DNA from: Anaeromusa acidaminophila DSM 3853
GTDB taxonomy: Bacteria; Bacillota; Negativicutes; Anaeromusales; Anaeromusaceae
Length of the DNA: 44,434 bases
Reading direction: 5' to 3'
NCBI RefSeq assembly: GCF_000374545.1
Contig: NZ_KB894594.1
Span: forward strand, 68,596-113,029
Shown: piece after piece, positions 1 through 44,434 of the stretch
How the letters are laid out: the number at the start of each line of letters is the position of its first letter
Position numbering within the stretch: position 1 is the first letter of the stretch
The notes under the pieces: generated by a model
The model's database searches: none
Told to the model about the DNA's origin: nothing
The model's input: only the letters and a program-made list of their open reading frames with translations
Program-made: the position numbers and the translations under genes

Positions 1-636
1 TCTCAAGAGTTTCAAACCCTTATAGGTAGTCTACAAACCGCCAAAGTCATGGCTTCAGGCGTCATTGCTTGCGGGTTTCAAACCCTTATAGGTAGTCTAC
101 AAACGGTGCTGGATCGTGTTATCTGAATGGAAAGAAATCGAGTTTCAAACCCTTATAGGTAGTCTACAAACTTTTTCTCTTCGTACATACCGCCAACTTC
201 AAACTGAGTTTCAAACCCTTATAGGTAGTCTACAAACTTCACCCAATGCTTCACCCCAAACTTCCGCATTATAGTTTCAAACCCTTATAGGTAGTCTACA
301 AACAAAGGCTTTTTTTATGGTTTCTGCTGTCCATGGCTCGTTTCAAACCCTTATAGGTAGTCTACAAACGGACGCAAATGTGTTTAGCTTCATTGCAGTT
401 TCTAAAGTTTCAAACCCTTATAGGTAGTCTACAAACCACCGCCGTGTATAGCGAGTTTTTTGGTTTCAAACCCTGTTTCAAACCCTTATAGGTAGTCTAC
501 AAACTTTCTAGGAGTTCTTGCAGCTCTTCCTCCAATATTTCGTTTCAAACCCTTATAGGTAGTCTACAAACTTACCAGGCAAGGCAATTCCCCCGCACCC
601 TACTTTGTTTCAAACCCTTATAGGTAGTCTACAAAC
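1..636 (-). CRISPR. CRISPR array 1 (type IV), continues off left edge
   Basis: Ten full copies of a 30-nt repeat (plus strand starts GTTTCAAACCC, ends GTCTACAAAC) begin at 9, 75, 142, 208, 274, 340, 407, 475, 542 and 607. Spacers are 35-38 nt. Bases 1-8 are the tail of another spacer, so the array continues to the left. The shared leader lies at the right end, so transcription should run on the minus strand, where the repeat ends in GTTTGAAAC, a normal Class 1 crRNA handle. The unit at 437-474 is abnormal: 26 nt of spacer followed by a 12-nt copy of the repeat end (463-474) abutting the full repeat at 475. Several spacers read as open coding sequence on the minus strand, as expected for mobile-element targets. 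Confidence 0.99.
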
Positions 637-798
637 CCATTTTACTCGCTATTTTACTGCCTATCAAAACAGCCCTAATCAATTATACCATCGACCAGAA
701 ACGATAAAGCCAGATTTTTGCTCGTAGCCGTTGTCGTCGATCCCCCGTACTTTTTACCATATTGGAAATCGACGACAATAGCATTTTGCCATTTGGGC
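637..798 (-). promoter_or_regulatory. CRISPR leader 1 with promoter and dyad
   Basis: The 162 bp between recD and the first repeat is closely similar to the leader of array 2 (20237-20378). On the minus strand a TATAAT -10 box (682-687) lies about 46 nt before the first repeat in both leaders. An inverted repeat with 11-bp arms (731-741 and 768-778, TTGTCGTCGAT with its complement) follows the recD stop codon; the arms are kept in leader 2 with one change while the loop differs. It could terminate recD read-through or bind a protein; which is not known. Confidence 0.8.
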
Positions 799-3210
799 TT
801 AAAAATCCATAACCACCTGAAACCGATTTGTTGATGCATCTTTGGTTTTTCTATTTTTCCATTTTGTTTCTTCAAGGGCTTGGTTAACTAAAAAACCGAA
901 CTTGCTATACGGAGCCATTTGAATCTTTCCAGCCGCCGTTGTCCATATTGACTCATCGCCTATTAGATACACCCTTTTTTGTGCTCGGGTGATGGCCGTA
1001 TACATCATGTTCTGGTTTATACGAGATTTTTCGCTAGCCGGCACAACGAAAACATAGTCGGCTTCAGAGCCTTGCGCCTTGTGGATACTTATTGCATAGG
1101 CCGGTTCAATCCAGCATGATATCTCTTCATACGTATATGGGGATATTTCATGGTCTGGATCATTCCAGCGCACTGTGATACCAGTACCCGTTTCCCCAAC
1201 AATAGTACCTCTCATACCATTAAACACATCTTCGGTGCGTCCTTCATGGCGAAAAAACATTATTTTACGGCGCCCGGTAGTATCCTCAGCATACTCGGCA
1301 TAATCGTTTTGTGTTGCAATAACCGGATCTCCTACCGCAAAGCTACCTGCTGACTCGTCAATTCGCTTGCCTTTTTCATTTAGTTTCGTCCGTAAAAATG
1401 CATTAAGCTGCATGGTTCCCATTTCTTCTTTTCGCTGATCTGAAATGACAAGGATATCCTCATGCTTTATTCCGTTTTCCAAAAGAGCAGCTATTTCCCG
1501 GTATAATGCTTCTTTGTCTCGCTCTATCAGTTGTACGGCTTCCGTAGGCCTAATTTCAAGCGAGTGCTCGTTTCGGACTTGAAGGGCCGCTTCCAACAGT
1601 TCCCTACCCTCTGTCCTAAAAACCGTCTTTAGCTCGGTTACAGGAAGAAGCGATGGGTCTATAACGCGTGCTGCCATCTGGTGGAAAAATCCACTTGGCC
1701 CAATAGCCGGCAGCTGACCGGGATCACCCATGATCACTAAATGAAGTTGCGGTTGCTGTTTAATCGAATGAAGCAACCGGCTAAATACCATGACCGAACA
1801 AAGGCTCATTTCGTCCACAACAATAATGTCTGTATGCTCAAACAGATTTTCCATGTCGCCTTGCCGAGGAAGAAAATCATTTACCCCTAAATCCTCGGTC
1901 ATATGGGTTATGTTCGCAAATCGATGGATGGTTTGAAAATCTTCCTTTCGCAGATTGGCTTTTCCTCCAGCTACGGCCGCCGCCATAGCCGATGGAGCGA
2001 TAACCTTAACCCTCTTACCAATGGCTTGACAATATGAAACCAACGCCTTTATGATATGCGTTTTGCCGGTTCCTGCTTGGCCAACTACTACACTGGTTTT
2101 ATACGCAATTGCATTTTTTAAGGCTTGCTCTTGCTCGCCGGACAGCGGAATATCCTTAAACAATCCCAAATCAATGGAGTATCCATTGTTCGAGTCACCT
2201 ATCCGGTTTGCAAACAACTCTGCCGCCGTACGTTCAGCAAAATAGGCTCCCGTCATATAAATTCCTGAAGCTGCAGCGTTGCCATAGTAATTGCTTTTTT
2301 CCGCGAAGTTTTCTCCTAACGTTTCTGCCACTTGCGAATAGTATCTTGCAGCTTCTTCGCCGCATTCTTTTTTCCCAGAAATAGTTACCTTCGCGCCACC
2401 TTGCTTCATTACGTCCCGGAAGGAGCTAATCAAGAGCCGATTTATAATGATGCTGGGATGGGTATCCTTTGATTTTTTTGCCAACTCCATCATCGCTTTA
2501 TCGCCTTTTGTTTGAACCGCTACATGCGGTGTGGGAATGAAGGTGTTTCCTCTTCTGGCGTTGCTGGCTACTATCTGAGCGACCACTGCCATTGCCTCGA
2601 TTTCTATCGGCAAATTCACGCCCAAATTTTTTGCCAATCGCTTTGCATCAGTTATTGAAAACTCTTCCGTTTCTGCAATGATGAAAGGATTGCTGGCAAT
2701 CAGATCGACAACACCTTCAAACCCCCGTTGCTTGGCTCTTTGGGAAAAGAAAGAAACCAACATCCAGGCGGTTTCTGGTGACTCGCGAAAGCCCGCTTTC
2801 CTAAATAGTTCGTGCACATCGCGGACATCTTGCGTGTATACGTCCGGCAGATCACAAACCGTCCCTTTTGTTCCAGTCAACTGTCCATCGCGCAATCGTT
2901 CTCCATCAACTGCCGTTTTCGAAAACATTTTTCGGATGGATGATTGACGAATAATTTCCCAATCTTGGATATAAAACACCGTGTTTTTCCCAAGTTTTGC
3001 TACTTTCCCTTGGGCGTGAATAACCATGCCCCGCCGCAAACTGTCTTTTTGATTCCGTTTTGCCAGTTTAAACGATATGCTGTCTTTTGCTTCTGCTTCC
3101 ATTATCCCCGAAGGGTCTTTCAGAACGGTAAGCTGGCCATCTGTCTTATATTTGGTTGTTGCCATCGAAAACGAATACACATTGTTAAGATATACGTAGA
3201 CCCAATCCAT
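799..3210 (-). CDS. recD: RecD-family helicase of the type IV CRISPR locus
   Basis: 803-aa SF1B helicase resembling RecD2/TraA helicases. The N-terminal ~200 residues contain a RecD2-like helix-hairpin-helix stretch (ASNPFIIAE). The motor has Walker A GQAGTGKT near residue 375, Walker B VVDEMS near 465, GDPGQLPAIG in motif III, the SF1 motif V segment SIHKAQGSE, and TAITRAQ in motif VI near 740. The ATG at 3210 is chosen because AAAGGAGA lies 10 nt upstream; the TTG at 3219 would leave no room for that site. The gene begins 20 nt after cas6 and is last in the operon before the array. Type IV-A systems carry a DinG (csf4) helicase here; a RecD relative is the mark of subtype IV-D as I know the classification. 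It probably acts with the crRNA-guided complex on DNA. No nuclease domain is visible. Confidence 0.93.
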   Translation of the reverse strand: MDWVYVYLNNVYSFSMATTKYKTDGQLTVLKDPSGIMEAEAKDSISFKLAKRNQKDSLRRGMVIHAQGKVAKLGKNTVFYIQDWEIIRQSSIRKMFSKTAVDGERLRDGQLTGTKGTVCDLPDVYTQDVRDVHELFRKAGFRESPETAWMLVSFFSQRAKQRGFEGVVDLIASNPFIIAETEEFSITDAKRLAKNLGVNLPIEIEAMAVVAQIVASNARRGNTFIPTPHVAVQTKGDKAMMELAKKSKDTHPSIIINRLLISSFRDVMKQGGAKVTISGKKECGEEAARYYSQVAETLGENFAEKSNYYGNAAASGIYMTGAYFAERTAAELFANRIGDSNNGYSIDLGLFKDIPLSGEQEQALKNAIAYKTSVVVGQAGTGKTHIIKALVSYCQAIGKRVKVIAPSAMAAAVAGGKANLRKEDFQTIHRFANITHMTEDLGVNDFLPRQGDMENLFEHTDIIVVDEMSLCSVMVFSRLLHSIKQQPQLHLVIMGDPGQLPAIGPSGFFHQMAARVIDPSLLPVTELKTVFRTEGRELLEAALQVRNEHSLEIRPTEAVQLIERDKEALYREIAALLENGIKHEDILVISDQRKEEMGTMQLNAFLRTKLNEKGKRIDESAGSFAVGDPVIATQNDYAEYAEDTTGRRKIMFFRHEGRTEDVFNGMRGTIVGETGTGITVRWNDPDHEISPYTYEEISCWIEPAYAISIHKAQGSEADYVFVVPASEKSRINQNMMYTAITRAQKRVYLIGDESIWTTAAGKIQMAPYSKFGFLVNQALEETKWKNRKTKDASTNRFQVVMDF

Positions 3211-3230
3211 TTTTTGCAATCTCCTTTCGT

Positions 3231-3899
3231 TTAAACCGGCACCACCAATCCAAACCCTGATCCAGTACGTTCTCCCAGGCCGCCATAGAGCGCAACTTCA
3301 ATAGCCTTGGGTTCACCTGTCAGCTCAAGTACCACGTCACCACGGGCGGGTACCGCGAATTTATAGGGGATACTGCAAGGAAACCCTTTTTGCACGATAC
3401 GAACACCCACCGCATTTGGTAGCAGCTCCATGTTTAAAAACGCATTGGTTCGGCGCACTAGATTTTGGGCCAATAACTTTTTCCAAAGTTCCTCGTCTTG
3501 ATCCAAAAATACCGGCTTCTTTTTACCGTCTTCGCCACGGTAGGAAAGAGCAATAGGAGACAGCGCTTTCACGGTCATTCGACCGCTAATGCGCTGAACT
3601 GGTTGAATCGGAAGAACCTTCTTTACTTCAAATAAATTATTTTCGATCATAATCCCTTGTCCGACCAGTGAGACAGCCCCCTCTTTTAACGCGAGAGCTA
3701 TGTCTTCTCGTACAGACGCAAAGGTAAACATGCCTTGCTGATAAGCCCAAGTATAGGGTTTAAATTTTTCCTTGGCATTATGCAGTTGCTTGGCCAGCGC
3801 TTCGTTCCCGGTATTTAATAACCGCCAAAAAAAGGTTACCGCTTGATCCTTTGAAGCCGGTTCTCCATATTGTTCTACCAAAATTGCAAGTCGGTTCAT
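3231..3899 (-). CDS. cas6: Cas6-type crRNA endoribonuclease
   Basis: 222 aa. The C-terminus has the glycine-rich loop of Cas6 RAMP proteins (YGGLGERTGSGFG, near residues 205-217), which helps grip the repeat RNA. Length fits the family (about 200-260 aa). Role by family: cleaves the CRISPR transcript within each repeat to make crRNAs for the Csf complex. The start codon overlaps the csf3 stop by 4 nt, so the two are translationally coupled. In type IV-A the equivalent gene is csf5; this one looks like a general Cas6. The catalytic residues cannot be assigned from sequence alone, but several histidine, tyrosine and lysine candidates lie in the N-terminal third. Confidence 0.85.
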   Translation of the reverse strand: MNRLAILVEQYGEPASKDQAVTFFWRLLNTGNEALAKQLHNAKEKFKPYTWAYQQGMFTFASVREDIALALKEGAVSLVGQGIMIENNLFEVKKVLPIQPVQRISGRMTVKALSPIALSYRGEDGKKKPVFLDQDEELWKKLLAQNLVRRTNAFLNMELLPNAVGVRIVQKGFPCSIPYKFAVPARGDVVLELTGEPKAIEVALYGGLGERTGSGFGLVVPV

Positions 3900-4744
3900 C
3901 TTTTTGACCGTCCTTTCTTCTTGGTACTACCTTGTGCCTTGCGCTCCTCTTTGGCAATTTCTCGATCCAAAAAGTCTTTTTGTTTTTGGCCCAAAACAGC
4001 GGAGGCCTTTTCCACTTCTTCTTTCCCCGGGAGTGCGGGAAAATTAAAAAAGGACAACGGGGAAATATAGCAATGGTCATAGAGCGCACGGTTCCAATAC
4101 GGCGGCTTATAGCCTACAAAATCAATCAGTTCCTCTTTAATCGGCTCGGTCCAACCGGCAACCGGAATCGGGCGGGCGGGATTTCCTTCTTTCAAGACGC
4201 TCCAATTGGGGCACTCCTTCTCTTTCACATCAACCTTACCTATTTCTCCAAAGCCAATCGACCGCTTGCCGCCAAGATGGCCCAGCTTCCAGATTAGTTT
4301 TGTGAGCTCTCTAAAGTGCTCCTTGTCGGTCACTTGTGCGTAAAAATCAAGATACGGAGTAACTAATTTCCAGTACAGTTCCCGCGCTGCTTGATGTTCG
4401 CCCATTTGATTACTTACATAGGACTTACCTAAGTCTTGTTTTGCAAAGGTTTGCACAAAATCAGCGTGCCGATATATCAGCGTTGGCTCAAGAAACGAAC
4501 CTTCTGCAGCAAAGCTGCTGGAAATTGCAAAAAATGAATCATTAACCAACGTAAATGGCAACTCTGGTTCCGCTAAGTTAGCCGGGTCCATTTCCGCTGG
4601 GGTTTTCACAAGCCCTTTAGACAGGGCCCACGCGTACCCATAAAGCCCATCGCCCTGAATCGGACGGATGGGCTTTACCGCTGGAAAAAGCAACGGCGAT
4701 ACGAGATGAAAACGTACCCGGACGTTATGAATCTGCTTGCTCAT
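3896..4744 (-). CDS. csf3: Csf3 (Cas5-group RAMP subunit)
   Basis: 282 aa. RAMP-fold protein: a beta-rich N-terminus (VRVRFHLVSPLLFPAV) and a glycine-rich loop GGKRSIGFGEIGKV near residues 165-180. In type IV effector complexes Csf3 is the Cas5-like subunit that caps the 5' handle of the crRNA. The ATG at 4744 is preferred over an upstream in-frame ATG because AAAGGAGG lies upstream and the chosen start overlaps the csf1 stop by only 20 nt. It sits between csf1 and cas6, as expected. The fold is clear; the Csf3 label rests on the neighbours, and Csm4-like proteins look similar. Confidence 0.8.
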   Translation of the reverse strand: MSKQIHNVRVRFHLVSPLLFPAVKPIRPIQGDGLYGYAWALSKGLVKTPAEMDPANLAEPELPFTLVNDSFFAISSSFAAEGSFLEPTLIYRHADFVQTFAKQDLGKSYVSNQMGEHQAARELYWKLVTPYLDFYAQVTDKEHFRELTKLIWKLGHLGGKRSIGFGEIGKVDVKEKECPNWSVLKEGNPARPIPVAGWTEPIKEELIDFVGYKPPYWNRALYDHCYISPLSFFNFPALPGKEEVEKASAVLGQKQKDFLDREIAKEERKAQGSTKKKGRSKR

Positions 4745-5456
4745 TAGAAACCTCAGAAACCTCCTTTGTGGCAACGTGCGCAGCCAAATGTGCCGCCAAG
4801 ACAATGGACGTATCCATTGCTTGTTTATAGGCTTGCATTAGTTCCCGAATGTAATAGTTTCGCTTTTGCCACTCGGTTTTCATATACACTGTGGTTGGTT
4901 TCAAATACGAATCAATTTGTTCGAGCATAGATTGAACCGATTGGATAAATTCTGCTCGGTCTACATCAACTACCCCGGAAAGTTCTGTAGAGGACCGAAA
5001 AAACCGCAAACCGGCGATGGTCATTTTTAGCCGTTTTTTTGAAAGATTTACACCGTCAATGGCTTTCCATTGTTGGTGTTTTTGTGTTAATGACGTATTA
5101 TCCCCCCGCAGCAGGATAACGCTGGGGACAGCGACCGCATCGGCGCTGGCGACAATCTTCTCGTAAAAATCAGCAAAGTTCATTTGTTCAATGCTTTCGG
5201 GCGTTGCAATGACCACCGATTGCTTGTCCCAATATTGCTGACGGTTATGCCCTGTTCTAAACCATTCGCAGGCCACACAGCAGCGGTCTTCATCGATCCG
5301 CCGGCAGATGTTTTCATCGGTCCATGTAGTTGACGACAATTCCTGGTGGCTTTTCGATGGCCCAAGGAGTGGGCCGCCGCATACACGGCAGGCCCCCGGC
5401 TCTACTTCTGGGCGATTTCCCAATCCTATATAAATAATCTGAGGTCCGCTATACAT
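4725..5456 (-). CDS. csf1: Csf1 (type IV large/Cas8-like subunit) with zinc finger
   Basis: 243 aa. The N-terminal third has two cysteine pairs, CRVC (near residue 20) and CVAC (near residue 58), matching the zinc-binding module typical of Csf1. The remainder is helical with no recognisable nuclease motif. Csf1 is the signature large-subunit candidate of type IV complexes. The ATG at 5456 follows AAGGAGGGG by about 9 nt and starts 14 nt after csf2 ends; an in-frame ATG at 5552 would overlap csf2 deeply and add a lysine-rich, poorly structured extension. Identification depends on size, zinc motif and position next to csf2. Confidence 0.82.
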   Translation of the reverse strand: MYSGPQIIYIGLGNRPEVEPGACRVCGGPLLGPSKSHQELSSTTWTDENICRRIDEDRCCVACEWFRTGHNRQQYWDKQSVVIATPESIEQMNFADFYEKIVASADAVAVPSVILLRGDNTSLTQKHQQWKAIDGVNLSKKRLKMTIAGLRFFRSSTELSGVVDVDRAEFIQSVQSMLEQIDSYLKPTTVYMKTEWQKRNYYIRELMQAYKQAMDTSIVLAAHLAAHVATKEVSEVSNEQADS

Positions 5457-5469
5457 TAGGCGCCCCTCC

Positions 5470-6498
5470 TTATTTTTCCGCTTCTTTGGCTGCTTTTTTT
5501 GCCGCTTTCGACACATACCCGAACAGCTCCGGCATGGTTTTAATGGCATCAATGATTTCTTCCTTATGTGCCGCTAGATACGCGTCATAGTTTGCAATTG
5601 CCGCAGACGCATCAAACTCTTTAGCATCGCCATCTTCTTCGATTTCATAAAGCTCAAAGGATACAAACCCATGACCGCGGCCGCTCATGCCGCCAACGAC
5701 TCCATTTTCGGAAAGCAAGCCATACATGGCCAAAAAGGCTAACCTGGCACCCTCATTGTCCGTGGTGATGCGCGAAGAGGTTCCAAGAATCGTACCCGCT
5801 GGCAGATACTCGGAGCCATAAATCATGGCTTCTTTCTCTACGCCAATATCGCTTTCTCCAGAAGCATCTTCAATCGCGCCACTTTCCGATCGCCGTGTAT
5901 AGCGAATTTTTTGCAAATGAGCATCTTTCATAAATTCCGCATAGCTTGGAGCCTCGTTTTCAATCTTTTCTGTGAGGGCCAACGGGAATACCGGATCAAA
6001 TAAGCTGGCGGTTTCGCGTAAGTACGGACGCAAAAAGCCGACCCGGGAACTACCTTCGAATTGATGTGCATGAAAAACCATGCCCAGGGCGCCCAGCATC
6101 GGAATTGTATCACGAAGCTTTTTGTATTTTTCTGGCGCCGCTGCTTTCGCGGTCATGCCAGCCGGGGTAACCCCGCCCGCGCGGAATGCCGTTTGAACAC
6201 GGCGTGCCAAAACTTCTTGTTTTGGAAACAGCTCCCCAACCGTAACGCCCAGTTGAGCAAACGTATGATCAAACAGAAGGCGACGGCCCAGGCCGCGTAC
6301 ACCGTTACCAGACACAACCGGAATGCGCAGCGTCAACGATTCGCCGTTATGTTGGCACACCACCGTTTCGGTGCGCCGTGGTTTAACATTAGGGTTTTGG
6401 CCTTCGTCAAGGATCTCCGAGTGCACAATGCTCGAAAGAGCGGTCACCGTTCCGACTAGCTGAGTCGTTTTGTTTTCCACTACCCCGTTTTCTGTCAT
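5470..6498 (-). CDS. csf2: Csf2 (Cas7-group backbone subunit)
   Basis: 342 aa. Cas7-family protein: VSGNGVRGLGRR near residue 65 and GGMSGRGHGFVSFELY near 275 are the glycine-rich turns of the Cas7/RAMP backbone. Length fits Csf2. Several copies should polymerise along the crRNA to form the type IV filament. First gene of the cas operon; the ATG at 6498 has GGAGG 8 nt upstream, whereas the longer form from 6528 has no such site. Bases 5891-5913 match a spacer of array 1 with one mismatch (see findings). The C-terminus is rich in Lys and Ala, probably a flexible tail. Confidence 0.9.
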   Translation of the reverse strand: MTENGVVENKTTQLVGTVTALSSIVHSEILDEGQNPNVKPRRTETVVCQHNGESLTLRIPVVSGNGVRGLGRRLLFDHTFAQLGVTVGELFPKQEVLARRVQTAFRAGGVTPAGMTAKAAAPEKYKKLRDTIPMLGALGMVFHAHQFEGSSRVGFLRPYLRETASLFDPVFPLALTEKIENEAPSYAEFMKDAHLQKIRYTRRSESGAIEDASGESDIGVEKEAMIYGSEYLPAGTILGTSSRITTDNEGARLAFLAMYGLLSENGVVGGMSGRGHGFVSFELYEIEEDGDAKEFDASAAIANYDAYLAAHKEEIIDAIKTMPELFGYVSKAAKKAAKEAEK

Positions 6499-6535
6499 CC
6501 TAATCCCCTCCATAATTTGGTTTTCCACTTTTTAT

Positions 6536-6564
6536 ATTATAGTATTTATTTAAAAATAAAACAA
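6536..6564 (-). promoter_or_regulatory. Promoter of the csf operon
   Basis: Minus-strand TTGTTT (559-564 of the 6-kb block) and TATAAT (6536-6541) separated by 17 nt, about 38 nt before the csf2 ATG. No terminator lies between this promoter and the CRISPR array, so one transcript could cover the five cas genes and array 1. Confidence 0.6.
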
Positions 6565-6589
6565 TGCTTTTACTGTCAAATTGTACTAT

Positions 6590-6632
6590 ATTTTCGCAAA
6601 ATAAAAACCAGCACGTGAATTCACATGCCGGT
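6590..6632 (-). terminator. Terminator of tdk
   Basis: Near-perfect palindrome 6607-6632 centred on GTGAATTCAC, followed on the minus strand by TTTTTATTTT. Confidence 0.75.
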
Positions 6633-6655
6633 TCAAGGATACTAAGCGATGAGTT

Positions 6656-7207
6656 TTAAGTTGATTCGAGACAATCACGGCAAAGCGCCCTATACTTATC
6701 AGCGCCACCTATATCGACGATTGAATCATCCTCAACAATCTTTTGGGATAAATACGCATCGGCACCACAGCTTACGCAAACTGCGTTAAGCTTCGTTACA
6801 CTGTCTGCGACACAGGCCAACCTTCCCATTAAGGGGATAGCCTCACCTGTAGACCACATATCAAGACCGACGCAAATTACCCGAATGCGCTTTTCTAACA
6901 GTACTTGGAGGACTGAAAGAAGATCCCCATTAAAAAACTGAGTTTCTTCAATGCCGATAATGGATATGTCCGGGGTAACCAAAGAAAGTATCTCTTCGGC
7001 GCAGCCGACAACCTGAGCTTTCATCTCTACCCGCCCGTCATGCGTCATCACTACATCGTTGTAGCGAGTATCACGGGATGGCTTTACCAATAAGATTCCC
7101 TGCCCAGCAATTTGTCCTCTGCGTAGCCGGCGAAGCATTTCCTCTGTCTTGCCCGAAAACATGCTGCCAAAAATCAGCTCTAATTTTCCAACGCTCTGAT
7201 TTGCCAT
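6656..7207 (-). CDS. tdk: Thymidine kinase (type II)
   Basis: 183 aa. Phosphorylates thymidine to dTMP in the salvage pathway. Seen: P-loop GSMFSGKTEEM near residues 12-22, the catalytic segment GIEETQFF (usually DEAQFF) near 88, and a structural zinc site of two cysteine pairs (CVSC and CRDC) in the C-terminal third. Length is normal for the family (about 190 aa). The ATG at 7207 follows GGAGGAG; an upstream in-frame ATG would overlap that site. Upstream lies a short palindromic stretch with repeated TGCGCA. Commonly carried by large phages and plasmids to raise dTTP supply. Confidence 0.95.
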   Translation of the reverse strand: MANQSVGKLELIFGSMFSGKTEEMLRRLRRGQIAGQGILLVKPSRDTRYNDVVMTHDGRVEMKAQVVGCAEEILSLVTPDISIIGIEETQFFNGDLLSVLQVLLEKRIRVICVGLDMWSTGEAIPLMGRLACVADSVTKLNAVCVSCGADAYLSQKIVEDDSIVDIGGADKYRALCRDCLEST

Positions 7208-7309
7208 AAATACTCCTCCTTCGCGCAATGCGCAATTTTAATAATTACCTATCATCATTGTAGGAGGAAAAAGAATCGATAGCAAAAGAGCCTTTTAAAT
7301 ATCCCGGGT

Positions 7310-7570
7310 CTATCTATAGTGTGTCACATGCGCAATTACTGGTTTAGGCATACCGCTTCCTCCTTTTTCAGGATGATAACTCGCAACGTCAGCCTCTACC
7401 TTATCCTTTTGTCCACTAGCAAGTTCCTTAATCCAGAAATCGCCTTGAATAAGTATTGAACTACCATCTTCAAACTCAATCACTACATCATCATAGCGGG
7501 CATCCGCCCCGCCCTCTTGCCGAATCCCTTTAATAATTTTGCCATTAGCGTTTTCAAAAACCATCTTCAC
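7310..7570 (-). CDS. Hypothetical protein, 86 aa
   Basis: Small acidic protein with no recognised family. The sequence alternates beta-like stretches (DDVVIEFEDGSSILIQGDFWI), so it may be a small beta-barrel. The GTG start at 7570 is preferred since AGAGG lies 8 nt upstream; GTG at 7579 and ATG at 7564 are alternatives. It follows the HTH gene at 7605 in the same direction with a 34-nt gap, and is probably in one transcript with it. Confidence 0.7.
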   Translation of the reverse strand: MKMVFENANGKIIKGIRQEGGADARYDDVVIEFEDGSSILIQGDFWIKELASGQKDKVEADVASYHPEKGGSGMPKPVIAHVTHYR

Positions 7571-7604
7571 AAAACACACCTCTTTCGATAATTTGGTATA
7601 TGGA

Positions 7605-7967
7605 TCAACGCCGCTTTTTCCAAAGTTGATCTGCAGCCTTTCGATTGACCAGCCATGTTTTTTCGCCCATCTTTACTTTATCTAGATTGGACAACCGTTC
7701 CGTTGCACAGGTCATTCTAACATTGCTTTCCGATACTTCATATTCCTGGGCAATTTGCTGCGGTGTCGCCCACTGCTCTTTTATCATTTCAGGCGTAACC
7801 GGTTTTTTATAAAAGTTATTGCTTATATACTCGATTAGAATGTCTGGTGAAAGCCCTTCTGGTGTACGCCCAGAAACATTAAAGTATAACTGGCGCAACA
7901 TATCTATCGGTAATCCTTCCAAAAAAGATTTGCTCAATATGACTATTTCACTCGTATCCACTTTCAT
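7605..7967 (-). CDS. Small protein with excisionase-like HTH
   Basis: 120 aa. The C-terminal half (about residues 65-118) looks like a winged helix of the excisionase/MerR sort: WATPQQIAQEYEVSESNVRM followed by a basic wing and WLVNRKAADQLWKKRR, a layout in which the wing lysines contact DNA. The N-terminal half is helical and of unknown role. Probably a DNA-binding regulator of nearby plasmid genes. It lies 12 nt after the gene at 7980. No integrase is visible in the window, so a true excision role is not supported. Confidence 0.7.
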   Translation of the reverse strand: MKVDTSEIVILSKSFLEGLPIDMLRQLYFNVSGRTPEGLSPDILIEYISNNFYKKPVTPEMIKEQWATPQQIAQEYEVSESNVRMTCATERLSNLDKVKMGEKTWLVNRKAADQLWKKRR

Positions 7968-7979
7968 TTCCTCACCCTC

Positions 7980-8393
7980 TTAGCAGCCATTTTTTATACA
8001 GTTATATCCTCGTCTCGGTATTTGAATCTTTTCCGCCCCTTTCCAGAACTTTGACCGTTTATATACTCCATTTATGCATTCATACCTGAAAATTAGCTCT
8101 CTCCCCTTTTTGTCTTTGCGAATTAAAATAATCCATCCATTGTATGATGGATGCTTATCAATAAATAGCTCCATTGCTGCATCGTTATTCTTTTCCTCTT
8201 TAAGAAAAACGTACTCGGTGTTTGAAATATCTAATCCTTGGGGTATTGGAGTAACGTCATGCCGATACATCATTTTGTGACCTGGAGCAGTATGCTCCAG
8301 ATTAAACTTTTCGATCAACTCGCTTTCCCTTGCTGAAGGATCATGATTTACAACTATAGAAGCGCCACAAGAACAAATGTAGATTTTAGCCAT
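7980..8393 (-). CDS. Hypothetical protein, 137 aa
   Basis: Not recognised. N-terminus MAKIYICSCGASIVV has a CxC pair of the kind that starts small zinc-binding domains, with a further Cys pair near the C-terminus. The middle is mixed alpha/beta with no catalytic motif. ATG at 8393 has AAAGGA upstream at 12 nt; two upstream in-frame ATGs lack a usable site. Confidence 0.65.
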   Translation of the reverse strand: MAKIYICSCGASIVVNHDPSARESELIEKFNLEHTAPGHKMMYRHDVTPIPQGLDISNTEYVFLKEEKNNDAAMELFIDKHPSYNGWIILIRKDKKGRELIFRYECINGVYKRSKFWKGAEKIQIPRRGYNCIKNGC

Positions 8394-8483
8394 AGATATC
8401 ACCATTCCTTTACTACAATTCACAATTTATTGTAGCGGAAAATAGTGTATTTGTTTTTGCATTTTTGGACATCTTTAAAATTT

Positions 8484-8594
8484 TTAAGCCATCTTATCAG
8501 GACTGCTCCCTCGCCGTTTATTCATCTCGGCATGATTTTGCTTGAAAAGATCTTTAAAAAGAACGTTCAGATTCATATTTGCATTATTCATCAT
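8484..8594 (-). CDS. Small ORF, 36 aa
   Basis: Begins MMNNANMNLNVLFKDLFKQ and ends in a basic, polar tail. Strong Shine-Dalgarno AAGGAGCGG 3-8 nt before the double ATG, and it fills an otherwise empty gap between two same-strand genes. One amphipathic helix is likely. Function unknown. Confidence 0.5.
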   Translation of the reverse strand: MMNNANMNLNVLFKDLFKQNHAEMNKRRGSSPDKMA

Positions 8595-8614
8595 GACCGC
8601 TCCTTAACCATATA

Positions 8615-8851
8615 TTAACTACGATTCAATTTCCATCCGTAGCCTTCACATTGAGTGCATTTACCATTGGCATCATTCCCAGTGCCATTGCAATTAGAGC
8701 AAACAATCCAATCATCATTTCCTATGGCACTACTAAATACGCCCTTGCAAGTATCTCCGTATTTTGTACGGCGGTGAGGTTCGTTTATTGAGGAAGCATT
8801 ATAAGAGTATTCTTTGCATACAGTACAAAAAGCAATTGGTTTGTTTTTCAT
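8615..8851 (-). CDS. Small zinc-finger protein, DnaJ-like CxxCxGxG
   Basis: 78 aa. Carries CTVC near residue 8 and then CSNCNGTG and CTQCEGYG near the C-terminus; the last two are the CxxCxGxG units of the DnaJ zinc-binding domain. Likely folds around one or two zinc ions. ATG at 8851 chosen because GGAGG is 9 nt upstream; the ATG at 8860 touches that site. Next to the PP-loop gene, 22 nt downstream of its stop. Partner or function unknown. Confidence 0.7.
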   Translation of the reverse strand: MKNKPIAFCTVCKEYSYNASSINEPHRRTKYGDTCKGVFSSAIGNDDWIVCSNCNGTGNDANGKCTQCEGYGWKLNRS

Positions 8852-8873
8852 TTTTATCATCCTCCACCTATCG

Positions 8874-10199
8874 TCACCCTGTCTCCATGAAGAGTTCCAT
8901 CTGTTCTTCAAACGCTCCCGCCCAAAGCCGATTGAACCAATCGATTCCGTATCTAGCTTTGTCTGGAACTATGGCCGGCGCTACCACAAACATTTCTTCT
9001 TGGGTTGGATAAACCCCTTTATTTTTTTCGGAAACCACGGCGTAATAAATATCCTTTGGACAATTGAGGGTTGCACCAATTTTTTTGGAAATATTCTGCA
9101 GAGGCATTGGCGGTTCTCCTTCCATTGGGCGGGTCGTTTTCTCTCTACTTTCTACCGCTCGATACGTTAATCCCTTTTTGAGATATAACCGCCGCACACG
9201 ATACACCGCCCATTGGTGGTTATCAAGGATCTTATTAAACCTAATCACCGCAGCTTCATTGCCGGTTTCCTTAACTAGGTCTATGAGTGACTTTGAAGAA
9301 TATAACGCGCCTCTTGGATTAAACGCTAGACTAACATATTCCATTTGCATCGCTTTAGCCACTTCTACCGGATACTCTTTTTGCCGTTCGATCAAGTCCT
9401 GGATGTTTTGTTTATTATGAGCAAATGGGCAAAAGACACAAGCGCTTTTTTTCCAGATAACTTGGAGCTTGCTTTTAATGTAATCAATACAGTCTTGCCG
9501 ATTCCATTTCCAATCTAATAGTGGATAAAAACCAACGCGCTCATAAAAATATTTATCTTCCTTGGTGCTAGTATCATACAATTTCGCTTTTTTGACTCTC
9601 GGCATTTCATCTGTATTAAAACCAAATGCTATTCTTTCTCGCACCGTTTTTTCAAGCCTCTTTTGAAAGCCGGCTTCTGATTTTTCTACCCGATCCATCT
9701 CCTCCGAATTATATCCAAATACATGTCTCGCTGGCTTTCGCACGTGTTCGTCTAGCCAAGACTCAATCACGAAATTCTTGAATTTCAGAGCGCATCGATG
9801 TTCGCCTGCATATTGAGGTACTGTCCCTGCATTAAGTTGCTCTTCTGATAGACGATAATATCCTTCAATATGGCATTTTTGAGGGGCTCTGCTATCTTCT
9901 AAAACAACATATCCTTTTTTTTGCAAGTGACCCTTCCTGGCAACCTGAACAAAACGAACCCCTTTTTCTTGCATCAAGGGAAACATGTATTCTTCGACCA
10001 TTTTACCCGTATCTGGCCATTCTTCGCCTACTTGGGATGTTATCACAATTAGTTTTTCCAAATCGCAGGGACACGTTTCCGGCTCCAGCATCCATCGTAA
10101 CAATATGGCCGTACTCTCAACGCCCATACCATATGACAGGATAACAATCTCAGAATCTCTTTCAATATGCTCTTTTAGTTGCTTTATTGCCGTATCCAT
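8874..10199 (-). CDS. PP-loop ATPase, PAPS reductase-like
   Basis: 441 aa. N-terminal adenylating PP-loop SYGMGVEST (residues 22-30) as in the PAPS reductase/sulfurtransferase superfamily. Cysteines CPC (near 43), C109, C136, and CVFC near residue 262 could carry an Fe-S cluster or persulfide. This version is frequent in phages and plasmids and differs from host CysH. Substrate unknown; DNA or tRNA thio-modification is possible, but no dnd or cysteine desulfurase partner lies nearby. GGGAGG stands just before the ATG. Transcribed from its own promoter that overlaps two operators (10214-10266), so it is tightly regulated. Confidence 0.75.
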   Translation of the reverse strand: MDTAIKQLKEHIERDSEIVILSYGMGVESTAILLRWMLEPETCPCDLEKLIVITSQVGEEWPDTGKMVEEYMFPLMQEKGVRFVQVARKGHLQKKGYVVLEDSRAPQKCHIEGYYRLSEEQLNAGTVPQYAGEHRCALKFKNFVIESWLDEHVRKPARHVFGYNSEEMDRVEKSEAGFQKRLEKTVRERIAFGFNTDEMPRVKKAKLYDTSTKEDKYFYERVGFYPLLDWKWNRQDCIDYIKSKLQVIWKKSACVFCPFAHNKQNIQDLIERQKEYPVEVAKAMQMEYVSLAFNPRGALYSSKSLIDLVKETGNEAAVIRFNKILDNHQWAVYRVRRLYLKKGLTYRAVESREKTTRPMEGEPPMPLQNISKKIGATLNCPKDIYYAVVSEKNKGVYPTQEEMFVVAPAIVPDKARYGIDWFNRLWAGAFEEQMELFMETG

Positions 10200-10213
10200 G
10201 TGACCCGCCTCCC

Positions 10214-10266
10214 TATATTGACGTTATCGTCAATATAATCTTAGCATTGACGATAACGTCAGTCAA
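10214..10266 (-). promoter_or_regulatory. Promoter with two palindromic operators
   Basis: Minus-strand TTGACT (10261-10266), 17-nt spacer, TAAGAT (10238-10243). Operator 1 (10214-10237) has perfect 10-bp arms TATATTGACG and CGTCAATATA around TTAT, in the region just downstream of the -10 box. Operator 2 (10247-10262) repeats the TGACG/CGTCA core around ATAA and fills the promoter spacer. This geometry suits repression of the PP-loop gene by a dimeric regulator. Confidence 0.75.
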
Positions 10267-10271
10267 TACGC

Positions 10272-10302
10272 AAAAAAATAAACTGGCTCTAAACCAGTTT
10301 AT
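10272..10302 (-). terminator. Terminator after the 137-aa gene
   Basis: AAACTGG hairpin (arms 10280-10287 and 10293-10300) followed on the minus strand by ATTTTTTT. Confidence 0.75.
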
Positions 10303-10367
10303 CTATATGACGGTTCTTCCGTTTTCGATATTGTTTCTAATGTCCACACAACCACTTACTACTAGAT

Positions 10368-10781
10368 TTATTCAAACTTCATTCCGACGCCAACCAACAA
10401 ACCATGAATATCAACGTGCAAAGACGCATTTGCCTTTATCTGAACAATATCCTCCGGCCCAATAGCAGCCGCCTTTTTTCTGTTGAGAATATCAATAATG
10501 TCGTTTTCAAGGTTTTGGAGTTTAGTATCTAAATAGCTCTGCAATTCTTCTTGAGAACGAATGGGAACACCTTGATTGGTGAATTCCCTTCTCACCTCTT
10601 TGTAGAAGTCATTCAAATACGTTACTTTTTTGGCTAATACCTCTTTTTCTAATTCCTGGCATGACTCTCCTTCTTGCTGCTGCAGCTCATCTAACTCAAA
10701 CTTCCCTGTATCGATAATCGTATCCAAAAATGTAAAAAAACTATTCATGGCAGCTTGCTCATTTGGGTATCCCTTTTTCAT
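10368..10781 (-). CDS. Hypothetical helical protein, 137 aa
   Basis: No family recognised. Residues 25-105 are rich in Glu, Lys, Leu and Gln and probably form coiled coils; the C-terminus (ASLHVDIHGLLVGVG) turns beta-like. AAGGAG precedes the ATG. Co-directional with the 10797 gene, 15-nt gap; the pair ends at the terminator at 10272. Confidence 0.7.
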   Translation of the reverse strand: MKKGYPNEQAAMNSFFTFLDTIIDTGKFELDELQQQEGESCQELEKEVLAKKVTYLNDFYKEVRREFTNQGVPIRSQEELQSYLDTKLQNLENDIIDILNRKKAAAIGPEDIVQIKANASLHVDIHGLLVGVGMKFE

Positions 10782-10796
10782 AGAAAACCAACTCCT

Positions 10797-11354
10797 TTAT
10801 TCTCTTCCTAATCCCCAGTTGCGTGCCGGGTCGTTTCTCCGGTTCAAACATAAATTATCTTTGGCAAATACGGTCCCGTCTTCTCCATGAAAACTAACGC
10901 GCCAATCCGTGTTCGTCTTTCCGGAATTCGACATGATTCTACTAGAACGCCGCTCATAGCGGATGCCTTTAAAAAGAACGGCCTTGCCTTGCTGAAGCTC
11001 ATTCGTTTTATCCCAGAAAGCCGCTTCGAGATTTGTATAATTGACTTCCATCTCTTCCGGCCGCTTTGGTGTCTCTTTCTCTGGAAGATTGACACGGATA
11101 TCCGTATTCCCGGTTATTTCAATAATATTTCTAGTGAAGTATTCCCGCCCGGCCGTTTGGGTATCAAACGAAATGTCTTTTAAGCGATCATCAGGGGTCG
11201 TGTTTTGGGTCATAGTACATACCTTCCCGCCCATGGTTACTTCGATGGAAGAAGGTTCATTTTTTTCAATATGCCAAGAGAAGGGTGAGCCCACTACGCA
11301 GTAGCCCCATTCTTTAATTTGCTTATTTGTCAAAATGGACGTAATTTCTTTCAC
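10797..11354 (-). CDS. Hypothetical protein, 185 aa
   Basis: Not recognised. Mixed alpha/beta; the C-terminal third (SGKTNTDWRVSFHGEDGTVF) is beta-rich. GTG start at 11354 with GGAG 10 nt before it. The leader immediately upstream of the ribosome site is an (AAAC)n tract on the transcript (11368-11395 on the plus strand as TTTG units). Confidence 0.65.
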   Translation of the reverse strand: MKEITSILTNKQIKEWGYCVVGSPFSWHIEKNEPSSIEVTMGGKVCTMTQNTTPDDRLKDISFDTQTAGREYFTRNIIEITGNTDIRVNLPEKETPKRPEEMEVNYTNLEAAFWDKTNELQQGKAVLFKGIRYERRSSRIMSNSGKTNTDWRVSFHGEDGTVFAKDNLCLNRRNDPARNWGLGRE

Positions 11355-11367
11355 GAATTCACCACTC

Positions 11368-11397
11368 CTGTTTGTTTGTTTTTTTGTTTGTGTGTTT
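11368..11397. repeat. (TTTG)n low-complexity tract
   Basis: Tetranucleotide TTTG/T-rich run upstream of the 185-aa gene. Similar tracts lie at 22820-22850, 27384-27430, 27664-27705, 27746-27774, 28326-28369 and 32463-32520 (see findings). Confidence 0.8.
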
Positions 11398-11482
11398 GAA
11401 TAATGTCTAAATCAAAAATGCTTCTATACCTTTCGGGCATTGGGCGGCATGGCTACATTATATCACGCGACAAACATCTATG

Positions 11483-11513
11483 AAAAAACCGCCAGTATTA
11501 GCTGACGGTTTTC
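11483..11513 (-). terminator. Terminator of the nucleotidyltransferase operon
   Basis: AACCGTCAG hairpin with a matching arm and TTTTTT on the minus strand, 7 nt after the stop codon. Confidence 0.8.
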
Positions 11514-11519
11514 CCCAAC

Positions 11520-12107
11520 CTACCCATTTCCGTATTCCTGATTAAATTCCTTGCGTTGAATGGTTGCCCATCGTTTGCTTTTCGTGATAATATCCTGGCA
11601 ATCAGCTTCTTTAGCTCGTTGACTCAAATACTTCCAGTCAATTGTTTCATAATGACCCACCATGATGTATTTGACCCATTCGTCCGGGTCGCCCCAAAAC
11701 TTCACCGCAGCGGCCCGATCCACCAGGATATCTTCTACTGAAATGATTCGAACCAGCTTATCATTAACTAGAACTTTTCGAACCCGATCCCAACGCCCAT
11801 CCAATGGACCTTCTGGAAATTCAACAATGACATGCGGATATTCTGGCAAATGCCACGTACCACCTTTGTTTTTAAAGCCCAATGAAATCATTACGTCTTT
11901 AATATCATCGCTATGCGTGGCTACCATATCCAAGTCCTGCGTCATATAGTTGGCCACCGTATAAAATTCGACCGCGGACCCGCCCACCATAACACATTGG
12001 GTGCCTCGTTTTTCTAGTTCATCCGATACAATCGCTGCCACTTTCATTTGTCGTTTTAGTGGATCTTCCGTTTGGGCAGCTTCAATTAAGAGATCACGAC
12101 TTTCCAT
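11520..12107 (-). CDS. Nucleotidyltransferase-fold protein
   Basis: 195 aa. Minimal nucleotidyltransferase: VMVGGSAVEFYT (residues 39-50) supplies the GGS-type loop and DLDMV (58-62) the two metal-binding aspartates; a third acidic residue probably lies in HVIVEFPEGP near 90. Similar free-standing enzymes include MNT antitoxins, AbiEii toxins and tRNA/antibiotic nucleotidyltransferases. The gene overlaps the stop of the upstream 183-aa gene by 22 nt, so the two proteins are made together. That partner is not a HEPN protein, so this is not a standard HEPN-MNT pair. Substrate unknown. Confidence 0.75.
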   Translation of the reverse strand: MESRDLLIEAAQTEDPLKRQMKVAAIVSDELEKRGTQCVMVGGSAVEFYTVANYMTQDLDMVATHSDDIKDVMISLGFKNKGGTWHLPEYPHVIVEFPEGPLDGRWDRVRKVLVNDKLVRIISVEDILVDRAAAVKFWGDPDEWVKYIMVGHYETIDWKYLSQRAKEADCQDIITKSKRWATIQRKEFNQEYGNG

Positions 12108-12637
12108 ACTATCTCCTGCCCTTCTTCGCTTCGCGTAATATACCCACTCTCAGAGGCCCGTTTAACAGCGACATACACGGCTCTAGCCAACGCCTTTGCT
12201 TCCGATGGATTACGGCGTGTTCCCTCGCGGAATTCTCTTCGCGGACGCATTCCTGGCCTTACTTGTTGAAACCGCATTTTGTTTTGTTGAATGGCTGCCA
12301 TAAAATCCATTGGCTCGGATTCAGCCGCAGCTGTTTGCGGCGTCGACCGTTTTCGCCGCGGACAAGCTTTGCGCAGCTGCATTAACCGATACCTGGCAGC
12401 TCGTTGCTCTTCTTCAAGACGCTTTCTTTCCGATATGGCTTGTTTAATGGCTTCTAGTTCATTTGGTTTAATATAGCGCGTTTTCACCGTATCTTTTTCG
12501 CGGTAGACCAAGTAATAATACGGATTCCCTTTAATTTTCTTTTGAATAAGAGAACCGCGAACCATGGTTTTCCGTTTCATTTTGCATTGTGCAATAAATT
12601 CTTCGGTGATCGCTATATCGTTTTCATTGTTGCCCAT
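12086..12637 (-). CDS. Basic partner protein of the nucleotidyltransferase
   Basis: 183 aa, strongly basic. Residues 25-60 (MVRGSLIQKKIKGNPYYYLV) match a beta-rich module common in small plasmid/phage proteins of Firmicutes; next comes an Arg/Lys-rich helix, a linker with Pro/Ala, and a C-terminal domain (EAKALARAVYVAVKRASESG). Nucleic-acid binding is likely. ATG at 12637 chosen with AAAGGG 9 nt upstream. First gene of the two-gene operon with the nucleotidyltransferase. Function unknown; toxin-antitoxin-like operation is possible. Confidence 0.65.
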   Translation of the reverse strand: MGNNENDIAITEEFIAQCKMKRKTMVRGSLIQKKIKGNPYYYLVYREKDTVKTRYIKPNELEAIKQAISERKRLEEEQRAARYRLMQLRKACPRRKRSTPQTAAAESEPMDFMAAIQQNKMRFQQVRPGMRPRREFREGTRRNPSEAKALARAVYVAVKRASESGYITRSEEGQEIVWKVVIS

Positions 12638-12711
12638 ATGCATCACCCTTTCGCAAAATGTAGGTTAACTTCATTATATCCCCAGGGCCTTTAAAGTCAA
12701 TGCCCGCTGAG

Positions 12712-12746
12712 TAAAAGAACGGCCCCTTGCGTAATGCAAGAGGCCG
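12712..12746 (-). terminator. Terminator of the 214-aa gene
   Basis: GGCC-CTTGC hairpin (about 12719-12746) with TTCTTTTAC after it on the minus strand. Confidence 0.65.
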
Positions 12747-12752
12747 CTTTTT

Positions 12753-13397
12753 TTAAAACAATGAAAGTTCCTGTTCTGCTTCAGGGATCTGAATAGGATT
12801 CAATTGTGTTTCGATCGTGAAACTTCGTTGCTTCCATTTAGGAATCTCGCAACGGCGCCGGCTACCATCCGGTAGCTCGAACCACTCCATTCTACCTTCT
12901 TTACGATAGATGAAGTCCGTATAGCCAGCATCCCCTTCTTTGAAAGCAAGCGGGTGTTCAAAGGAAATCTTAACGCCATCGTGAATAGCTTCATTGCGCT
13001 GAACACGTTGCCAGCACTCCTTGCGCCACTCTGGAGCATAACTGCTGTCAGAGGGCAATGCTGTTAAGCGTTTAAGAATTTTTTTCGGGCAGTTGCGCAG
13101 CAAGCTGCCTTCAAATTCCGAATCCGCACGAAAGCCAATATTATAGCCTTTTTGCGGGTTCGGTTCAACCAATACTGTCATGCAAAACACGAACGATACC
13201 GGCCAGGTGCATTGTTCCGGCGCCTTAGTTGGGTCTGGTGTGTACCGAACGGCAGCATACCATTCCTTACTGCCTTCCTCCATGCCCGGAATAAGTGCCG
13301 TATCAATAATCTTGTAACACGTTGGATCAATCAACCGACGCTCTAAAAACACGTCCAAGCTTTCTTCTTTAGGTTTATTGGTGCATGTATATCCCAT
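12753..13397 (-). CDS. Conserved-looking hypothetical protein, 214 aa
   Basis: No domain recognised with certainty; the opening MGYTCTNKPKEES resembles small phage/plasmid proteins of unknown function. Mixed alpha/beta, with scattered cysteines (5, 28, 63, 72) not arranged as a clear zinc site. ATG at 13397 has GGAG 8 nt upstream; the GTG at 13406 sits on top of that site. 15 nt after the gene at 13413. Confidence 0.7.
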   Translation of the reverse strand: MGYTCTNKPKEESLDVFLERRLIDPTCYKIIDTALIPGMEEGSKEWYAAVRYTPDPTKAPEQCTWPVSFVFCMTVLVEPNPQKGYNIGFRADSEFEGSLLRNCPKKILKRLTALPSDSSYAPEWRKECWQRVQRNEAIHDGVKISFEHPLAFKEGDAGYTDFIYRKEGRMEWFELPDGSRRRCEIPKWKQRSFTIETQLNPIQIPEAEQELSLF

Positions 13398-13412
13398 AGT
13401 AAACACTCCTCT

Positions 13413-13775
13413 CTACGAAGCCTTAGAAGGCATAATCGGACGCATTTCCGTCTCTGGTTCTGCAACATCAAACGTAAGCGTTGCTTCAGCGCCAGCTGCC
13501 ATTTTCCGATATAACCGTTCATATTGTTCTTGCTCCGTAACCAGCCTTTTAAGTCCGCTACCAATATAGCGAATCTTCTTATGGCGCAAAACTTTGAGGT
13601 AGTGTTCCTTGGGATGAATAGATCCCCAAAAACCCACGATCATTCCGTACTTTCCATGAATTCTGTAATCGTCAGCAAAATTCCCCAGGGAACGCCCATT
13701 TACAATGACTTCCGCTTCCCCTTGGGTTACGCTGAAACGATGACGCCGAATGACCACCTTCATTTTCTTTTTCAT
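13413..13775 (-). CDS. Hypothetical basic protein, 120 aa
   Basis: Not recognised. Basic N-terminus (MKKKMKVVIRRHRF) then beta-rich middle. AAAGGAGG before the ATG. Member of a run of small genes 12753-14304 on the minus strand with short gaps. Confidence 0.65.
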   Translation of the reverse strand: MKKKMKVVIRRHRFSVTQGEAEVIVNGRSLGNFADDYRIHGKYGMIVGFWGSIHPKEHYLKVLRHKKIRYIGSGLKRLVTEQEQYERLYRKMAAGAEATLTFDVAEPETEMRPIMPSKAS

Positions 13776-13793
13776 ACAAAATCCTCCTTTTGC

Positions 13794-13940
13794 TTAATGC
13801 AATTCTTTTTGATTAAAAGGATGCTCAACGAGCTGCAGCAACAATCGAATTTTTTCCACATCCACTTCTTGAGGAACCGTCAAGCCGGTTTCTAAATCAT
13901 GAATTAGAACATCGACGATTTGATTCACTGCACTACCCAT
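13794..13940 (-). CDS. Small ORF, 48 aa
   Basis: MGSAVNQIVDVLIHDLETG onward; an amphipathic two-helix sequence. The ATG lies inside the last codons of the 123-aa gene (8-nt overlap), so translation is probably coupled. Only a weak GGTGG site upstream. Function unknown. Confidence 0.6.
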   Translation of the reverse strand: MGSAVNQIVDVLIHDLETGLTVPQEVDVEKIRLLLQLVEHPFNQKELH

Positions 13941-14304
13941 TGAGTTTCACCACCATTCCCAGTAAATTGCAGAAGTTCATTTGGTTGTACCAATCCAGCG
14001 TCATCCATGCTGCATCGGTATCCGTTTGCACTTCCTTTACCTTTTGCACCAAATCTTCTTTATCAGAGATTCGATACCACCCCAGCTGCAACTCTAGCGG
14101 CGTGGGCTGAAACTTAGCATATACCGGCGTGCTTGGTGGCAATTGTCTTCCCGATAGATAATCAAGAAGGCATTGGGCAGCTGCATCTTCCGAATAAAAA
14201 TAGCCCGCCCAATCTTTCATTTGCAGTACGACTCCACCTTGTGTGTCAAAAATGACGTTGAAGTCTTCTGCTACCAGAATGGATTCCAAGAGTCCCTTTG
14301 CCAT
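13933..14304 (-). CDS. Hypothetical acidic protein, 123 aa
   Basis: Not recognised. Residues 25-40 (GGVVLQMKDWAGYFYS) and DAAAQCLLDYL suggest a compact alpha/beta fold. ATG at 14304 with GGAGG 8 nt before it; the longer form from 14334 has none. Upstream is a palindrome around GGCCTTTTGGCC. Confidence 0.65.
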   Translation of the reverse strand: MAKGLLESILVAEDFNVIFDTQGGVVLQMKDWAGYFYSEDAAAQCLLDYLSGRQLPPSTPVYAKFQPTPLELQLGWYRISDKEDLVQKVKEVQTDTDAAWMTLDWYNQMNFCNLLGMVVKLNG

Positions 14305-14385
14305 ATAAAATTCCTCCTTTGGCCAAAAGGCCATAATTTTGTTTTACAATTCGAATATAGCACAGCTTTCCCTGACCACAAAAAG

Positions 14386-14414
14386 AGCAAAAAAAGAAGC
14401 CATAGGCTTCTTTA
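14386..14414 (-). terminator. Terminator of the 136-aa gene
   Basis: AAAGAAGC hairpin with a 5-nt loop and TTTTTTT on the minus strand; the first arm overlaps the stop codon. Confidence 0.8.
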
Positions 14415-14822
14415 ATTCATTTTTTGTGCGTGGTGCTTTTGCACCCAAGCCTGATGGTCTTTTAGCATCCATGGAAGCACCAGCACTTGCTTCAAATTTG
14501 GATAGTCTTCTAGTTGCTCCAATAATTTAGCGTCTGGATACAACGCAAATACATTCCCGGAAAACAACCTTTCCATTGGCTTTTTAGCAGAACAAAGTTC
14601 TATCTGTCCAAACCGTGGATCCGAAAGTCGATGTGCTTGTTTGATCTTATTGCGCTCGGCCGAAGAAGCTTTCTCAAAGATACGGTCGATAATTGCATCA
14701 ATCGGTCCAAAACTAGGAGAGATGATTGCTTTTGCTCCTGGACTCTTAACCAACCACCCTAACCCGGCAATTTCTTTGGGGACATTAACAGAGTGCGAAT
14801 CATAATAGAAAGCCTGTTGCAT
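14412..14822 (-). CDS. Hypothetical protein, 136 aa
   Basis: Not recognised. Mixed alpha/beta with an LPWML-containing C-terminus; no catalytic motif seen. AAGGAG precedes the ATG. Ends in its own terminator, so it closes a transcription unit that includes the 111-aa gene upstream. Confidence 0.65.
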   Translation of the reverse strand: MQQAFYYDSHSVNVPKEIAGLGWLVKSPGAKAIISPSFGPIDAIIDRIFEKASSAERNKIKQAHRLSDPRFGQIELCSAKKPMERLFSGNVFALYPDAKLLEQLEDYPNLKQVLVLPWMLKDHQAWVQKHHAQKMN

Positions 14823-14882
14823 TGTGATTCTCCTTTTTCAATATCGTTTTATCGAGCCGCCCAACGGTTACTAGGCGAACCC

Positions 14883-15218
14883 TTATAACCCCATTGCTTC
14901 ATACAGCAAAATTCGTTCCGCATTGGACAAGTCACTAATCTTTCTAGATAAGGCTTTTCGGTCTTCCACAGACCCCCGTTTACACTCGAGAACGGCCTCA
15001 TGCAAATATCGAATTAGAAGTGAAGAAATTTCGCGTTCCCCAAGAGCTTCTACAAGCAGGTCTTTTTCTATTTGGCTCAGTACGGGCAATTGCGTTAGTT
15101 CCATAATGAGCTGGAAACGGTGAATCATTCGGCCCAGGGCTTTCCCAAACTGACCACGGGGAGTTTTCTTATCCAGTATTTTCAGGGTCTCATTCATATA
15201 TATAGTTTTATTACTCAT
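14883..15218 (-). CDS. Hypothetical helical protein, 111 aa
   Basis: All-helical, basic N-terminus, leucine-rich middle (FQLIMELTQLPVLSQIEKDL). AGGAGG before the ATG. 21 nt after the 159-aa gene. Function unknown. Confidence 0.65.
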   Translation of the reverse strand: MSNKTIYMNETLKILDKKTPRGQFGKALGRMIHRFQLIMELTQLPVLSQIEKDLLVEALGEREISSLLIRYLHEAVLECKRGSVEDRKALSRKISDLSNAERILLYEAMGL

Positions 15219-15239
15219 AGCAGCCTCCTACTCTATCTT

Positions 15240-15719
15240 TTATTTAAAGCGAATCCACGCAGACGGATCTTCTACTGGTTTGCTCTTATCGTAGAGGAAA
15301 AAGACCCATTGTTCGTTGATATATTCATTTTTCCCGATTAGAAGCCTTCCGGCTTTTTCAGGCCAAATGGATGTTTCAAAAAGGTAATCGGTCACTTTGA
15401 AAATATACGCAGTATCGGTTCCATAAAGCTTTCCCAATTCTACGGCTTCACTCACCGTTCCATACCATGACTTGATATCACTGAATGTAGGCTTTACCAC
15501 TGCAACAATATTTTCGTTTGCATCCACAATAGCCACTTCAAAACTATCTTCCGCATATACTTGGCAATAATATGCGCCTTTAGGAAAAATGCTTTTTCTT
15601 GAGTCGACAGGATCTTTTACGATAGAAAGCTTCGCCTCTTCTTCCGTCTTATTCATTCTCATTATTTTTATATCATGCTCGTTGGATATCAAAAAAGAAA
15701 TACTATAATACCAATTCAT
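15240..15719 (-). CDS. Hypothetical protein, 159 aa
   Basis: Not recognised. Beta-rich (VAIVDANENIVAVVKPTF, WVFFLYDKSK), no signal peptide or catalytic motif. ATG at 15719 with GGAGG 7 nt upstream; the ORF could extend 5 codons further. Two tandem hairpins (15751-15779 and 15789-15829) occupy its 5' region (see findings). Confidence 0.65.
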   Translation of the reverse strand: MNWYYSISFLISNEHDIKIMRMNKTEEEAKLSIVKDPVDSRKSIFPKGAYYCQVYAEDSFEVAIVDANENIVAVVKPTFSDIKSWYGTVSEAVELGKLYGTDTAYIFKVTDYLFETSIWPEKAGRLLIGKNEYINEQWVFFLYDKSKPVEDPSAWIRFK

Positions 15720-15750
15720 CCCTATTCCTCCCACCCAGCGACAGTTTATC

Positions 15751-15829
15751 GTTTAGTATTATCCCTTTTTTTACTAAACCCTTTTTCAGTCCCATCTAAT
15801 TGTGGTAGTACCTCACTTAGATGGGACTG
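15751..15829. promoter_or_regulatory. Two tandem hairpins between ligA and the 159-aa gene
   Basis: Inverted repeats GTTTAGTA (15751-15758 / 15772-15779) and AGTCCCATCTAA (about 15789-15800 / 15818-15829). The second is followed by GGCTTTTT on the plus strand but by no T-run on the minus strand, so it is not a plain terminator for ligA. Confidence 0.6.
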
Positions 15830-15841
15830 GCTTTTTGATGG

Positions 15842-17701
15842 CTACAGCAAACTTTCTAATTCGCTTTCCTTAACAATTGAAACCCCTAGCTCTTGGGCCT
15901 TGATTAACTTTGAACCACTGTCTTCACCAGCCAGTAAGTAGGACGTTTTCTTGGAAACAGAACCCGATACTTTATGCCCTGCCTTTTTGATCTGCTCTTC
16001 ATAGTAACTGCGCGGGCGGGTGAGGGTCCCGGTAATGACAAAAGTTAGAGCGTTTTCGTTTGAAATGATCTTTTCTGCGGTTGCCGGTTCAATCTTCTCA
16101 CGCATCTTAATCAGCATCTGCTTATTATCGAGTAGAGCTTGGACCGCAACCGGCCCAACTCCAGGAATGGCTGCAATACGCTTACAACCCTGTTCGATAT
16201 CTTCCATTATCGCTTCAAATGTGCCTAAATTGCCTGCTACGTCGTTTGAAATGCTTCTGCCGATACCAACTATCCCGCCCGCATATAAAAACCGCTTCAG
16301 CTCGGTTCTGCGAGCGTTTTGAATAGCAGTAAATAGTTTGGCAGCGGACTTTTCTGCAAAGCCTGGCAGCTGCTTTAATTCAGTTTGGGTCAAATCGAAA
16401 ATATCGGTGATATGCTCTACCCCAGCTCCAATCATCTTTGCGGCCGTTTCTTCCGACAAGCCTTCAATGTCTAGTGCTTCTCGCTTAGCCATATGGCATA
16501 AGGCTTGCAGTAGCTTCCCTCGGCAATCCGTATTGATGCAAAAATGCTGGTCGTTAATTTGCTGCAGGCGGCTGCAGCATTCCGGGCAAACCGAAGGCGC
16601 CTCAAATTTTTTAAGCGGATCGTATTGGCGTGATTCAATGATGTCAGGGATTACATCATTGGAGCGGATAACAAACACTTCACAGCCTTGAGACAGCTGC
16701 AAACTATCCATTACACCCAGATTGTGCAAAGATACACGTTCAATGCTAACGCCGCCGATATCCACTGGCTCCAAAATACCTACGGGAGTAATTTTCTCCC
16801 GCCCGACTTGCCAGATAACCTCTTTCAACGTGGTCCACTGGCCTTCAGAAGGAAACTTATAGGCGACCATGTTTTTCGTATGGTGTCCTGTCATGCCAAA
16901 TTCTTCGGCAGCGTTTTCCTTGTTGCTCTTAATAACTAGTCCGTCAATCATATAGGGAAGCGCGGCGCGGTCAAAATCAAGAACGTATTGAACCGCTTCT
17001 TCAAGGTTCTCATGGCTAAAGGAAAAGAAAGGCGTTACCTGCCAGCCAAGTGCTTTTAGTTCTTCCAACTGGGTCGTTTCTGGTCTGGTATCCCCAGCTA
17101 GGTTATAGGCAAAATACGAAACCCCTTCCACTCGGCCAGCATCTTTATTACGAAGCATTCCGGCGCACGCATTACGAGGATTCTTTGGAACTGCCTCCCC
17201 TTCGGCTTCCCGTTTTTTTTGCAGCTCATAAAAGGCGTCCCACCTCATTAGCCCTTCAATGCGGATCGGATACGTATCATGACAACGGCCTAAAGAGGAA
17301 ATCTTGTTAGCCGTGTTATTGATAATCTCTCCAATGTGCCCGGTTCCTCTTGTAACCGCCGTCTTATCTGGATAAAACATAACGGTCAGGCCATCGAACT
17401 TAGGCTCAATTACCCCGGGAGCCAATCGCGCCAGCTCAGCACGCAGCGCCTCTTTGGTATTGATTTTTGCCAGGGATAGAACCGGATACCAATGATTAAA
17501 CTTTTCAAACCGCCCAGCCGTTTCCCCCGGTACCTGCTCATACTCTTCTAGCCCTGCATTACGCAGCCACATATCTTTTAGAAGGTCGTATAATTCATCA
17601 GCAATTACGGGTGCGTCATTGTCATAGTAAGCAGTATTACAGGAATCCAAATAGGTTTTTTGTTCTTCCGTGGTAAGTTGTTTAAATGCTGCACTGTTCA
17701 T
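15842..17701 (-). CDS. ligA: NAD-dependent DNA ligase
   Basis: 619 aa. Seals nicks in duplex DNA using NAD. Seen in order: short N-terminal NAD-binding segment, adenylation motif KFDG near residue 100 (catalytic Lys), RNACAGMLRNKD near 175, OB fold, zinc finger of four cysteines (CPEC and CINTDC, about 375-398), helix-hairpin-helix repeats, and a C-terminal BRCT domain (about 545-619). About 50 residues shorter than typical chromosomal LigA (about 670), mostly at the N-terminus. All catalytic parts look intact. A plasmid copy suggests self-sufficiency in replication or repair. Confidence 0.96.
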   Translation of the reverse strand: MNSAAFKQLTTEEQKTYLDSCNTAYYDNDAPVIADELYDLLKDMWLRNAGLEEYEQVPGETAGRFEKFNHWYPVLSLAKINTKEALRAELARLAPGVIEPKFDGLTVMFYPDKTAVTRGTGHIGEIINNTANKISSLGRCHDTYPIRIEGLMRWDAFYELQKKREAEGEAVPKNPRNACAGMLRNKDAGRVEGVSYFAYNLAGDTRPETTQLEELKALGWQVTPFFSFSHENLEEAVQYVLDFDRAALPYMIDGLVIKSNKENAAEEFGMTGHHTKNMVAYKFPSEGQWTTLKEVIWQVGREKITPVGILEPVDIGGVSIERVSLHNLGVMDSLQLSQGCEVFVIRSNDVIPDIIESRQYDPLKKFEAPSVCPECCSRLQQINDQHFCINTDCRGKLLQALCHMAKREALDIEGLSEETAAKMIGAGVEHITDIFDLTQTELKQLPGFAEKSAAKLFTAIQNARRTELKRFLYAGGIVGIGRSISNDVAGNLGTFEAIMEDIEQGCKRIAAIPGVGPVAVQALLDNKQMLIKMREKIEPATAEKIISNENALTFVITGTLTRPRSYYEEQIKKAGHKVSGSVSKKTSYLLAGEDSGSKLIKAQELGVSIVKESELESLL

Positions 17702-17725
17702 CGTTTTACCCTCTTTCGCTTCGTT

Positions 17726-19096
17726 TTAGTGAATAGCCATTTCAATTTCAGACCAAGACAGTTTCGCAACGCCAGTATCGCTGAGGATTAGTTCTTTGGC
17801 CGCTCGCGTAACCGCCGTATATAGCCACCTAGCATTATCCTTAAAGCAATCCTGTTTAACAAACACCTTAGCCCACTGGCTGCCTTGGGACTTATGCGCT
17901 GTTACCGCATAGCCATACGTGCATATGGACACTTCTTTGTCTAACTCATTCTTTTTAGTCTTGGTATTAAGCGTAACCCAATCACTGGGGAACAACGAAA
18001 GGTCAGCCACTTGGGCATGATAGACGCTTGATTTTTCGACTTCCGGCAGAAGAAGGATCTTGTGGTCTTTCTCTTTGTCCACCAACAAATAGGCTTTTTC
18101 CATCCACTCTCCCGCCCCGCTAACCAAAGCTGACGCGATCCCTGATTGAAGCGGCAAGTTAATTTCCTCTAACACTTCAAGTTCCTCTAAAAGAAGTCGA
18201 TCCCCATTCACGCATTTTTGGCCATTGCTGATGGAAAGAAGCACATCTCCTTTTTGAGGCGGTTCTACCTCTCCAAATTTTGCTCTTCTTGCCCGAATGT
18301 TAAGAGCCTTACGGGTACGATTCGATCCCACAATACAAACGGCATCTTCTTCGTTTTTAATGGCTTCTAAGAACGCTGTGTCGGCGGGGAACGTCCGCAT
18401 GATCGTTACATCACCGCAGGATTCTTGGGGAATAAAGACTCTTCTTTCTTTGCGCAATGCGGTTGCAAACATGAGAATTTGGCTTTCCGCAGCTTGTCGC
18501 CGTACTTCATCTAATGCTTCGTCAGGCTGCTCTAAAATATGAGGATCTTTCCCCACCGGCTCTAATTGATAGGAATCACCAATATAGAGCAGTTTGGCCT
18601 GACTTCCGCAAACCTGAGTTTTTAAATCACTATGAAGGTCTTCGTTAACTAAACTTCCTTCATCGCAAATCACCACATCATCACTGCTAAAAGACACTCT
18701 TGGAATCCAAGCTCCTTTTTCATCGGGATGACCATAGAGCAAACTGTGCAAGGTTCTAAAGTTAGCCCGGATTTCCTCGGGCATCTTTTCTTTTAATACT
18801 TTTACCGCCTGGTTGGTAGGTGCCACTACATAGACAGTTTTCCCTTTGCTAAGAGCAAAATTGACTATGTTTTCGACAATGGTTGTTTTGCCCGTTCCCG
18901 CATAACCGGCCAAGGTAAACTGAAAATGCAGCGCCGATTGCAAAAACATTGCAATTGCCTTTAACGCTCTTTTTTGTCCTTCGGTATAGCGCAGATACGT
19001 GCTGCGTTGGTATAAAATCCGGTCATTGGTTCGTTCTAGTTTTTTTATATCCAGCTCTGCAGCTGCATTGTCTGGACCGTTTTCAAATAGCTTCAT
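17726..19096 (-). CDS. Dda/RecD-like SF1B helicase
   Basis: 456 aa. Walker A GYAGTGKTT near residue 65, motif Ia VAPTNQAVKVL, Walker B CDEGSLV near 145, GDSYQLEPVG motif III, TAHKSQGSQW motif V near 400, and YTAVTRA motif VI near 430. Compact size and order match phage-T4 Dda-type 5'-3' helicases, which load on replication forks and strip proteins. Distinct from the CRISPR RecD at 799, which is almost twice as long. A TATAAT (about 40 nt upstream) and GGAGGGG precede the ATG. Followed by ligA with a 24-nt gap: likely one transcript. Confidence 0.9.
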   Translation of the reverse strand: MKLFENGPDNAAAELDIKKLERTNDRILYQRSTYLRYTEGQKRALKAIAMFLQSALHFQFTLAGYAGTGKTTIVENIVNFALSKGKTVYVVAPTNQAVKVLKEKMPEEIRANFRTLHSLLYGHPDEKGAWIPRVSFSSDDVVICDEGSLVNEDLHSDLKTQVCGSQAKLLYIGDSYQLEPVGKDPHILEQPDEALDEVRRQAAESQILMFATALRKERRVFIPQESCGDVTIMRTFPADTAFLEAIKNEEDAVCIVGSNRTRKALNIRARRAKFGEVEPPQKGDVLLSISNGQKCVNGDRLLLEELEVLEEINLPLQSGIASALVSGAGEWMEKAYLLVDKEKDHKILLLPEVEKSSVYHAQVADLSLFPSDWVTLNTKTKKNELDKEVSICTYGYAVTAHKSQGSQWAKVFVKQDCFKDNARWLYTAVTRAAKELILSDTGVAKLSWSEIEMAIH

Positions 19097-19206
19097 TCGG
19101 CACCCCTCCGCACGATTTACATTATTCGGTATCTATATTATAACATCTATGCTTGTATATTACTATGTTTTATACGTGTGTTTTTTAAAATTTTATACGT
19201 ATAAAT

Positions 19207-19237
19207 AAAATCCTCCTCGTTTGTGTTACGAGGAGGA
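19207..19237 (-). terminator. Terminator of CRISPR array 2
   Basis: ATCCTCCTCG hairpin (19208-19237) followed on the minus strand by TTTTATTT; it lies just beyond the trailer end of array 2 and supports leftward transcription. Confidence 0.8.
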
Positions 19238-19272
19238 TCAGGTTATGCTTTTCAGTTGGTTCATCTGCGATA

Positions 19273-20236
19273 GTTTTCATCCCTTATAGGTATTCTTTAT
19301 ACCCGACTTCTAGATTTTTGTCTGCCGATTTTCATCATGGTTTTAATCCCTTATAGGTAGACTACAACCCACTCTTCACATGCAATATTGGCCATTGAAC
19401 GTTCCTGCTTCAAACCCTTATAGGTGATCTTCATACATGCCATTCACGCGGCGTTTTGATTCAACTCGCACATTTCAACCCCTCATAGGTGGTCTTTAAA
19501 CAACTTCTGGTATTGGCGAGGCAACTTATGTGTACATATTTCCACCCCTCATAGGTAGTTTTCATACTTGGAATTTGATGGCAGGTAGTTTTCCGCCGCA
19601 ACACGGTTTCAATCCCTTATAGGTAGTCTTTAAACAACATCGTAGATGTCGCTAAAAGATGCGTATTGGCCGTTTCAAACCCTTATAGGTAGTCTTTAAA
19701 CGAAGCGTCTGGCGGTCCACAGCGTCCAGGTATTTAGAACCGTTTCAAACCCTTATAGGTAGTCTTTAAACAGAAGTACCGCGATTGCTGAACAAAGCGA
19801 AGCAAATGCGTTTCAAACCCTTATAGGTAGTCTTTAAACGTTCCACCTGTAGCAGCCGTACCGCTGCCACCGCCAGTTTCAAACCCTTATAGGTAGTCTT
19901 TAAACGCTGGATCATAATAACTTTGGCCCTCAATTTGCTGAGTTTCAAACCCTTATAGGTAGTCTTTAAACGGACTGAGTGGAAAACAGGCCGCCCGGGT
20001 CGACCGGGGTTTCAAACCCTTATAGGTAGTCTTTAAACTTTTTCTGGCAGGGGGCTAGCCGTGATTTGGTTGCTGTTTCAAACCCTTATAGGTAGTCTTT
20101 AAACTGAAGGCTTGTATTTTATTGTTTTTTCGGTTATTCGAGTTTCAAACCCTTATAGGTAGTCTTTAAACCTGTAGAGCCGCTGGCATCGGTTCCATTC
20201 GATTGAGTTTCAAACCCTTATAGGTAGTCTTTAAAC
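19273..20236 (-). CRISPR. CRISPR array 2 (15 repeats, decayed trailer end)
   Basis: Thirty-nt repeats start at 19273, 19340, 19407, 19472, 19538, 19606, 19672, 19742, 19810, 19876, 19942, 20009, 20075, 20142 and 20207; spacers are 35-40 nt. The nine from 19672 are identical and differ from array 1 at two positions (ending GTCTTTAAAC instead of GTCTACAAAC). The first five are heavily mutated and the sixth has one change, all at the leader-distal end, as expected for the oldest units. Leader at the right end, terminator at the left. Several spacers read as Gly/Ser/Thr-rich coding sequence, reminiscent of phage structural proteins. No cas gene is adjacent, so it must use the Csf proteins at 3.2-6.5 kb. 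Confidence 0.99.
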
Positions 20237-20378
20237 CCATTTTATCCGCTTTTTTACTGCCTATCAAAACAGCCCTAATCAATTATACCATTATCCAGAA
20301 ACGATAAAGCCATATTTTCTCTCGTGTCATTTGTCGTTGATCCCCAGGAGCAATTACGCTACTCCAAATCGACGACAT
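20237..20378 (-). promoter_or_regulatory. CRISPR leader 2
   Basis: Near-copy of leader 1: the same TATAAT (20282-20287) at the same distance from the first repeat and the same dyad (arms 20332-20341 and 20368-20377). Divergence is concentrated in the dyad loop and between dyad and -10 box. It starts right at the stop codon of the XseA-like gene. Confidence 0.8.
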
Positions 20379-21266
20379 TTATTTGCCAACAATTTTTAAA
20401 ATTAAGATCACAAAGAGAATTACTGCAAGAATAAATACCCATCGTTTGTACTGATTTACCTGTTTTTGTCGTTCTCTTTCTGAAGCCATTTTATTCAGCA
20501 ACTCTGCAGCCGCGGTTGGCGTGGAGCATCGCACGTCTGCTACTTCTTCACACAACAGATAATCGCCTTCATGGCCGATTCCGGTGATGACTGGGATTTT
20601 CGACTTTGCAATCGCCAACAGCAAAGTTGGGTGGTTATATTCGAATAAATCATTGGGACTTCCACCACCGCGGACAATAACAATACAATCATAGCCTCCC
20701 CGGACATTGATTTCACTGATTTGCAATGCAATGTCTTCACTCACGTTGGCACCTTGCATTTTGGTTGAAAATAAATCAAATTGTCCAGTCTTTAACGTTG
20801 AACAAAAATCCCCATATCCATGAATGCTTTCGTTTGATATCAATGCGATTGAATGACAGACGGGCGGGAGGCTTTTTTTATTTCGATGGATTAGCTCATA
20901 GTGTTCCTTTCTCCATTTTTTGAGTTGGTCTGGCATATTACCATTGCCTACATACTGTATTGACTCCGCGATCAACAAAATAGTCCCATTTTTAGTTAGA
21001 GAGATTTGCCCACTTATCTGTACTTCATCATTAACATTGATATCATCAGAGAATACCCAAACATTATCATAAGCTAAAACCGTTAGGTTAGCTGATTCTT
21101 TGCCGTGCGCTTCGGCTAACGTTATAAACAAACTCGCTTCCCATGGAGAAACTCGCACCACCGTTCCCTTCACGGAAAACTTTTTCCCAGCGAACGCCTG
21201 TCTAATTGGTTCCCTTAAAGACCGAAAAAAAGAAAAGATAGATTGCCCACTATTTGAATCATACAT
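20379..21266 (-). CDS. Short XseA-like protein with C-terminal membrane anchor
   Basis: 295 aa. Residues 1-105 form an OB-fold like that of exonuclease VII large subunit; residues 120-265 match the XseA catalytic domain, including VRGGGSPNDLFEYN, GIGHEGDYLL and VADVRCSTPTAAAELL. Normal XseA is about 400-450 aa with a long coiled coil that binds XseB. Here that region is missing and replaced by a basic linker and a hydrophobic helix (about 275-292, VFILAVILFVILILKIV). The stop is clean, so this looks like a designed tail-anchored form, not decay. No xseB is visible. Its start overlaps the 129-aa gene by 8 nt, and its stop abuts CRISPR leader 2. Confidence 0.85.
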   Translation of the reverse strand: MYDSNSGQSIFSFFRSLREPIRQAFAGKKFSVKGTVVRVSPWEASLFITLAEAHGKESANLTVLAYDNVWVFSDDINVNDEVQISGQISLTKNGTILLIAESIQYVGNGNMPDQLKKWRKEHYELIHRNKKSLPPVCHSIALISNESIHGYGDFCSTLKTGQFDLFSTKMQGANVSEDIALQISEINVRGGYDCIVIVRGGGSPNDLFEYNHPTLLLAIAKSKIPVITGIGHEGDYLLCEEVADVRCSTPTAAAELLNKMASERERQKQVNQYKRWVFILAVILFVILILKIVGK

Positions 21267-21648
21267 TCAAAGCTGACTCCTTCAACTTTTTACTGGCCTC
21301 TTTAAAGGCTATTACAAATGGAATAAATTGAGGATGAAATTCAAATAGAATTTGATCATTAAATCTATCAAATTCAATATACGTTATCATTGCAAATAAA
21401 TGCTCTACTTTTAATTTCTCCTCCCACGCCCGAACTATTATCTGCAAAATTTTATCTTCCCTTTGATTTAGGTTTAATTCTGACCATTTATCCGTGATTT
21501 TTAAAAAATCGCTTACTCCCATATAAAAGAGACCGCTACGATCAATATTTGAATCAATTGCTGCAGAAATCACACATCTTGCAATCTCATCCTCTACTTG
21601 ATTTTTTGTTTTTATTGTAACTTCCGAACCGTTAAGTCTTAGCGCCAT
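21259..21648 (-). CDS. Hypothetical protein, 129 aa, coupled to XseA-like gene
   Basis: Helical protein starting MALRLNGSEVTIKTKNQVE. The segment FEFHPQFIPFVIAFKEASK near the C-terminus faintly recalls the strand-helix of Rep_3 initiator winged helices, but this is weak. Overlaps the next gene by 8 nt, so the two products are probably made in step. ATG at 21648 has AGGGG upstream; the ORF is open further to 21681. Function unknown. Confidence 0.65.
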   Translation of the reverse strand: MALRLNGSEVTIKTKNQVEDEIARCVISAAIDSNIDRSGLFYMGVSDFLKITDKWSELNLNQREDKILQIIVRAWEEKLKVEHLFAMITYIEFDRFNDQILFEFHPQFIPFVIAFKEASKKLKESALNV

Positions 21649-21670
21649 CAACTTTGCACCCCTATCTATC

Positions 21671-21838
21671 TTACCGCACATACTGCCTTAGTTCGTTGTT
21701 AAATTGCTCATTCGCATCAACAACAAACTCGCGAACTGGTATTTCCCCTGCATCAGTCTTAAAAAGGCTTCCTTTCCGAAAAAAGAAAGGTAGGCAGGTC
21801 CAAATAGCTTCCGCCAGCACTTTCAGCTGGTCGGCCAT
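21671..21838 (-). CDS. Small ORF, 55 aa
   Basis: Starts MADQLKVLAEAIWTCLPFFF and ends ELRQYVR; a hydrophobic N-terminal half and charged C-terminal half. It follows a stop codon directly (TGAATG) with GGAG only 3 nt away. A competing frame with a much better ribosome site (AAGGAGG 6 nt before ATG at 21887, 42 aa, stop at 21759) overlaps it. One of the two is probably real; the 55-aa frame is the more protein-like. Confidence 0.45.
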   Translation of the reverse strand: MADQLKVLAEAIWTCLPFFFRKGSLFKTDAGEIPVREFVVDANEQFNNELRQYVR

Positions 21839-21904
21839 TCACTCCAGAACAACCATTTTTCATATCGCCCAATAATATCGTAAGCATATTGGACCTCCTT
21901 TCTT

Positions 21905-22027
21905 TTATTCCTTGCCGGTTGGATCGGGAATGTTTTGCGCTGCAGCAATTCCCTTTTCCATCTCATCGCATTGCGTATCCGACATGCCTTCAACCTCATC
22001 TAAAAGGTTTTCATTTTTATCGTTCAT
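21905..22027 (-). CDS. Small acidic ORF, 40 aa
   Basis: MNDKNENLLDEVEGMSDTQC onward, very acidic. Begins 6 nt after the DUF1643-like gene stop, with AAAGGA 11 nt before the ATG. Followed by a strong AAGGAGG site. Function unknown. Confidence 0.55.
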   Translation of the reverse strand: MNDKNENLLDEVEGMSDTQCDEMEKGIAAAQNIPDPTGKE

Positions 22028-22032
22028 CTTTT

Positions 22033-22803
22033 TTATTGTCCTTTCTTAAAATTCGAATAGACCTCATCGATATTGCTAAGCCATTCCAGTTTCTTTTCCA
22101 AAACAGATGGGCTTGGATAATAAAAATCGCAAGGCCACCCATTCTCTTTTTTTACCCCAAAAATCCGCTGAGACGGAAGCATGGACATAGCTTTATGAAT
22201 AAATGGCACAAAAGCTTTTTGACTAAAACCCCATCCACATAGGATCGGCGCCGTGGTCCCAATGGCCAGACTAAATTCTTCTTCCCGGTTCACTATAGAG
22301 TGTAGGCAGCCAACTACTGGCACCCTTCGTATTTCGTTTAAATTATCGCCAGCCGAATCGCTGTTTCCGTCTCTTAAGTCCGATAAGTTAATAACACGAG
22401 CATATTGGATGTTTGCCTTTTTCATAAAGCGCATAATCTGATATTGAGCTAAATCTGGCTTCGCTCTCACCATTTTCACTTTGAGAATTTCTTCTTCATT
22501 GTAATTCATTCCCGCATGAAGAAGAGGAATTTCATACTTCTCATCCAACGGGCGGGAAGATCCTGGGTTCATCATAACCACAATAAGTTCAGGTTCCGCT
22601 TTGTAGGTCGCATAGGTTTTGTTTTTGGCAGGTTCCAGTGATTTATGATGGATTTCAAGCAGATTTCTAAAATGTCTTGTTTGCGACTCTGTATGGTCTG
22701 AAACTGCCGTTACCGGATCTTTCACATTATAAAAGCTGGCATAGACCGTATAATCTTTTTTTAGTTCATCTGCCTTTATGAATTCATTTTTCGTTTTTGC
22801 CAT
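22033..22803 (-). CDS. DUF1643-like protein
   Basis: 256 aa. VVMMNPGSS near residue 77 and RVINLSDLRDGNSDSAGDN near 135 match the DUF1643 layout, which shares a fold with uracil-DNA glycosylases; GWGFSQKAF fits the later conserved region. Function of the family is not established; it is common on phages and plasmids. AAGGAGG before the ATG. The leader upstream is a TTTG-type tract in transcript sense. Confidence 0.7.
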   Translation of the reverse strand: MAKTKNEFIKADELKKDYTVYASFYNVKDPVTAVSDHTESQTRHFRNLLEIHHKSLEPAKNKTYATYKAEPELIVVMMNPGSSRPLDEKYEIPLLHAGMNYNEEEILKVKMVRAKPDLAQYQIMRFMKKANIQYARVINLSDLRDGNSDSAGDNLNEIRRVPVVGCLHSIVNREEEFSLAIGTTAPILCGWGFSQKAFVPFIHKAMSMLPSQRIFGVKKENGWPCDFYYPSPSVLEKKLEWLSNIDEVYSNFKKGQ

Positions 22804-22850
22804 CTAATACCTCCTTAATCAACAAACACACGCACAAACAAAAAAACAAA

Positions 22851-23102
22851 CTATAAAATACCTACCAAAACGACATCGGGTTCATCTAACGGGTCCGGTT
22901 GAAGCCATGAAGCTTCTGGATGCAAGCGCATTGCATCTTCAATCGATTGATGATGCTCCACCCTGTGCGCTAAGTCTGTTCCACGATGACGGGTAACCAC
23001 ATACCCACCGGGCGGGAATACATCATCAGGCGCCCCGGTTCCATCTTTCCATCTTCCAGACCATTTTCGAATTACAAGAGTTTCCAATTGTTTTTCCACC
23101 AT
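22851..23102 (-). CDS. Hypothetical protein, 83 aa
   Basis: Not recognised. Contains GGYVVTRHRGTDLAHRVEHHQ, His/Arg-rich in the middle, and a hydrophobic C-terminus (DVVLVGIL). AAGGAGG before the ATG; 14 nt after ssb. Likely co-transcribed with ssb. Confidence 0.65.
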   Translation of the reverse strand: MVEKQLETLVIRKWSGRWKDGTGAPDDVFPPGGYVVTRHRGTDLAHRVEHHQSIEDAMRLHPEASWLQPDPLDEPDVVLVGIL

Positions 23103-23116
23103 TTATCCTCCTTATA

Positions 23117-23542
23117 TCAAAATGGAATATCTTCTTCGGGGATACTTGGCCCGAAGCCGAATCCGTCTTGCTGATTAGAGTTTTGACTGTTGTTGGCAAT
23201 ACTGCCTTCGCCGGAAGCTCCCGTGGCGCGGTTACTATCTAGAAATTCAATGTTTTGTGCAATGACTTCAGCAACTCTGCGTTTTTGACCGTCTTGCCCT
23301 TCATAAGCGCGAATTTGCAGACGCCCTTCAACTAAAATCCGTCGGCCCTTTGAAAGATTATTACCAATGATCTCCGCTAATTTTTCCCACGCAACGATTG
23401 GAATAAAGTCAGTAGAATCTTGTTGGCCTTGCCCTGTCCTACGATTTACTGCTAATGAAAACGTCGTAACGGCTTTCCCGTTTGCTGTATAACGGACTTC
23501 TGGATCTTGTGCTAAGCGCCCCACTAATATTACCTTGTTCAT
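23117..23542 (-). CDS. ssb: Single-stranded DNA-binding protein
   Basis: 141 aa. N-terminal OB fold (MNKVILVGRLAQDPEVRYT, SLAVNR, FIPIVAWEKLAE, residues 1-105), a Ser/Asn/Gln/Gly-rich linker, and the acidic tip EEDIPF that docks partner enzymes. Normal length for a small SSB. Coats single-stranded DNA during replication. Plasmid copies are often used to support transfer or replication. Preceded by the 72-aa coiled-coil gene with a 2-nt gap. Confidence 0.97.
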   Translation of the reverse strand: MNKVILVGRLAQDPEVRYTANGKAVTTFSLAVNRRTGQGQQDSTDFIPIVAWEKLAEIIGNNLSKGRRILVEGRLQIRAYEGQDGQKRRVAEVIAQNIEFLDSNRATGASGEGSIANNSQNSNQQDGFGFGPSIPEEDIPF

Positions 23543-23544
23543 AA

Positions 23545-23763
23545 CTAAGACACGCTCCTTATTTGTTTGTTGGTTAGTTTGTTTATTTGTTTTTTTAAAG
23601 CGGTAATTAGTTGCCTCAATTCCAAAATTACTGCTTTATGGTATACTCGCTCAGCTTGAATCTTGGTTTGTTCTAATTCCAATTCATCAATATATGCGAG
23701 AACTTCCTCTTTTCCATAAATTTTTCCTAAAAGGATTCTTTCTCTTAACTCCGTTATTTTCAT
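23545..23763 (-). CDS. Small coiled-coil protein, 72 aa
   Basis: MKITELRERILLGKIYGKEE then a continuous Leu/Glu/Lys helix; likely a coiled coil. The (TTTG)n-like sequence at 23567-23600 is here coding (LTNKQIR region). ATG at 23763 with AAAGG 13 nt before it; a longer GTG form (23802) has no site. The promoter motif CGTATACT at 23897-23904 (minus) lies upstream. Confidence 0.55.
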   Translation of the reverse strand: MKITELRERILLGKIYGKEEVLAYIDELELEQTKIQAERVYHKAVILELRQLITALKKQINKLTNKQIRSVS

Positions 23764-23896
23764 AATAGCAGATTTTGCCTTTCTATTGTTTTCAAATGGC
23801 ACTGTCTATGTTTAAACCCATTAGCGTGAACGTCCCCCGGTTTTCCCCCTTTCGATCTATCTGCTACTTTCTAAAAAAATGTCTCTACTATTAGTA

Positions 23897-23904
23897 TACG
23901 TATT
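23897..23904 (-). promoter_or_regulatory. CGTATACT promoter motif upstream of the ssb unit
   Basis: One of five copies of CGTATACT in the window that face a downstream gene (see findings); TATACT would act as the -10 box. Confidence 0.45.
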
Positions 23905-23979
23905 CAGACTCTATCCAAGCAGTTTTTTTGATTTTTTTGCTATTTGCTTTTATCAAACATTGAATATTCTAGGTGGAAC

Positions 23980-24013
23980 AAAAGGGTACTCCTTAATTCT
24001 GGAGCACCCTTTT
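23980..24013 (-). terminator. Terminator of the methyltransferase unit
   Basis: AAAAGGGTACTCC hairpin with matching arm; T-run present on either side. It lies 14 nt after the 58-aa ORF. The rest of 23803-24026 holds the CGTATACT motif and no gene. Confidence 0.7.
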
Positions 24014-24026
24014 GTTTATAATCATT

Positions 24027-24203
24027 TCATGAATTCTCTTCATCCGGTAAATTGCAAAAAACGGCTGTATTTGTGTTAATTGAGATACCTTCTTCGCTTT
24101 CTTTTTTTTGAAACGCGCATTGTTTTCCAGTAACTTCACACAAAACAAGGTCTTTTTCTTTCGTTAAATAATAGGCTCTTTCACATAGCAACTCTTTGCA
24201 CAC
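24027..24203 (-). CDS. Small cysteine-rich ORF, 58 aa
   Basis: VCKELLCERAYYLTKEKDLV onward, with cysteines at 2, 7, 22, 29 and 50 that could hold a zinc ion. GTG start with GGAG and AGG upstream. Lies 36 nt after the methyltransferase and ends before a strong hairpin, so it completes that unit. Not recognised. Confidence 0.55.
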   Translation of the reverse strand: MCKELLCERAYYLTKEKDLVLCEVTGKQCAFQKKESEEGISINTNTAVFCNLPDEENS

Positions 24204-24238
24204 TGTACCTCACTCCATTCTATTTTTGATTTTTTGGA

Positions 24239-25981
24239 TTACATCGCTACAGCCCCAATACGTTCCGGCACTTCTTCCTGGCATACGTCTGGCAAATTTG
24301 CTTTCACAAGGGCGGCTGGAATGACGGGCGAAACAGAATTGCCACAACGTGCAACCTGATCTTTTTTACTGTAGCGTCGGCCATTCATATCAAAATCAAT
24401 AATGTACGAATCAGGAAAACCCTGTGCTCGAAACAATTCGCGAGGCTCCAGCATTCGCATACCAATGTCAACAATTTGATATACCTCTCCTTGAATGTTA
24501 ACAAGACCTGACAGTTCCTTTACTCTTGCCGTTTGCGAAGGTTCTTTTTGAAACAATTCTTCCCCATCACCGTAATATTTCAGAAGAAACGCCCGAACCT
24601 CTCCAATATGATTGCCGCCAGCGGTAACCGTTGGCATGGGCTCAGTTACCTTCTGTCCATGTTGACAAGTCCCTCTGAATTTAAGCAAATGGCTTGTGAC
24701 GAGTGCATTATGATCGACCGTGGTCACGGTGGGGGCCGGTTTCTTTAGATTGGCGCCGCTCCCTTTATAATTGCCGCCGTAATGCTTTGCAAAAAAGGCC
24801 GAAACTAAAGATGCCTTACTACTATCGCAAGTCCAGGAATCGCGTTTAGCATCAGCACCCCCCTCTTTACGAGCAAATGTCGCTGTTGCTACTGCAAACT
24901 TATTCCCCCCGGCCGTAATCGTACCCAGCGGTTTTTCTAAGTCAAGCACGCGCCGGCCTTCCGCATCACCGTATCCCATTTGGATCAACGTAGGAGAAAT
25001 AATCTGATCATCGTTTTGGCACGACTCCTTTATCTCGTCCACTCCAAGTGGTTTTATAATGTGTTTTCCTTTGACAACGAACGGTTCAGGGTTCTCGATA
25101 ACAAATTTCTTTATGCCCCGAGCAATTCGACGCAGCGTATTTTCCGATAACTCTTTTTTACGCTCAAATATGGACGGACACGAAATGGACCAATCAATGA
25201 TTTCCGCTGCTGTACGCCAGGGCTTGCGCCAGCCGTTTTTCACCTCTTCGCTTTCGGGATCTCCATACGTCGGCTCTGGCCATATGATAGGCAGCCCATC
25301 GCAGCGAGCAATAATGAAAAGGCGCTTGCGAATGGTCGGCGCTCCAAAATCACACGCGCGCAGCTCCCGCCACTCAACCTCGTAACCCTTTGCTTGTAGT
25401 GCATTAATAAACGAACGAAAGGTTCTTCCTTTTTGTTTTGGATCGGGTACCATTACCCGCTTATCATAAGGTACCACTTCATCTTTTTTTGCCAGTACAA
25501 TTTTTCGCTTTCCCTCTTTGTCAGTAACGAATTTATACAGTCTCCCAGAAGCATCTTTTTGTGGCGTCAACGGGCCCCAGGTTTTAAATTCTTCCACATT
25601 TTCTAGCATAATCACACGAGGGCGAACCGTAGCTGCCCATTTAACGGCGACCCAGGCTAAGCCGCGAATTGATTTTTCTACAGGTACGTCTCCTTTGGCT
25701 TTGGAAAAATGCTTGCAATCAGGGCTAAACCAAGCAAGAGACACTGGCCATCCCTTGGTAACTTTAATCGGGTCAATATCCCAAACCGACTCTTGATAAT
25801 GTTTTGTAGTGGTATGGTTTTTTTGATGCATGGATATGGCCGCAGGATCATGGTTAATTGCAATATCCACATGACGCCCTATGGCCATCTCGATCCCCAA
25901 AGAAGCACCGCCGCCGCCGGCAAAGTTATCCACTACCAATTCCGGAAACAGATTCATCATTGCTTTTTGAGCAACGGCCAT
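24239..25981 (-). CDS. C5-cytosine DNA methyltransferase
   Basis: 580 aa. Motif I VVDNFAGGGGASLGIE binds S-adenosylmethionine; the catalytic Cys is in SPDCKHFSKAKG near residue 89 (phage-type form of the usual PPCQ); LENVEEF is motif VI; IRKRLFIIARCDG motif VIII; ARCGNSVSPVIPAAL motif X near 550. The variable region holds internal repeats of the PTVTAGG type. No restriction enzyme is next to it, so it is an orphan, probably for protection of plasmid DNA. Upstream GGGGG site before ATG. Confidence 0.93.
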   Translation of the reverse strand: MAVAQKAMMNLFPELVVDNFAGGGGASLGIEMAIGRHVDIAINHDPAAISMHQKNHTTTKHYQESVWDIDPIKVTKGWPVSLAWFSPDCKHFSKAKGDVPVEKSIRGLAWVAVKWAATVRPRVIMLENVEEFKTWGPLTPQKDASGRLYKFVTDKEGKRKIVLAKKDEVVPYDKRVMVPDPKQKGRTFRSFINALQAKGYEVEWRELRACDFGAPTIRKRLFIIARCDGLPIIWPEPTYGDPESEEVKNGWRKPWRTAAEIIDWSISCPSIFERKKELSENTLRRIARGIKKFVIENPEPFVVKGKHIIKPLGVDEIKESCQNDDQIISPTLIQMGYGDAEGRRVLDLEKPLGTITAGGNKFAVATATFARKEGGADAKRDSWTCDSSKASLVSAFFAKHYGGNYKGSGANLKKPAPTVTTVDHNALVTSHLLKFRGTCQHGQKVTEPMPTVTAGGNHIGEVRAFLLKYYGDGEELFQKEPSQTARVKELSGLVNIQGEVYQIVDIGMRMLEPRELFRAQGFPDSYIIDFDMNGRRYSKKDQVARCGNSVSPVIPAALVKANLPDVCQEEVPERIGAVAM

Positions 25982-25996
25982 CGCAGTACCCCCTTC

Positions 25997-26224
25997 TTAG
26001 CACCGGCATTCTTTTCGTATTGCTTTAAGTGCTTCCAGTTGTGCTTTTGAAAGACGCGGCGGTTTTAATGGAACAAGCTTCCCTTCTTCCACCATTGTTT
26101 GTGCACTGGGATACCCATGCTCATTCGATGCATGGAGATTGGATGCGTAGGGAAGAATTTTTCCGCAGCACATGCACCTCCATTGCTGACTTAAATCTAA
26201 GCTTAACGGTTTTCTTTCGGACAC
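25997..26224 (-). CDS. Small zinc-finger-like protein, 75 aa
   Basis: CMCC near residue 17 and CRC at the C-terminus, with two histidines (31 and 36) between; a likely zinc site. Remaining sequence is Lys/Leu-rich helix. GTG start with GGAGG 8 nt upstream. 15 nt before the methyltransferase, so possibly its co-factor or regulator; this is inference. Confidence 0.6.
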   Translation of the reverse strand: MSERKPLSLDLSQQWRCMCCGKILPYASNLHASNEHGYPSAQTMVEEGKLVPLKPPRLSKAQLEALKAIRKECRC

Positions 26225-26273
26225 GGTGCATACCTCCTCATATGTTCTTAACGTACTTCAAGCGAATGACTTA

Positions 26274-26300
26274 TAAAAAAGAGCTGCATTAGCAGCTCTA
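26274..26300 (-). terminator. Terminator of the HD-protein unit
   Basis: AGAGCTGC hairpin (26281-26300) with TTTTTT on the minus strand at the stop of the HD gene. Confidence 0.85.
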
Positions 26301-26768
26301 GTGGATCATTGGATTCGTTGCTTCATACCTATATTGTTCTAGAAGCTGCTTCGCTTTTTCATATTTTTCGGCAAAAAATTTCGCTTTTTGCGGTCCTAAC
26401 AAGGATAGTCTCCAATGATCGGAGTTATGATTCATGTCATGGATTTTTACACGCACTGCCAATTCATTTTGAACAACACGTTTTAGATACGATTCTAAGG
26501 ATTCACCGTCCTTTTTCGATATGGCTTCCAGCGCATTCATCAAAGCATCCGGAAAACCGTATTTTTCTTGGAGCGTTTCCACCGTATCTTCGGTGTCCTC
26601 CACAACATCATGAAGCAATCCCAAGACGATTTCATCCAAATCCGCTCCCGCTGCTGCAACGGCAAGAGGGTGCATTAAATAAGGATTCCCAGCCTTGTCT
26701 TTTTGTTCAACATGCGCCGCTGCACACGCAAGCATAGCATGGTATAAGTCATTACTGTCGCAAATCAT
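26298..26768 (-). CDS. HD-domain protein, small alarmone hydrolase-like
   Basis: 156 aa. Reads like the hydrolase half of RelA/SpoT: YLMHPLAVAAAG with the first His near 28, VLGLLHDVVEDTEDT with the HD pair and following ED (near 50-60), and VKIHDMNHNSD near 110 in place of the usual KxxDxxxN. These metal-binding residues fit (p)ppGpp pyrophosphohydrolases of the MESH1/SAH type; other HD nucleotidases are possible. No synthetase domain. ATG at 26768 follows AGGGGGA and overlaps the end of the ProQ-like gene region (2-nt gap). Confidence 0.75.
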   Translation of the reverse strand: MICDSNDLYHAMLACAAAHVEQKDKAGNPYLMHPLAVAAAGADLDEIVLGLLHDVVEDTEDTVETLQEKYGFPDALMNALEAISKKDGESLESYLKRVVQNELAVRVKIHDMNHNSDHWRLSLLGPQKAKFFAEKYEKAKQLLEQYRYEATNPMIH

Positions 26769-26770
26769 GC

Positions 26771-27364
26771 TTATTCCCCCTGCAGAATCTTTTCCGTCGA
26801 TAAAAAGCCTTGCGCTAAAGCAAGTCGTTCCAGAGCTGCCATTACATCTTTGCATTTTCTTTTAATGGCCACAGTCCTTACTAATATAGGCGTCTGTACT
26901 TTTTTCACTGGTTCCACATACCGCCCATACAAATCGACTCGATACGCGTCCGGTTTTGCCAACGCTTGTTTATATCGAGGACCATCACACCAGAACTGCA
27001 TCGCCTTCCGAGCTACATCACGAGAGTACCCTCTAGCTTGTGCCCAATCTCTTACCTCATTTGCAATTCCAATTTTTAATGGGACTTTGGATAACGGCTT
27101 ATGGGGAAAGGTAAAAGGAAACTCTTCTTGGAGCTCTTCGATGAGACGCTTTGCAGCTTTGGCTACTAGATCACACCCAATTAAAATTTCACCATTCCAC
27201 TCTTTCCGAGTTAAATTTACCGAAGAATGCCACTTTGTTTCATTGCCACAAGAAACGCACTGAATTTTATAACCCAAGACAATTCCTTGCTTATCCTGCC
27301 GTACTAATAGCTGCCGCTTTGAATCATGGCATTTATGGCAGTTGTCATAGTTTAAAAAGCTCAT
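26771..27364 (-). CDS. Zinc-finger plus ProQ/FinO-domain protein
   Basis: 197 aa. N-terminus: a four-cysteine zinc ribbon (C9, C12, C36, C39). Residues about 95-155 match the ProQ/FinO RNA-chaperone fold: PLKIGIANEVRDWAQARGYS, then ARKAMQFWCDGPRYKQALA and AYRVDLYGRYVEPV. This family binds structured RNAs; FinO controls antisense RNA on F-like plasmids. C-terminal ~40 residues are basic and helical. The zinc ribbon in front is not a feature of the well-studied members. GGAGG before the ATG. In one transcript with the HD protein. Confidence 0.82.
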   Translation of the reverse strand: MSFLNYDNCHKCHDSKRQLLVRQDKQGIVLGYKIQCVSCGNETKWHSSVNLTRKEWNGEILIGCDLVAKAAKRLIEELQEEFPFTFPHKPLSKVPLKIGIANEVRDWAQARGYSRDVARKAMQFWCDGPRYKQALAKPDAYRVDLYGRYVEPVKKVQTPILVRTVAIKRKCKDVMAALERLALAQGFLSTEKILQGE

Positions 27365-27383
27365 GGCCCCCTCCTCATTATTG

Positions 27384-27430
27384 TTTTTTTGTTGCTTCGT
27401 TTGTTTGGTTGTTTGTTTTATTGTTTGTTA
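27384..27430. repeat. (TTTG)n low-complexity tract
   Basis: TTTG-rich run upstream of the ProQ-like gene; the mRNA leader is (AAAC)-rich, with GGAGG close behind. Confidence 0.8.
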
Positions 27431-27631
27431 TGCTTTCACCCATGCCGGGCGATTTACCAACCCTTCACAGGTTTTCGTATTGCAATCTTCACAAAGAGGA
27501 GACATCGGCTGATCTGGTTCATACCGACCGCAAGTACCACAAATCCGAAACCCTTCTTTTTTTCGATACTCCTCATCAAAAAAGCAAAAACTCATTTGTT
27601 CCTGTTCCAATCTCGCAATCTGTTCCTTCAT
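27428..27631 (-). CDS. Small zinc-ribbon protein, 67 aa
   Basis: CGTC near residue 31 and CEDC near 47 with short linkers: a classical zinc ribbon of about 30 residues. N-terminus is a charged helix. Start uncertain: ATG at 27631 has only GCAAGG; ATG 12 codons later has AGGA. Preceded by a canonical promoter (27716-27745). Function unknown. Confidence 0.65.
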   Translation of the reverse strand: MKEQIARLEQEQMSFCFFDEEYRKKEGFRICGTCGRYEPDQPMSPLCEDCNTKTCEGLVNRPAWVKA

Positions 27632-27663
27632 CCTTGCCGGCGCCTGAGCGCCTCCCCCCTTTC

Positions 27664-27774
27664 GGTTGTTGTTTGTTTGTTTGTTTTTTTGTTTGTCTAT
27701 TTGCCTGTAGTATACGCTTGGGATTTTCGTTTTGTCAATATATTTTTTGTTTGTTTTTTTGTTTGTTTGTTTTT
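27664..27774. repeat. Two (TTTG)n tracts flanking a promoter
   Basis: TTTG runs at 27664-27705 and 27746-27774 lie either side of the zinc-ribbon promoter. Confidence 0.8.
27716..27745 (-). promoter_or_regulatory. Promoter of the zinc-ribbon gene
   Basis: Minus-strand TTGACA, 18-nt spacer and TATACT within the shared CGTATACT motif; a textbook housekeeping promoter and the best proof that this motif is a -10 element. Confidence 0.7.
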
Positions 27775-27777
27775 ATG

Positions 27778-27817
27778 CGTAAAAAAAGAGTGGCGTTAAT
27801 TAACGTCACTCTTTTGA
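27778..27817 (-). terminator. Terminator of the 139-aa gene
   Basis: AAGAGTGACGTTAA-type palindrome (27785-27812) with TTTTTT on the minus strand. Confidence 0.85.
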
Positions 27818-27819
27818 GA

Positions 27820-28239
27820 CTACAGTTGTTCTAGCACCATCTTGAGGTTAGGGCGAAGAAAACTCGCTTTCAAATCTCCCACCACATCATGGATTTGAGC
27901 TACTGCGCATGGCCCTATACACATGGTGATGGCTTCTTTTAAGATAGCCAGCCGGTCTTCTCCTTTTTCTTTCCCTCGAGATAAAAACGTATTGGCCTCC
28001 ATTGGAGTAATATCAAGCGGAAGATCAAACTTCCCAACCATTGTTGTTTCGCCTGATTCAAGCTCCTTGATAATTACCTCGTTAAAGTCTGCTCCATAGG
28101 GCAGCACTTCATAGGCTAACACATGAGGCCAAATCTTACGCTCTAAAAACAACAGCTTCTCGATCGAATTTGAACGAAGTTCTTGAGCCGGAACCATCTT
28201 GTAACCCCAACTCGTTTTGAAAACATATTTTTTTCTCAT
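27820..28239 (-). CDS. Hypothetical protein, 139 aa
   Basis: Not recognised. Mixed alpha/beta; no catalytic motif. AAGGAGG before the ATG. Own promoter (minus-strand TTGAAA, 17 nt, TACGAT, near 28289-28317) and own terminator, so a single-gene unit. Confidence 0.65.
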   Translation of the reverse strand: MRKKYVFKTSWGYKMVPAQELRSNSIEKLLFLERKIWPHVLAYEVLPYGADFNEVIIKELESGETTMVGKFDLPLDITPMEANTFLSRGKEKGEDRLAILKEAITMCIGPCAVAQIHDVVGDLKASFLRPNLKMVLEQL

Positions 28240-28325
28240 GGAAATTCCTCCTTATGGCTATGTGCCAAAATTTTAATTTACACTGTTATCGTACGAGATT
28301 TTATACTCTATTTCAAAAGAGCTGT

Positions 28326-28369
28326 GTTATTGTTTGTTATGTGGTTTGTTTGTTTGTTTGTTTGTTTTT
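28326..28369. repeat. (TTTG)n low-complexity tract
   Basis: Five consecutive TTTG units plus flanking T-rich sequence between two minus-strand units. Confidence 0.85.
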
Positions 28370-28373
28370 GAGA

Positions 28374-28404
28374 AAAAGAATAGGCGCGAGATAAATCTCA
28401 CGCC
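28374..28404 (-). terminator. Terminator after the membrane-anchored gene
   Basis: AGGCGTGAGAT hairpin (28383-28404) with TTCTTTTTC on the minus strand. Confidence 0.8.
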
Positions 28405-28408
28405 TTGC

Positions 28409-28900
28409 TTATTGCAGTAACTTTTCTAGTCGTTCTTTATCCGTTCCTTCAGGAGCTGGGAGAATGCGCCAGCCTGAGTCCATTGCTTTAAGATAAAAGG
28501 CTCCTTCGTGTTTATGCGAGCCTGCTTTTACATCAATCACTACAACTGCATATTCCGAATCCTGGGCCAACGTGTGCGCTTTTTCCAGGAGCAACCCGGC
28601 CTGGGGTAAACTACTTTGCAAAACGGTTCCTACTCGGGGCTCAACATATAATTGACCTGCATCATCATACCGTTTATCACCCAGGTAGCTGAAAAAAAGT
28701 TCTACCGTACCAATAGGAGTGTTAGTTGCCATTTTGGTATTGACCCATTCAAGAGCCGGGCTGGCTACTGCAGCAATCACAAAGAAAAATGCTACTATGA
28801 GAAAGACACTACTCTTTTTTCGCCATACCGTCGATGAGTGCTGTCGCTTCCTCAAGAAGCCGCTTGTCCAAATCTGTTTTCGGTTTTTTGTGTCCCACAT
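28409..28900 (-). CDS. Membrane-anchored protein with exported domain
   Basis: 163 aa. One N-terminal membrane helix (VFLIVAFFFVIAAVA, residues 33-47) after a basic segment, so type II topology with the C-terminus outside. The exported part (GTVELFFSYLGDKRYDDAGQLY) resembles small NTF2-like/DUF4878 domains. Start uncertain: the ATG at 28900 overlaps the upstream gene by 92 nt and has a poor ribosome site. Probably works with the exported TPR protein encoded just before it. Confidence 0.65.
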   Translation of the reverse strand: MWDTKNRKQIWTSGFLRKRQHSSTVWRKKSSVFLIVAFFFVIAAVASPALEWVNTKMATNTPIGTVELFFSYLGDKRYDDAGQLYVEPRVGTVLQSSLPQAGLLLEKAHTLAQDSEYAVVVIDVKAGSHKHEGAFYLKAMDSGWRILPAPEGTDKERLEKLLQ

Positions 28901-29705
28901 ACCAATTCAACATTCCTTTCGCATTATCTTCGTCGCCGTTTGCCAATAACACAAACCCTGTGCTCAATGCGACGTCACTAAGATCAAATCCATACACATC
29001 GTTGTAGGGGAGAACAGCCGGACCCGCTAGATCCGGAACGCATCTCCAGTAATCATCCACTGCCTGAATAACCTTGCCGGCATCCTTGCTGTCATTCAAG
29101 TTTGTATAGGCCAATATCGTTTTTTCCGAAAACACAAACATTCCCGCGAGCCAAGGGTACTTGGTATCTAGATCGCTTAGTGTTCCGATTTCCGGTGGTT
29201 TTTTGGGTACTTTAAATTCATGCGGCAGTTTTGCCTCCGCTTGTTCTAGGACCGCTTCGGCTTTTTTCGGCATTCCCATTTGACGATAGGATCCAGCAAG
29301 CATGTTGGCATACATAGAATTCATGTTTTTATAATTAAAGAGCAAAAATACAACGTCCTGGTAATGACCCGCTCGATAATGATAAATCACTAGCCAGCGC
29401 ATATATGGGTCATATTCTTTTGCGGTAGGAAATTCCTTTTGCGCTCCTTCTAAAATCTTGGCAGCGTCTTCATACTTTCCGGTTTTCGCCATTTCGTTGG
29501 CTTTCACAAAAAATGGCATCAATCCTTCTGTTTTTCGCTTATCGGACGCGTCTTTCTCCTGCTGAGCGATAGCCTTTTCCGCAGCGCCTCTGATTTTTTT
29601 TCTAAACACTGTCGACTCCCCGTTATCTGCTTCGGCTGCAAAGGCGCTTACATCCGTTGCAAGCAGACAAGCTAGCGTCAACGCTGCGAGCCATTTTTTT
29701 TTCAT
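28809..29705 (-). CDS. Exported TPR-repeat protein
   Basis: 298 aa. Clear signal peptide (MKKKWLAALTLACLLATDVSAFA, cut about residue 24). Residues 60-180 contain TPR-like helix pairs (KYEDAAKILEGAQKEFP, KKAEAVLEQAEAKLP), suggesting a periplasmic scaffold. Divergent from the GGDEF gene, the two share a 110-bp promoter region with mirrored CGTATACT motifs. Binding partner unknown. Confidence 0.75.
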   Translation of the reverse strand: MKKKWLAALTLACLLATDVSAFAAEADNGESTVFRKKIRGAAEKAIAQQEKDASDKRKTEGLMPFFVKANEMAKTGKYEDAAKILEGAQKEFPTAKEYDPYMRWLVIYHYRAGHYQDVVFLLFNYKNMNSMYANMLAGSYRQMGMPKKAEAVLEQAEAKLPHEFKVPKKPPEIGTLSDLDTKYPWLAGMFVFSEKTILAYTNLNDSKDAGKVIQAVDDYWRCVPDLAGPAVLPYNDVYGFDLSDVALSTGFVLLANGDEDNAKGMLNWYVGHKKPKTDLDKRLLEEATALIDGMAKKE

Positions 29706-29741
29706 TCTTACTCTCCTTTTTCAAAATTTTTATGGTTCTTT

Positions 29742-29780
29742 CCGTATACTAAAAATAAGCTCATATTTAAAGTATACGCA
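29742..29780. promoter_or_regulatory. Divergent promoter region, mirrored CGTATACT motifs
   Basis: CGTATACT at 29743-29750 (plus) and the same motif at 29771-29778 (minus) form an inverted repeat 20 nt apart, each pointing to its own gene (GGDEF right, TPR left). Confidence 0.55.
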
Positions 29781-29815
29781 GAAATTTTGATTTTGAATGG
29801 AATAGGAGGTCAAGA

Positions 29816-31387
29816 ATGGATATTTTGCGTCAACTTATCCCGCTGGCTGTTATCGCAATGAAGTGGGAATTCCTTTTGGTCAGTGTGGAAGTCATATTCC
29901 AAAAAGACTGGGGAGGCCCACTCCTGTTTGCTGATCTACTTACCCTCTTATTAACGTTTTTACCAAGGCAATTCCCCTATGTAAATGCGGCTGTAGCCCT
30001 CTTTGAGGTGGCCGTATTATCGTATGCAACCATTATTACCGGACAGCCCGTTTTCCTCTACATGTTTTCCACTATAGCGATCAGCCAATTCTTACTCCGG
30101 TGTTTGCCGGCGGTATATACAACATTGATTGGCGCCACTACCAGCTGTGCTTTGATTCAAGCCATGCTGCCATCCTTAACCCCCATGGGCGCCTTACTAT
30201 TTAATGTCCTGGTTTGCTTTATCATGATCGCCGGCACGAAATACCTAGTACACGAACAAAAATTACTAGACAAGGCCTTACGGCGAGTAAATAAGTTGGC
30301 CGAGGAAAAAGCAGACTTAGAAGCAAAAAATGCCTCTTCAACCCGCATCGGCCGCCAGGAAGCAGGGAAGTATTACACCCTCATGGATCGCTTAAAGCTT
30401 GGGTATGATAAAAAAGAAAACTTTGAACGGATCTGCACGACGGTGCAAGAGACCACGCAGGCCACAGCGGTTAGTTTTTATATTTGGAGTGACGTCGACC
30501 AACTACTGCAGCTTGAATGTTACACCGGGGACAATTCCATCGTAATGCCGGCTAATACCCTTAGAGCCGGTGAAGCCATCCCAGGTTCGAGGTATTATAA
30601 CCGCACTCCTCATATCTATACGATAGACGATACCACCACGCAAATGGGCAAACCCATAAACACGGTTTTCACAACTCCCTTTTTTATGGGAGATGATACT
30701 TTTCTTGGTGTATTATCGGTCGGTTTTGATGGTACCGGTGAAGAGCTAAACGAAAAGATTAACTTATGCTATTTAATCGTTAAGCATGTTACACCGGAAT
30801 TAGAAAAAACAGAGCTATATGACCGGACACAACGAATGGCGACAACTGACGGATTGACAGGACTCTTTAACCGCCGCTTCTTCGATAACCGATTGCCCCT
30901 TGAAGTAGAACGGGCCGGCCAATTTACCATTCCGCTTTCTTTGATCCAAATCGACGTAGACTATTTCAAGCAGATCAACGACACGCACGGGCACCCGGAA
31001 GGAGATAAGGTTTTAATTACCTTGTCGGAAATCTTGTCCCATTCCATCCGTACCAACGACTCCGCCTTTAGGACGGGGGGAGACGAGTTTTGTGTACTTC
31101 TTCCAGGTGCAGATATTGCCGTTGCCGAACGCATTGCAAACGAGATTGAAACCTCTTTTTCCTCATTAGGGTTTAAGGGAAAGATGAAAGATACGGGGGA
31201 AGAGGTCAAATCAACTCTATCCATTGGTGTAAGCACATTCCCACATTGCGCAACAACCGCAACCGATCTTCTTTCCACCGCGGATCAGGCTCAATATAAA
31301 GTAAAGAGCCATGGAAAAGGACATGTTCTTGTTGCCGACCGTCTTATTCATAAAAAGCCGGGAAAACCAATTAAGTCCTTTATTTAA
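29816..31387 (+). CDS. Membrane GAF-GGDEF diguanylate cyclase
   Basis: 523 aa. About five membrane helices in residues 1-150, a short coiled coil (150-185), a GAF-like sensor (about 195-345), and a GGDEF domain (about 350-515). The active site RTGGDEF is intact near residue 420, and RTND five residues before it is an inhibitory I-site. Should make cyclic di-GMP from GTP at the inner membrane. AGGAGG before the ATG. Followed 23 nt later by an HD-GYP gene. Confidence 0.93.
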   Translation: MDILRQLIPLAVIAMKWEFLLVSVEVIFQKDWGGPLLFADLLTLLLTFLPRQFPYVNAAVALFEVAVLSYATIITGQPVFLYMFSTIAISQFLLRCLPAVYTTLIGATTSCALIQAMLPSLTPMGALLFNVLVCFIMIAGTKYLVHEQKLLDKALRRVNKLAEEKADLEAKNASSTRIGRQEAGKYYTLMDRLKLGYDKKENFERICTTVQETTQATAVSFYIWSDVDQLLQLECYTGDNSIVMPANTLRAGEAIPGSRYYNRTPHIYTIDDTTTQMGKPINTVFTTPFFMGDDTFLGVLSVGFDGTGEELNEKINLCYLIVKHVTPELEKTELYDRTQRMATTDGLTGLFNRRFFDNRLPLEVERAGQFTIPLSLIQIDVDYFKQINDTHGHPEGDKVLITLSEILSHSIRTNDSAFRTGGDEFCVLLPGADIAVAERIANEIETSFSSLGFKGKMKDTGEEVKSTLSIGVSTFPHCATTATDLLSTADQAQYKVKSHGKGHVLVADRLIHKKPGKPIKSFI

Positions 31388-31410
31388 CCTTATGGAAGGC
31401 GGTGGGCTAA

Positions 31411-32418
31411 TTGAAAAGAACCTCTTTAGCTCAAGAATTAGCAAGTTTTTCGCCAATCAGTTATTCAGTCCAGGACTCGAATTCTGACCCACGCTATCTT
31501 TTCACTGAAGTTTTAATACGAAATATGAAATCTCTTCGCCTTTTAGCCGGCGCCGCGGAATGCGAAATGAAGTTTTTATTAACTTCTTACCAGGACTTAT
31601 CTCTTCACATGCGAGGCGATCAATTCATTCCTTTGGTTAAGATAGCTAAAATCGAAAAGAAAGAACTTCGGCATAAAACCATTGAGTACCCGCTATTTAG
31701 TCCTTGGAGCGAAAAAGTTGGCCACTTTTCCGCCCTATTTACCGAAAGACCCACAGATCAAACTATTGCCTGCGTCCAGTTGGCCACCCAGGCTGTGCAA
31801 AGTGCTTTGACCACTGTTTTTTTGTTAGAAAAGCAAGAACGCAATACCGAAGAAATTATTGCTGCCCTTGTCACTACCCTCAAAACGAAAGATCCCTACA
31901 CATACATTCATTCTCGTTCGGTTCAGCGTCATGCGAGCTTTTTATCGAAAGTACTTGGCTTTTCTTCTGAAAAGATTAGTCTGATTCGAGTTTCAGGCTT
32001 GCTCCACGATATGGGGAAAATCCAGTTGCCCCTAGCGTTGTTACAAAAAGATGGCTCCCTAACCGATCAGGAATACAAACAAATAAAATTTCATCCGGCC
32101 TTCGGATATGATTATCTAGTTCGCTTTTCATTTCCAATTCTTCAAAGCTGTGCTATTTTTGCACGCAGCCATCATGAGCGCTGGGATGGAAAAGGGTACC
32201 CAGATAACCTTAAAGGAGAAAATATCCCTATTGAGGCTCGCATACTTGCCATAGCAGATGCCTATGATGCCATGGTAGGGATAAGGCCATACCGCAATTC
32301 AATATCTCCTGAAGAGGCCTTAGACGAGCTTTCCGAGAATGCCGGAACGCAATTTGATCCCACTCTTGTTAAAAACTTTTATTATGCCATGAAACAAAAA
32401 CTTCAAATTCCTATATAA
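31411..32418 (+). CDS. HD-GYP cyclic-di-GMP phosphodiesterase
   Basis: 335 aa. N-terminal ~145 residues look like a GAF sensor. The HD-GYP domain has LLHDMGK near residue 200, HHERWDGKGYP near 252 with the GYP signature, and ADAYDAM near 283. Expected to break down cyclic di-GMP. The start is TTG at 31411 with a GGTGGG site. It pairs with the cyclase before it in one operon, ended by a strong terminator. Confidence 0.92.
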   Translation: MKRTSLAQELASFSPISYSVQDSNSDPRYLFTEVLIRNMKSLRLLAGAAECEMKFLLTSYQDLSLHMRGDQFIPLVKIAKIEKKELRHKTIEYPLFSPWSEKVGHFSALFTERPTDQTIACVQLATQAVQSALTTVFLLEKQERNTEEIIAALVTTLKTKDPYTYIHSRSVQRHASFLSKVLGFSSEKISLIRVSGLLHDMGKIQLPLALLQKDGSLTDQEYKQIKFHPAFGYDYLVRFSFPILQSCAIFARSHHERWDGKGYPDNLKGENIPIEARILAIADAYDAMVGIRPYRNSISPEEALDELSENAGTQFDPTLVKNFYYAMKQKLQIPI

Positions 32419-32435
32419 TACGATGTTGAAGTACT

Positions 32436-32463
32436 GCCGCTACGCTTCGTAGCGGCTTTTTTG
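32436..32463 (+). terminator. Terminator of the GGDEF/HD-GYP operon
   Basis: GCCGCTACG hairpin with matching arm and TTTTTT. Confidence 0.9.
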
Positions 32464-32529
32464 TTTCCTTGTTTTTTTGTTTGTTTGTTTTTTCTTTGCC
32501 TTGTTTGTTCTATTGTTTTTGTGTATAAT
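32463..32529 (+). promoter_or_regulatory. TTTG tract and promoter of parA
   Basis: A TTTG-rich run ends in TTGTTT (32501-32506), 17-nt spacer, TATAAT (32524-32529). The tract itself supplies the -35 box. Confidence 0.7.
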
Positions 32530-32557
32530 AAGTAAAAACCATTGGGAGGTGTATATT

Positions 32558-33211
32558 TTGAAAACGATCGTTGTTGCAAATATTAAAGGCGGAGTAGGGA
32601 AAAGCACCATTTCAGCGAACTTAGCCATTGCTGCAGCACAAGAAGGGTACTCCGTCTTATTGGTTGACTCCGACCCACAAGGCAGCACCATGGCATTCCA
32701 TGAACTGCGTGTCGAAACCCTGGGGGAGAAGAACACGATCCAGGCGGTGGCCATTACTACTCCAACCATCAATAAGGTGGTTCCTTCGTTCAACAACTTT
32801 GATTACGTGATTGTTGACGTCGGCGGCAGAGAGACGCAGGTTTTGCGTTCGGCTATTTTAGCAGCTGCAAAAGGAATTTTAATTATTCCTACAGCACCCT
32901 CTATGTATGACATTTGGGCCACAGAAGATACCTTTAGGATTCTCGAAGATTCGAGGGTCTATGCAGATATTAACGCCTGCGTCTTTTTCAATATGGTAAT
33001 GAGTAATACCGTAATTGCGAAGGAATCGCACGAATCCATGAAACAGCTTTTGGATCAGTATAATCTATATAGTCTCAATTCAACCTTATCTGTTCGCCAA
33101 GACTATAAACGTTCTTTAACAGAAGGCCTTGGCGTTATTGAATATGCTCCTAAAAGCAAATCGGCAGAAGAGGTAAAGGCATTGTTCAAAGAGATCGAAA
33201 AATTAATCTAA
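32558..33211 (+). CDS. parA: ParA-type partition ATPase
   Basis: 217 aa. Deviant Walker A KGGVGKST (residues 9-16), DSDPQGST switch near 40, and YVIVDVGGRE Walker B-like near 84. Small single-domain ParA with no N-terminal HTH, as in type Ib partition. TTG start with GGAGG 8 nt upstream; the longer ORF from 32477 begins in the promoter. Segregates plasmid copies with the following gene. Confidence 0.92.
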   Translation: MKTIVVANIKGGVGKSTISANLAIAAAQEGYSVLLVDSDPQGSTMAFHELRVETLGEKNTIQAVAITTPTINKVVPSFNNFDYVIVDVGGRETQVLRSAILAAAKGILIIPTAPSMYDIWATEDTFRILEDSRVYADINACVFFNMVMSNTVIAKESHESMKQLLDQYNLYSLNSTLSVRQDYKRSLTEGLGVIEYAPKSKSAEEVKALFKEIEKLI

Positions 33212-33234
33212 TATAGAGAAAGGAGTTCTGCTCT

Positions 33235-33717
33235 ATGGCACTTCCACAAAAGCCGCGAGGCAGTAGCACTCTTCCTCGTCAAACAGAAGCCGAATTCATT
33301 TTACAAGGTTCAAGCCGAATTAACACCAACCAACCATCAATAATTGATCCAGAAGATGATGCACTTTTAAATATTGACGATAACCCCTCGTCAACACTGC
33401 AATTGAAAATGGCAGCCGATTTGATCGAACTCATCGATATTGCTTTTAATGCCCAATCGGAAGATAAAACCATGCGCTTGTTCGTAGCCAAAGCCTTATT
33501 GCAAAAAGTTAAGAACAAGACAGGTATGGAAACCATGCTTCCCGGGTGGGAGGTATATTTAGATTACAAAAACAAACCTTCACGAATTAAGGGCGCCGAA
33601 ATCACCAACGAGCTGCGCAACTTAATCAAGAAGATGGTTAAACACCATAAAACCAATATCTACGAATACGGTGGGCTAGCCATGCTGGAAGAGTTAAATC
33701 GCCGCGGTGCCATATAA
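33235..33717 (+). CDS. Putative partition partner, 160 aa
   Basis: Follows parA by 23 nt with AGGAG before the ATG, as a centromere-binding partner would. Not a classical ParB: no ParB nuclease motif. N-terminus is a polar, Pro/Gln/Ser-rich tail that could stimulate ParA; C-terminal 80 residues are basic and helical (NELRNLIKKMVKHHKT), likely DNA-binding. Function inferred from context only. Confidence 0.65.
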   Translation: MALPQKPRGSSTLPRQTEAEFILQGSSRINTNQPSIIDPEDDALLNIDDNPSSTLQLKMAADLIELIDIAFNAQSEDKTMRLFVAKALLQKVKNKTGMETMLPGWEVYLDYKNKPSRIKGAEITNELRNLIKKMVKHHKTNIYEYGGLAMLEELNRRGAI

Positions 33718-33718
33718 A

Positions 33719-33763
33719 AAACAAGCCTTTTGGGAACTCCCCAAGAGGCTTGTTTTTTTGTTT
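33719..33763. terminator. Bidirectional terminator between par and repB
   Basis: AACAAGCC hairpin with GGCTTGTT and T-runs on both sides; shared by the convergent par operon and repB. Confidence 0.8.
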
Positions 33764-33768
33764 TGTTT

Positions 33769-35157
33769 TTATTTTGTTTTTTTGTTTGTTTTTGGAACAA
33801 TGCCCACGGTAAGCAGGTAGGTTTTAAACATGTTTTCGTGAGCCGGGTGGTTTTTCTCAGGAGCAAAGAATTGTCCCCATCCGTCTGGACTTGTTCGCTG
33901 AAGATACTCTTTGCATTGATATCGTAGTGCTAGTATGGTTTCCGCATCGATACTATTTAGAAAATTGTTTACTCGCTCCATATCTTCCTTCGAGACTTCA
34001 TTGGGGAGTAATGCCAGTTGTTCTTCGTGTTGAGCTTGAATGGTAAGCTCAATTGTTTTTTTGGTTTCCTCTTGCTGCGCTTCTTGTTCCTTCTTTTCCC
34101 CAAACCAATCTTCCTGTACTGCAGCAACAATAAATCCTGACTTTGATTCGATTGGCTTAGCGCTTTTGTCTATGGCTTTTAAAGCATACTCCAGGTTGTT
34201 TCTGATGTGTTCTACAGGGTATTGTTTTACCCACTTCCGGCTGATGCTCTTATAAACGCCATGAGCTTTTAATAGCGTAACAATATCCTCCACCGGATCT
34301 CCCGTTGAAAGCCCCGCTTCGGCAGCTGCTTTACGTTTTTTTCGTGGCGATGGCTGAAAGGGGAGAATATCATCGTCTTCATCGTTGGTAATATCCTTGT
34401 TTAGGAAGATTGTAAAATAAATACGATGAATGGCTCTTCCAAGCTTTTCTTCACGATATTCGAATGCCAATTCGGTGCTCATTTTCATTTCTTTTTGAGC
34501 TTGATGAATCACACGTTTTCGGAAATTATCATATACTTTATACTCGTGCGGCTGAATTCCAAACATTTCTCTCAATTCAGCAACCGTATAATCACATGTA
34601 TTTTTCTTAATATTTCCCGTTTGAGAGTCAATCCAAAAGTTTTTGCGCATCAACTCATACATTCGTACAGAATACGTACTGCGAAGACTCCATATAGACC
34701 GGAACTGATACTTCGTAAACTTGGGAAGGTTTAAAAAATAGGTCTTAAGTTGATCATGCAATTGCAAACTCACGGTCCGATCTTTGGAGTTCACCTGCGC
34801 TAGCGTAAACCAAGGCACGCGTGGCCGGTCTTTAATTTCCAGGTTTTTGTTTGGAAGATAGACGAAGCGCTCTTGCATTTGAAAGATGGTTTTACGCAAA
34901 TACTCGTATTTCCGATTACTTGTGCTCTCACCCATAATTCGCGTAGCATCACTAAAAGAGAACGTATAGGTTTTAAGAACATCGTCATCTGGATTGATAA
35001 GAGAAATAACATATGATAACAGCTTAATTTCATAGAGTTGCAGCGAATACTGCGCTTCCACCAGTTCAGGACTCTTTACTATGTAATTGTCTAGATTATT
35101 ATCGGAGTACGGAATTAGCTCAACTCCTATATCACTAACAATCGACGATCCATTCAC
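33769..35157 (-). CDS. repB: Rep_3-family plasmid replication initiator
   Basis: 462 aa. N-terminal half has the Rep_3 tandem winged-helix fold: YSLQLYEIKLLSYVISLI near 45, KTIFQMQERFVYLP, then FRSIWSLRSTYSVRMYELMR near 135 with the second wing YTVAELREMFGI near 190. It should bind the iterons at 35.27-36.27 kb and open the origin. The C-terminal 180 residues (charged, low complexity, then a helical end) are unusual for the family, which is often about 230-350 aa. GTG start with GGAGG 7 nt upstream. Confidence 0.93.
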   Translation of the reverse strand: MNGSSIVSDIGVELIPYSDNNLDNYIVKSPELVEAQYSLQLYEIKLLSYVISLINPDDDVLKTYTFSFSDATRIMGESTSNRKYEYLRKTIFQMQERFVYLPNKNLEIKDRPRVPWFTLAQVNSKDRTVSLQLHDQLKTYFLNLPKFTKYQFRSIWSLRSTYSVRMYELMRKNFWIDSQTGNIKKNTCDYTVAELREMFGIQPHEYKVYDNFRKRVIHQAQKEMKMSTELAFEYREEKLGRAIHRIYFTIFLNKDITNDEDDDILPFQPSPRKKRKAAAEAGLSTGDPVEDIVTLLKAHGVYKSISRKWVKQYPVEHIRNNLEYALKAIDKSAKPIESKSGFIVAAVQEDWFGEKKEQEAQQEETKKTIELTIQAQHEEQLALLPNEVSKEDMERVNNFLNSIDAETILALRYQCKEYLQRTSPDGWGQFFAPEKNHPAHENMFKTYLLTVGIVPKTNKKTK

Positions 35158-35484
35158 GGGAGTCCCTCCTAATATAAATCGTTAAATCTTGTATCATTGT
35201 ATCAAACATCACTAAAAACTAAAAGCGTGATTATTTCTATATTCATTGCTACTACGAAATGATAAAATCCTCTTTTTGTGAGTTTTAAAGAAAGATTTGA
35301 ACGTCCATAGCGGCATTATATCTGGCTTTGTTAAAATACCATCCCATCCTCATACTCCTCATTATGTGAGTTTTGATTCCTCATTCCGTGAGGTTTTGGT
35401 GCCAAAATTTATTTTTCCCAACTCTCTTTTGGCTCTTAATCCTTGCACTATCGACAAAATTTTCCCCATTTAGTGATACTTAGA

Positions 35485-35520
35485 AGAAGACTACATTGAG
35501 CCAGTGTAGTCTTCTTTTTT
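35485..35520 (+). terminator. Terminator inside the origin region
   Basis: AGAAGACTACA hairpin and TTTTTT between iterons 4 and 5. Confidence 0.75.
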
Positions 35521-36425
35521 CCCCATTTAGTGATGGTTTAACAAGGGCGTAATTTGCATTCATTTCCCCTTTTAGTGAGTTTATTACAAAAAATTATATT
35601 TTTGCCATTTTTTGGATTGTTTTTCTTTCCAAAAGGAACCTTTTCCTCCTCAATTTGTGAGTTTTATTTCCCCATTCCGTGAGTTTTAGAAGGAAAAAAT
35701 CCAGTATTATCAAGAGCATTGGCAGCCCCTTATAAATACAATATGAAAATAAAGAAGTCTTTCCTCATTTAGTGATTCTTTTTAAATCTCATCTTTTTTG
35801 TCTTTAGAATAAAACTCCCCAATTAGTGATGTTTTTATCCCCATTTTGTGAGCTTTAGGAGATACCACTCCAGTGTTTCCGGGCTTTGTCGCCCTCCTTA
35901 TAATTACATTAGAAAAAACGATTCCTCTTTTAGTGAGTATTCTTCTTGCAAGCAGTACCAAAAGCACTCCTCATTTTGTGAGTTTTAGTTCCCCATTTAG
36001 TGATTTTTAGCCCCAAAAAGTCCTTTTATATCAAAGGCTTCAGGCCCCCTTATATATACTATTTAGGAAAATCAATAAAAATACTCCTCATTTAGTGATA
36101 CTTAATAATGCTTTGACCTTAATTCCTTAAATAGTGAGTCATGTTCCCCAAAAAGTGAGATTAAACTCCCCATAAAGTGACAGTGGAACCCCCAAAAAGT
36201 GAGTTTGATTTCCCCAATCAGTGATTCTACGTCCCCAAATAGTGAGTGATACCACCCCTTTTAGTGATTTTTAGAGTAAAAGAAGCCAGTAATTTCGCGG
36301 CTTCCCGGCTCTCGTATATATACTATCTACTTAAGCTAAAATAAGCTTACTTAGTAAAGCTGCAGATTTTTTTTAAAAAAGTAACGAAGAAATACGTCCC
36401 CACGCCTAATTTTTGATTTCATCTC

Positions 36426-36440
36426 CGTATACTAAAAAAA
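36426..36440 (+). promoter_or_regulatory. Promoter motif of the envelope operon
   Basis: CGTATACTAAAAA, with flanks nearly identical to the GGDEF promoter (22 of 25 positions), about 33 nt before the first gene. Confidence 0.5.
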
Positions 36441-36465
36441 AGACCACTTTTGGGAGACGATGTAG

Positions 36466-37083
36466 ATGTCCATTGTTAGCACGAATCGATACACTACACT
36501 CTTTTACGGACTACATGCCTACCTTTGCTATCTCCAAATTATGGGTCATCTTAGAACCTATCAGTTTGCCTACTTAGCTATTGCTGAGCTTTGCTTTTTT
36601 ATCTGGCTCCAGTCATTACTCGAATTGAAAGATTGGAATACGTTTCACCCTTTGATGGAAAAAGAGTTCTCTAAACGCTTGCGTTCGTTAGGGTTGGAAC
36701 AAGTTGGTTTTTATCATGGCTCTACTGTTTATGCCGGTTCCGGCGGAATCATCTTTGTTAAGCCGTATTATGCCCCCGGAGTTAGAGATGAAAACTTCGG
36801 TTTAATTATGGGCCCTCACAACGCAGCCTGTGAACTAAGCACGCATCAAGAAATGATAGCGCTTAAGAAAGAAGTTACGACGATAATTGGAGATCAAGTG
36901 CCTATATATTGCATAGCACTATTTTCAAATTCCACTTTTTTGACGTGCCCGTTTTACAACGGAAAATATTATAGTTTAACACTCCGAGAAAATATGCATT
37001 TATTTATAAAAACCTATATTTCAAGTCAAATTTTTCCGAATCAAATCACCATGGCATGTAAAAAACTGGAGGAAAGTGCATGA
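36466..37083 (+). CDS. Membrane protein, weak NERD-like C-terminal part
   Basis: 205 aa. Hydrophobic stretches near residues 15-50 form one or two membrane helices; the cytoplasmic part contains GGIIFVKPYYAPGV and VPIYCIALFSNST, the second resembling the last strand of NERD-type nuclease-like domains, but the usual active-site motif is not seen. GGGAG before the ATG. First gene of the envelope operon; its stop overlaps the omp85 start by 4 nt. Confidence 0.65.
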   Translation: MSIVSTNRYTTLFYGLHAYLCYLQIMGHLRTYQFAYLAIAELCFFIWLQSLLELKDWNTFHPLMEKEFSKRLRSLGLEQVGFYHGSTVYAGSGGIIFVKPYYAPGVRDENFGLIMGPHNAACELSTHQEMIALKKEVTTIIGDQVPIYCIALFSNSTFLTCPFYNGKYYSLTLRENMHLFIKTYISSQIFPNQITMACKKLEESA

Positions 37084-38759
37084 GACTTTGCAAAAGAAAC
37101 TCCCATAAAGCTGCATATCGCAAAGGGTTATCGCTTCTTCTAGCTGGATTAGTTCCGCTTATGGGACTAACCTGGAGCACGGCTGCCGATGCGGAAACAG
37201 CACCAACGGTATCAAATGTCTATATCGTTGGAACAGAGACCATTGAAGCTAAAACACTGATGCCATATGTGACAGGTACTCAAACGGGCAAACCTTTGGA
37301 TACTAAGCTGCTACAGGCGGATCTGGATCGGTTGATTGCAAGTGGCATGGTAGACGAAGTAAAAGCCAAAATTGTTCCCATGGGGGAAGGGTGCACCGTT
37401 TTTTTGCATGTAACGGAAGCTCATGAGATAAAAAAAGTATCGGTTGAAGGCGCCAAGGTTTCGGATAAAACAACCTCGCTAAAGCAGGGGGATACGTTAA
37501 CGCATGACAAGCTGAAAACGGAAACAGAGCGTATCAACAAAGAGCTGAAGGATAAGGGAAGCTTAGCTGAAGTTACCCAAGTTAAATTTGATGGCGATGG
37601 AAATGTTAAATTCGTCGTTGAAGAAAAAATCATGTCAAAAGTCGAATTTCAAGGCTTAAAAAAGACGAAAGAGTGGTTAGCGAAAAAATTAGTCAGCTTT
37701 TTAAAACCAGGGAAAACGCTATCCAAAAAAGATATCGATAAAGCACTGAACAAGTTAACAGATAGCGGCTATTTCGACAAGGTTCATGCGGAACTGGTCC
37801 CAGATGCAAAAAAAGGGGAATTTATACTGCGTTTTGTAGTCACTGAGCCATTAAGTGGAGAATGGCGCTTTGGTGGAGGAACCAGCACAAGGTCCGGCAC
37901 TTTTTTGACGGGCTCAGTGAAAGAAAACAATCTTCATGGAGAAGGCAAAGAAGTGAGTGCTGCTATTCGGTATAACCCGGATGACTCTGAATATAGCCTT
38001 AGATACAGAGATAACTTTTATCATCAGAGTAATGATTCTTTGGCCTTGGGCCTTTGGAAAACTCACTTTAAGGGGACTGTTGATGGTAATAGTTATACAG
38101 AGGGAACGCAGGGAGGGTCAATTTATTATGAAAAAGCGTTGCATGATGATCCACGGTTTAAATTTACTACCGGCGTAAGAATGGAAACGCAAACGGTTGA
38201 AGAGAATACGACTAGTAGGAGAGATGTATTAAGAGTTTTGAGCTTGGGCTATATAGCTGACACCACTGACGATACCAAAAACCCAACCAAGGGATCTATT
38301 GTTGATTTAAAACTGGACAACGGGTTGAAAATCTTAGGTGGGACCGTCTCGTTCGAAAAGTTCAAATCCGTTATTAGGCATTATATGCCGCTAGACGAAA
38401 AAGGGAAAACGTCCCTGGCATTTCGTTTTACCACGCAATTAGCCGGCGGAGATCTACCTACCGCCGAACAGTTTTCACTTGGTGGTGAAAAAGCGGTAAG
38501 AGGTGTGGAAGAATATAATCTTCGAGGAACTGGAGGTGCTGTGTTAAATGTGGAATATCGAAGAAATTTGTCCGATGCAGTACAAGCCGTTTTATTTGGC
38601 GATGCAGGTCGTTCTTGGGGCTTGTCTTCTTCGAAAGCCGCTGCAGGGGTTGGCGTTGGTGTAAGAATTAAAACCGGTATGGGCATTATGCGATTTGATG
38701 TCGCAAAGTCTGGAAGTAGACCGACACAATTTATTTTTGGGCTAGGAAATAGCTTTTAA
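37080..38759 (+). CDS. Omp85/BamA-family outer-membrane protein
   Basis: 559 aa. Signal peptide ending about ADAETAP (residue 38). Three POTRA domains (about 42-115, 116-190, 191-265), then a 16-strand barrel (270-559). The signature loop is GGEKAVRGVEEYN near 470 (normally VRGF/VRGY), and the last strand ends in Phe. This is shorter than host BamA, so a specialised TamA/BamA-like or two-partner secretion-type transporter is likely. It proves a diderm host. Plasmid copies of this family are rare in my knowledge. Confidence 0.92.
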   Translation: MRLCKRNSHKAAYRKGLSLLLAGLVPLMGLTWSTAADAETAPTVSNVYIVGTETIEAKTLMPYVTGTQTGKPLDTKLLQADLDRLIASGMVDEVKAKIVPMGEGCTVFLHVTEAHEIKKVSVEGAKVSDKTTSLKQGDTLTHDKLKTETERINKELKDKGSLAEVTQVKFDGDGNVKFVVEEKIMSKVEFQGLKKTKEWLAKKLVSFLKPGKTLSKKDIDKALNKLTDSGYFDKVHAELVPDAKKGEFILRFVVTEPLSGEWRFGGGTSTRSGTFLTGSVKENNLHGEGKEVSAAIRYNPDDSEYSLRYRDNFYHQSNDSLALGLWKTHFKGTVDGNSYTEGTQGGSIYYEKALHDDPRFKFTTGVRMETQTVEENTTSRRDVLRVLSLGYIADTTDDTKNPTKGSIVDLKLDNGLKILGGTVSFEKFKSVIRHYMPLDEKGKTSLAFRFTTQLAGGDLPTAEQFSLGGEKAVRGVEEYNLRGTGGAVLNVEYRRNLSDAVQAVLFGDAGRSWGLSSSKAAAGVGVGVRIKTGMGIMRFDVAKSGSRPTQFIFGLGNSF

Positions 38760-38773
38760 AAGGGGCGTGAACA

Positions 38774-39472
38774 ATGCAAAAGTTAAAGATTTTTGGATGG
38801 GCTGCGGCAACTTCATTTTGGTTTATGGTGTATGATTTTGCTTTCCGCTACGAAACCAGTGACTTCATTATTTTTCTCGGTGCTTTTTTGGCTTTGATCG
38901 TATCGGTCGTAATGGGGAGTATTTGCTTTGTTGGTCTAATGCAGAAAACAGCGGAAGTGTTGTTTGAAGTAGAAGACGAAGATAGCGATGTCAAAATGGC
39001 GATTCAAAAATACACTCTCCGGACCGGTATGTTTTTTGTGGTGTATTTGCTTTTGAAATATGCGATTGAAGGGTTCAATCTTTCCCCAATTCTCTTCATG
39101 GGCCTTATGTCTTTTTTATCCGTAACATTGGTGTTTGGACTGTTTAGTATTATCTACAAGGAAAGCAGCATGAAAGAAGCCTGTTTAGATTTGTTTGATA
39201 CGGCCCAGGCCAATATTGGAAATTCGTTGCTGTTTATCATTTTGAATTACGTTTTGATGGTATTTTTGTATTTCTTGGTCTTCACTATTAACGATTTCGT
39301 ATCGATGGGCGGCTTGCCGAGAATTTTGGGAATTGGGCTTACCTTCTTGATTTGGACCTTCGTTCTTAACGGCTGGTCTTATTGGGGTGGAAAGTTATAC
39401 ATTAGAGCCAATGCGGCGAATGGCCAAGCGGTTACGCAGACCGAAGAAGAGGATGAATATTATAATGACTAA
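38774..39472 (+). CDS. Polytopic membrane protein, 232 aa
   Basis: About six membrane helices (for example FIIFLGAFLALIVSVVMG, FFVVYLLLKYAIEGF, LLFIILNYVLMVFLYFLVF). No known transporter motif. Acidic C-terminal tail (TEEEDEYYND) inside or outside the cell. AGGGG site before the ATG. Placed between the Omp85 and PilT genes; may be the inner-membrane partner of the system. Confidence 0.8.
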   Translation: MQKLKIFGWAAATSFWFMVYDFAFRYETSDFIIFLGAFLALIVSVVMGSICFVGLMQKTAEVLFEVEDEDSDVKMAIQKYTLRTGMFFVVYLLLKYAIEGFNLSPILFMGLMSFLSVTLVFGLFSIIYKESSMKEACLDLFDTAQANIGNSLLFIILNYVLMVFLYFLVFTINDFVSMGGLPRILGIGLTFLIWTFVLNGWSYWGGKLYIRANAANGQAVTQTEEEDEYYND

Positions 39473-39498
39473 TTTTTGGTTAAAGAAAGGAGAGTTTC

Positions 39499-40677
39499 AT
39501 GGATTCCAACGATAAACAAATTGCCAAAGAGATGATGGAAAGCCTTTTGATTCAAGCTTGTAAACAAAGAGCTTCAGATCTATTACTTACAGTTGGCGCA
39601 GAGCCAACTTTTAGAATTGATGGGAAAATCGCAAGGCTCCAACACGATAAATTGCGCCCGGAAGATACAAAACGAATTTTTGATTACTATGTTGGATTAT
39701 CTGAGGAACTGAGCCTCCGCTTTAAGGAACGGGGAGATGTAGATTTTAATATTCCAATAACCAATGTTGGACGTTTTCGGGTCAATGCCTACAAACAAAG
39801 AGGTTCGTATGCTTTTGCAGCTCGAGTCATTCACCCACGTCCCCTTACGTTGCAAGAGTTGGGAATGCCGGATATTTTTACGTCTTTTGCCAACCGGCCT
39901 AACGGATTGTTAATCATAACGGGGCCAACCGGTTGTGGTAAATCAACTACGTTAGCGTCCATTGTAGATTATATAAACGAGACACGAGATGGGCATATCA
40001 TTACGTTAGAAGACCCAGTAGAATATTTGCACTTTCATAAACGATGCAATGTAGACCAGCGGGAAATTCCTTCGGACGCTGCATCGTTTCAAAATGGATT
40101 GAGAGCGGCCTTGCGCGAAGACCCGGACGTGATTATGTTGGGGGAAATGCGCGATGCCGAAACAACCTTAACGGCCATAGAAGCCGCCGAAACAGGTCAC
40201 TTGGTATTATCCACGCTCCATACGGCGAGTGCTCCAGAAGCATTTAGCCGAATCATCAGTGTAACACCACCGGAGTACAGGGAAAAAATATGTAATCAGT
40301 TATCAAATGTACTGATCGGCGTAGTTGCTCAACAAATTTTCCCTAAAAGACATTCTTCTGGGCGTGTAGTTGCACTGGAAATTATGGTAGGGACTCATGC
40401 TATAAAAAGTATAATCCGCGAAAACAAACCAGAACAGCTGCAAGGCCAAATTGAAACGGGCGAACGGTATGGAATGGTTGAAATGAAAAAAAGCATTGAG
40501 GACTTGGTTCGTAACGATATCATAGAAAAAAAATACCTTGAAATTTTCATGGATCAAAATGCGAGAATGAAACAATATGAAGCGCAACCGCCACGGTCGC
40601 CCTTATTTACTAGTTCCGAGACAGAAGCGCAACTTAGTAGAAATACAAGTATCTTGAACCGATGGAAAAGAAGTTAA
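39499..40677 (+). CDS. PilT-type secretion/retraction ATPase
   Basis: 392 aa. N-terminal PAS-like domain (SDLLLTVGAEPTFRIDGKI), Walker A GPTGCGKST near residue 142, Asp box ITLEDPVEY near 168, Walker B PDVIMLGEMRD near 212, and His box STLHTASAPE near 240. These match PilT, which retracts type IV pili. Length is close to normal plus a 40-residue C-tail. No pilin or PilB lies in the window, so it may power another envelope machine. AAAGGAG before the ATG. Confidence 0.9.
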   Translation: MDSNDKQIAKEMMESLLIQACKQRASDLLLTVGAEPTFRIDGKIARLQHDKLRPEDTKRIFDYYVGLSEELSLRFKERGDVDFNIPITNVGRFRVNAYKQRGSYAFAARVIHPRPLTLQELGMPDIFTSFANRPNGLLIITGPTGCGKSTTLASIVDYINETRDGHIITLEDPVEYLHFHKRCNVDQREIPSDAASFQNGLRAALREDPDVIMLGEMRDAETTLTAIEAAETGHLVLSTLHTASAPEAFSRIISVTPPEYREKICNQLSNVLIGVVAQQIFPKRHSSGRVVALEIMVGTHAIKSIIRENKPEQLQGQIETGERYGMVEMKKSIEDLVRNDIIEKKYLEIFMDQNARMKQYEAQPPRSPLFTSSETEAQLSRNTSILNRWKRS

Positions 40678-40696
40678 CTAACAGGGAGGAATAATC

Positions 40697-41500
40697 ATGA
40701 TTTCAAGAAAAGTGATTGCCGCAACGGTGTTGGGGACTATGCTTGCAGGGTCCACGGTAATGGCGGCCCCTAATGATGACGAATTGATGATTCGTCCGTA
40801 TTCGCGAACATCAATCGATTTGTCAGAAATGAAAAATCCAAATTCAGCGTTTGTATCGGCTAAAGAAGCTCAAACCGCGACAGCCTCTGTTCCTACCCCT
40901 TCGGTACCAGAAGCATCTAAGCCGGCCGCGGTATCGGCAATAACTGACATTAACGTATCAACCAGCACTTCTAACACCTCGCCTACGGCAAAGCCCCAAG
41001 TTCCCTTGCAATCGACGGACACAACAAAAAACACGAAAACCGTCGCAACAACGACTGCCGCTGAAAAAGTCAATGATACTAAAACAACGGCAGTTAAAGA
41101 AGAAAAGCCTAAGAAAAAATCAGGCGGCATTTGGGGCTGGTTTTCTCGAATCTTTACCACCATTAAAGAGGCCATCGTAGGCAAGCCAAAAGAAGAAAAG
41201 AAAGAGATTAAGCCGGCAGCGCAGCCTGTTGAAATGACCGATAATGAGAAAAAACAAGTGGCGCAATTGGGAGCCATGCCGGTTGTTTATGGAGCTGATG
41301 TCAAACCGGCCGTTGCTACCACGGTCAATACAGCCCAGCCGCAAACCTTTACTTATGGAGCAAAAGAGGCGGATGCGGAACGGAAAGCTAAAGAAGCAGA
41401 ATACGTTGTGCAACCCAGGACGTCGCTGTTAGATCAGCAAACGGCAGCCATCAATGCTCCGGAAAATAAAATGAAATTGCAGTGGTATCAATCGAATTAG
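40697..41500 (+). CDS. Exported low-complexity protein, 267 aa
   Basis: Signal peptide (MISRKVIAATVLGTMLAGSTVMA, cut about residue 23-24). Residues 60-140 are Thr/Ser/Pro/Ala-rich, a flexible linker; residues 140-170 (KKKSGGIWGWFSRIFTTIKE) form an amphipathic helix. C-terminus is polar. Likely a periplasmic or surface structural part of the envelope operon. Followed by a terminator. Confidence 0.75.
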   Translation: MISRKVIAATVLGTMLAGSTVMAAPNDDELMIRPYSRTSIDLSEMKNPNSAFVSAKEAQTATASVPTPSVPEASKPAAVSAITDINVSTSTSNTSPTAKPQVPLQSTDTTKNTKTVATTTAAEKVNDTKTTAVKEEKPKKKSGGIWGWFSRIFTTIKEAIVGKPKEEKKEIKPAAQPVEMTDNEKKQVAQLGAMPVVYGADVKPAVATTVNTAQPQTFTYGAKEADAERKAKEAEYVVQPRTSLLDQQTAAINAPENKMKLQWYQSN

Positions 41501-41516
41501 GTAAATGATTGAATTA

Positions 41517-41556
41517 GAAAAAAGCGCAATGGCATGTTAGCTATTGCGCTTTTTAG
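41517..41556 (+). terminator. Terminator of the envelope operon
   Basis: AAAAAGCGCAAT hairpin with ATTGCGCTTTTT; ends the five-gene unit 36466-41500. Confidence 0.9.
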
Positions 41557-41568
41557 GAGGTTGAATTA

Positions 41569-41931
41569 ATGAAAAAGAAAAAACTTAGTCCTCTTGCTGC
41601 CGCTATCGTGGAAGGATTAAACGAGGCAATTTCTTATGTAAATGGAGAACATGTTCAAGGTTTTCATGCTGTTGAAGTATCTGAAAATAAAATAAAAAAC
41701 CAGAAAACGATTACACTAAATATCAAAATTCTATTAAACAAAATCGATGATTGGGATAAAAAAGTAGGGGCTCAAATGTTACTTGATCTCTATAGCAGCG
41801 GGGTAGTAATTTTACCAAAAAAAGAATATGATAATATCATGGAAAATCTTCTAATTAGAAGCAATCCAGAAGATTATAGGAGACTTATTGAATCAATCCA
41901 TCAGTTTGAATCGAGCAAGATGAATAAATGA
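41569..41931 (+). CDS. Hypothetical protein, 120 aa
   Basis: MKKKKLSPLAAAIVEGLNEA onward; mixed alpha/beta, C-terminal charged helix. AGGAGG before the ATG. Not recognised; the start recalls small regulators of plasmid genes. Lies before an antitoxin-like gene, but no known toxin motif is seen. Confidence 0.65.
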   Translation: MKKKKLSPLAAAIVEGLNEAISYVNGEHVQGFHAVEVSENKIKNQKTITLNIKILLNKIDDWDKKVGAQMLLDLYSSGVVILPKKEYDNIMENLLIRSNPEDYRRLIESIHQFESSKMNK

Positions 41932-41970
41932 TAAACTATTTACTTTTTATATGAAGGGAGCGTGGTATGT

Positions 41971-42306
41971 ATGGAAACGAGAATTTGTCCGGAAACCGGC
42001 CAAGAGATGACTCGTGGTACAAAGTTAATAACGTTAACTTATAAGGGATTTTCAGAAGAAGTTGAGATGCCTGGTTGGTATACAGAAGACAAAGATCATG
42101 GTATTCACTCTAGTGAAGATATGAAAGTTTCCGATAGCGCTCTTTTAAGACTGAAAGCAAGGGCCAACAAGCCCAAAGAGCAAGCTTGGTTTTGGTCGCA
42201 AGAGTGGCAACGAGGCGAAAAAGCTGTACAGAAAGAATTGACTGCCAAAGGCCCTGGCAAAGCGTACACATCAGCAGAGCTACTGGCGGAATTTAAAAAA
42301 TCGTAG
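41971..42306 (+). CDS. Orphan antitoxin-like protein: YgiT/MqsA N-terminus, AbrB-type tail
   Basis: 111 aa. Residues 1-60 look like the YgiT/MqsA zinc domain (CPETGQEMTRG, LITLTYKGFSEEVEMPGWY, HSSEDMKVSDSAL), though only one cysteine remains in what is usually a four-Cys site, so zinc may be lost. The C-terminal part (AWFWSQEWQRGEKAVQKEL) resembles the tail of AbrB-type and VapB/MazE-like antitoxins rather than the MqsA HTH. ATG at 41971 with AAGGGAG upstream. No toxin next to it. Confidence 0.6.
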   Translation: METRICPETGQEMTRGTKLITLTYKGFSEEVEMPGWYTEDKDHGIHSSEDMKVSDSALLRLKARANKPKEQAWFWSQEWQRGEKAVQKELTAKGPGKAYTSAELLAEFKKS

Positions 42307-42314
42307 CTTAAAAC

Positions 42315-42344
42315 TTGTCATTTAGTACCACGTTATAGTACAAT
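42315..42344 (+). promoter_or_regulatory. Promoter of a candidate antisense RNA
   Basis: TTGTCA (42315-42320), 18-nt spacer, TACAAT (42339-42344), reading right across the 27-aa peptide gene. Confidence 0.5.
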
Positions 42345-42361
42345 CAAGGTAGACAAAGACA

Positions 42362-42391
42362 AAAGCCGCCGCCTTGTCCAAGGGCGACGGC
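42362..42391 (-). terminator. Terminator of the 27-aa peptide gene
   Basis: GCCGtCGCC / GGCGgCGGC hairpin followed by TTTTGTC on the minus strand. Confidence 0.75.
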
Positions 42392-42401
42392 AGGAGTAGA
42401 G

Positions 42402-42485
42402 TTAGGAGTAGATCTTGTAGGCAATAGCTGCAAGAGCTAGTACCTTAAGAACTACACGGGGCGAGATCCGGATGTGTATTTCCAT
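42402..42485 (-). CDS. 27-aa hydrophobic peptide, candidate type I toxin
   Basis: MEIHIRISPRVVLKVLALAA, then IAYKIYS. Basic start, one hydrophobic helix, polar end: the profile of small membrane toxins such as Fst/Ldr/TxpA groups. Excellent site AAAGGAGG 8 nt before the ATG and a strong terminator after it. Promoter TTGACC (42681-42686), 17 nt, TATAAC (42658-42663) on the minus strand. Between promoter and gene is an open hydrophobic frame without a good start. Confidence 0.55.
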   Translation of the reverse strand: MEIHIRISPRVVLKVLALAAIAYKIYS

Positions 42486-42657
42486 TTTGGTACCTCCTTT
42501 CCCTATTCTATTATCGGAGCCTTTGGCAGTAACGATGCCGCTGGCTCCTTTGTCATTTTAAGACGATTTAGCCATAATTACAATGGCTAAGGTAACGGCC
42601 AACAGCGCATAAATTTCCAGCCAACCGCAGTGAGTATTTTCCTAAATTATAAAAAGT

Positions 42658-42698
42658 GTTATACTTTAAGTAGAAAGACAGGTCAACGAGCCTGTCTA
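42658..42698. promoter_or_regulatory. Bidirectional promoter region with hairpin
   Basis: Minus-strand TTGACC-17-TATAAC faces the 27-aa peptide; on the plus strand TATACT (42660-42665) faces the 48-aa gene. AGACAGG / CCTGTCT (42677-42698) forms a hairpin. Confidence 0.5.
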
Positions 42699-42750
42699 GT
42701 ACGTTAACACAGAATCATATGTAAGACCAATTTTGCAAGGAGTGATGATA

Positions 42751-42897
42751 GTGCCTGCATCAATGAGAGAGATTCCGGTATTAAGGGGTGAGCTTGCAAA
42801 AAGATTTTTAACCAAAAAAGCTGAAACAGAACGGAAAGTGAAAGAATCAGCTGAGAGGATAATGCTTAAAATAAAAAATCAACAAATTGAAAATTAA
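42751..42897 (+). CDS. Small basic protein, 48 aa
   Basis: [M]PASMREIPVLRGELAKRFL onward, one long basic helix. GTG start with AAGGAG 8 nt upstream (ATG at 42745 would overlap it). Similar short proteins starting with the REIPVLRG pattern occur on Firmicute mobile elements, without known function. Its stop lies inside the promoter of the short RNA at 42922. Confidence 0.65.
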   Translation: MPASMREIPVLRGELAKRFLTKKAETERKVKESAERIMLKIKNQQIEN

Positions 42898-42915
42898 TTA
42901 TCTGTATGATATAAT
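42887..42915 (+). promoter_or_regulatory. Promoter of a short RNA
   Basis: TTGAAA (42887-42892), 17 nt, TATAAT (42910-42915). Confidence 0.6.
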
Positions 42916-42920
42916 ATTTT

Positions 42921-42989
42921 TGACGGAGGAAGTGTTTCTGTCCCGTCAAACCCTTCAGGACTTGTGTCTATGAAGGTTTTTCTTTTTTA
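42921..42989 (+). ncRNA. Candidate ~65-nt small RNA with two hairpins
   Basis: Starts about 42922. Hairpin 1: TTTGACGG / CCGTCAAA; hairpin 2: CCTTCA / TGAAGG followed by TTTTTCTTTTTT. No ORF. Size and shape match plasmid counter-transcripts and type I antitoxins. Confidence 0.55.
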
Positions 42990-42993
42990 CATC

Positions 42994-43041
42994 AAAAAAG
43001 AGTAGAAGCAGATTTATAAGAACTGCTTCTACTCTTTTTAA
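42994..43041. terminator. Bidirectional terminator
   Basis: AAAAAGAGTAGAAGCAG with a perfect complement across an 11-nt loop. Confidence 0.85.
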
Positions 43042-43133
43042 TTTGACTTCCGTCCATTTATATCCCGCCAGACAGATAGCGGTAAAATCTGATTCCTGCC
43101 CATTTATATCAGCCGCATGGCAGGTAGCAGCAT
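43040..43133. repeat. Two 46-bp-spaced direct repeats
   Basis: The 25-nt core (43040-43064 and 43086-43110) is AAT-TGA-TTCC-G-CCATTTATATC with few changes. Copy 2 can fold through CCTGCC / GGCAGG. The copies fall in different reading frames of the minus ORF here, so they are not coding. The remaining 43134-43247 holds no gene. Confidence 0.7.
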
Positions 43134-43247
43134 ACATTCTTTTATAAGTTTAGCAGATAAAAATATAAAAGTCAATGTCATAGCCCTATTGATTAAAGTT
43201 AACGTATAGGTTAAGATTAAGAAAACAAACTATTGGAGGTGAAGAGC

Positions 43248-43667
43248 ATGATTCGTTCAGAAAAGGAATATCGAGATGCAAGAAAATCTTTGCAAAATAG
43301 CAGAGAATTTCTCGAATTGCAGCGAGAAACGCTAAACCAAATGTCATTATCACCAGAAGAAATCAAACAAGCGATGAATCCATATTGGTGTTTTTATTTA
43401 ACACTGGAAGAAGACCTTGTGGAATATGAAAAGATTAAGCGCGGTGAATTTCCTTCTGTTAATAATCTGAATGAAATTGGCAAATTGCTGATTTCGTTGA
43501 GGTTGTATAAAAATATTTCACAAAAAGAGTTAGCTGCTAGGTTAGGTGTTTCAGAAGCAATGGTATCAAAAGACGAAAAAAATGAATACCATGGAGTTAC
43601 GGTGGAAAAAGCGCAAAAAATCATTAGTGTATTGAAAAGTTCTATTGTTATTGATATAATAATATAA
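43248..43667 (+). CDS. XRE-family HTH regulator, 139 aa
   Basis: The C-terminal half (about 75-130) is a Cro/CI-type helix-turn-helix: LLISLRLYKNISQKELAARL, GVSEAMVSKDEKNEYHGV, then KAQKIISVL. N-terminal half is a charged helical region, possibly for dimerisation or partner binding; the arrangement is like antitoxins of the HigA kind. GGAGG 8 nt before the ATG. No toxin gene adjacent. Confidence 0.8.
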   Translation: MIRSEKEYRDARKSLQNSREFLELQRETLNQMSLSPEEIKQAMNPYWCFYLTLEEDLVEYEKIKRGEFPSVNNLNEIGKLLISLRLYKNISQKELAARLGVSEAMVSKDEKNEYHGVTVEKAQKIISVLKSSIVIDIII

Positions 43668-43752
43668 AGCGTAGGGATAGACCTTGCCGGTATGTTCTAA
43701 GTATCAAATGTTATCAGCAGTTGATCACGCTTTTTTAAAAGTATATCGCTAA

Positions 43753-43823
43753 CCAATACGCGACTAATAAAATGTTGGTTCGCAAGTGTGTCGCAAGCCA
43801 ATAAGCGACTAATAAGATGTTGG
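43753..43823 (+). repeat. Tandem CCAA...TTGG elements
   Basis: 26-nt copies at 43753-43778 and 43798-43823 (period 45) share GCGACTAATAA-ATGTTGG and can each fold by CCAA/TTGG. They lie before the 63-aa gene. The rest of 43668-43851 is non-coding. Confidence 0.7.
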
Positions 43824-43851
43824 ATAGTAAGTTATAGGAAGGTGTTGAAAA

Positions 43852-44043
43852 ATGTCCGAGTTTTTGCTTTCAACGCCCAGCTTGTTTCGTGGAATCGCAA
43901 GCGTTCTTGACGTCGGCTCGAGTTTAAATATTTATAACGAATCCAATACAACTGAAGAAGCAGATGCTATAGCAAATAAGTCTGATTGGAACGTAATTGG
44001 TAAAGACTTAAGAATAGTAATGAAATCCTATGATGTGAAATAA
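43852..44043 (+). CDS. Small conserved-looking protein, 63 aa
   Basis: MSEFLLSTPSLFRGIASVLD onward; looks like a short family seen on Firmicute plasmids and phages, without assigned function. Mostly helical. AGGAAGG before the ATG. Its 3' region carries two structured repeats and a terminator. Confidence 0.75.
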   Translation: MSEFLLSTPSLFRGIASVLDVGSSLNIYNESNTTEEADAIANKSDWNVIGKDLRIVMKSYDVK

Positions 44044-44048
44044 AGAAT

Positions 44049-44145
44049 GGTCGTAGAGCACGACCACCATAGTAAAGAAAGCTCACCGAGAAGATGTAGT
44101 CGTAGAGCGCGACTACGGTAATCAAAAAAAAGCTCACTGAGAAGA
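44049..44145 (+). repeat. Tandem hairpin repeats in a 3' region
   Basis: Two ~49-nt copies, each with a GTCGTAGAGC-CGAC hairpin followed by AAAGCTCAC-GAGAAGA. Confidence 0.75.
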
Positions 44146-44169
44146 AGCCCTTGAAAAAGGGCTTCTTTT
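44144..44169 (+). terminator. Terminator after the 63-aa gene
   Basis: GAAGCCCTT / AAGGGCTTC hairpin with TTTTG. Confidence 0.85.
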
Positions 44170-44185
44170 GTCTTTTCTTATCTTC

Positions 44186-44214
44186 TTGAACACCGGTCAA
44201 TAAAGACGTATAAT
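44186..44214 (+). promoter_or_regulatory. Promoter of the right-edge RNA
   Basis: TTGAAC (44186-44191), 17 nt, TATAAT (44209-44214). Confidence 0.6.
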
Positions 44215-44220
44215 AATTGT

Positions 44221-44434
44221 ATAAGATAATTCTTTGAGGTTATCTTGACCGTTAAAACGGGTGATTTGGTCAGAGAGGTTATCCGATCAGGTCCTTATCG
44301 GTTTGGGCATAATGCCAAAATCTGACTAGGTTGAGCCTTTGGCGAGACCGAACGAAAAATGCTCTTTTTCACATCGGCTATAGAAAGCCCATGTTTTAGC
44401 CATACCTTCCGTACACACTCCTACATGCTCTTTC
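44221..44434 (+). ncRNA. Candidate structured RNA, cut by window edge
   Basis: No ORF in over 200 nt after a good promoter. Nested stems: TTGACC with GGTCAG around CCGTT/AACGG; CCGAT/ATCGG; TTTGGGCA/TGCCAAA. Not recognised as a known family. Confidence 0.45.

What the first reader, a model, noticed from the sequence alone, without database searches (positions are those of the whole stretch)
437..474. Spacer matching the locus's own csf2, broken by a duplicated repeat end
Bases 440-462 match csf2 at 5891-5913 in 22 of 23 positions; the mismatch (455 vs 5906) and the next difference at 439 (Arg codon third base) look like allelic variants. The source was probably csf2 of a related rival plasmid. 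The spacer is also abnormal: between handle and csf2 match, a 12-nt copy of the repeat's crRNA-side end is inserted, which would put non-matching bases in the seed. This may be how self-targeting was disarmed, or a second handle. The crRNA would have csf2-mRNA sense and so could pair only with csf2 template DNA.
Basis: partly seen in the sequence, partly recalled or inferred. Interest (0 to 1): 0.9.

Follow-up and report, generated by a model that had tools for sequence, protein, structure and literature searches.

The report
CRISPR spacer copied from CRISPR array
On a bacterial plasmid, one CRISPR memory unit appears to have been copied not from an invader's gene directly but from the repeat-spacer junction of another, kindred plasmid's CRISPR array, which itself held a memory against the csf2 gene of this kind of CRISPR system; it looks unable to attack the plasmid's own csf2.

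Summary
Spacer 437-474 of a type IV-D array on a Rep_3/ParA plasmid (class Negativicutes) matches the locus's own csf2 at 22 of 23 core positions (23 of 26 over the stretch), and its other 12 nt are an exact copy of the repeat's crRNA-side end. Both are far beyond chance. I read the cause differently. The 38-mer as a whole has normal spacer length (157 comparable spacers: 34-40 nt), so 'a 26-nt spacer plus an insertion' is the odd reading. The simplest account is a prespacer cut from the repeat-spacer junction of another CRISPR array that carried a csf2-directed spacer. The 12-mer is exact only for this plasmid's repeats; near-identical host arrays end differently. In csf2 frame it contains a stop codon, so it is not csf2 sequence. 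The host's only Cas1 belongs to a Cas9-like locus with 30-nt spacers, so capture probably happened in another host. The crRNA should not act on the resident csf2: its seed is mismatched. Its only possible full match is the donor array. No donor array or rival csf2 allele was found. Cas-directed spacers and spacer uptake from CRISPR loci are both known; I found no report of the combination in type IV.

The parts
437..474 (-). The 38-nt spacer (crRNA sense AGGGTTTGAAAC|CAAAAAACTCGCTATACACGGCGGTG)
   Evidence: Direct sequence and array register
463..474 (-). 12 nt identical to the crRNA-side (3') end of the repeat; occupies guide positions 1-12, including the seed
   Evidence: the exact 12-mer occurs 21 times on contig C13, one strand only
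437..462 (-). 26 nt matching csf2 23 of 26 (22 of 23 core)
5888..5913 (-). Protospacer-like stretch in csf2, codons of QKIRYTRRS
9..636 (-). Window part of CRISPR array 1 (10 repeats, 9 spacers); continues left to C13:68137 across a 429-base run of N
637..800 (-). Leader of array 1, shared with array 2
475..504 (-). Repeat on the leader side of the spacer; its last 12 nt are the duplicated stretch
5470..6528 (-). csf2 (Cas7)
   Evidence: PADLOC Csf2_0_IV E 1.7e-39
4725..5552 (-). csf1 (Cas8-like)
   Evidence: PADLOC Csf1 E 8.4e-59
3896..4804 (-). csf3 (Cas5)
   Evidence: PADLOC Csf3_0_IV E 3.3e-25
3231..3899 (-). cas6
   Evidence: TIGR01877 above its cut-off
799..3219 (-). RecD-like helicase, mark of the IV-D variant
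   Evidence: PADLOC RecD_0_IVD E 3e-84
19273..20236 (-). Array 2, main repeat with the same 12-nt end; left-end repeats degenerate

Best explanation
The 38-nt unit is one ordinary spacer whose prespacer was cut from the repeat-spacer junction of a CRISPR array: 12 nt of repeat end plus the first 26 nt of a spacer directed at csf2 of a closely related type IV-D plasmid. A host Cas1-Cas2, probably of a type I-B-like system with near-identical repeats, inserted it in trans (inferred). The resulting crRNA has repeat sequence at guide positions 1-12 and csf2 sequence at 13-38, so it should not open an R-loop on the resident csf2 and is harmless to its own plasmid (inferred from IV-A seed rules). 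Its only full 38/38 match would be the donor array, where its 5' neighbour is internal repeat sequence (CCTATA) rather than the protective repeat end. Shown: the sequence, match statistics, length argument, specificity of the 12-mer, absence of a suitable Cas1 in this genome. Inferred: the capture event, donor identity, inertness.
For: 38 nt is within the normal range: 157 comparable spacers from the two plasmid arrays, two other type IV arrays and seven array regions of other Negativicutes are 34-40 nt, none 33 or less, 17% are 38. The 12-mer plus 26-mer are in exactly the phase of a repeat followed by a spacer start. AGGGTTTGAAAC is the end of the main repeats of both plasmid arrays, whereas other Negativicutes arrays with similar repeats end mostly AGGGATTGAAAC, AGGATTTGAAAC or AGGAATTGAAAC, pointing to a donor of the IV-D plasmid kind. 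In csf2 frame the 12-mer reads RV*N with a TGA stop and matches the csf2 flank at 2 of 12, so it is not a csf2 allele. Twelve nt exceeds the 8-nt handle expected of a mature crRNA, so a reverse-transcribed crRNA is an unlikely source (own knowledge of Cas6 processing). Uptake of spacers at active CRISPR loci is documented (PMC8406132, PMC7521656). The host's only Cas1 lies beside a Cas9-size gene with 36-nt repeats and 30-nt spacers, while relatives with similar repeats have Cas1 in the genome and I-B or III-B cas genes near the arrays examined. The IV-A seed is positions 1-5 and 7-8 (PMC11127173).
Against: No donor array was found: the 26-mer with up to 3 mismatches occurs in 380 class genomes only here and in the resident csf2, and IMG/VR has no exact copy of the core or of the junction. 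None of the other comparable spacers carries a repeat fragment, so such captures are rare. The PAM is unknown; neither ATA (array junction) nor TTG (csf2) could be tested. Roughly six or seven units of array 1 are hidden by Ns, so an intact parent spacer could sit in the same array.
Confidence: 0.6

Rival explanations
1. A csf2 spacer was shortened to 26 nt and the last 12 nt of the neighbouring repeat were duplicated in tandem by slippage or repair; this broke the seed and ended self-targeting.
For: The 12-mer is a perfect tandem copy adjoining the intact repeat; losing self-targeting would be selected.
Against: Needs two events that by chance restore normal length; no spacer of 33 nt or less in 157 (95% upper bound 1.9%); no microhomology at the duplication borders (sequence).
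Confidence: 0.2
2. The guide acts on csf2: it represses its own operon through partial pairing, or represses csf2 of rival IV-D plasmids.
For: 26 contiguous guide positions pair with csf2 with 3 mismatches; type IV-A systems repress gene expression and natural self-targeting guides exist (PMC11551745 and PMC11656645).
Against: All pairing is in the PAM-distal part; guide positions 1-12 match 2 of 12; IV-A needs positions 1-5 and 7-8; if re-registered on the duplicate handle, position 8 is still mismatched; the target is well inside the gene, not at a promoter.
Confidence: 0.1
3. Short-read assembly artefact at an array break.
For: The assembly has a run of N inside the same array, ending at the left edge of the window.
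Against: Repeat-graph errors would exchange whole repeats, not a 12-nt piece; removing the piece would leave a 26-nt spacer, itself unprecedented.
Confidence: 0.07

Closest known systems
'Anti-CRISPR' spacers of E. coli CRISPR3 against Ypest-subtype cas genes, Touchon and Rocha 2010 (PMC2886076)
   Same: CRISPR spacers that match cas genes of their own subtype, proposed to act against incoming CRISPR-bearing elements
   Different: There the matched cas genes are absent and the array is cas-less and chromosomal; here csf2 is present, the array is on a plasmid beside its cas genes, and the guide's first 12 nt are repeat sequence
Spacer uptake at active CRISPR loci (E. coli, Pyrococcus, Haloferax; cited in PMC8406132 and PMC7521656)
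   Same: CRISPR locus DNA as a source of prespacers
   Different: Those are laboratory adaptation data mapped to loci; here a natural spacer spans a repeat-spacer junction, and the donor spacer is against a type IV cas gene
Type IV-A plasmid CRISPR-Cas systems that take spacers in trans and target other plasmids (review PMC11656645)
   Same: Plasmid-borne, no own Cas1, trans acquisition inferred, inter-plasmid targets
   Different: RecD instead of DinG; PAM and targets of IV-D unknown; usual targets are conjugative plasmids, not csf genes

Membership tests
Type IV-D CRISPR-Cas | csf1, csf2, csf3 and cas6 in one operon | tested here: met
Type IV-D CRISPR-Cas | RecD-like helicase in place of DinG | tested here: met
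   PADLOC RecD_0_IVD E 3e-84; definition in PMC11127173
Type IV-D CRISPR-Cas | Plasmid-borne | tested here: met
   Rep_3 initiator and ParA-like genes on the contig; circularity not shown
Spacer directed at a cas gene | Match to a cas gene beyond chance | tested here: met
   22/23
Spacer directed at a cas gene | Seed-proximal pairing and PAM that allow interference | tested here: not met
   Against the resident csf2, guide positions 1-12 match 2 of 12; PAM unknown
Array-derived spacer | Contiguous repeat end plus spacer start at normal spacer length | tested here: met
Array-derived spacer | Donor array with the full junction identified | tested here: inconclusive
   Not found; part of array 1 is unsequenced

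The most novel reading that the evidence does not exclude
The spacer is a working weapon against another CRISPR array: its 38-nt guide perfectly matches the repeat-spacer junction of a rival IV-D plasmid's array that targets csf2, where the 5' flank is internal repeat sequence rather than the self-protecting repeat end, so the plasmid silences the very memory aimed at its kind.
Probability: 0.1. Interest if true: 0.8.

Novelty: new variant of a known kind. Interest (0 to 1): 0.45.

Why it matters
It looks like a fossil of conflict among type IV-D plasmids: one such array once held a spacer against csf2, the core subunit of this rare system, and a piece of that array was itself taken up as memory. 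It suggests that a plasmid system without its own Cas1 can end up with CRISPR arrays as targets, and it shows how a cas-directed spacer can sit beside its own intact target gene without effect. If the guide works on the donor array, one plasmid's immune memory would be targeted by another's.

Tried and rejected
Better full-length match elsewhere: none in plasmids (best 63% coverage, E 1 or worse), phages, IMG/VR exact cores or 380 class genomes with up to 3 mismatches. Close csf2 homologue: none in plasmids, IMG/VR or genome contigs with the single-protein query; the closest found is about 40% identical in protein, too far to compare alleles. Csf2 allele as source of the 12-mer: rejected (in-frame stop, 2 of 12). 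Host I-B/III-B array as donor of the 12-mer: disfavoured by 1-2 differences at the repeat end. PAM from other spacers: four further spacers were looked up in phages, plasmids or IMG/VR without a hit. No other spacer in the two arrays matches the contig beyond chance. Conservation of Ile at the mismatched codon: the column is variable among distant Csf2 proteins, so the I/T difference says nothing. Folding of the duplicate was not informative.

Full report
The finding is real. Array 1 (window 9-636) has ten identical 30-nt repeats; the unit after the repeat at 407 is 38 nt long and reads, in the transcribed sense, AGGGTTTGAAAC CAAAAAACTCGCTATACACGGCGGTG. The second part matches csf2 at 5888-5913 in 23 of 26 positions, 22 of 23 in the core. 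Against the 113-kb contig this scores 20, where 300 shuffles reached 14 at most. The first part is identical to the end of the repeat.

Orientation. Two arrays on the contig, this one and 19273-20236, share a leader on their right side, and the repeats at the left end of array 2 are degenerate. Both facts place the leader on the right and the crRNAs on the minus strand, as for the cas operon. The guide therefore has csf2-mRNA sense and could pair only with the template DNA strand. A promoter-like pair in the leader is a consensus match only.

Context. The operon csf2-csf1-csf3-cas6-recD is type IV-D by PADLOC models and by the published description of that subtype (PMC11127173). The contig carries Rep_3 and ParA-like genes, so it is a plasmid, though its ends do not overlap. 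The genome, 99.9% complete, has one Cas1, next to a Cas9-size gene and an array with 36-nt repeats and 30-nt spacers. That machinery would not make 35-40 nt spacers, so the plasmid's spacers were probably acquired elsewhere in trans. Some other Negativicutes carry arrays with near-identical repeats and the same spacer lengths, with Cas1 in the genome and, where examined, type I-B or III-B genes near the arrays.

Why a single captured junction. If the csf2 part were a spacer by itself it would be 26 nt. Among 157 comparable spacers the range is 34-40 nt, none at 33 or less, and 38 nt makes up 17%. The whole 38-mer is thus a normal spacer, and what needs explaining is a prespacer consisting of repeat end plus spacer start. 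DNA of a CRISPR array with a csf2-directed spacer has exactly this order and phase. The 12-mer cannot be csf2 coding sequence: in frame it reads RV*N, and only 2 of 12 bases agree with the resident flank. It is longer than the 8-nt handle of a mature crRNA, so copied crRNA is an unlikely source (own knowledge). It is exact for the two arrays of this plasmid but differs by one or two bases from the repeat ends of the host arrays examined. The donor was therefore most likely an array of the same plasmid kind. Laboratory adaptation studies report spacer uptake at active CRISPR loci (PMC8406132, PMC7521656). No other spacer examined carries a repeat fragment, so such captures are rare.

What it does. 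For IV-A the seed is guide positions 1-5 and 7-8 (PMC11127173). Here positions 1-12 are repeat sequence and do not pair with csf2; csf2 pairing is confined to positions 13-38, with mismatches at 20, 36 and 38. Even if the duplicate served as a handle and the guide began at CAAAAAAC, position 8 would be mismatched to the resident csf2. The plasmid is thus doubly safe from this guide; I infer it is inert on its own csf2. The seed does pair with the end of the main repeats of both arrays, which suggests that internal-repeat flanks are either not accepted as a PAM or are tolerated. The full 38-nt match would be the donor array. Whether the complex acts there depends on the unknown IV-D PAM.

Where the source is. 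No csf2 with the spacer's variants and no donor array was found in plasmids, phages, IMG/VR or 380 class genomes. The closest csf2 found is 40% identical in protein. The rival-plasmid origin is therefore an inference from the sequence, and a resident csf2 that changed after capture is not excluded. A 429-base run of N inside array 1 (C13:68167-68595) hides perhaps six or seven units, and the parent spacer may lie there.

Standing. Cas-directed spacers are known (PMC2886076) and so is uptake from CRISPR loci; the combination in a type IV system, next to the intact target gene, I did not find described in the papers searched, which are open-access only. I rate it a new variant of a known kind, of moderate interest, with a small chance of the more striking reading that one plasmid's guide attacks another's CRISPR array.

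Noticed in passing
window 731-741 / 768-778 and the array 2 leader (within 20237-20400): Both array leaders carry an inverted repeat TTGTCGTCGAT...ATCGACGACAA (one changed base in array 2) with different sequence between the arms; possibly a regulator or integration-host site.
   Followed up: partly
G000:C13:68167-68595, just left of the window: A 429-base run of N lies inside array 1 and hides about six or seven repeat-spacer units.
   Followed up: partly
window 19273-20236: Second array without adjacent csf genes, main repeat differing at 2 positions, with strongly degenerate leader-distal repeats.
   Followed up: partly
window 17726-19096: A second, shorter RecD-like helicase gene (456 aa) lies beside array 2.
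   Followed up: no
L025 (G348:C108), about 8.9-10.6 kb: Three separate partial csf2-like matches in a row, as if csf2 were duplicated or split in a rumen Veillonellaceae genome.
   Followed up: no
L029 (G000:C30) 1-5000: Host locus with a 1100-aa Cas9-size gene, Cas1 and an array of 36-nt repeats; its spacers were not compared with the plasmid.
   Followed up: no

Follow-up and report, generated by a model that had tools for sequence, protein, structure and literature searches.

A short exonuclease VII large subunit on an Anaeromusa acidaminophila plasmid with a predicted C-terminal membrane helix in place of the XseB-binding coil

We describe here a 295-aa exonuclease VII (ExoVII) large subunit, referred to as mini-XseA, which very probably consists of the XseA catalytic core without its coil, followed by a membrane helix. 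The gene lies in the window, that is, the whole stretch of 44,434 nucleotides analysed here; in a genome of 3.5 Mb, this is the terminal 44.4 kb of a contig measuring 113 kb. Tails of this kind are not restricted to the window, being found in one relative from the same bacterial class and on haloarchaeal plasmids, where tail-anchored XseA is common.

Catalytic core and C-terminal helix

The gene, the aligned catalytic positions and the helix are located as follows:

20379..21266, minus strand: tail-anchored mini-XseA, 295 aa from an ATG start; N-terminal part, ExoVII large-subunit catalytic domain and C-terminal transmembrane helix
20808..20810, minus strand: D153, corresponding to E. coli D155 by alignment
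20670..20672, minus strand: R199 of the RGGGS motif, corresponding to E. coli R205 by alignment
20562..20573, minus strand: H232-E-G-D235, corresponding to E. coli H238-E-T-D241 by alignment
20385..20441, minus strand: C-terminal transmembrane helix by hydropathy, residues 276-294, with K-R-W before it and a one-residue tail after it

The reading frame is intact, and the protein matches Pfam Exonuc_VII_L with E=1.2e-41 and 143.7 bits against a cut-off of 35.9. The match joins residues 128-273 to positions 5-152 of the 315 in the profile, the second half of the profile, which represents the coil, being absent; with the match ending there, mini-XseA lacks the XseB-binding coiled coil. Against the NCBIfam model xseA (TIGR00237) it scores 170.2 bits over positions 8-264 of 389, just below the equivalog cut-off of 180. 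In the alignment to E. coli XseA (PDB 8txr, entitled as the H238A mutant), D155, R205, H238 and D241, which we take to be the catalytic set of that enzyme, correspond to D153, R199, H232 and D235, and all four positions are kept. The first-pass annotation of this DNA had proposed a retained XseA core with a membrane helix replacing the XseB-binding coil, and both parts are borne out, the former by the Pfam domain and the four aligned positions and the latter by the half-profile match and the hydrophobic C-terminus.

An AlphaFold2 model built from three sequences has a mean pLDDT of 57.5, with better scores in the core and values below 50 for residues 27-123, and it places a single helix over residues 250-294. 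Its best match in the PDB is 8txr (Z 20.3 over 179 residues, rmsd 5.6), followed by unrelated rows from Z 9.8 downwards; all fold matches with Z <10 were set aside as common arrangements. The N-terminal part is probably an OB fold: Pfam OB models match it weakly (E 0.025-0.034), the corresponding part of the relative described below matches PF13742 at E 0.0014, below the cut-off, and the model has strands here, but at pLDDT <50.

As for the C-terminus, the last 20 residues reach a 17-residue Kyte-Doolittle mean of 3.41 at their maximum. Among the 106 ORFs of at least 120 aa on the 113-kb contig, all judged by one hydropathy rule, mini-XseA is the only one with a tail-anchor-like build, i.e. 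a hydrophobic stretch at the end and none elsewhere. The distance from RGGGS to the end is 97 residues, compared with 177-271 in the 60 full-length XseA forms surveyed. The positive residues before the helix would fit membrane insertion with the N-terminus in the cytoplasm.

A relative of similar build in the same class

Among 380 genomes of the host's class, the closest match to mini-XseA is found in one genome, G076, with 115 bits and 44% identity over the core, and the next match has 86.5 bits. The G076 protein, with 298 aa, also ends in a membrane helix and is the only other case of such a build in the 380 genomes; since a relative of like build carries the helix too, the helix is no one-off. 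A profile trained on these two rows naturally returns them first, with 555 and 569 bits; the next genome reaches 119 bits. A search at E 1e-25 of a sample of 398 genomes from the phylum gives 61 matches besides the window's own, all with frames of 381-472 aa. The two bacterial members are 35% identical overall, and the G076 protein keeps three of the four catalytic positions, with Asn at the position of D241.

The G076 gene lies on a 597-kb contig, where the adjoining genes are unrelated to replication and the upstream ORF encodes a different, small membrane protein. No other common gene is found between the two loci in the 52 kb compared. The G076 protein matches no PADLOC model, and neither mini-XseA nor its upstream ORF matches any model in PADLOC-DB 2.0.0. 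The start of an Avs2 anti-phage NTPase gene (L040:15262-19569) is located some 4.5 kb downstream of the tail-anchored gene in G076, which is one case only.

Tail-bearing XseA on haloarchaeal plasmids

In a relaxed survey of all fetched XseA, a C-terminal TM helix is identified in 10 of 90 distinct frames, namely the window, G076 and eight haloarchaeal plasmid proteins. The haloarchaeal rows of the survey are plasmid copies, and eight of nine carry the tail (L048, L083, L112, L113, L114, L115, L117 and L118), the exception being L116, whose frame is unannotated in its record. In the plasmid collection, 40 listed records (H209-H248) match the Halobacterium XseA at about 75% identity or more, the tail being checked in four of them. 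In the haloarchaeal tail-bearing proteins, more residues follow the core than in the bacterial pair, and a short coil is kept. Of the seven small ORFs tested behind the haloarchaeal xseA genes, six score above the cut-off for XseB and the seventh scores below it. The first-pass annotation had called for homologues with the same helix and made its reading depend on their not being absent from mobile elements; the G076 relative answers the former, and the tails on haloarchaeal plasmids answer the latter. In two haloarchaeal plasmids the xseAB genes lie near Orc1/Cdc6 initiator genes. One haloarchaeal plasmid has a type I-B cassette at a distance of 1.5 kb from xseAB, which is suggestive only.

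The tree groups the two bacterial proteins together (support 83) and joins them to XseA of Bacteroidota type (98), and the haloarchaeal group is placed elsewhere. A constraint uniting all tail-bearing rows is rejected (p-AU 0.0016). Because the tree rejects one origin for the bacterial and haloarchaeal groups, ExoVII has probably gained a tail anchor on two or more occasions, with the long branches as a caveat. The bacterial pair has SH-aLRT values of 90, 92 and 83 in three trees, and a common origin of the window's protein and that of G076 is likely from these trees. That mini-XseA is the chromosomal xseA of its host, truncated recently, is not favoured, as the tree places it elsewhere; joining mini-XseA with the host XseA group is not rejected in the AU test (p 0.23), and the long branches make its placement unsure.

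Further scans were made for tails in other collections. With C-terminal fragments, no alignment extends into the helix among the best 60 of 119 plasmid rows and in all 58 phage rows, a test which misses the haloarchaeal tails known there and is too weak to speak for an absence of tails. Viral-contig scans show no relative of mini-XseA, a result of little weight given their narrow patterns, and the two XseA of Bacteroidota type that the genome-contig scan yields are full length and tail-less. We found no description of a membrane-tailed XseA in the open literature searched, which lacks most subscription papers and is weak evidence in this respect.

XseB and the upstream ORF

The host genome has one xseB, which adjoins the chromosomal full-length xseA, and none alongside mini-XseA. 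The same holds for both bacterial hosts, the window's and G076, with one XseB gene each, away from the mini gene. According to PMC5684230, XseA consists of an OB fold, a catalytic domain, an XseB-binding coil and a short C-terminal domain, and the E. coli protein loses its function in vivo when its binding site for XseB is disrupted. Since E. coli XseA needs XseB binding in vivo, activity of mini-XseA without XseB is no given, and the bacterial tail-anchored form must be one of the following: active without XseB, dependent on the host XseB in another way, or inactive.

Upstream of the mini-XseA gene lies one small ORF, overlapping it by 8 bases:

21259..21681, minus strand: upstream ORF, an orphan, 140 aa from the first ATG and 129 aa from an inner ATG at 21648

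The first-pass annotation coupled mini-XseA to a partner of 129 aa; the overlapping ORF does exist and has this length from the inner ATG, but it measures 140 aa from the first. Searches of the remaining 379 genomes of the class, the plasmid collection and the viral contigs show no relative of it. The Pfam model for Rep3 WH1 matches it at E 0.01, which does not reach the cut-off and is a weak lead only, and the structure model is uninformative with a mean pLDDT of 45.1. Two PDB sequence matches of this ORF (E 0.7 and 1.2) were dismissed as chance.

Plasmid setting and the neighbouring CRISPR array

The contig is taken as a plasmid because the window contains a Rep3 initiator, a ParA-type partition gene and iteron-like repeats. 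The features which bear on the setting are listed below:

33769-35157: Rep3 initiator, with iteron-like repeats at 35.3-36.3 kb
23117-23542: ssb, within 6 kb of mini-XseA
17726-19096: second, short RecD-like helicase, between the arrays and next to array 2
15842-17701: NAD-dependent DNA ligase, between the arrays and next to array 2
799..6528, minus strand: type IV-D-like cassette recD, cas6, csf3, csf1, csf2, with array 1 at 9-636 and its leader
19273..20236, minus strand: CRISPR array 2, with degenerate far-end repeats (19267-19600)
20207..20377, minus strand: last repeat and leader of array 2, abutting the mini-XseA stop codon, a neighbour by position only

The plasmid also encodes a ProQ/FinO-family RNA-binding protein (26771-27364) and, at 36466-41500, a BamA-like outer-membrane protein and a PilT-family ATPase; farther out on the contig, a T2SSE-type ATPase is encoded among pilus-like genes.

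In both arrays the last repeat and the leader make up a block of 171 bp (607-777 and 20207-20377), and the two blocks are 84% identical. From the end of this block to the stop codon there is 1 base for mini-XseA and 21 bases for recD, both genes being on the minus strand, in agreement with the earlier remark that mini-XseA borders on leader 2 in a manner comparable to recD at leader 1. By the leader identity and the degenerate repeats, the arrays seem to be copies, either one of the other or both of a shared source, and array 2 gives the impression of a duplicated block that landed next to the mini-XseA gene. The position of mini-XseA beside an array looks accidental. When 17 spacers were compared with the contig, one of array 1 (437-474) agreed with csf2 of this same plasmid at 22 of 23 bases (5891-5913, E 1e-5 for that spacer), its other end being a piece of repeat; this spacer is perhaps self-derived and regulatory.

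The first-pass annotation had also raised a link to the CRISPR system, to be checked by co-occurrence with csf genes, and this finds no support. Type IV Cas7 is detected at E 1e-10 in three of the 380 class genomes (the window's, G217 and G271), and only the window's has a mini-XseA member; conversely, one of the two bacterial members' genomes has type IV Cas7. The G076 genome is without type IV Cas7, and a scan of 20 kb at the mini gene shows no repeats of CRISPR type. The second clear type IV-D-like cassette of the class lies on a 163.7-kb contig of G217 (L102-L110), which has matches to all five cassette genes at 24-33% identity, and a PilT-like gene too, and shows no mini-XseA match at E 1e-6. 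An overlap of one genome among two and three carriers in 380 is nominally unlikely by chance, and we give it no weight, the window having been chosen for this overlap. In plasmids, tblastn gives no match to type IV Cas7, and no adaptation genes are recognised among the window proteins scanned.

Proposed role and alternatives

We propose that mini-XseA is a membrane-tethered, XseB-independent ssDNA nuclease at the inner membrane, a statement which, taken as a whole, we hold to have an even chance of being right. The fold family, the residues, the missing coil, the lack of a second XseB and the recurring hydrophobic tail are seen in the data; from these we infer that the protein enters the membrane, how it is oriented there, that it cuts DNA independently of XseB, and what it acts on. 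The helix would insert post-translationally with the enzyme facing the cytoplasm, would hold it about 25 residues off the inner membrane, and would thus let it trim or destroy ssDNA there, whether entering, displaced or being processed, without XseB. In E. coli, ssDNA is broken down by ExoVII from either end, and ssDNA oligos and cassettes introduced into the cell are attacked at their ends (PMC3434165). That mini-XseA has nuclease activity at all is rather likely. The proposal agrees with the Exonuc_VII_L domain, the four positions, the fold match to 8txr, the lack of a second XseB, the recurrence of the tail and, as a single case, the Avs2 gene near the G076 copy; against it stand the Asn in G076, the low pLDDT of residues 27-123, and a bacterial group of two members only with no common neighbour. 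The haloarchaeal forms are no proof of independence from XseB, because xseB is kept there.

A role in plasmid housekeeping, in which mini-XseA would serve replication, repair or segregation at the membrane with no part in defence, is somewhat unlikely, though it draws on much of the setting: ssb, the RecD-like helicase and the NAD ligase lie within 6 kb, the plasmid has a Rep3 initiator and the upstream ORF its weak Rep3 WH1 resemblance, and Orc1/Cdc6 genes are near xseAB in two haloarchaeal plasmids. This setting is not repeated on the 597-kb contig of G076, where the gene sits beside non-replication genes and shares no neighbour with the window. The missing aspartate in G076 and the very long tree branches could mean that these proteins are degenerate or non-catalytic remnants, truncated XseA with a hydrophobic end by accident. 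We consider this improbable, as the window's protein keeps all four positions in an intact frame and as such a tail, present in a single one of the 106 plasmid ORFs, recurs in a relative of 35% identity and separately in haloarchaea.

Free XseA kills E. coli, and together with the overlapping two-gene layout this would suit a toxin-like or abortive pair, with the upstream small ORF restraining the membrane-tethered nuclease; with that ORF an orphan and a different gene upstream in G076, such a pair is very unlikely. The probability that mini-XseA is the missing nuclease or a spacer-processing enzyme of the type IV-D system is slighter still, at a few chances in a hundred at most in our judgement. 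It would have in its favour the same plasmid, the place at leader 2 resembling that of recD at leader 1, the haloarchaeal xseAB close to a type I-B cassette in one plasmid, and two statements from the literature: PMC11127173 lists no known interference nuclease for type IV-D, and in the type I-E system of E. coli, prespacers can be trimmed by ExoVII when RecJ is absent (PMC9699676), which is suggestive only. However, the G076 relative has neither type IV genes nor a nearby array, the type IV-D-like contig of G217 is without mini-XseA, adaptation genes are not recognised among the window proteins scanned, and array 2 looks like a copied block beside the gene.

Comparison with known systems

The usual view of ExoVII is that of a soluble repair enzyme made of XseA and XseB. 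A broader idea, which we put forward as a rather doubtful one, is that bacteria and haloarchaea independently added a tail anchor to ExoVII, largely on plasmids, giving a membrane ssDNA nuclease that would police or process crossing DNA, with XseB shed in the bacterial version. If true, the presence of membrane-tethered ExoVII in both bacteria and archaea would suggest that the enzyme has a task at the membrane, such as in ssDNA entry, plasmid transfer or phage DNA, and the bacterial tethered form would mean ExoVII activity without XseB.

With type IV-D CRISPR-Cas, mini-XseA has in common the plasmid and the border with one array, and there is no sign of membership. Compared with E. coli XseA (8txr), it has the fold of the catalytic domain, the four aligned residues and probably the OB fold, whereas the coil and the C-terminal domain are missing, a membrane helix stands instead, and the NCBIfam score is under the cut-off. 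The XseA proteins of Acinetobacter and Lactococcus plasmids and of Gordonia phages are likewise ExoVII large subunits on mobile elements, but they are full length and tail-less, with a small-subunit gene close by. The haloarchaeal plasmid XseA, for example that of pNG600 in Haloarcula marismortui, also combine an ExoVII catalytic domain with one C-terminal TM helix and are plasmid-borne as well; unlike mini-XseA, they keep a shortened coil, usually have xseB directly behind, and take a separate place in the tree.
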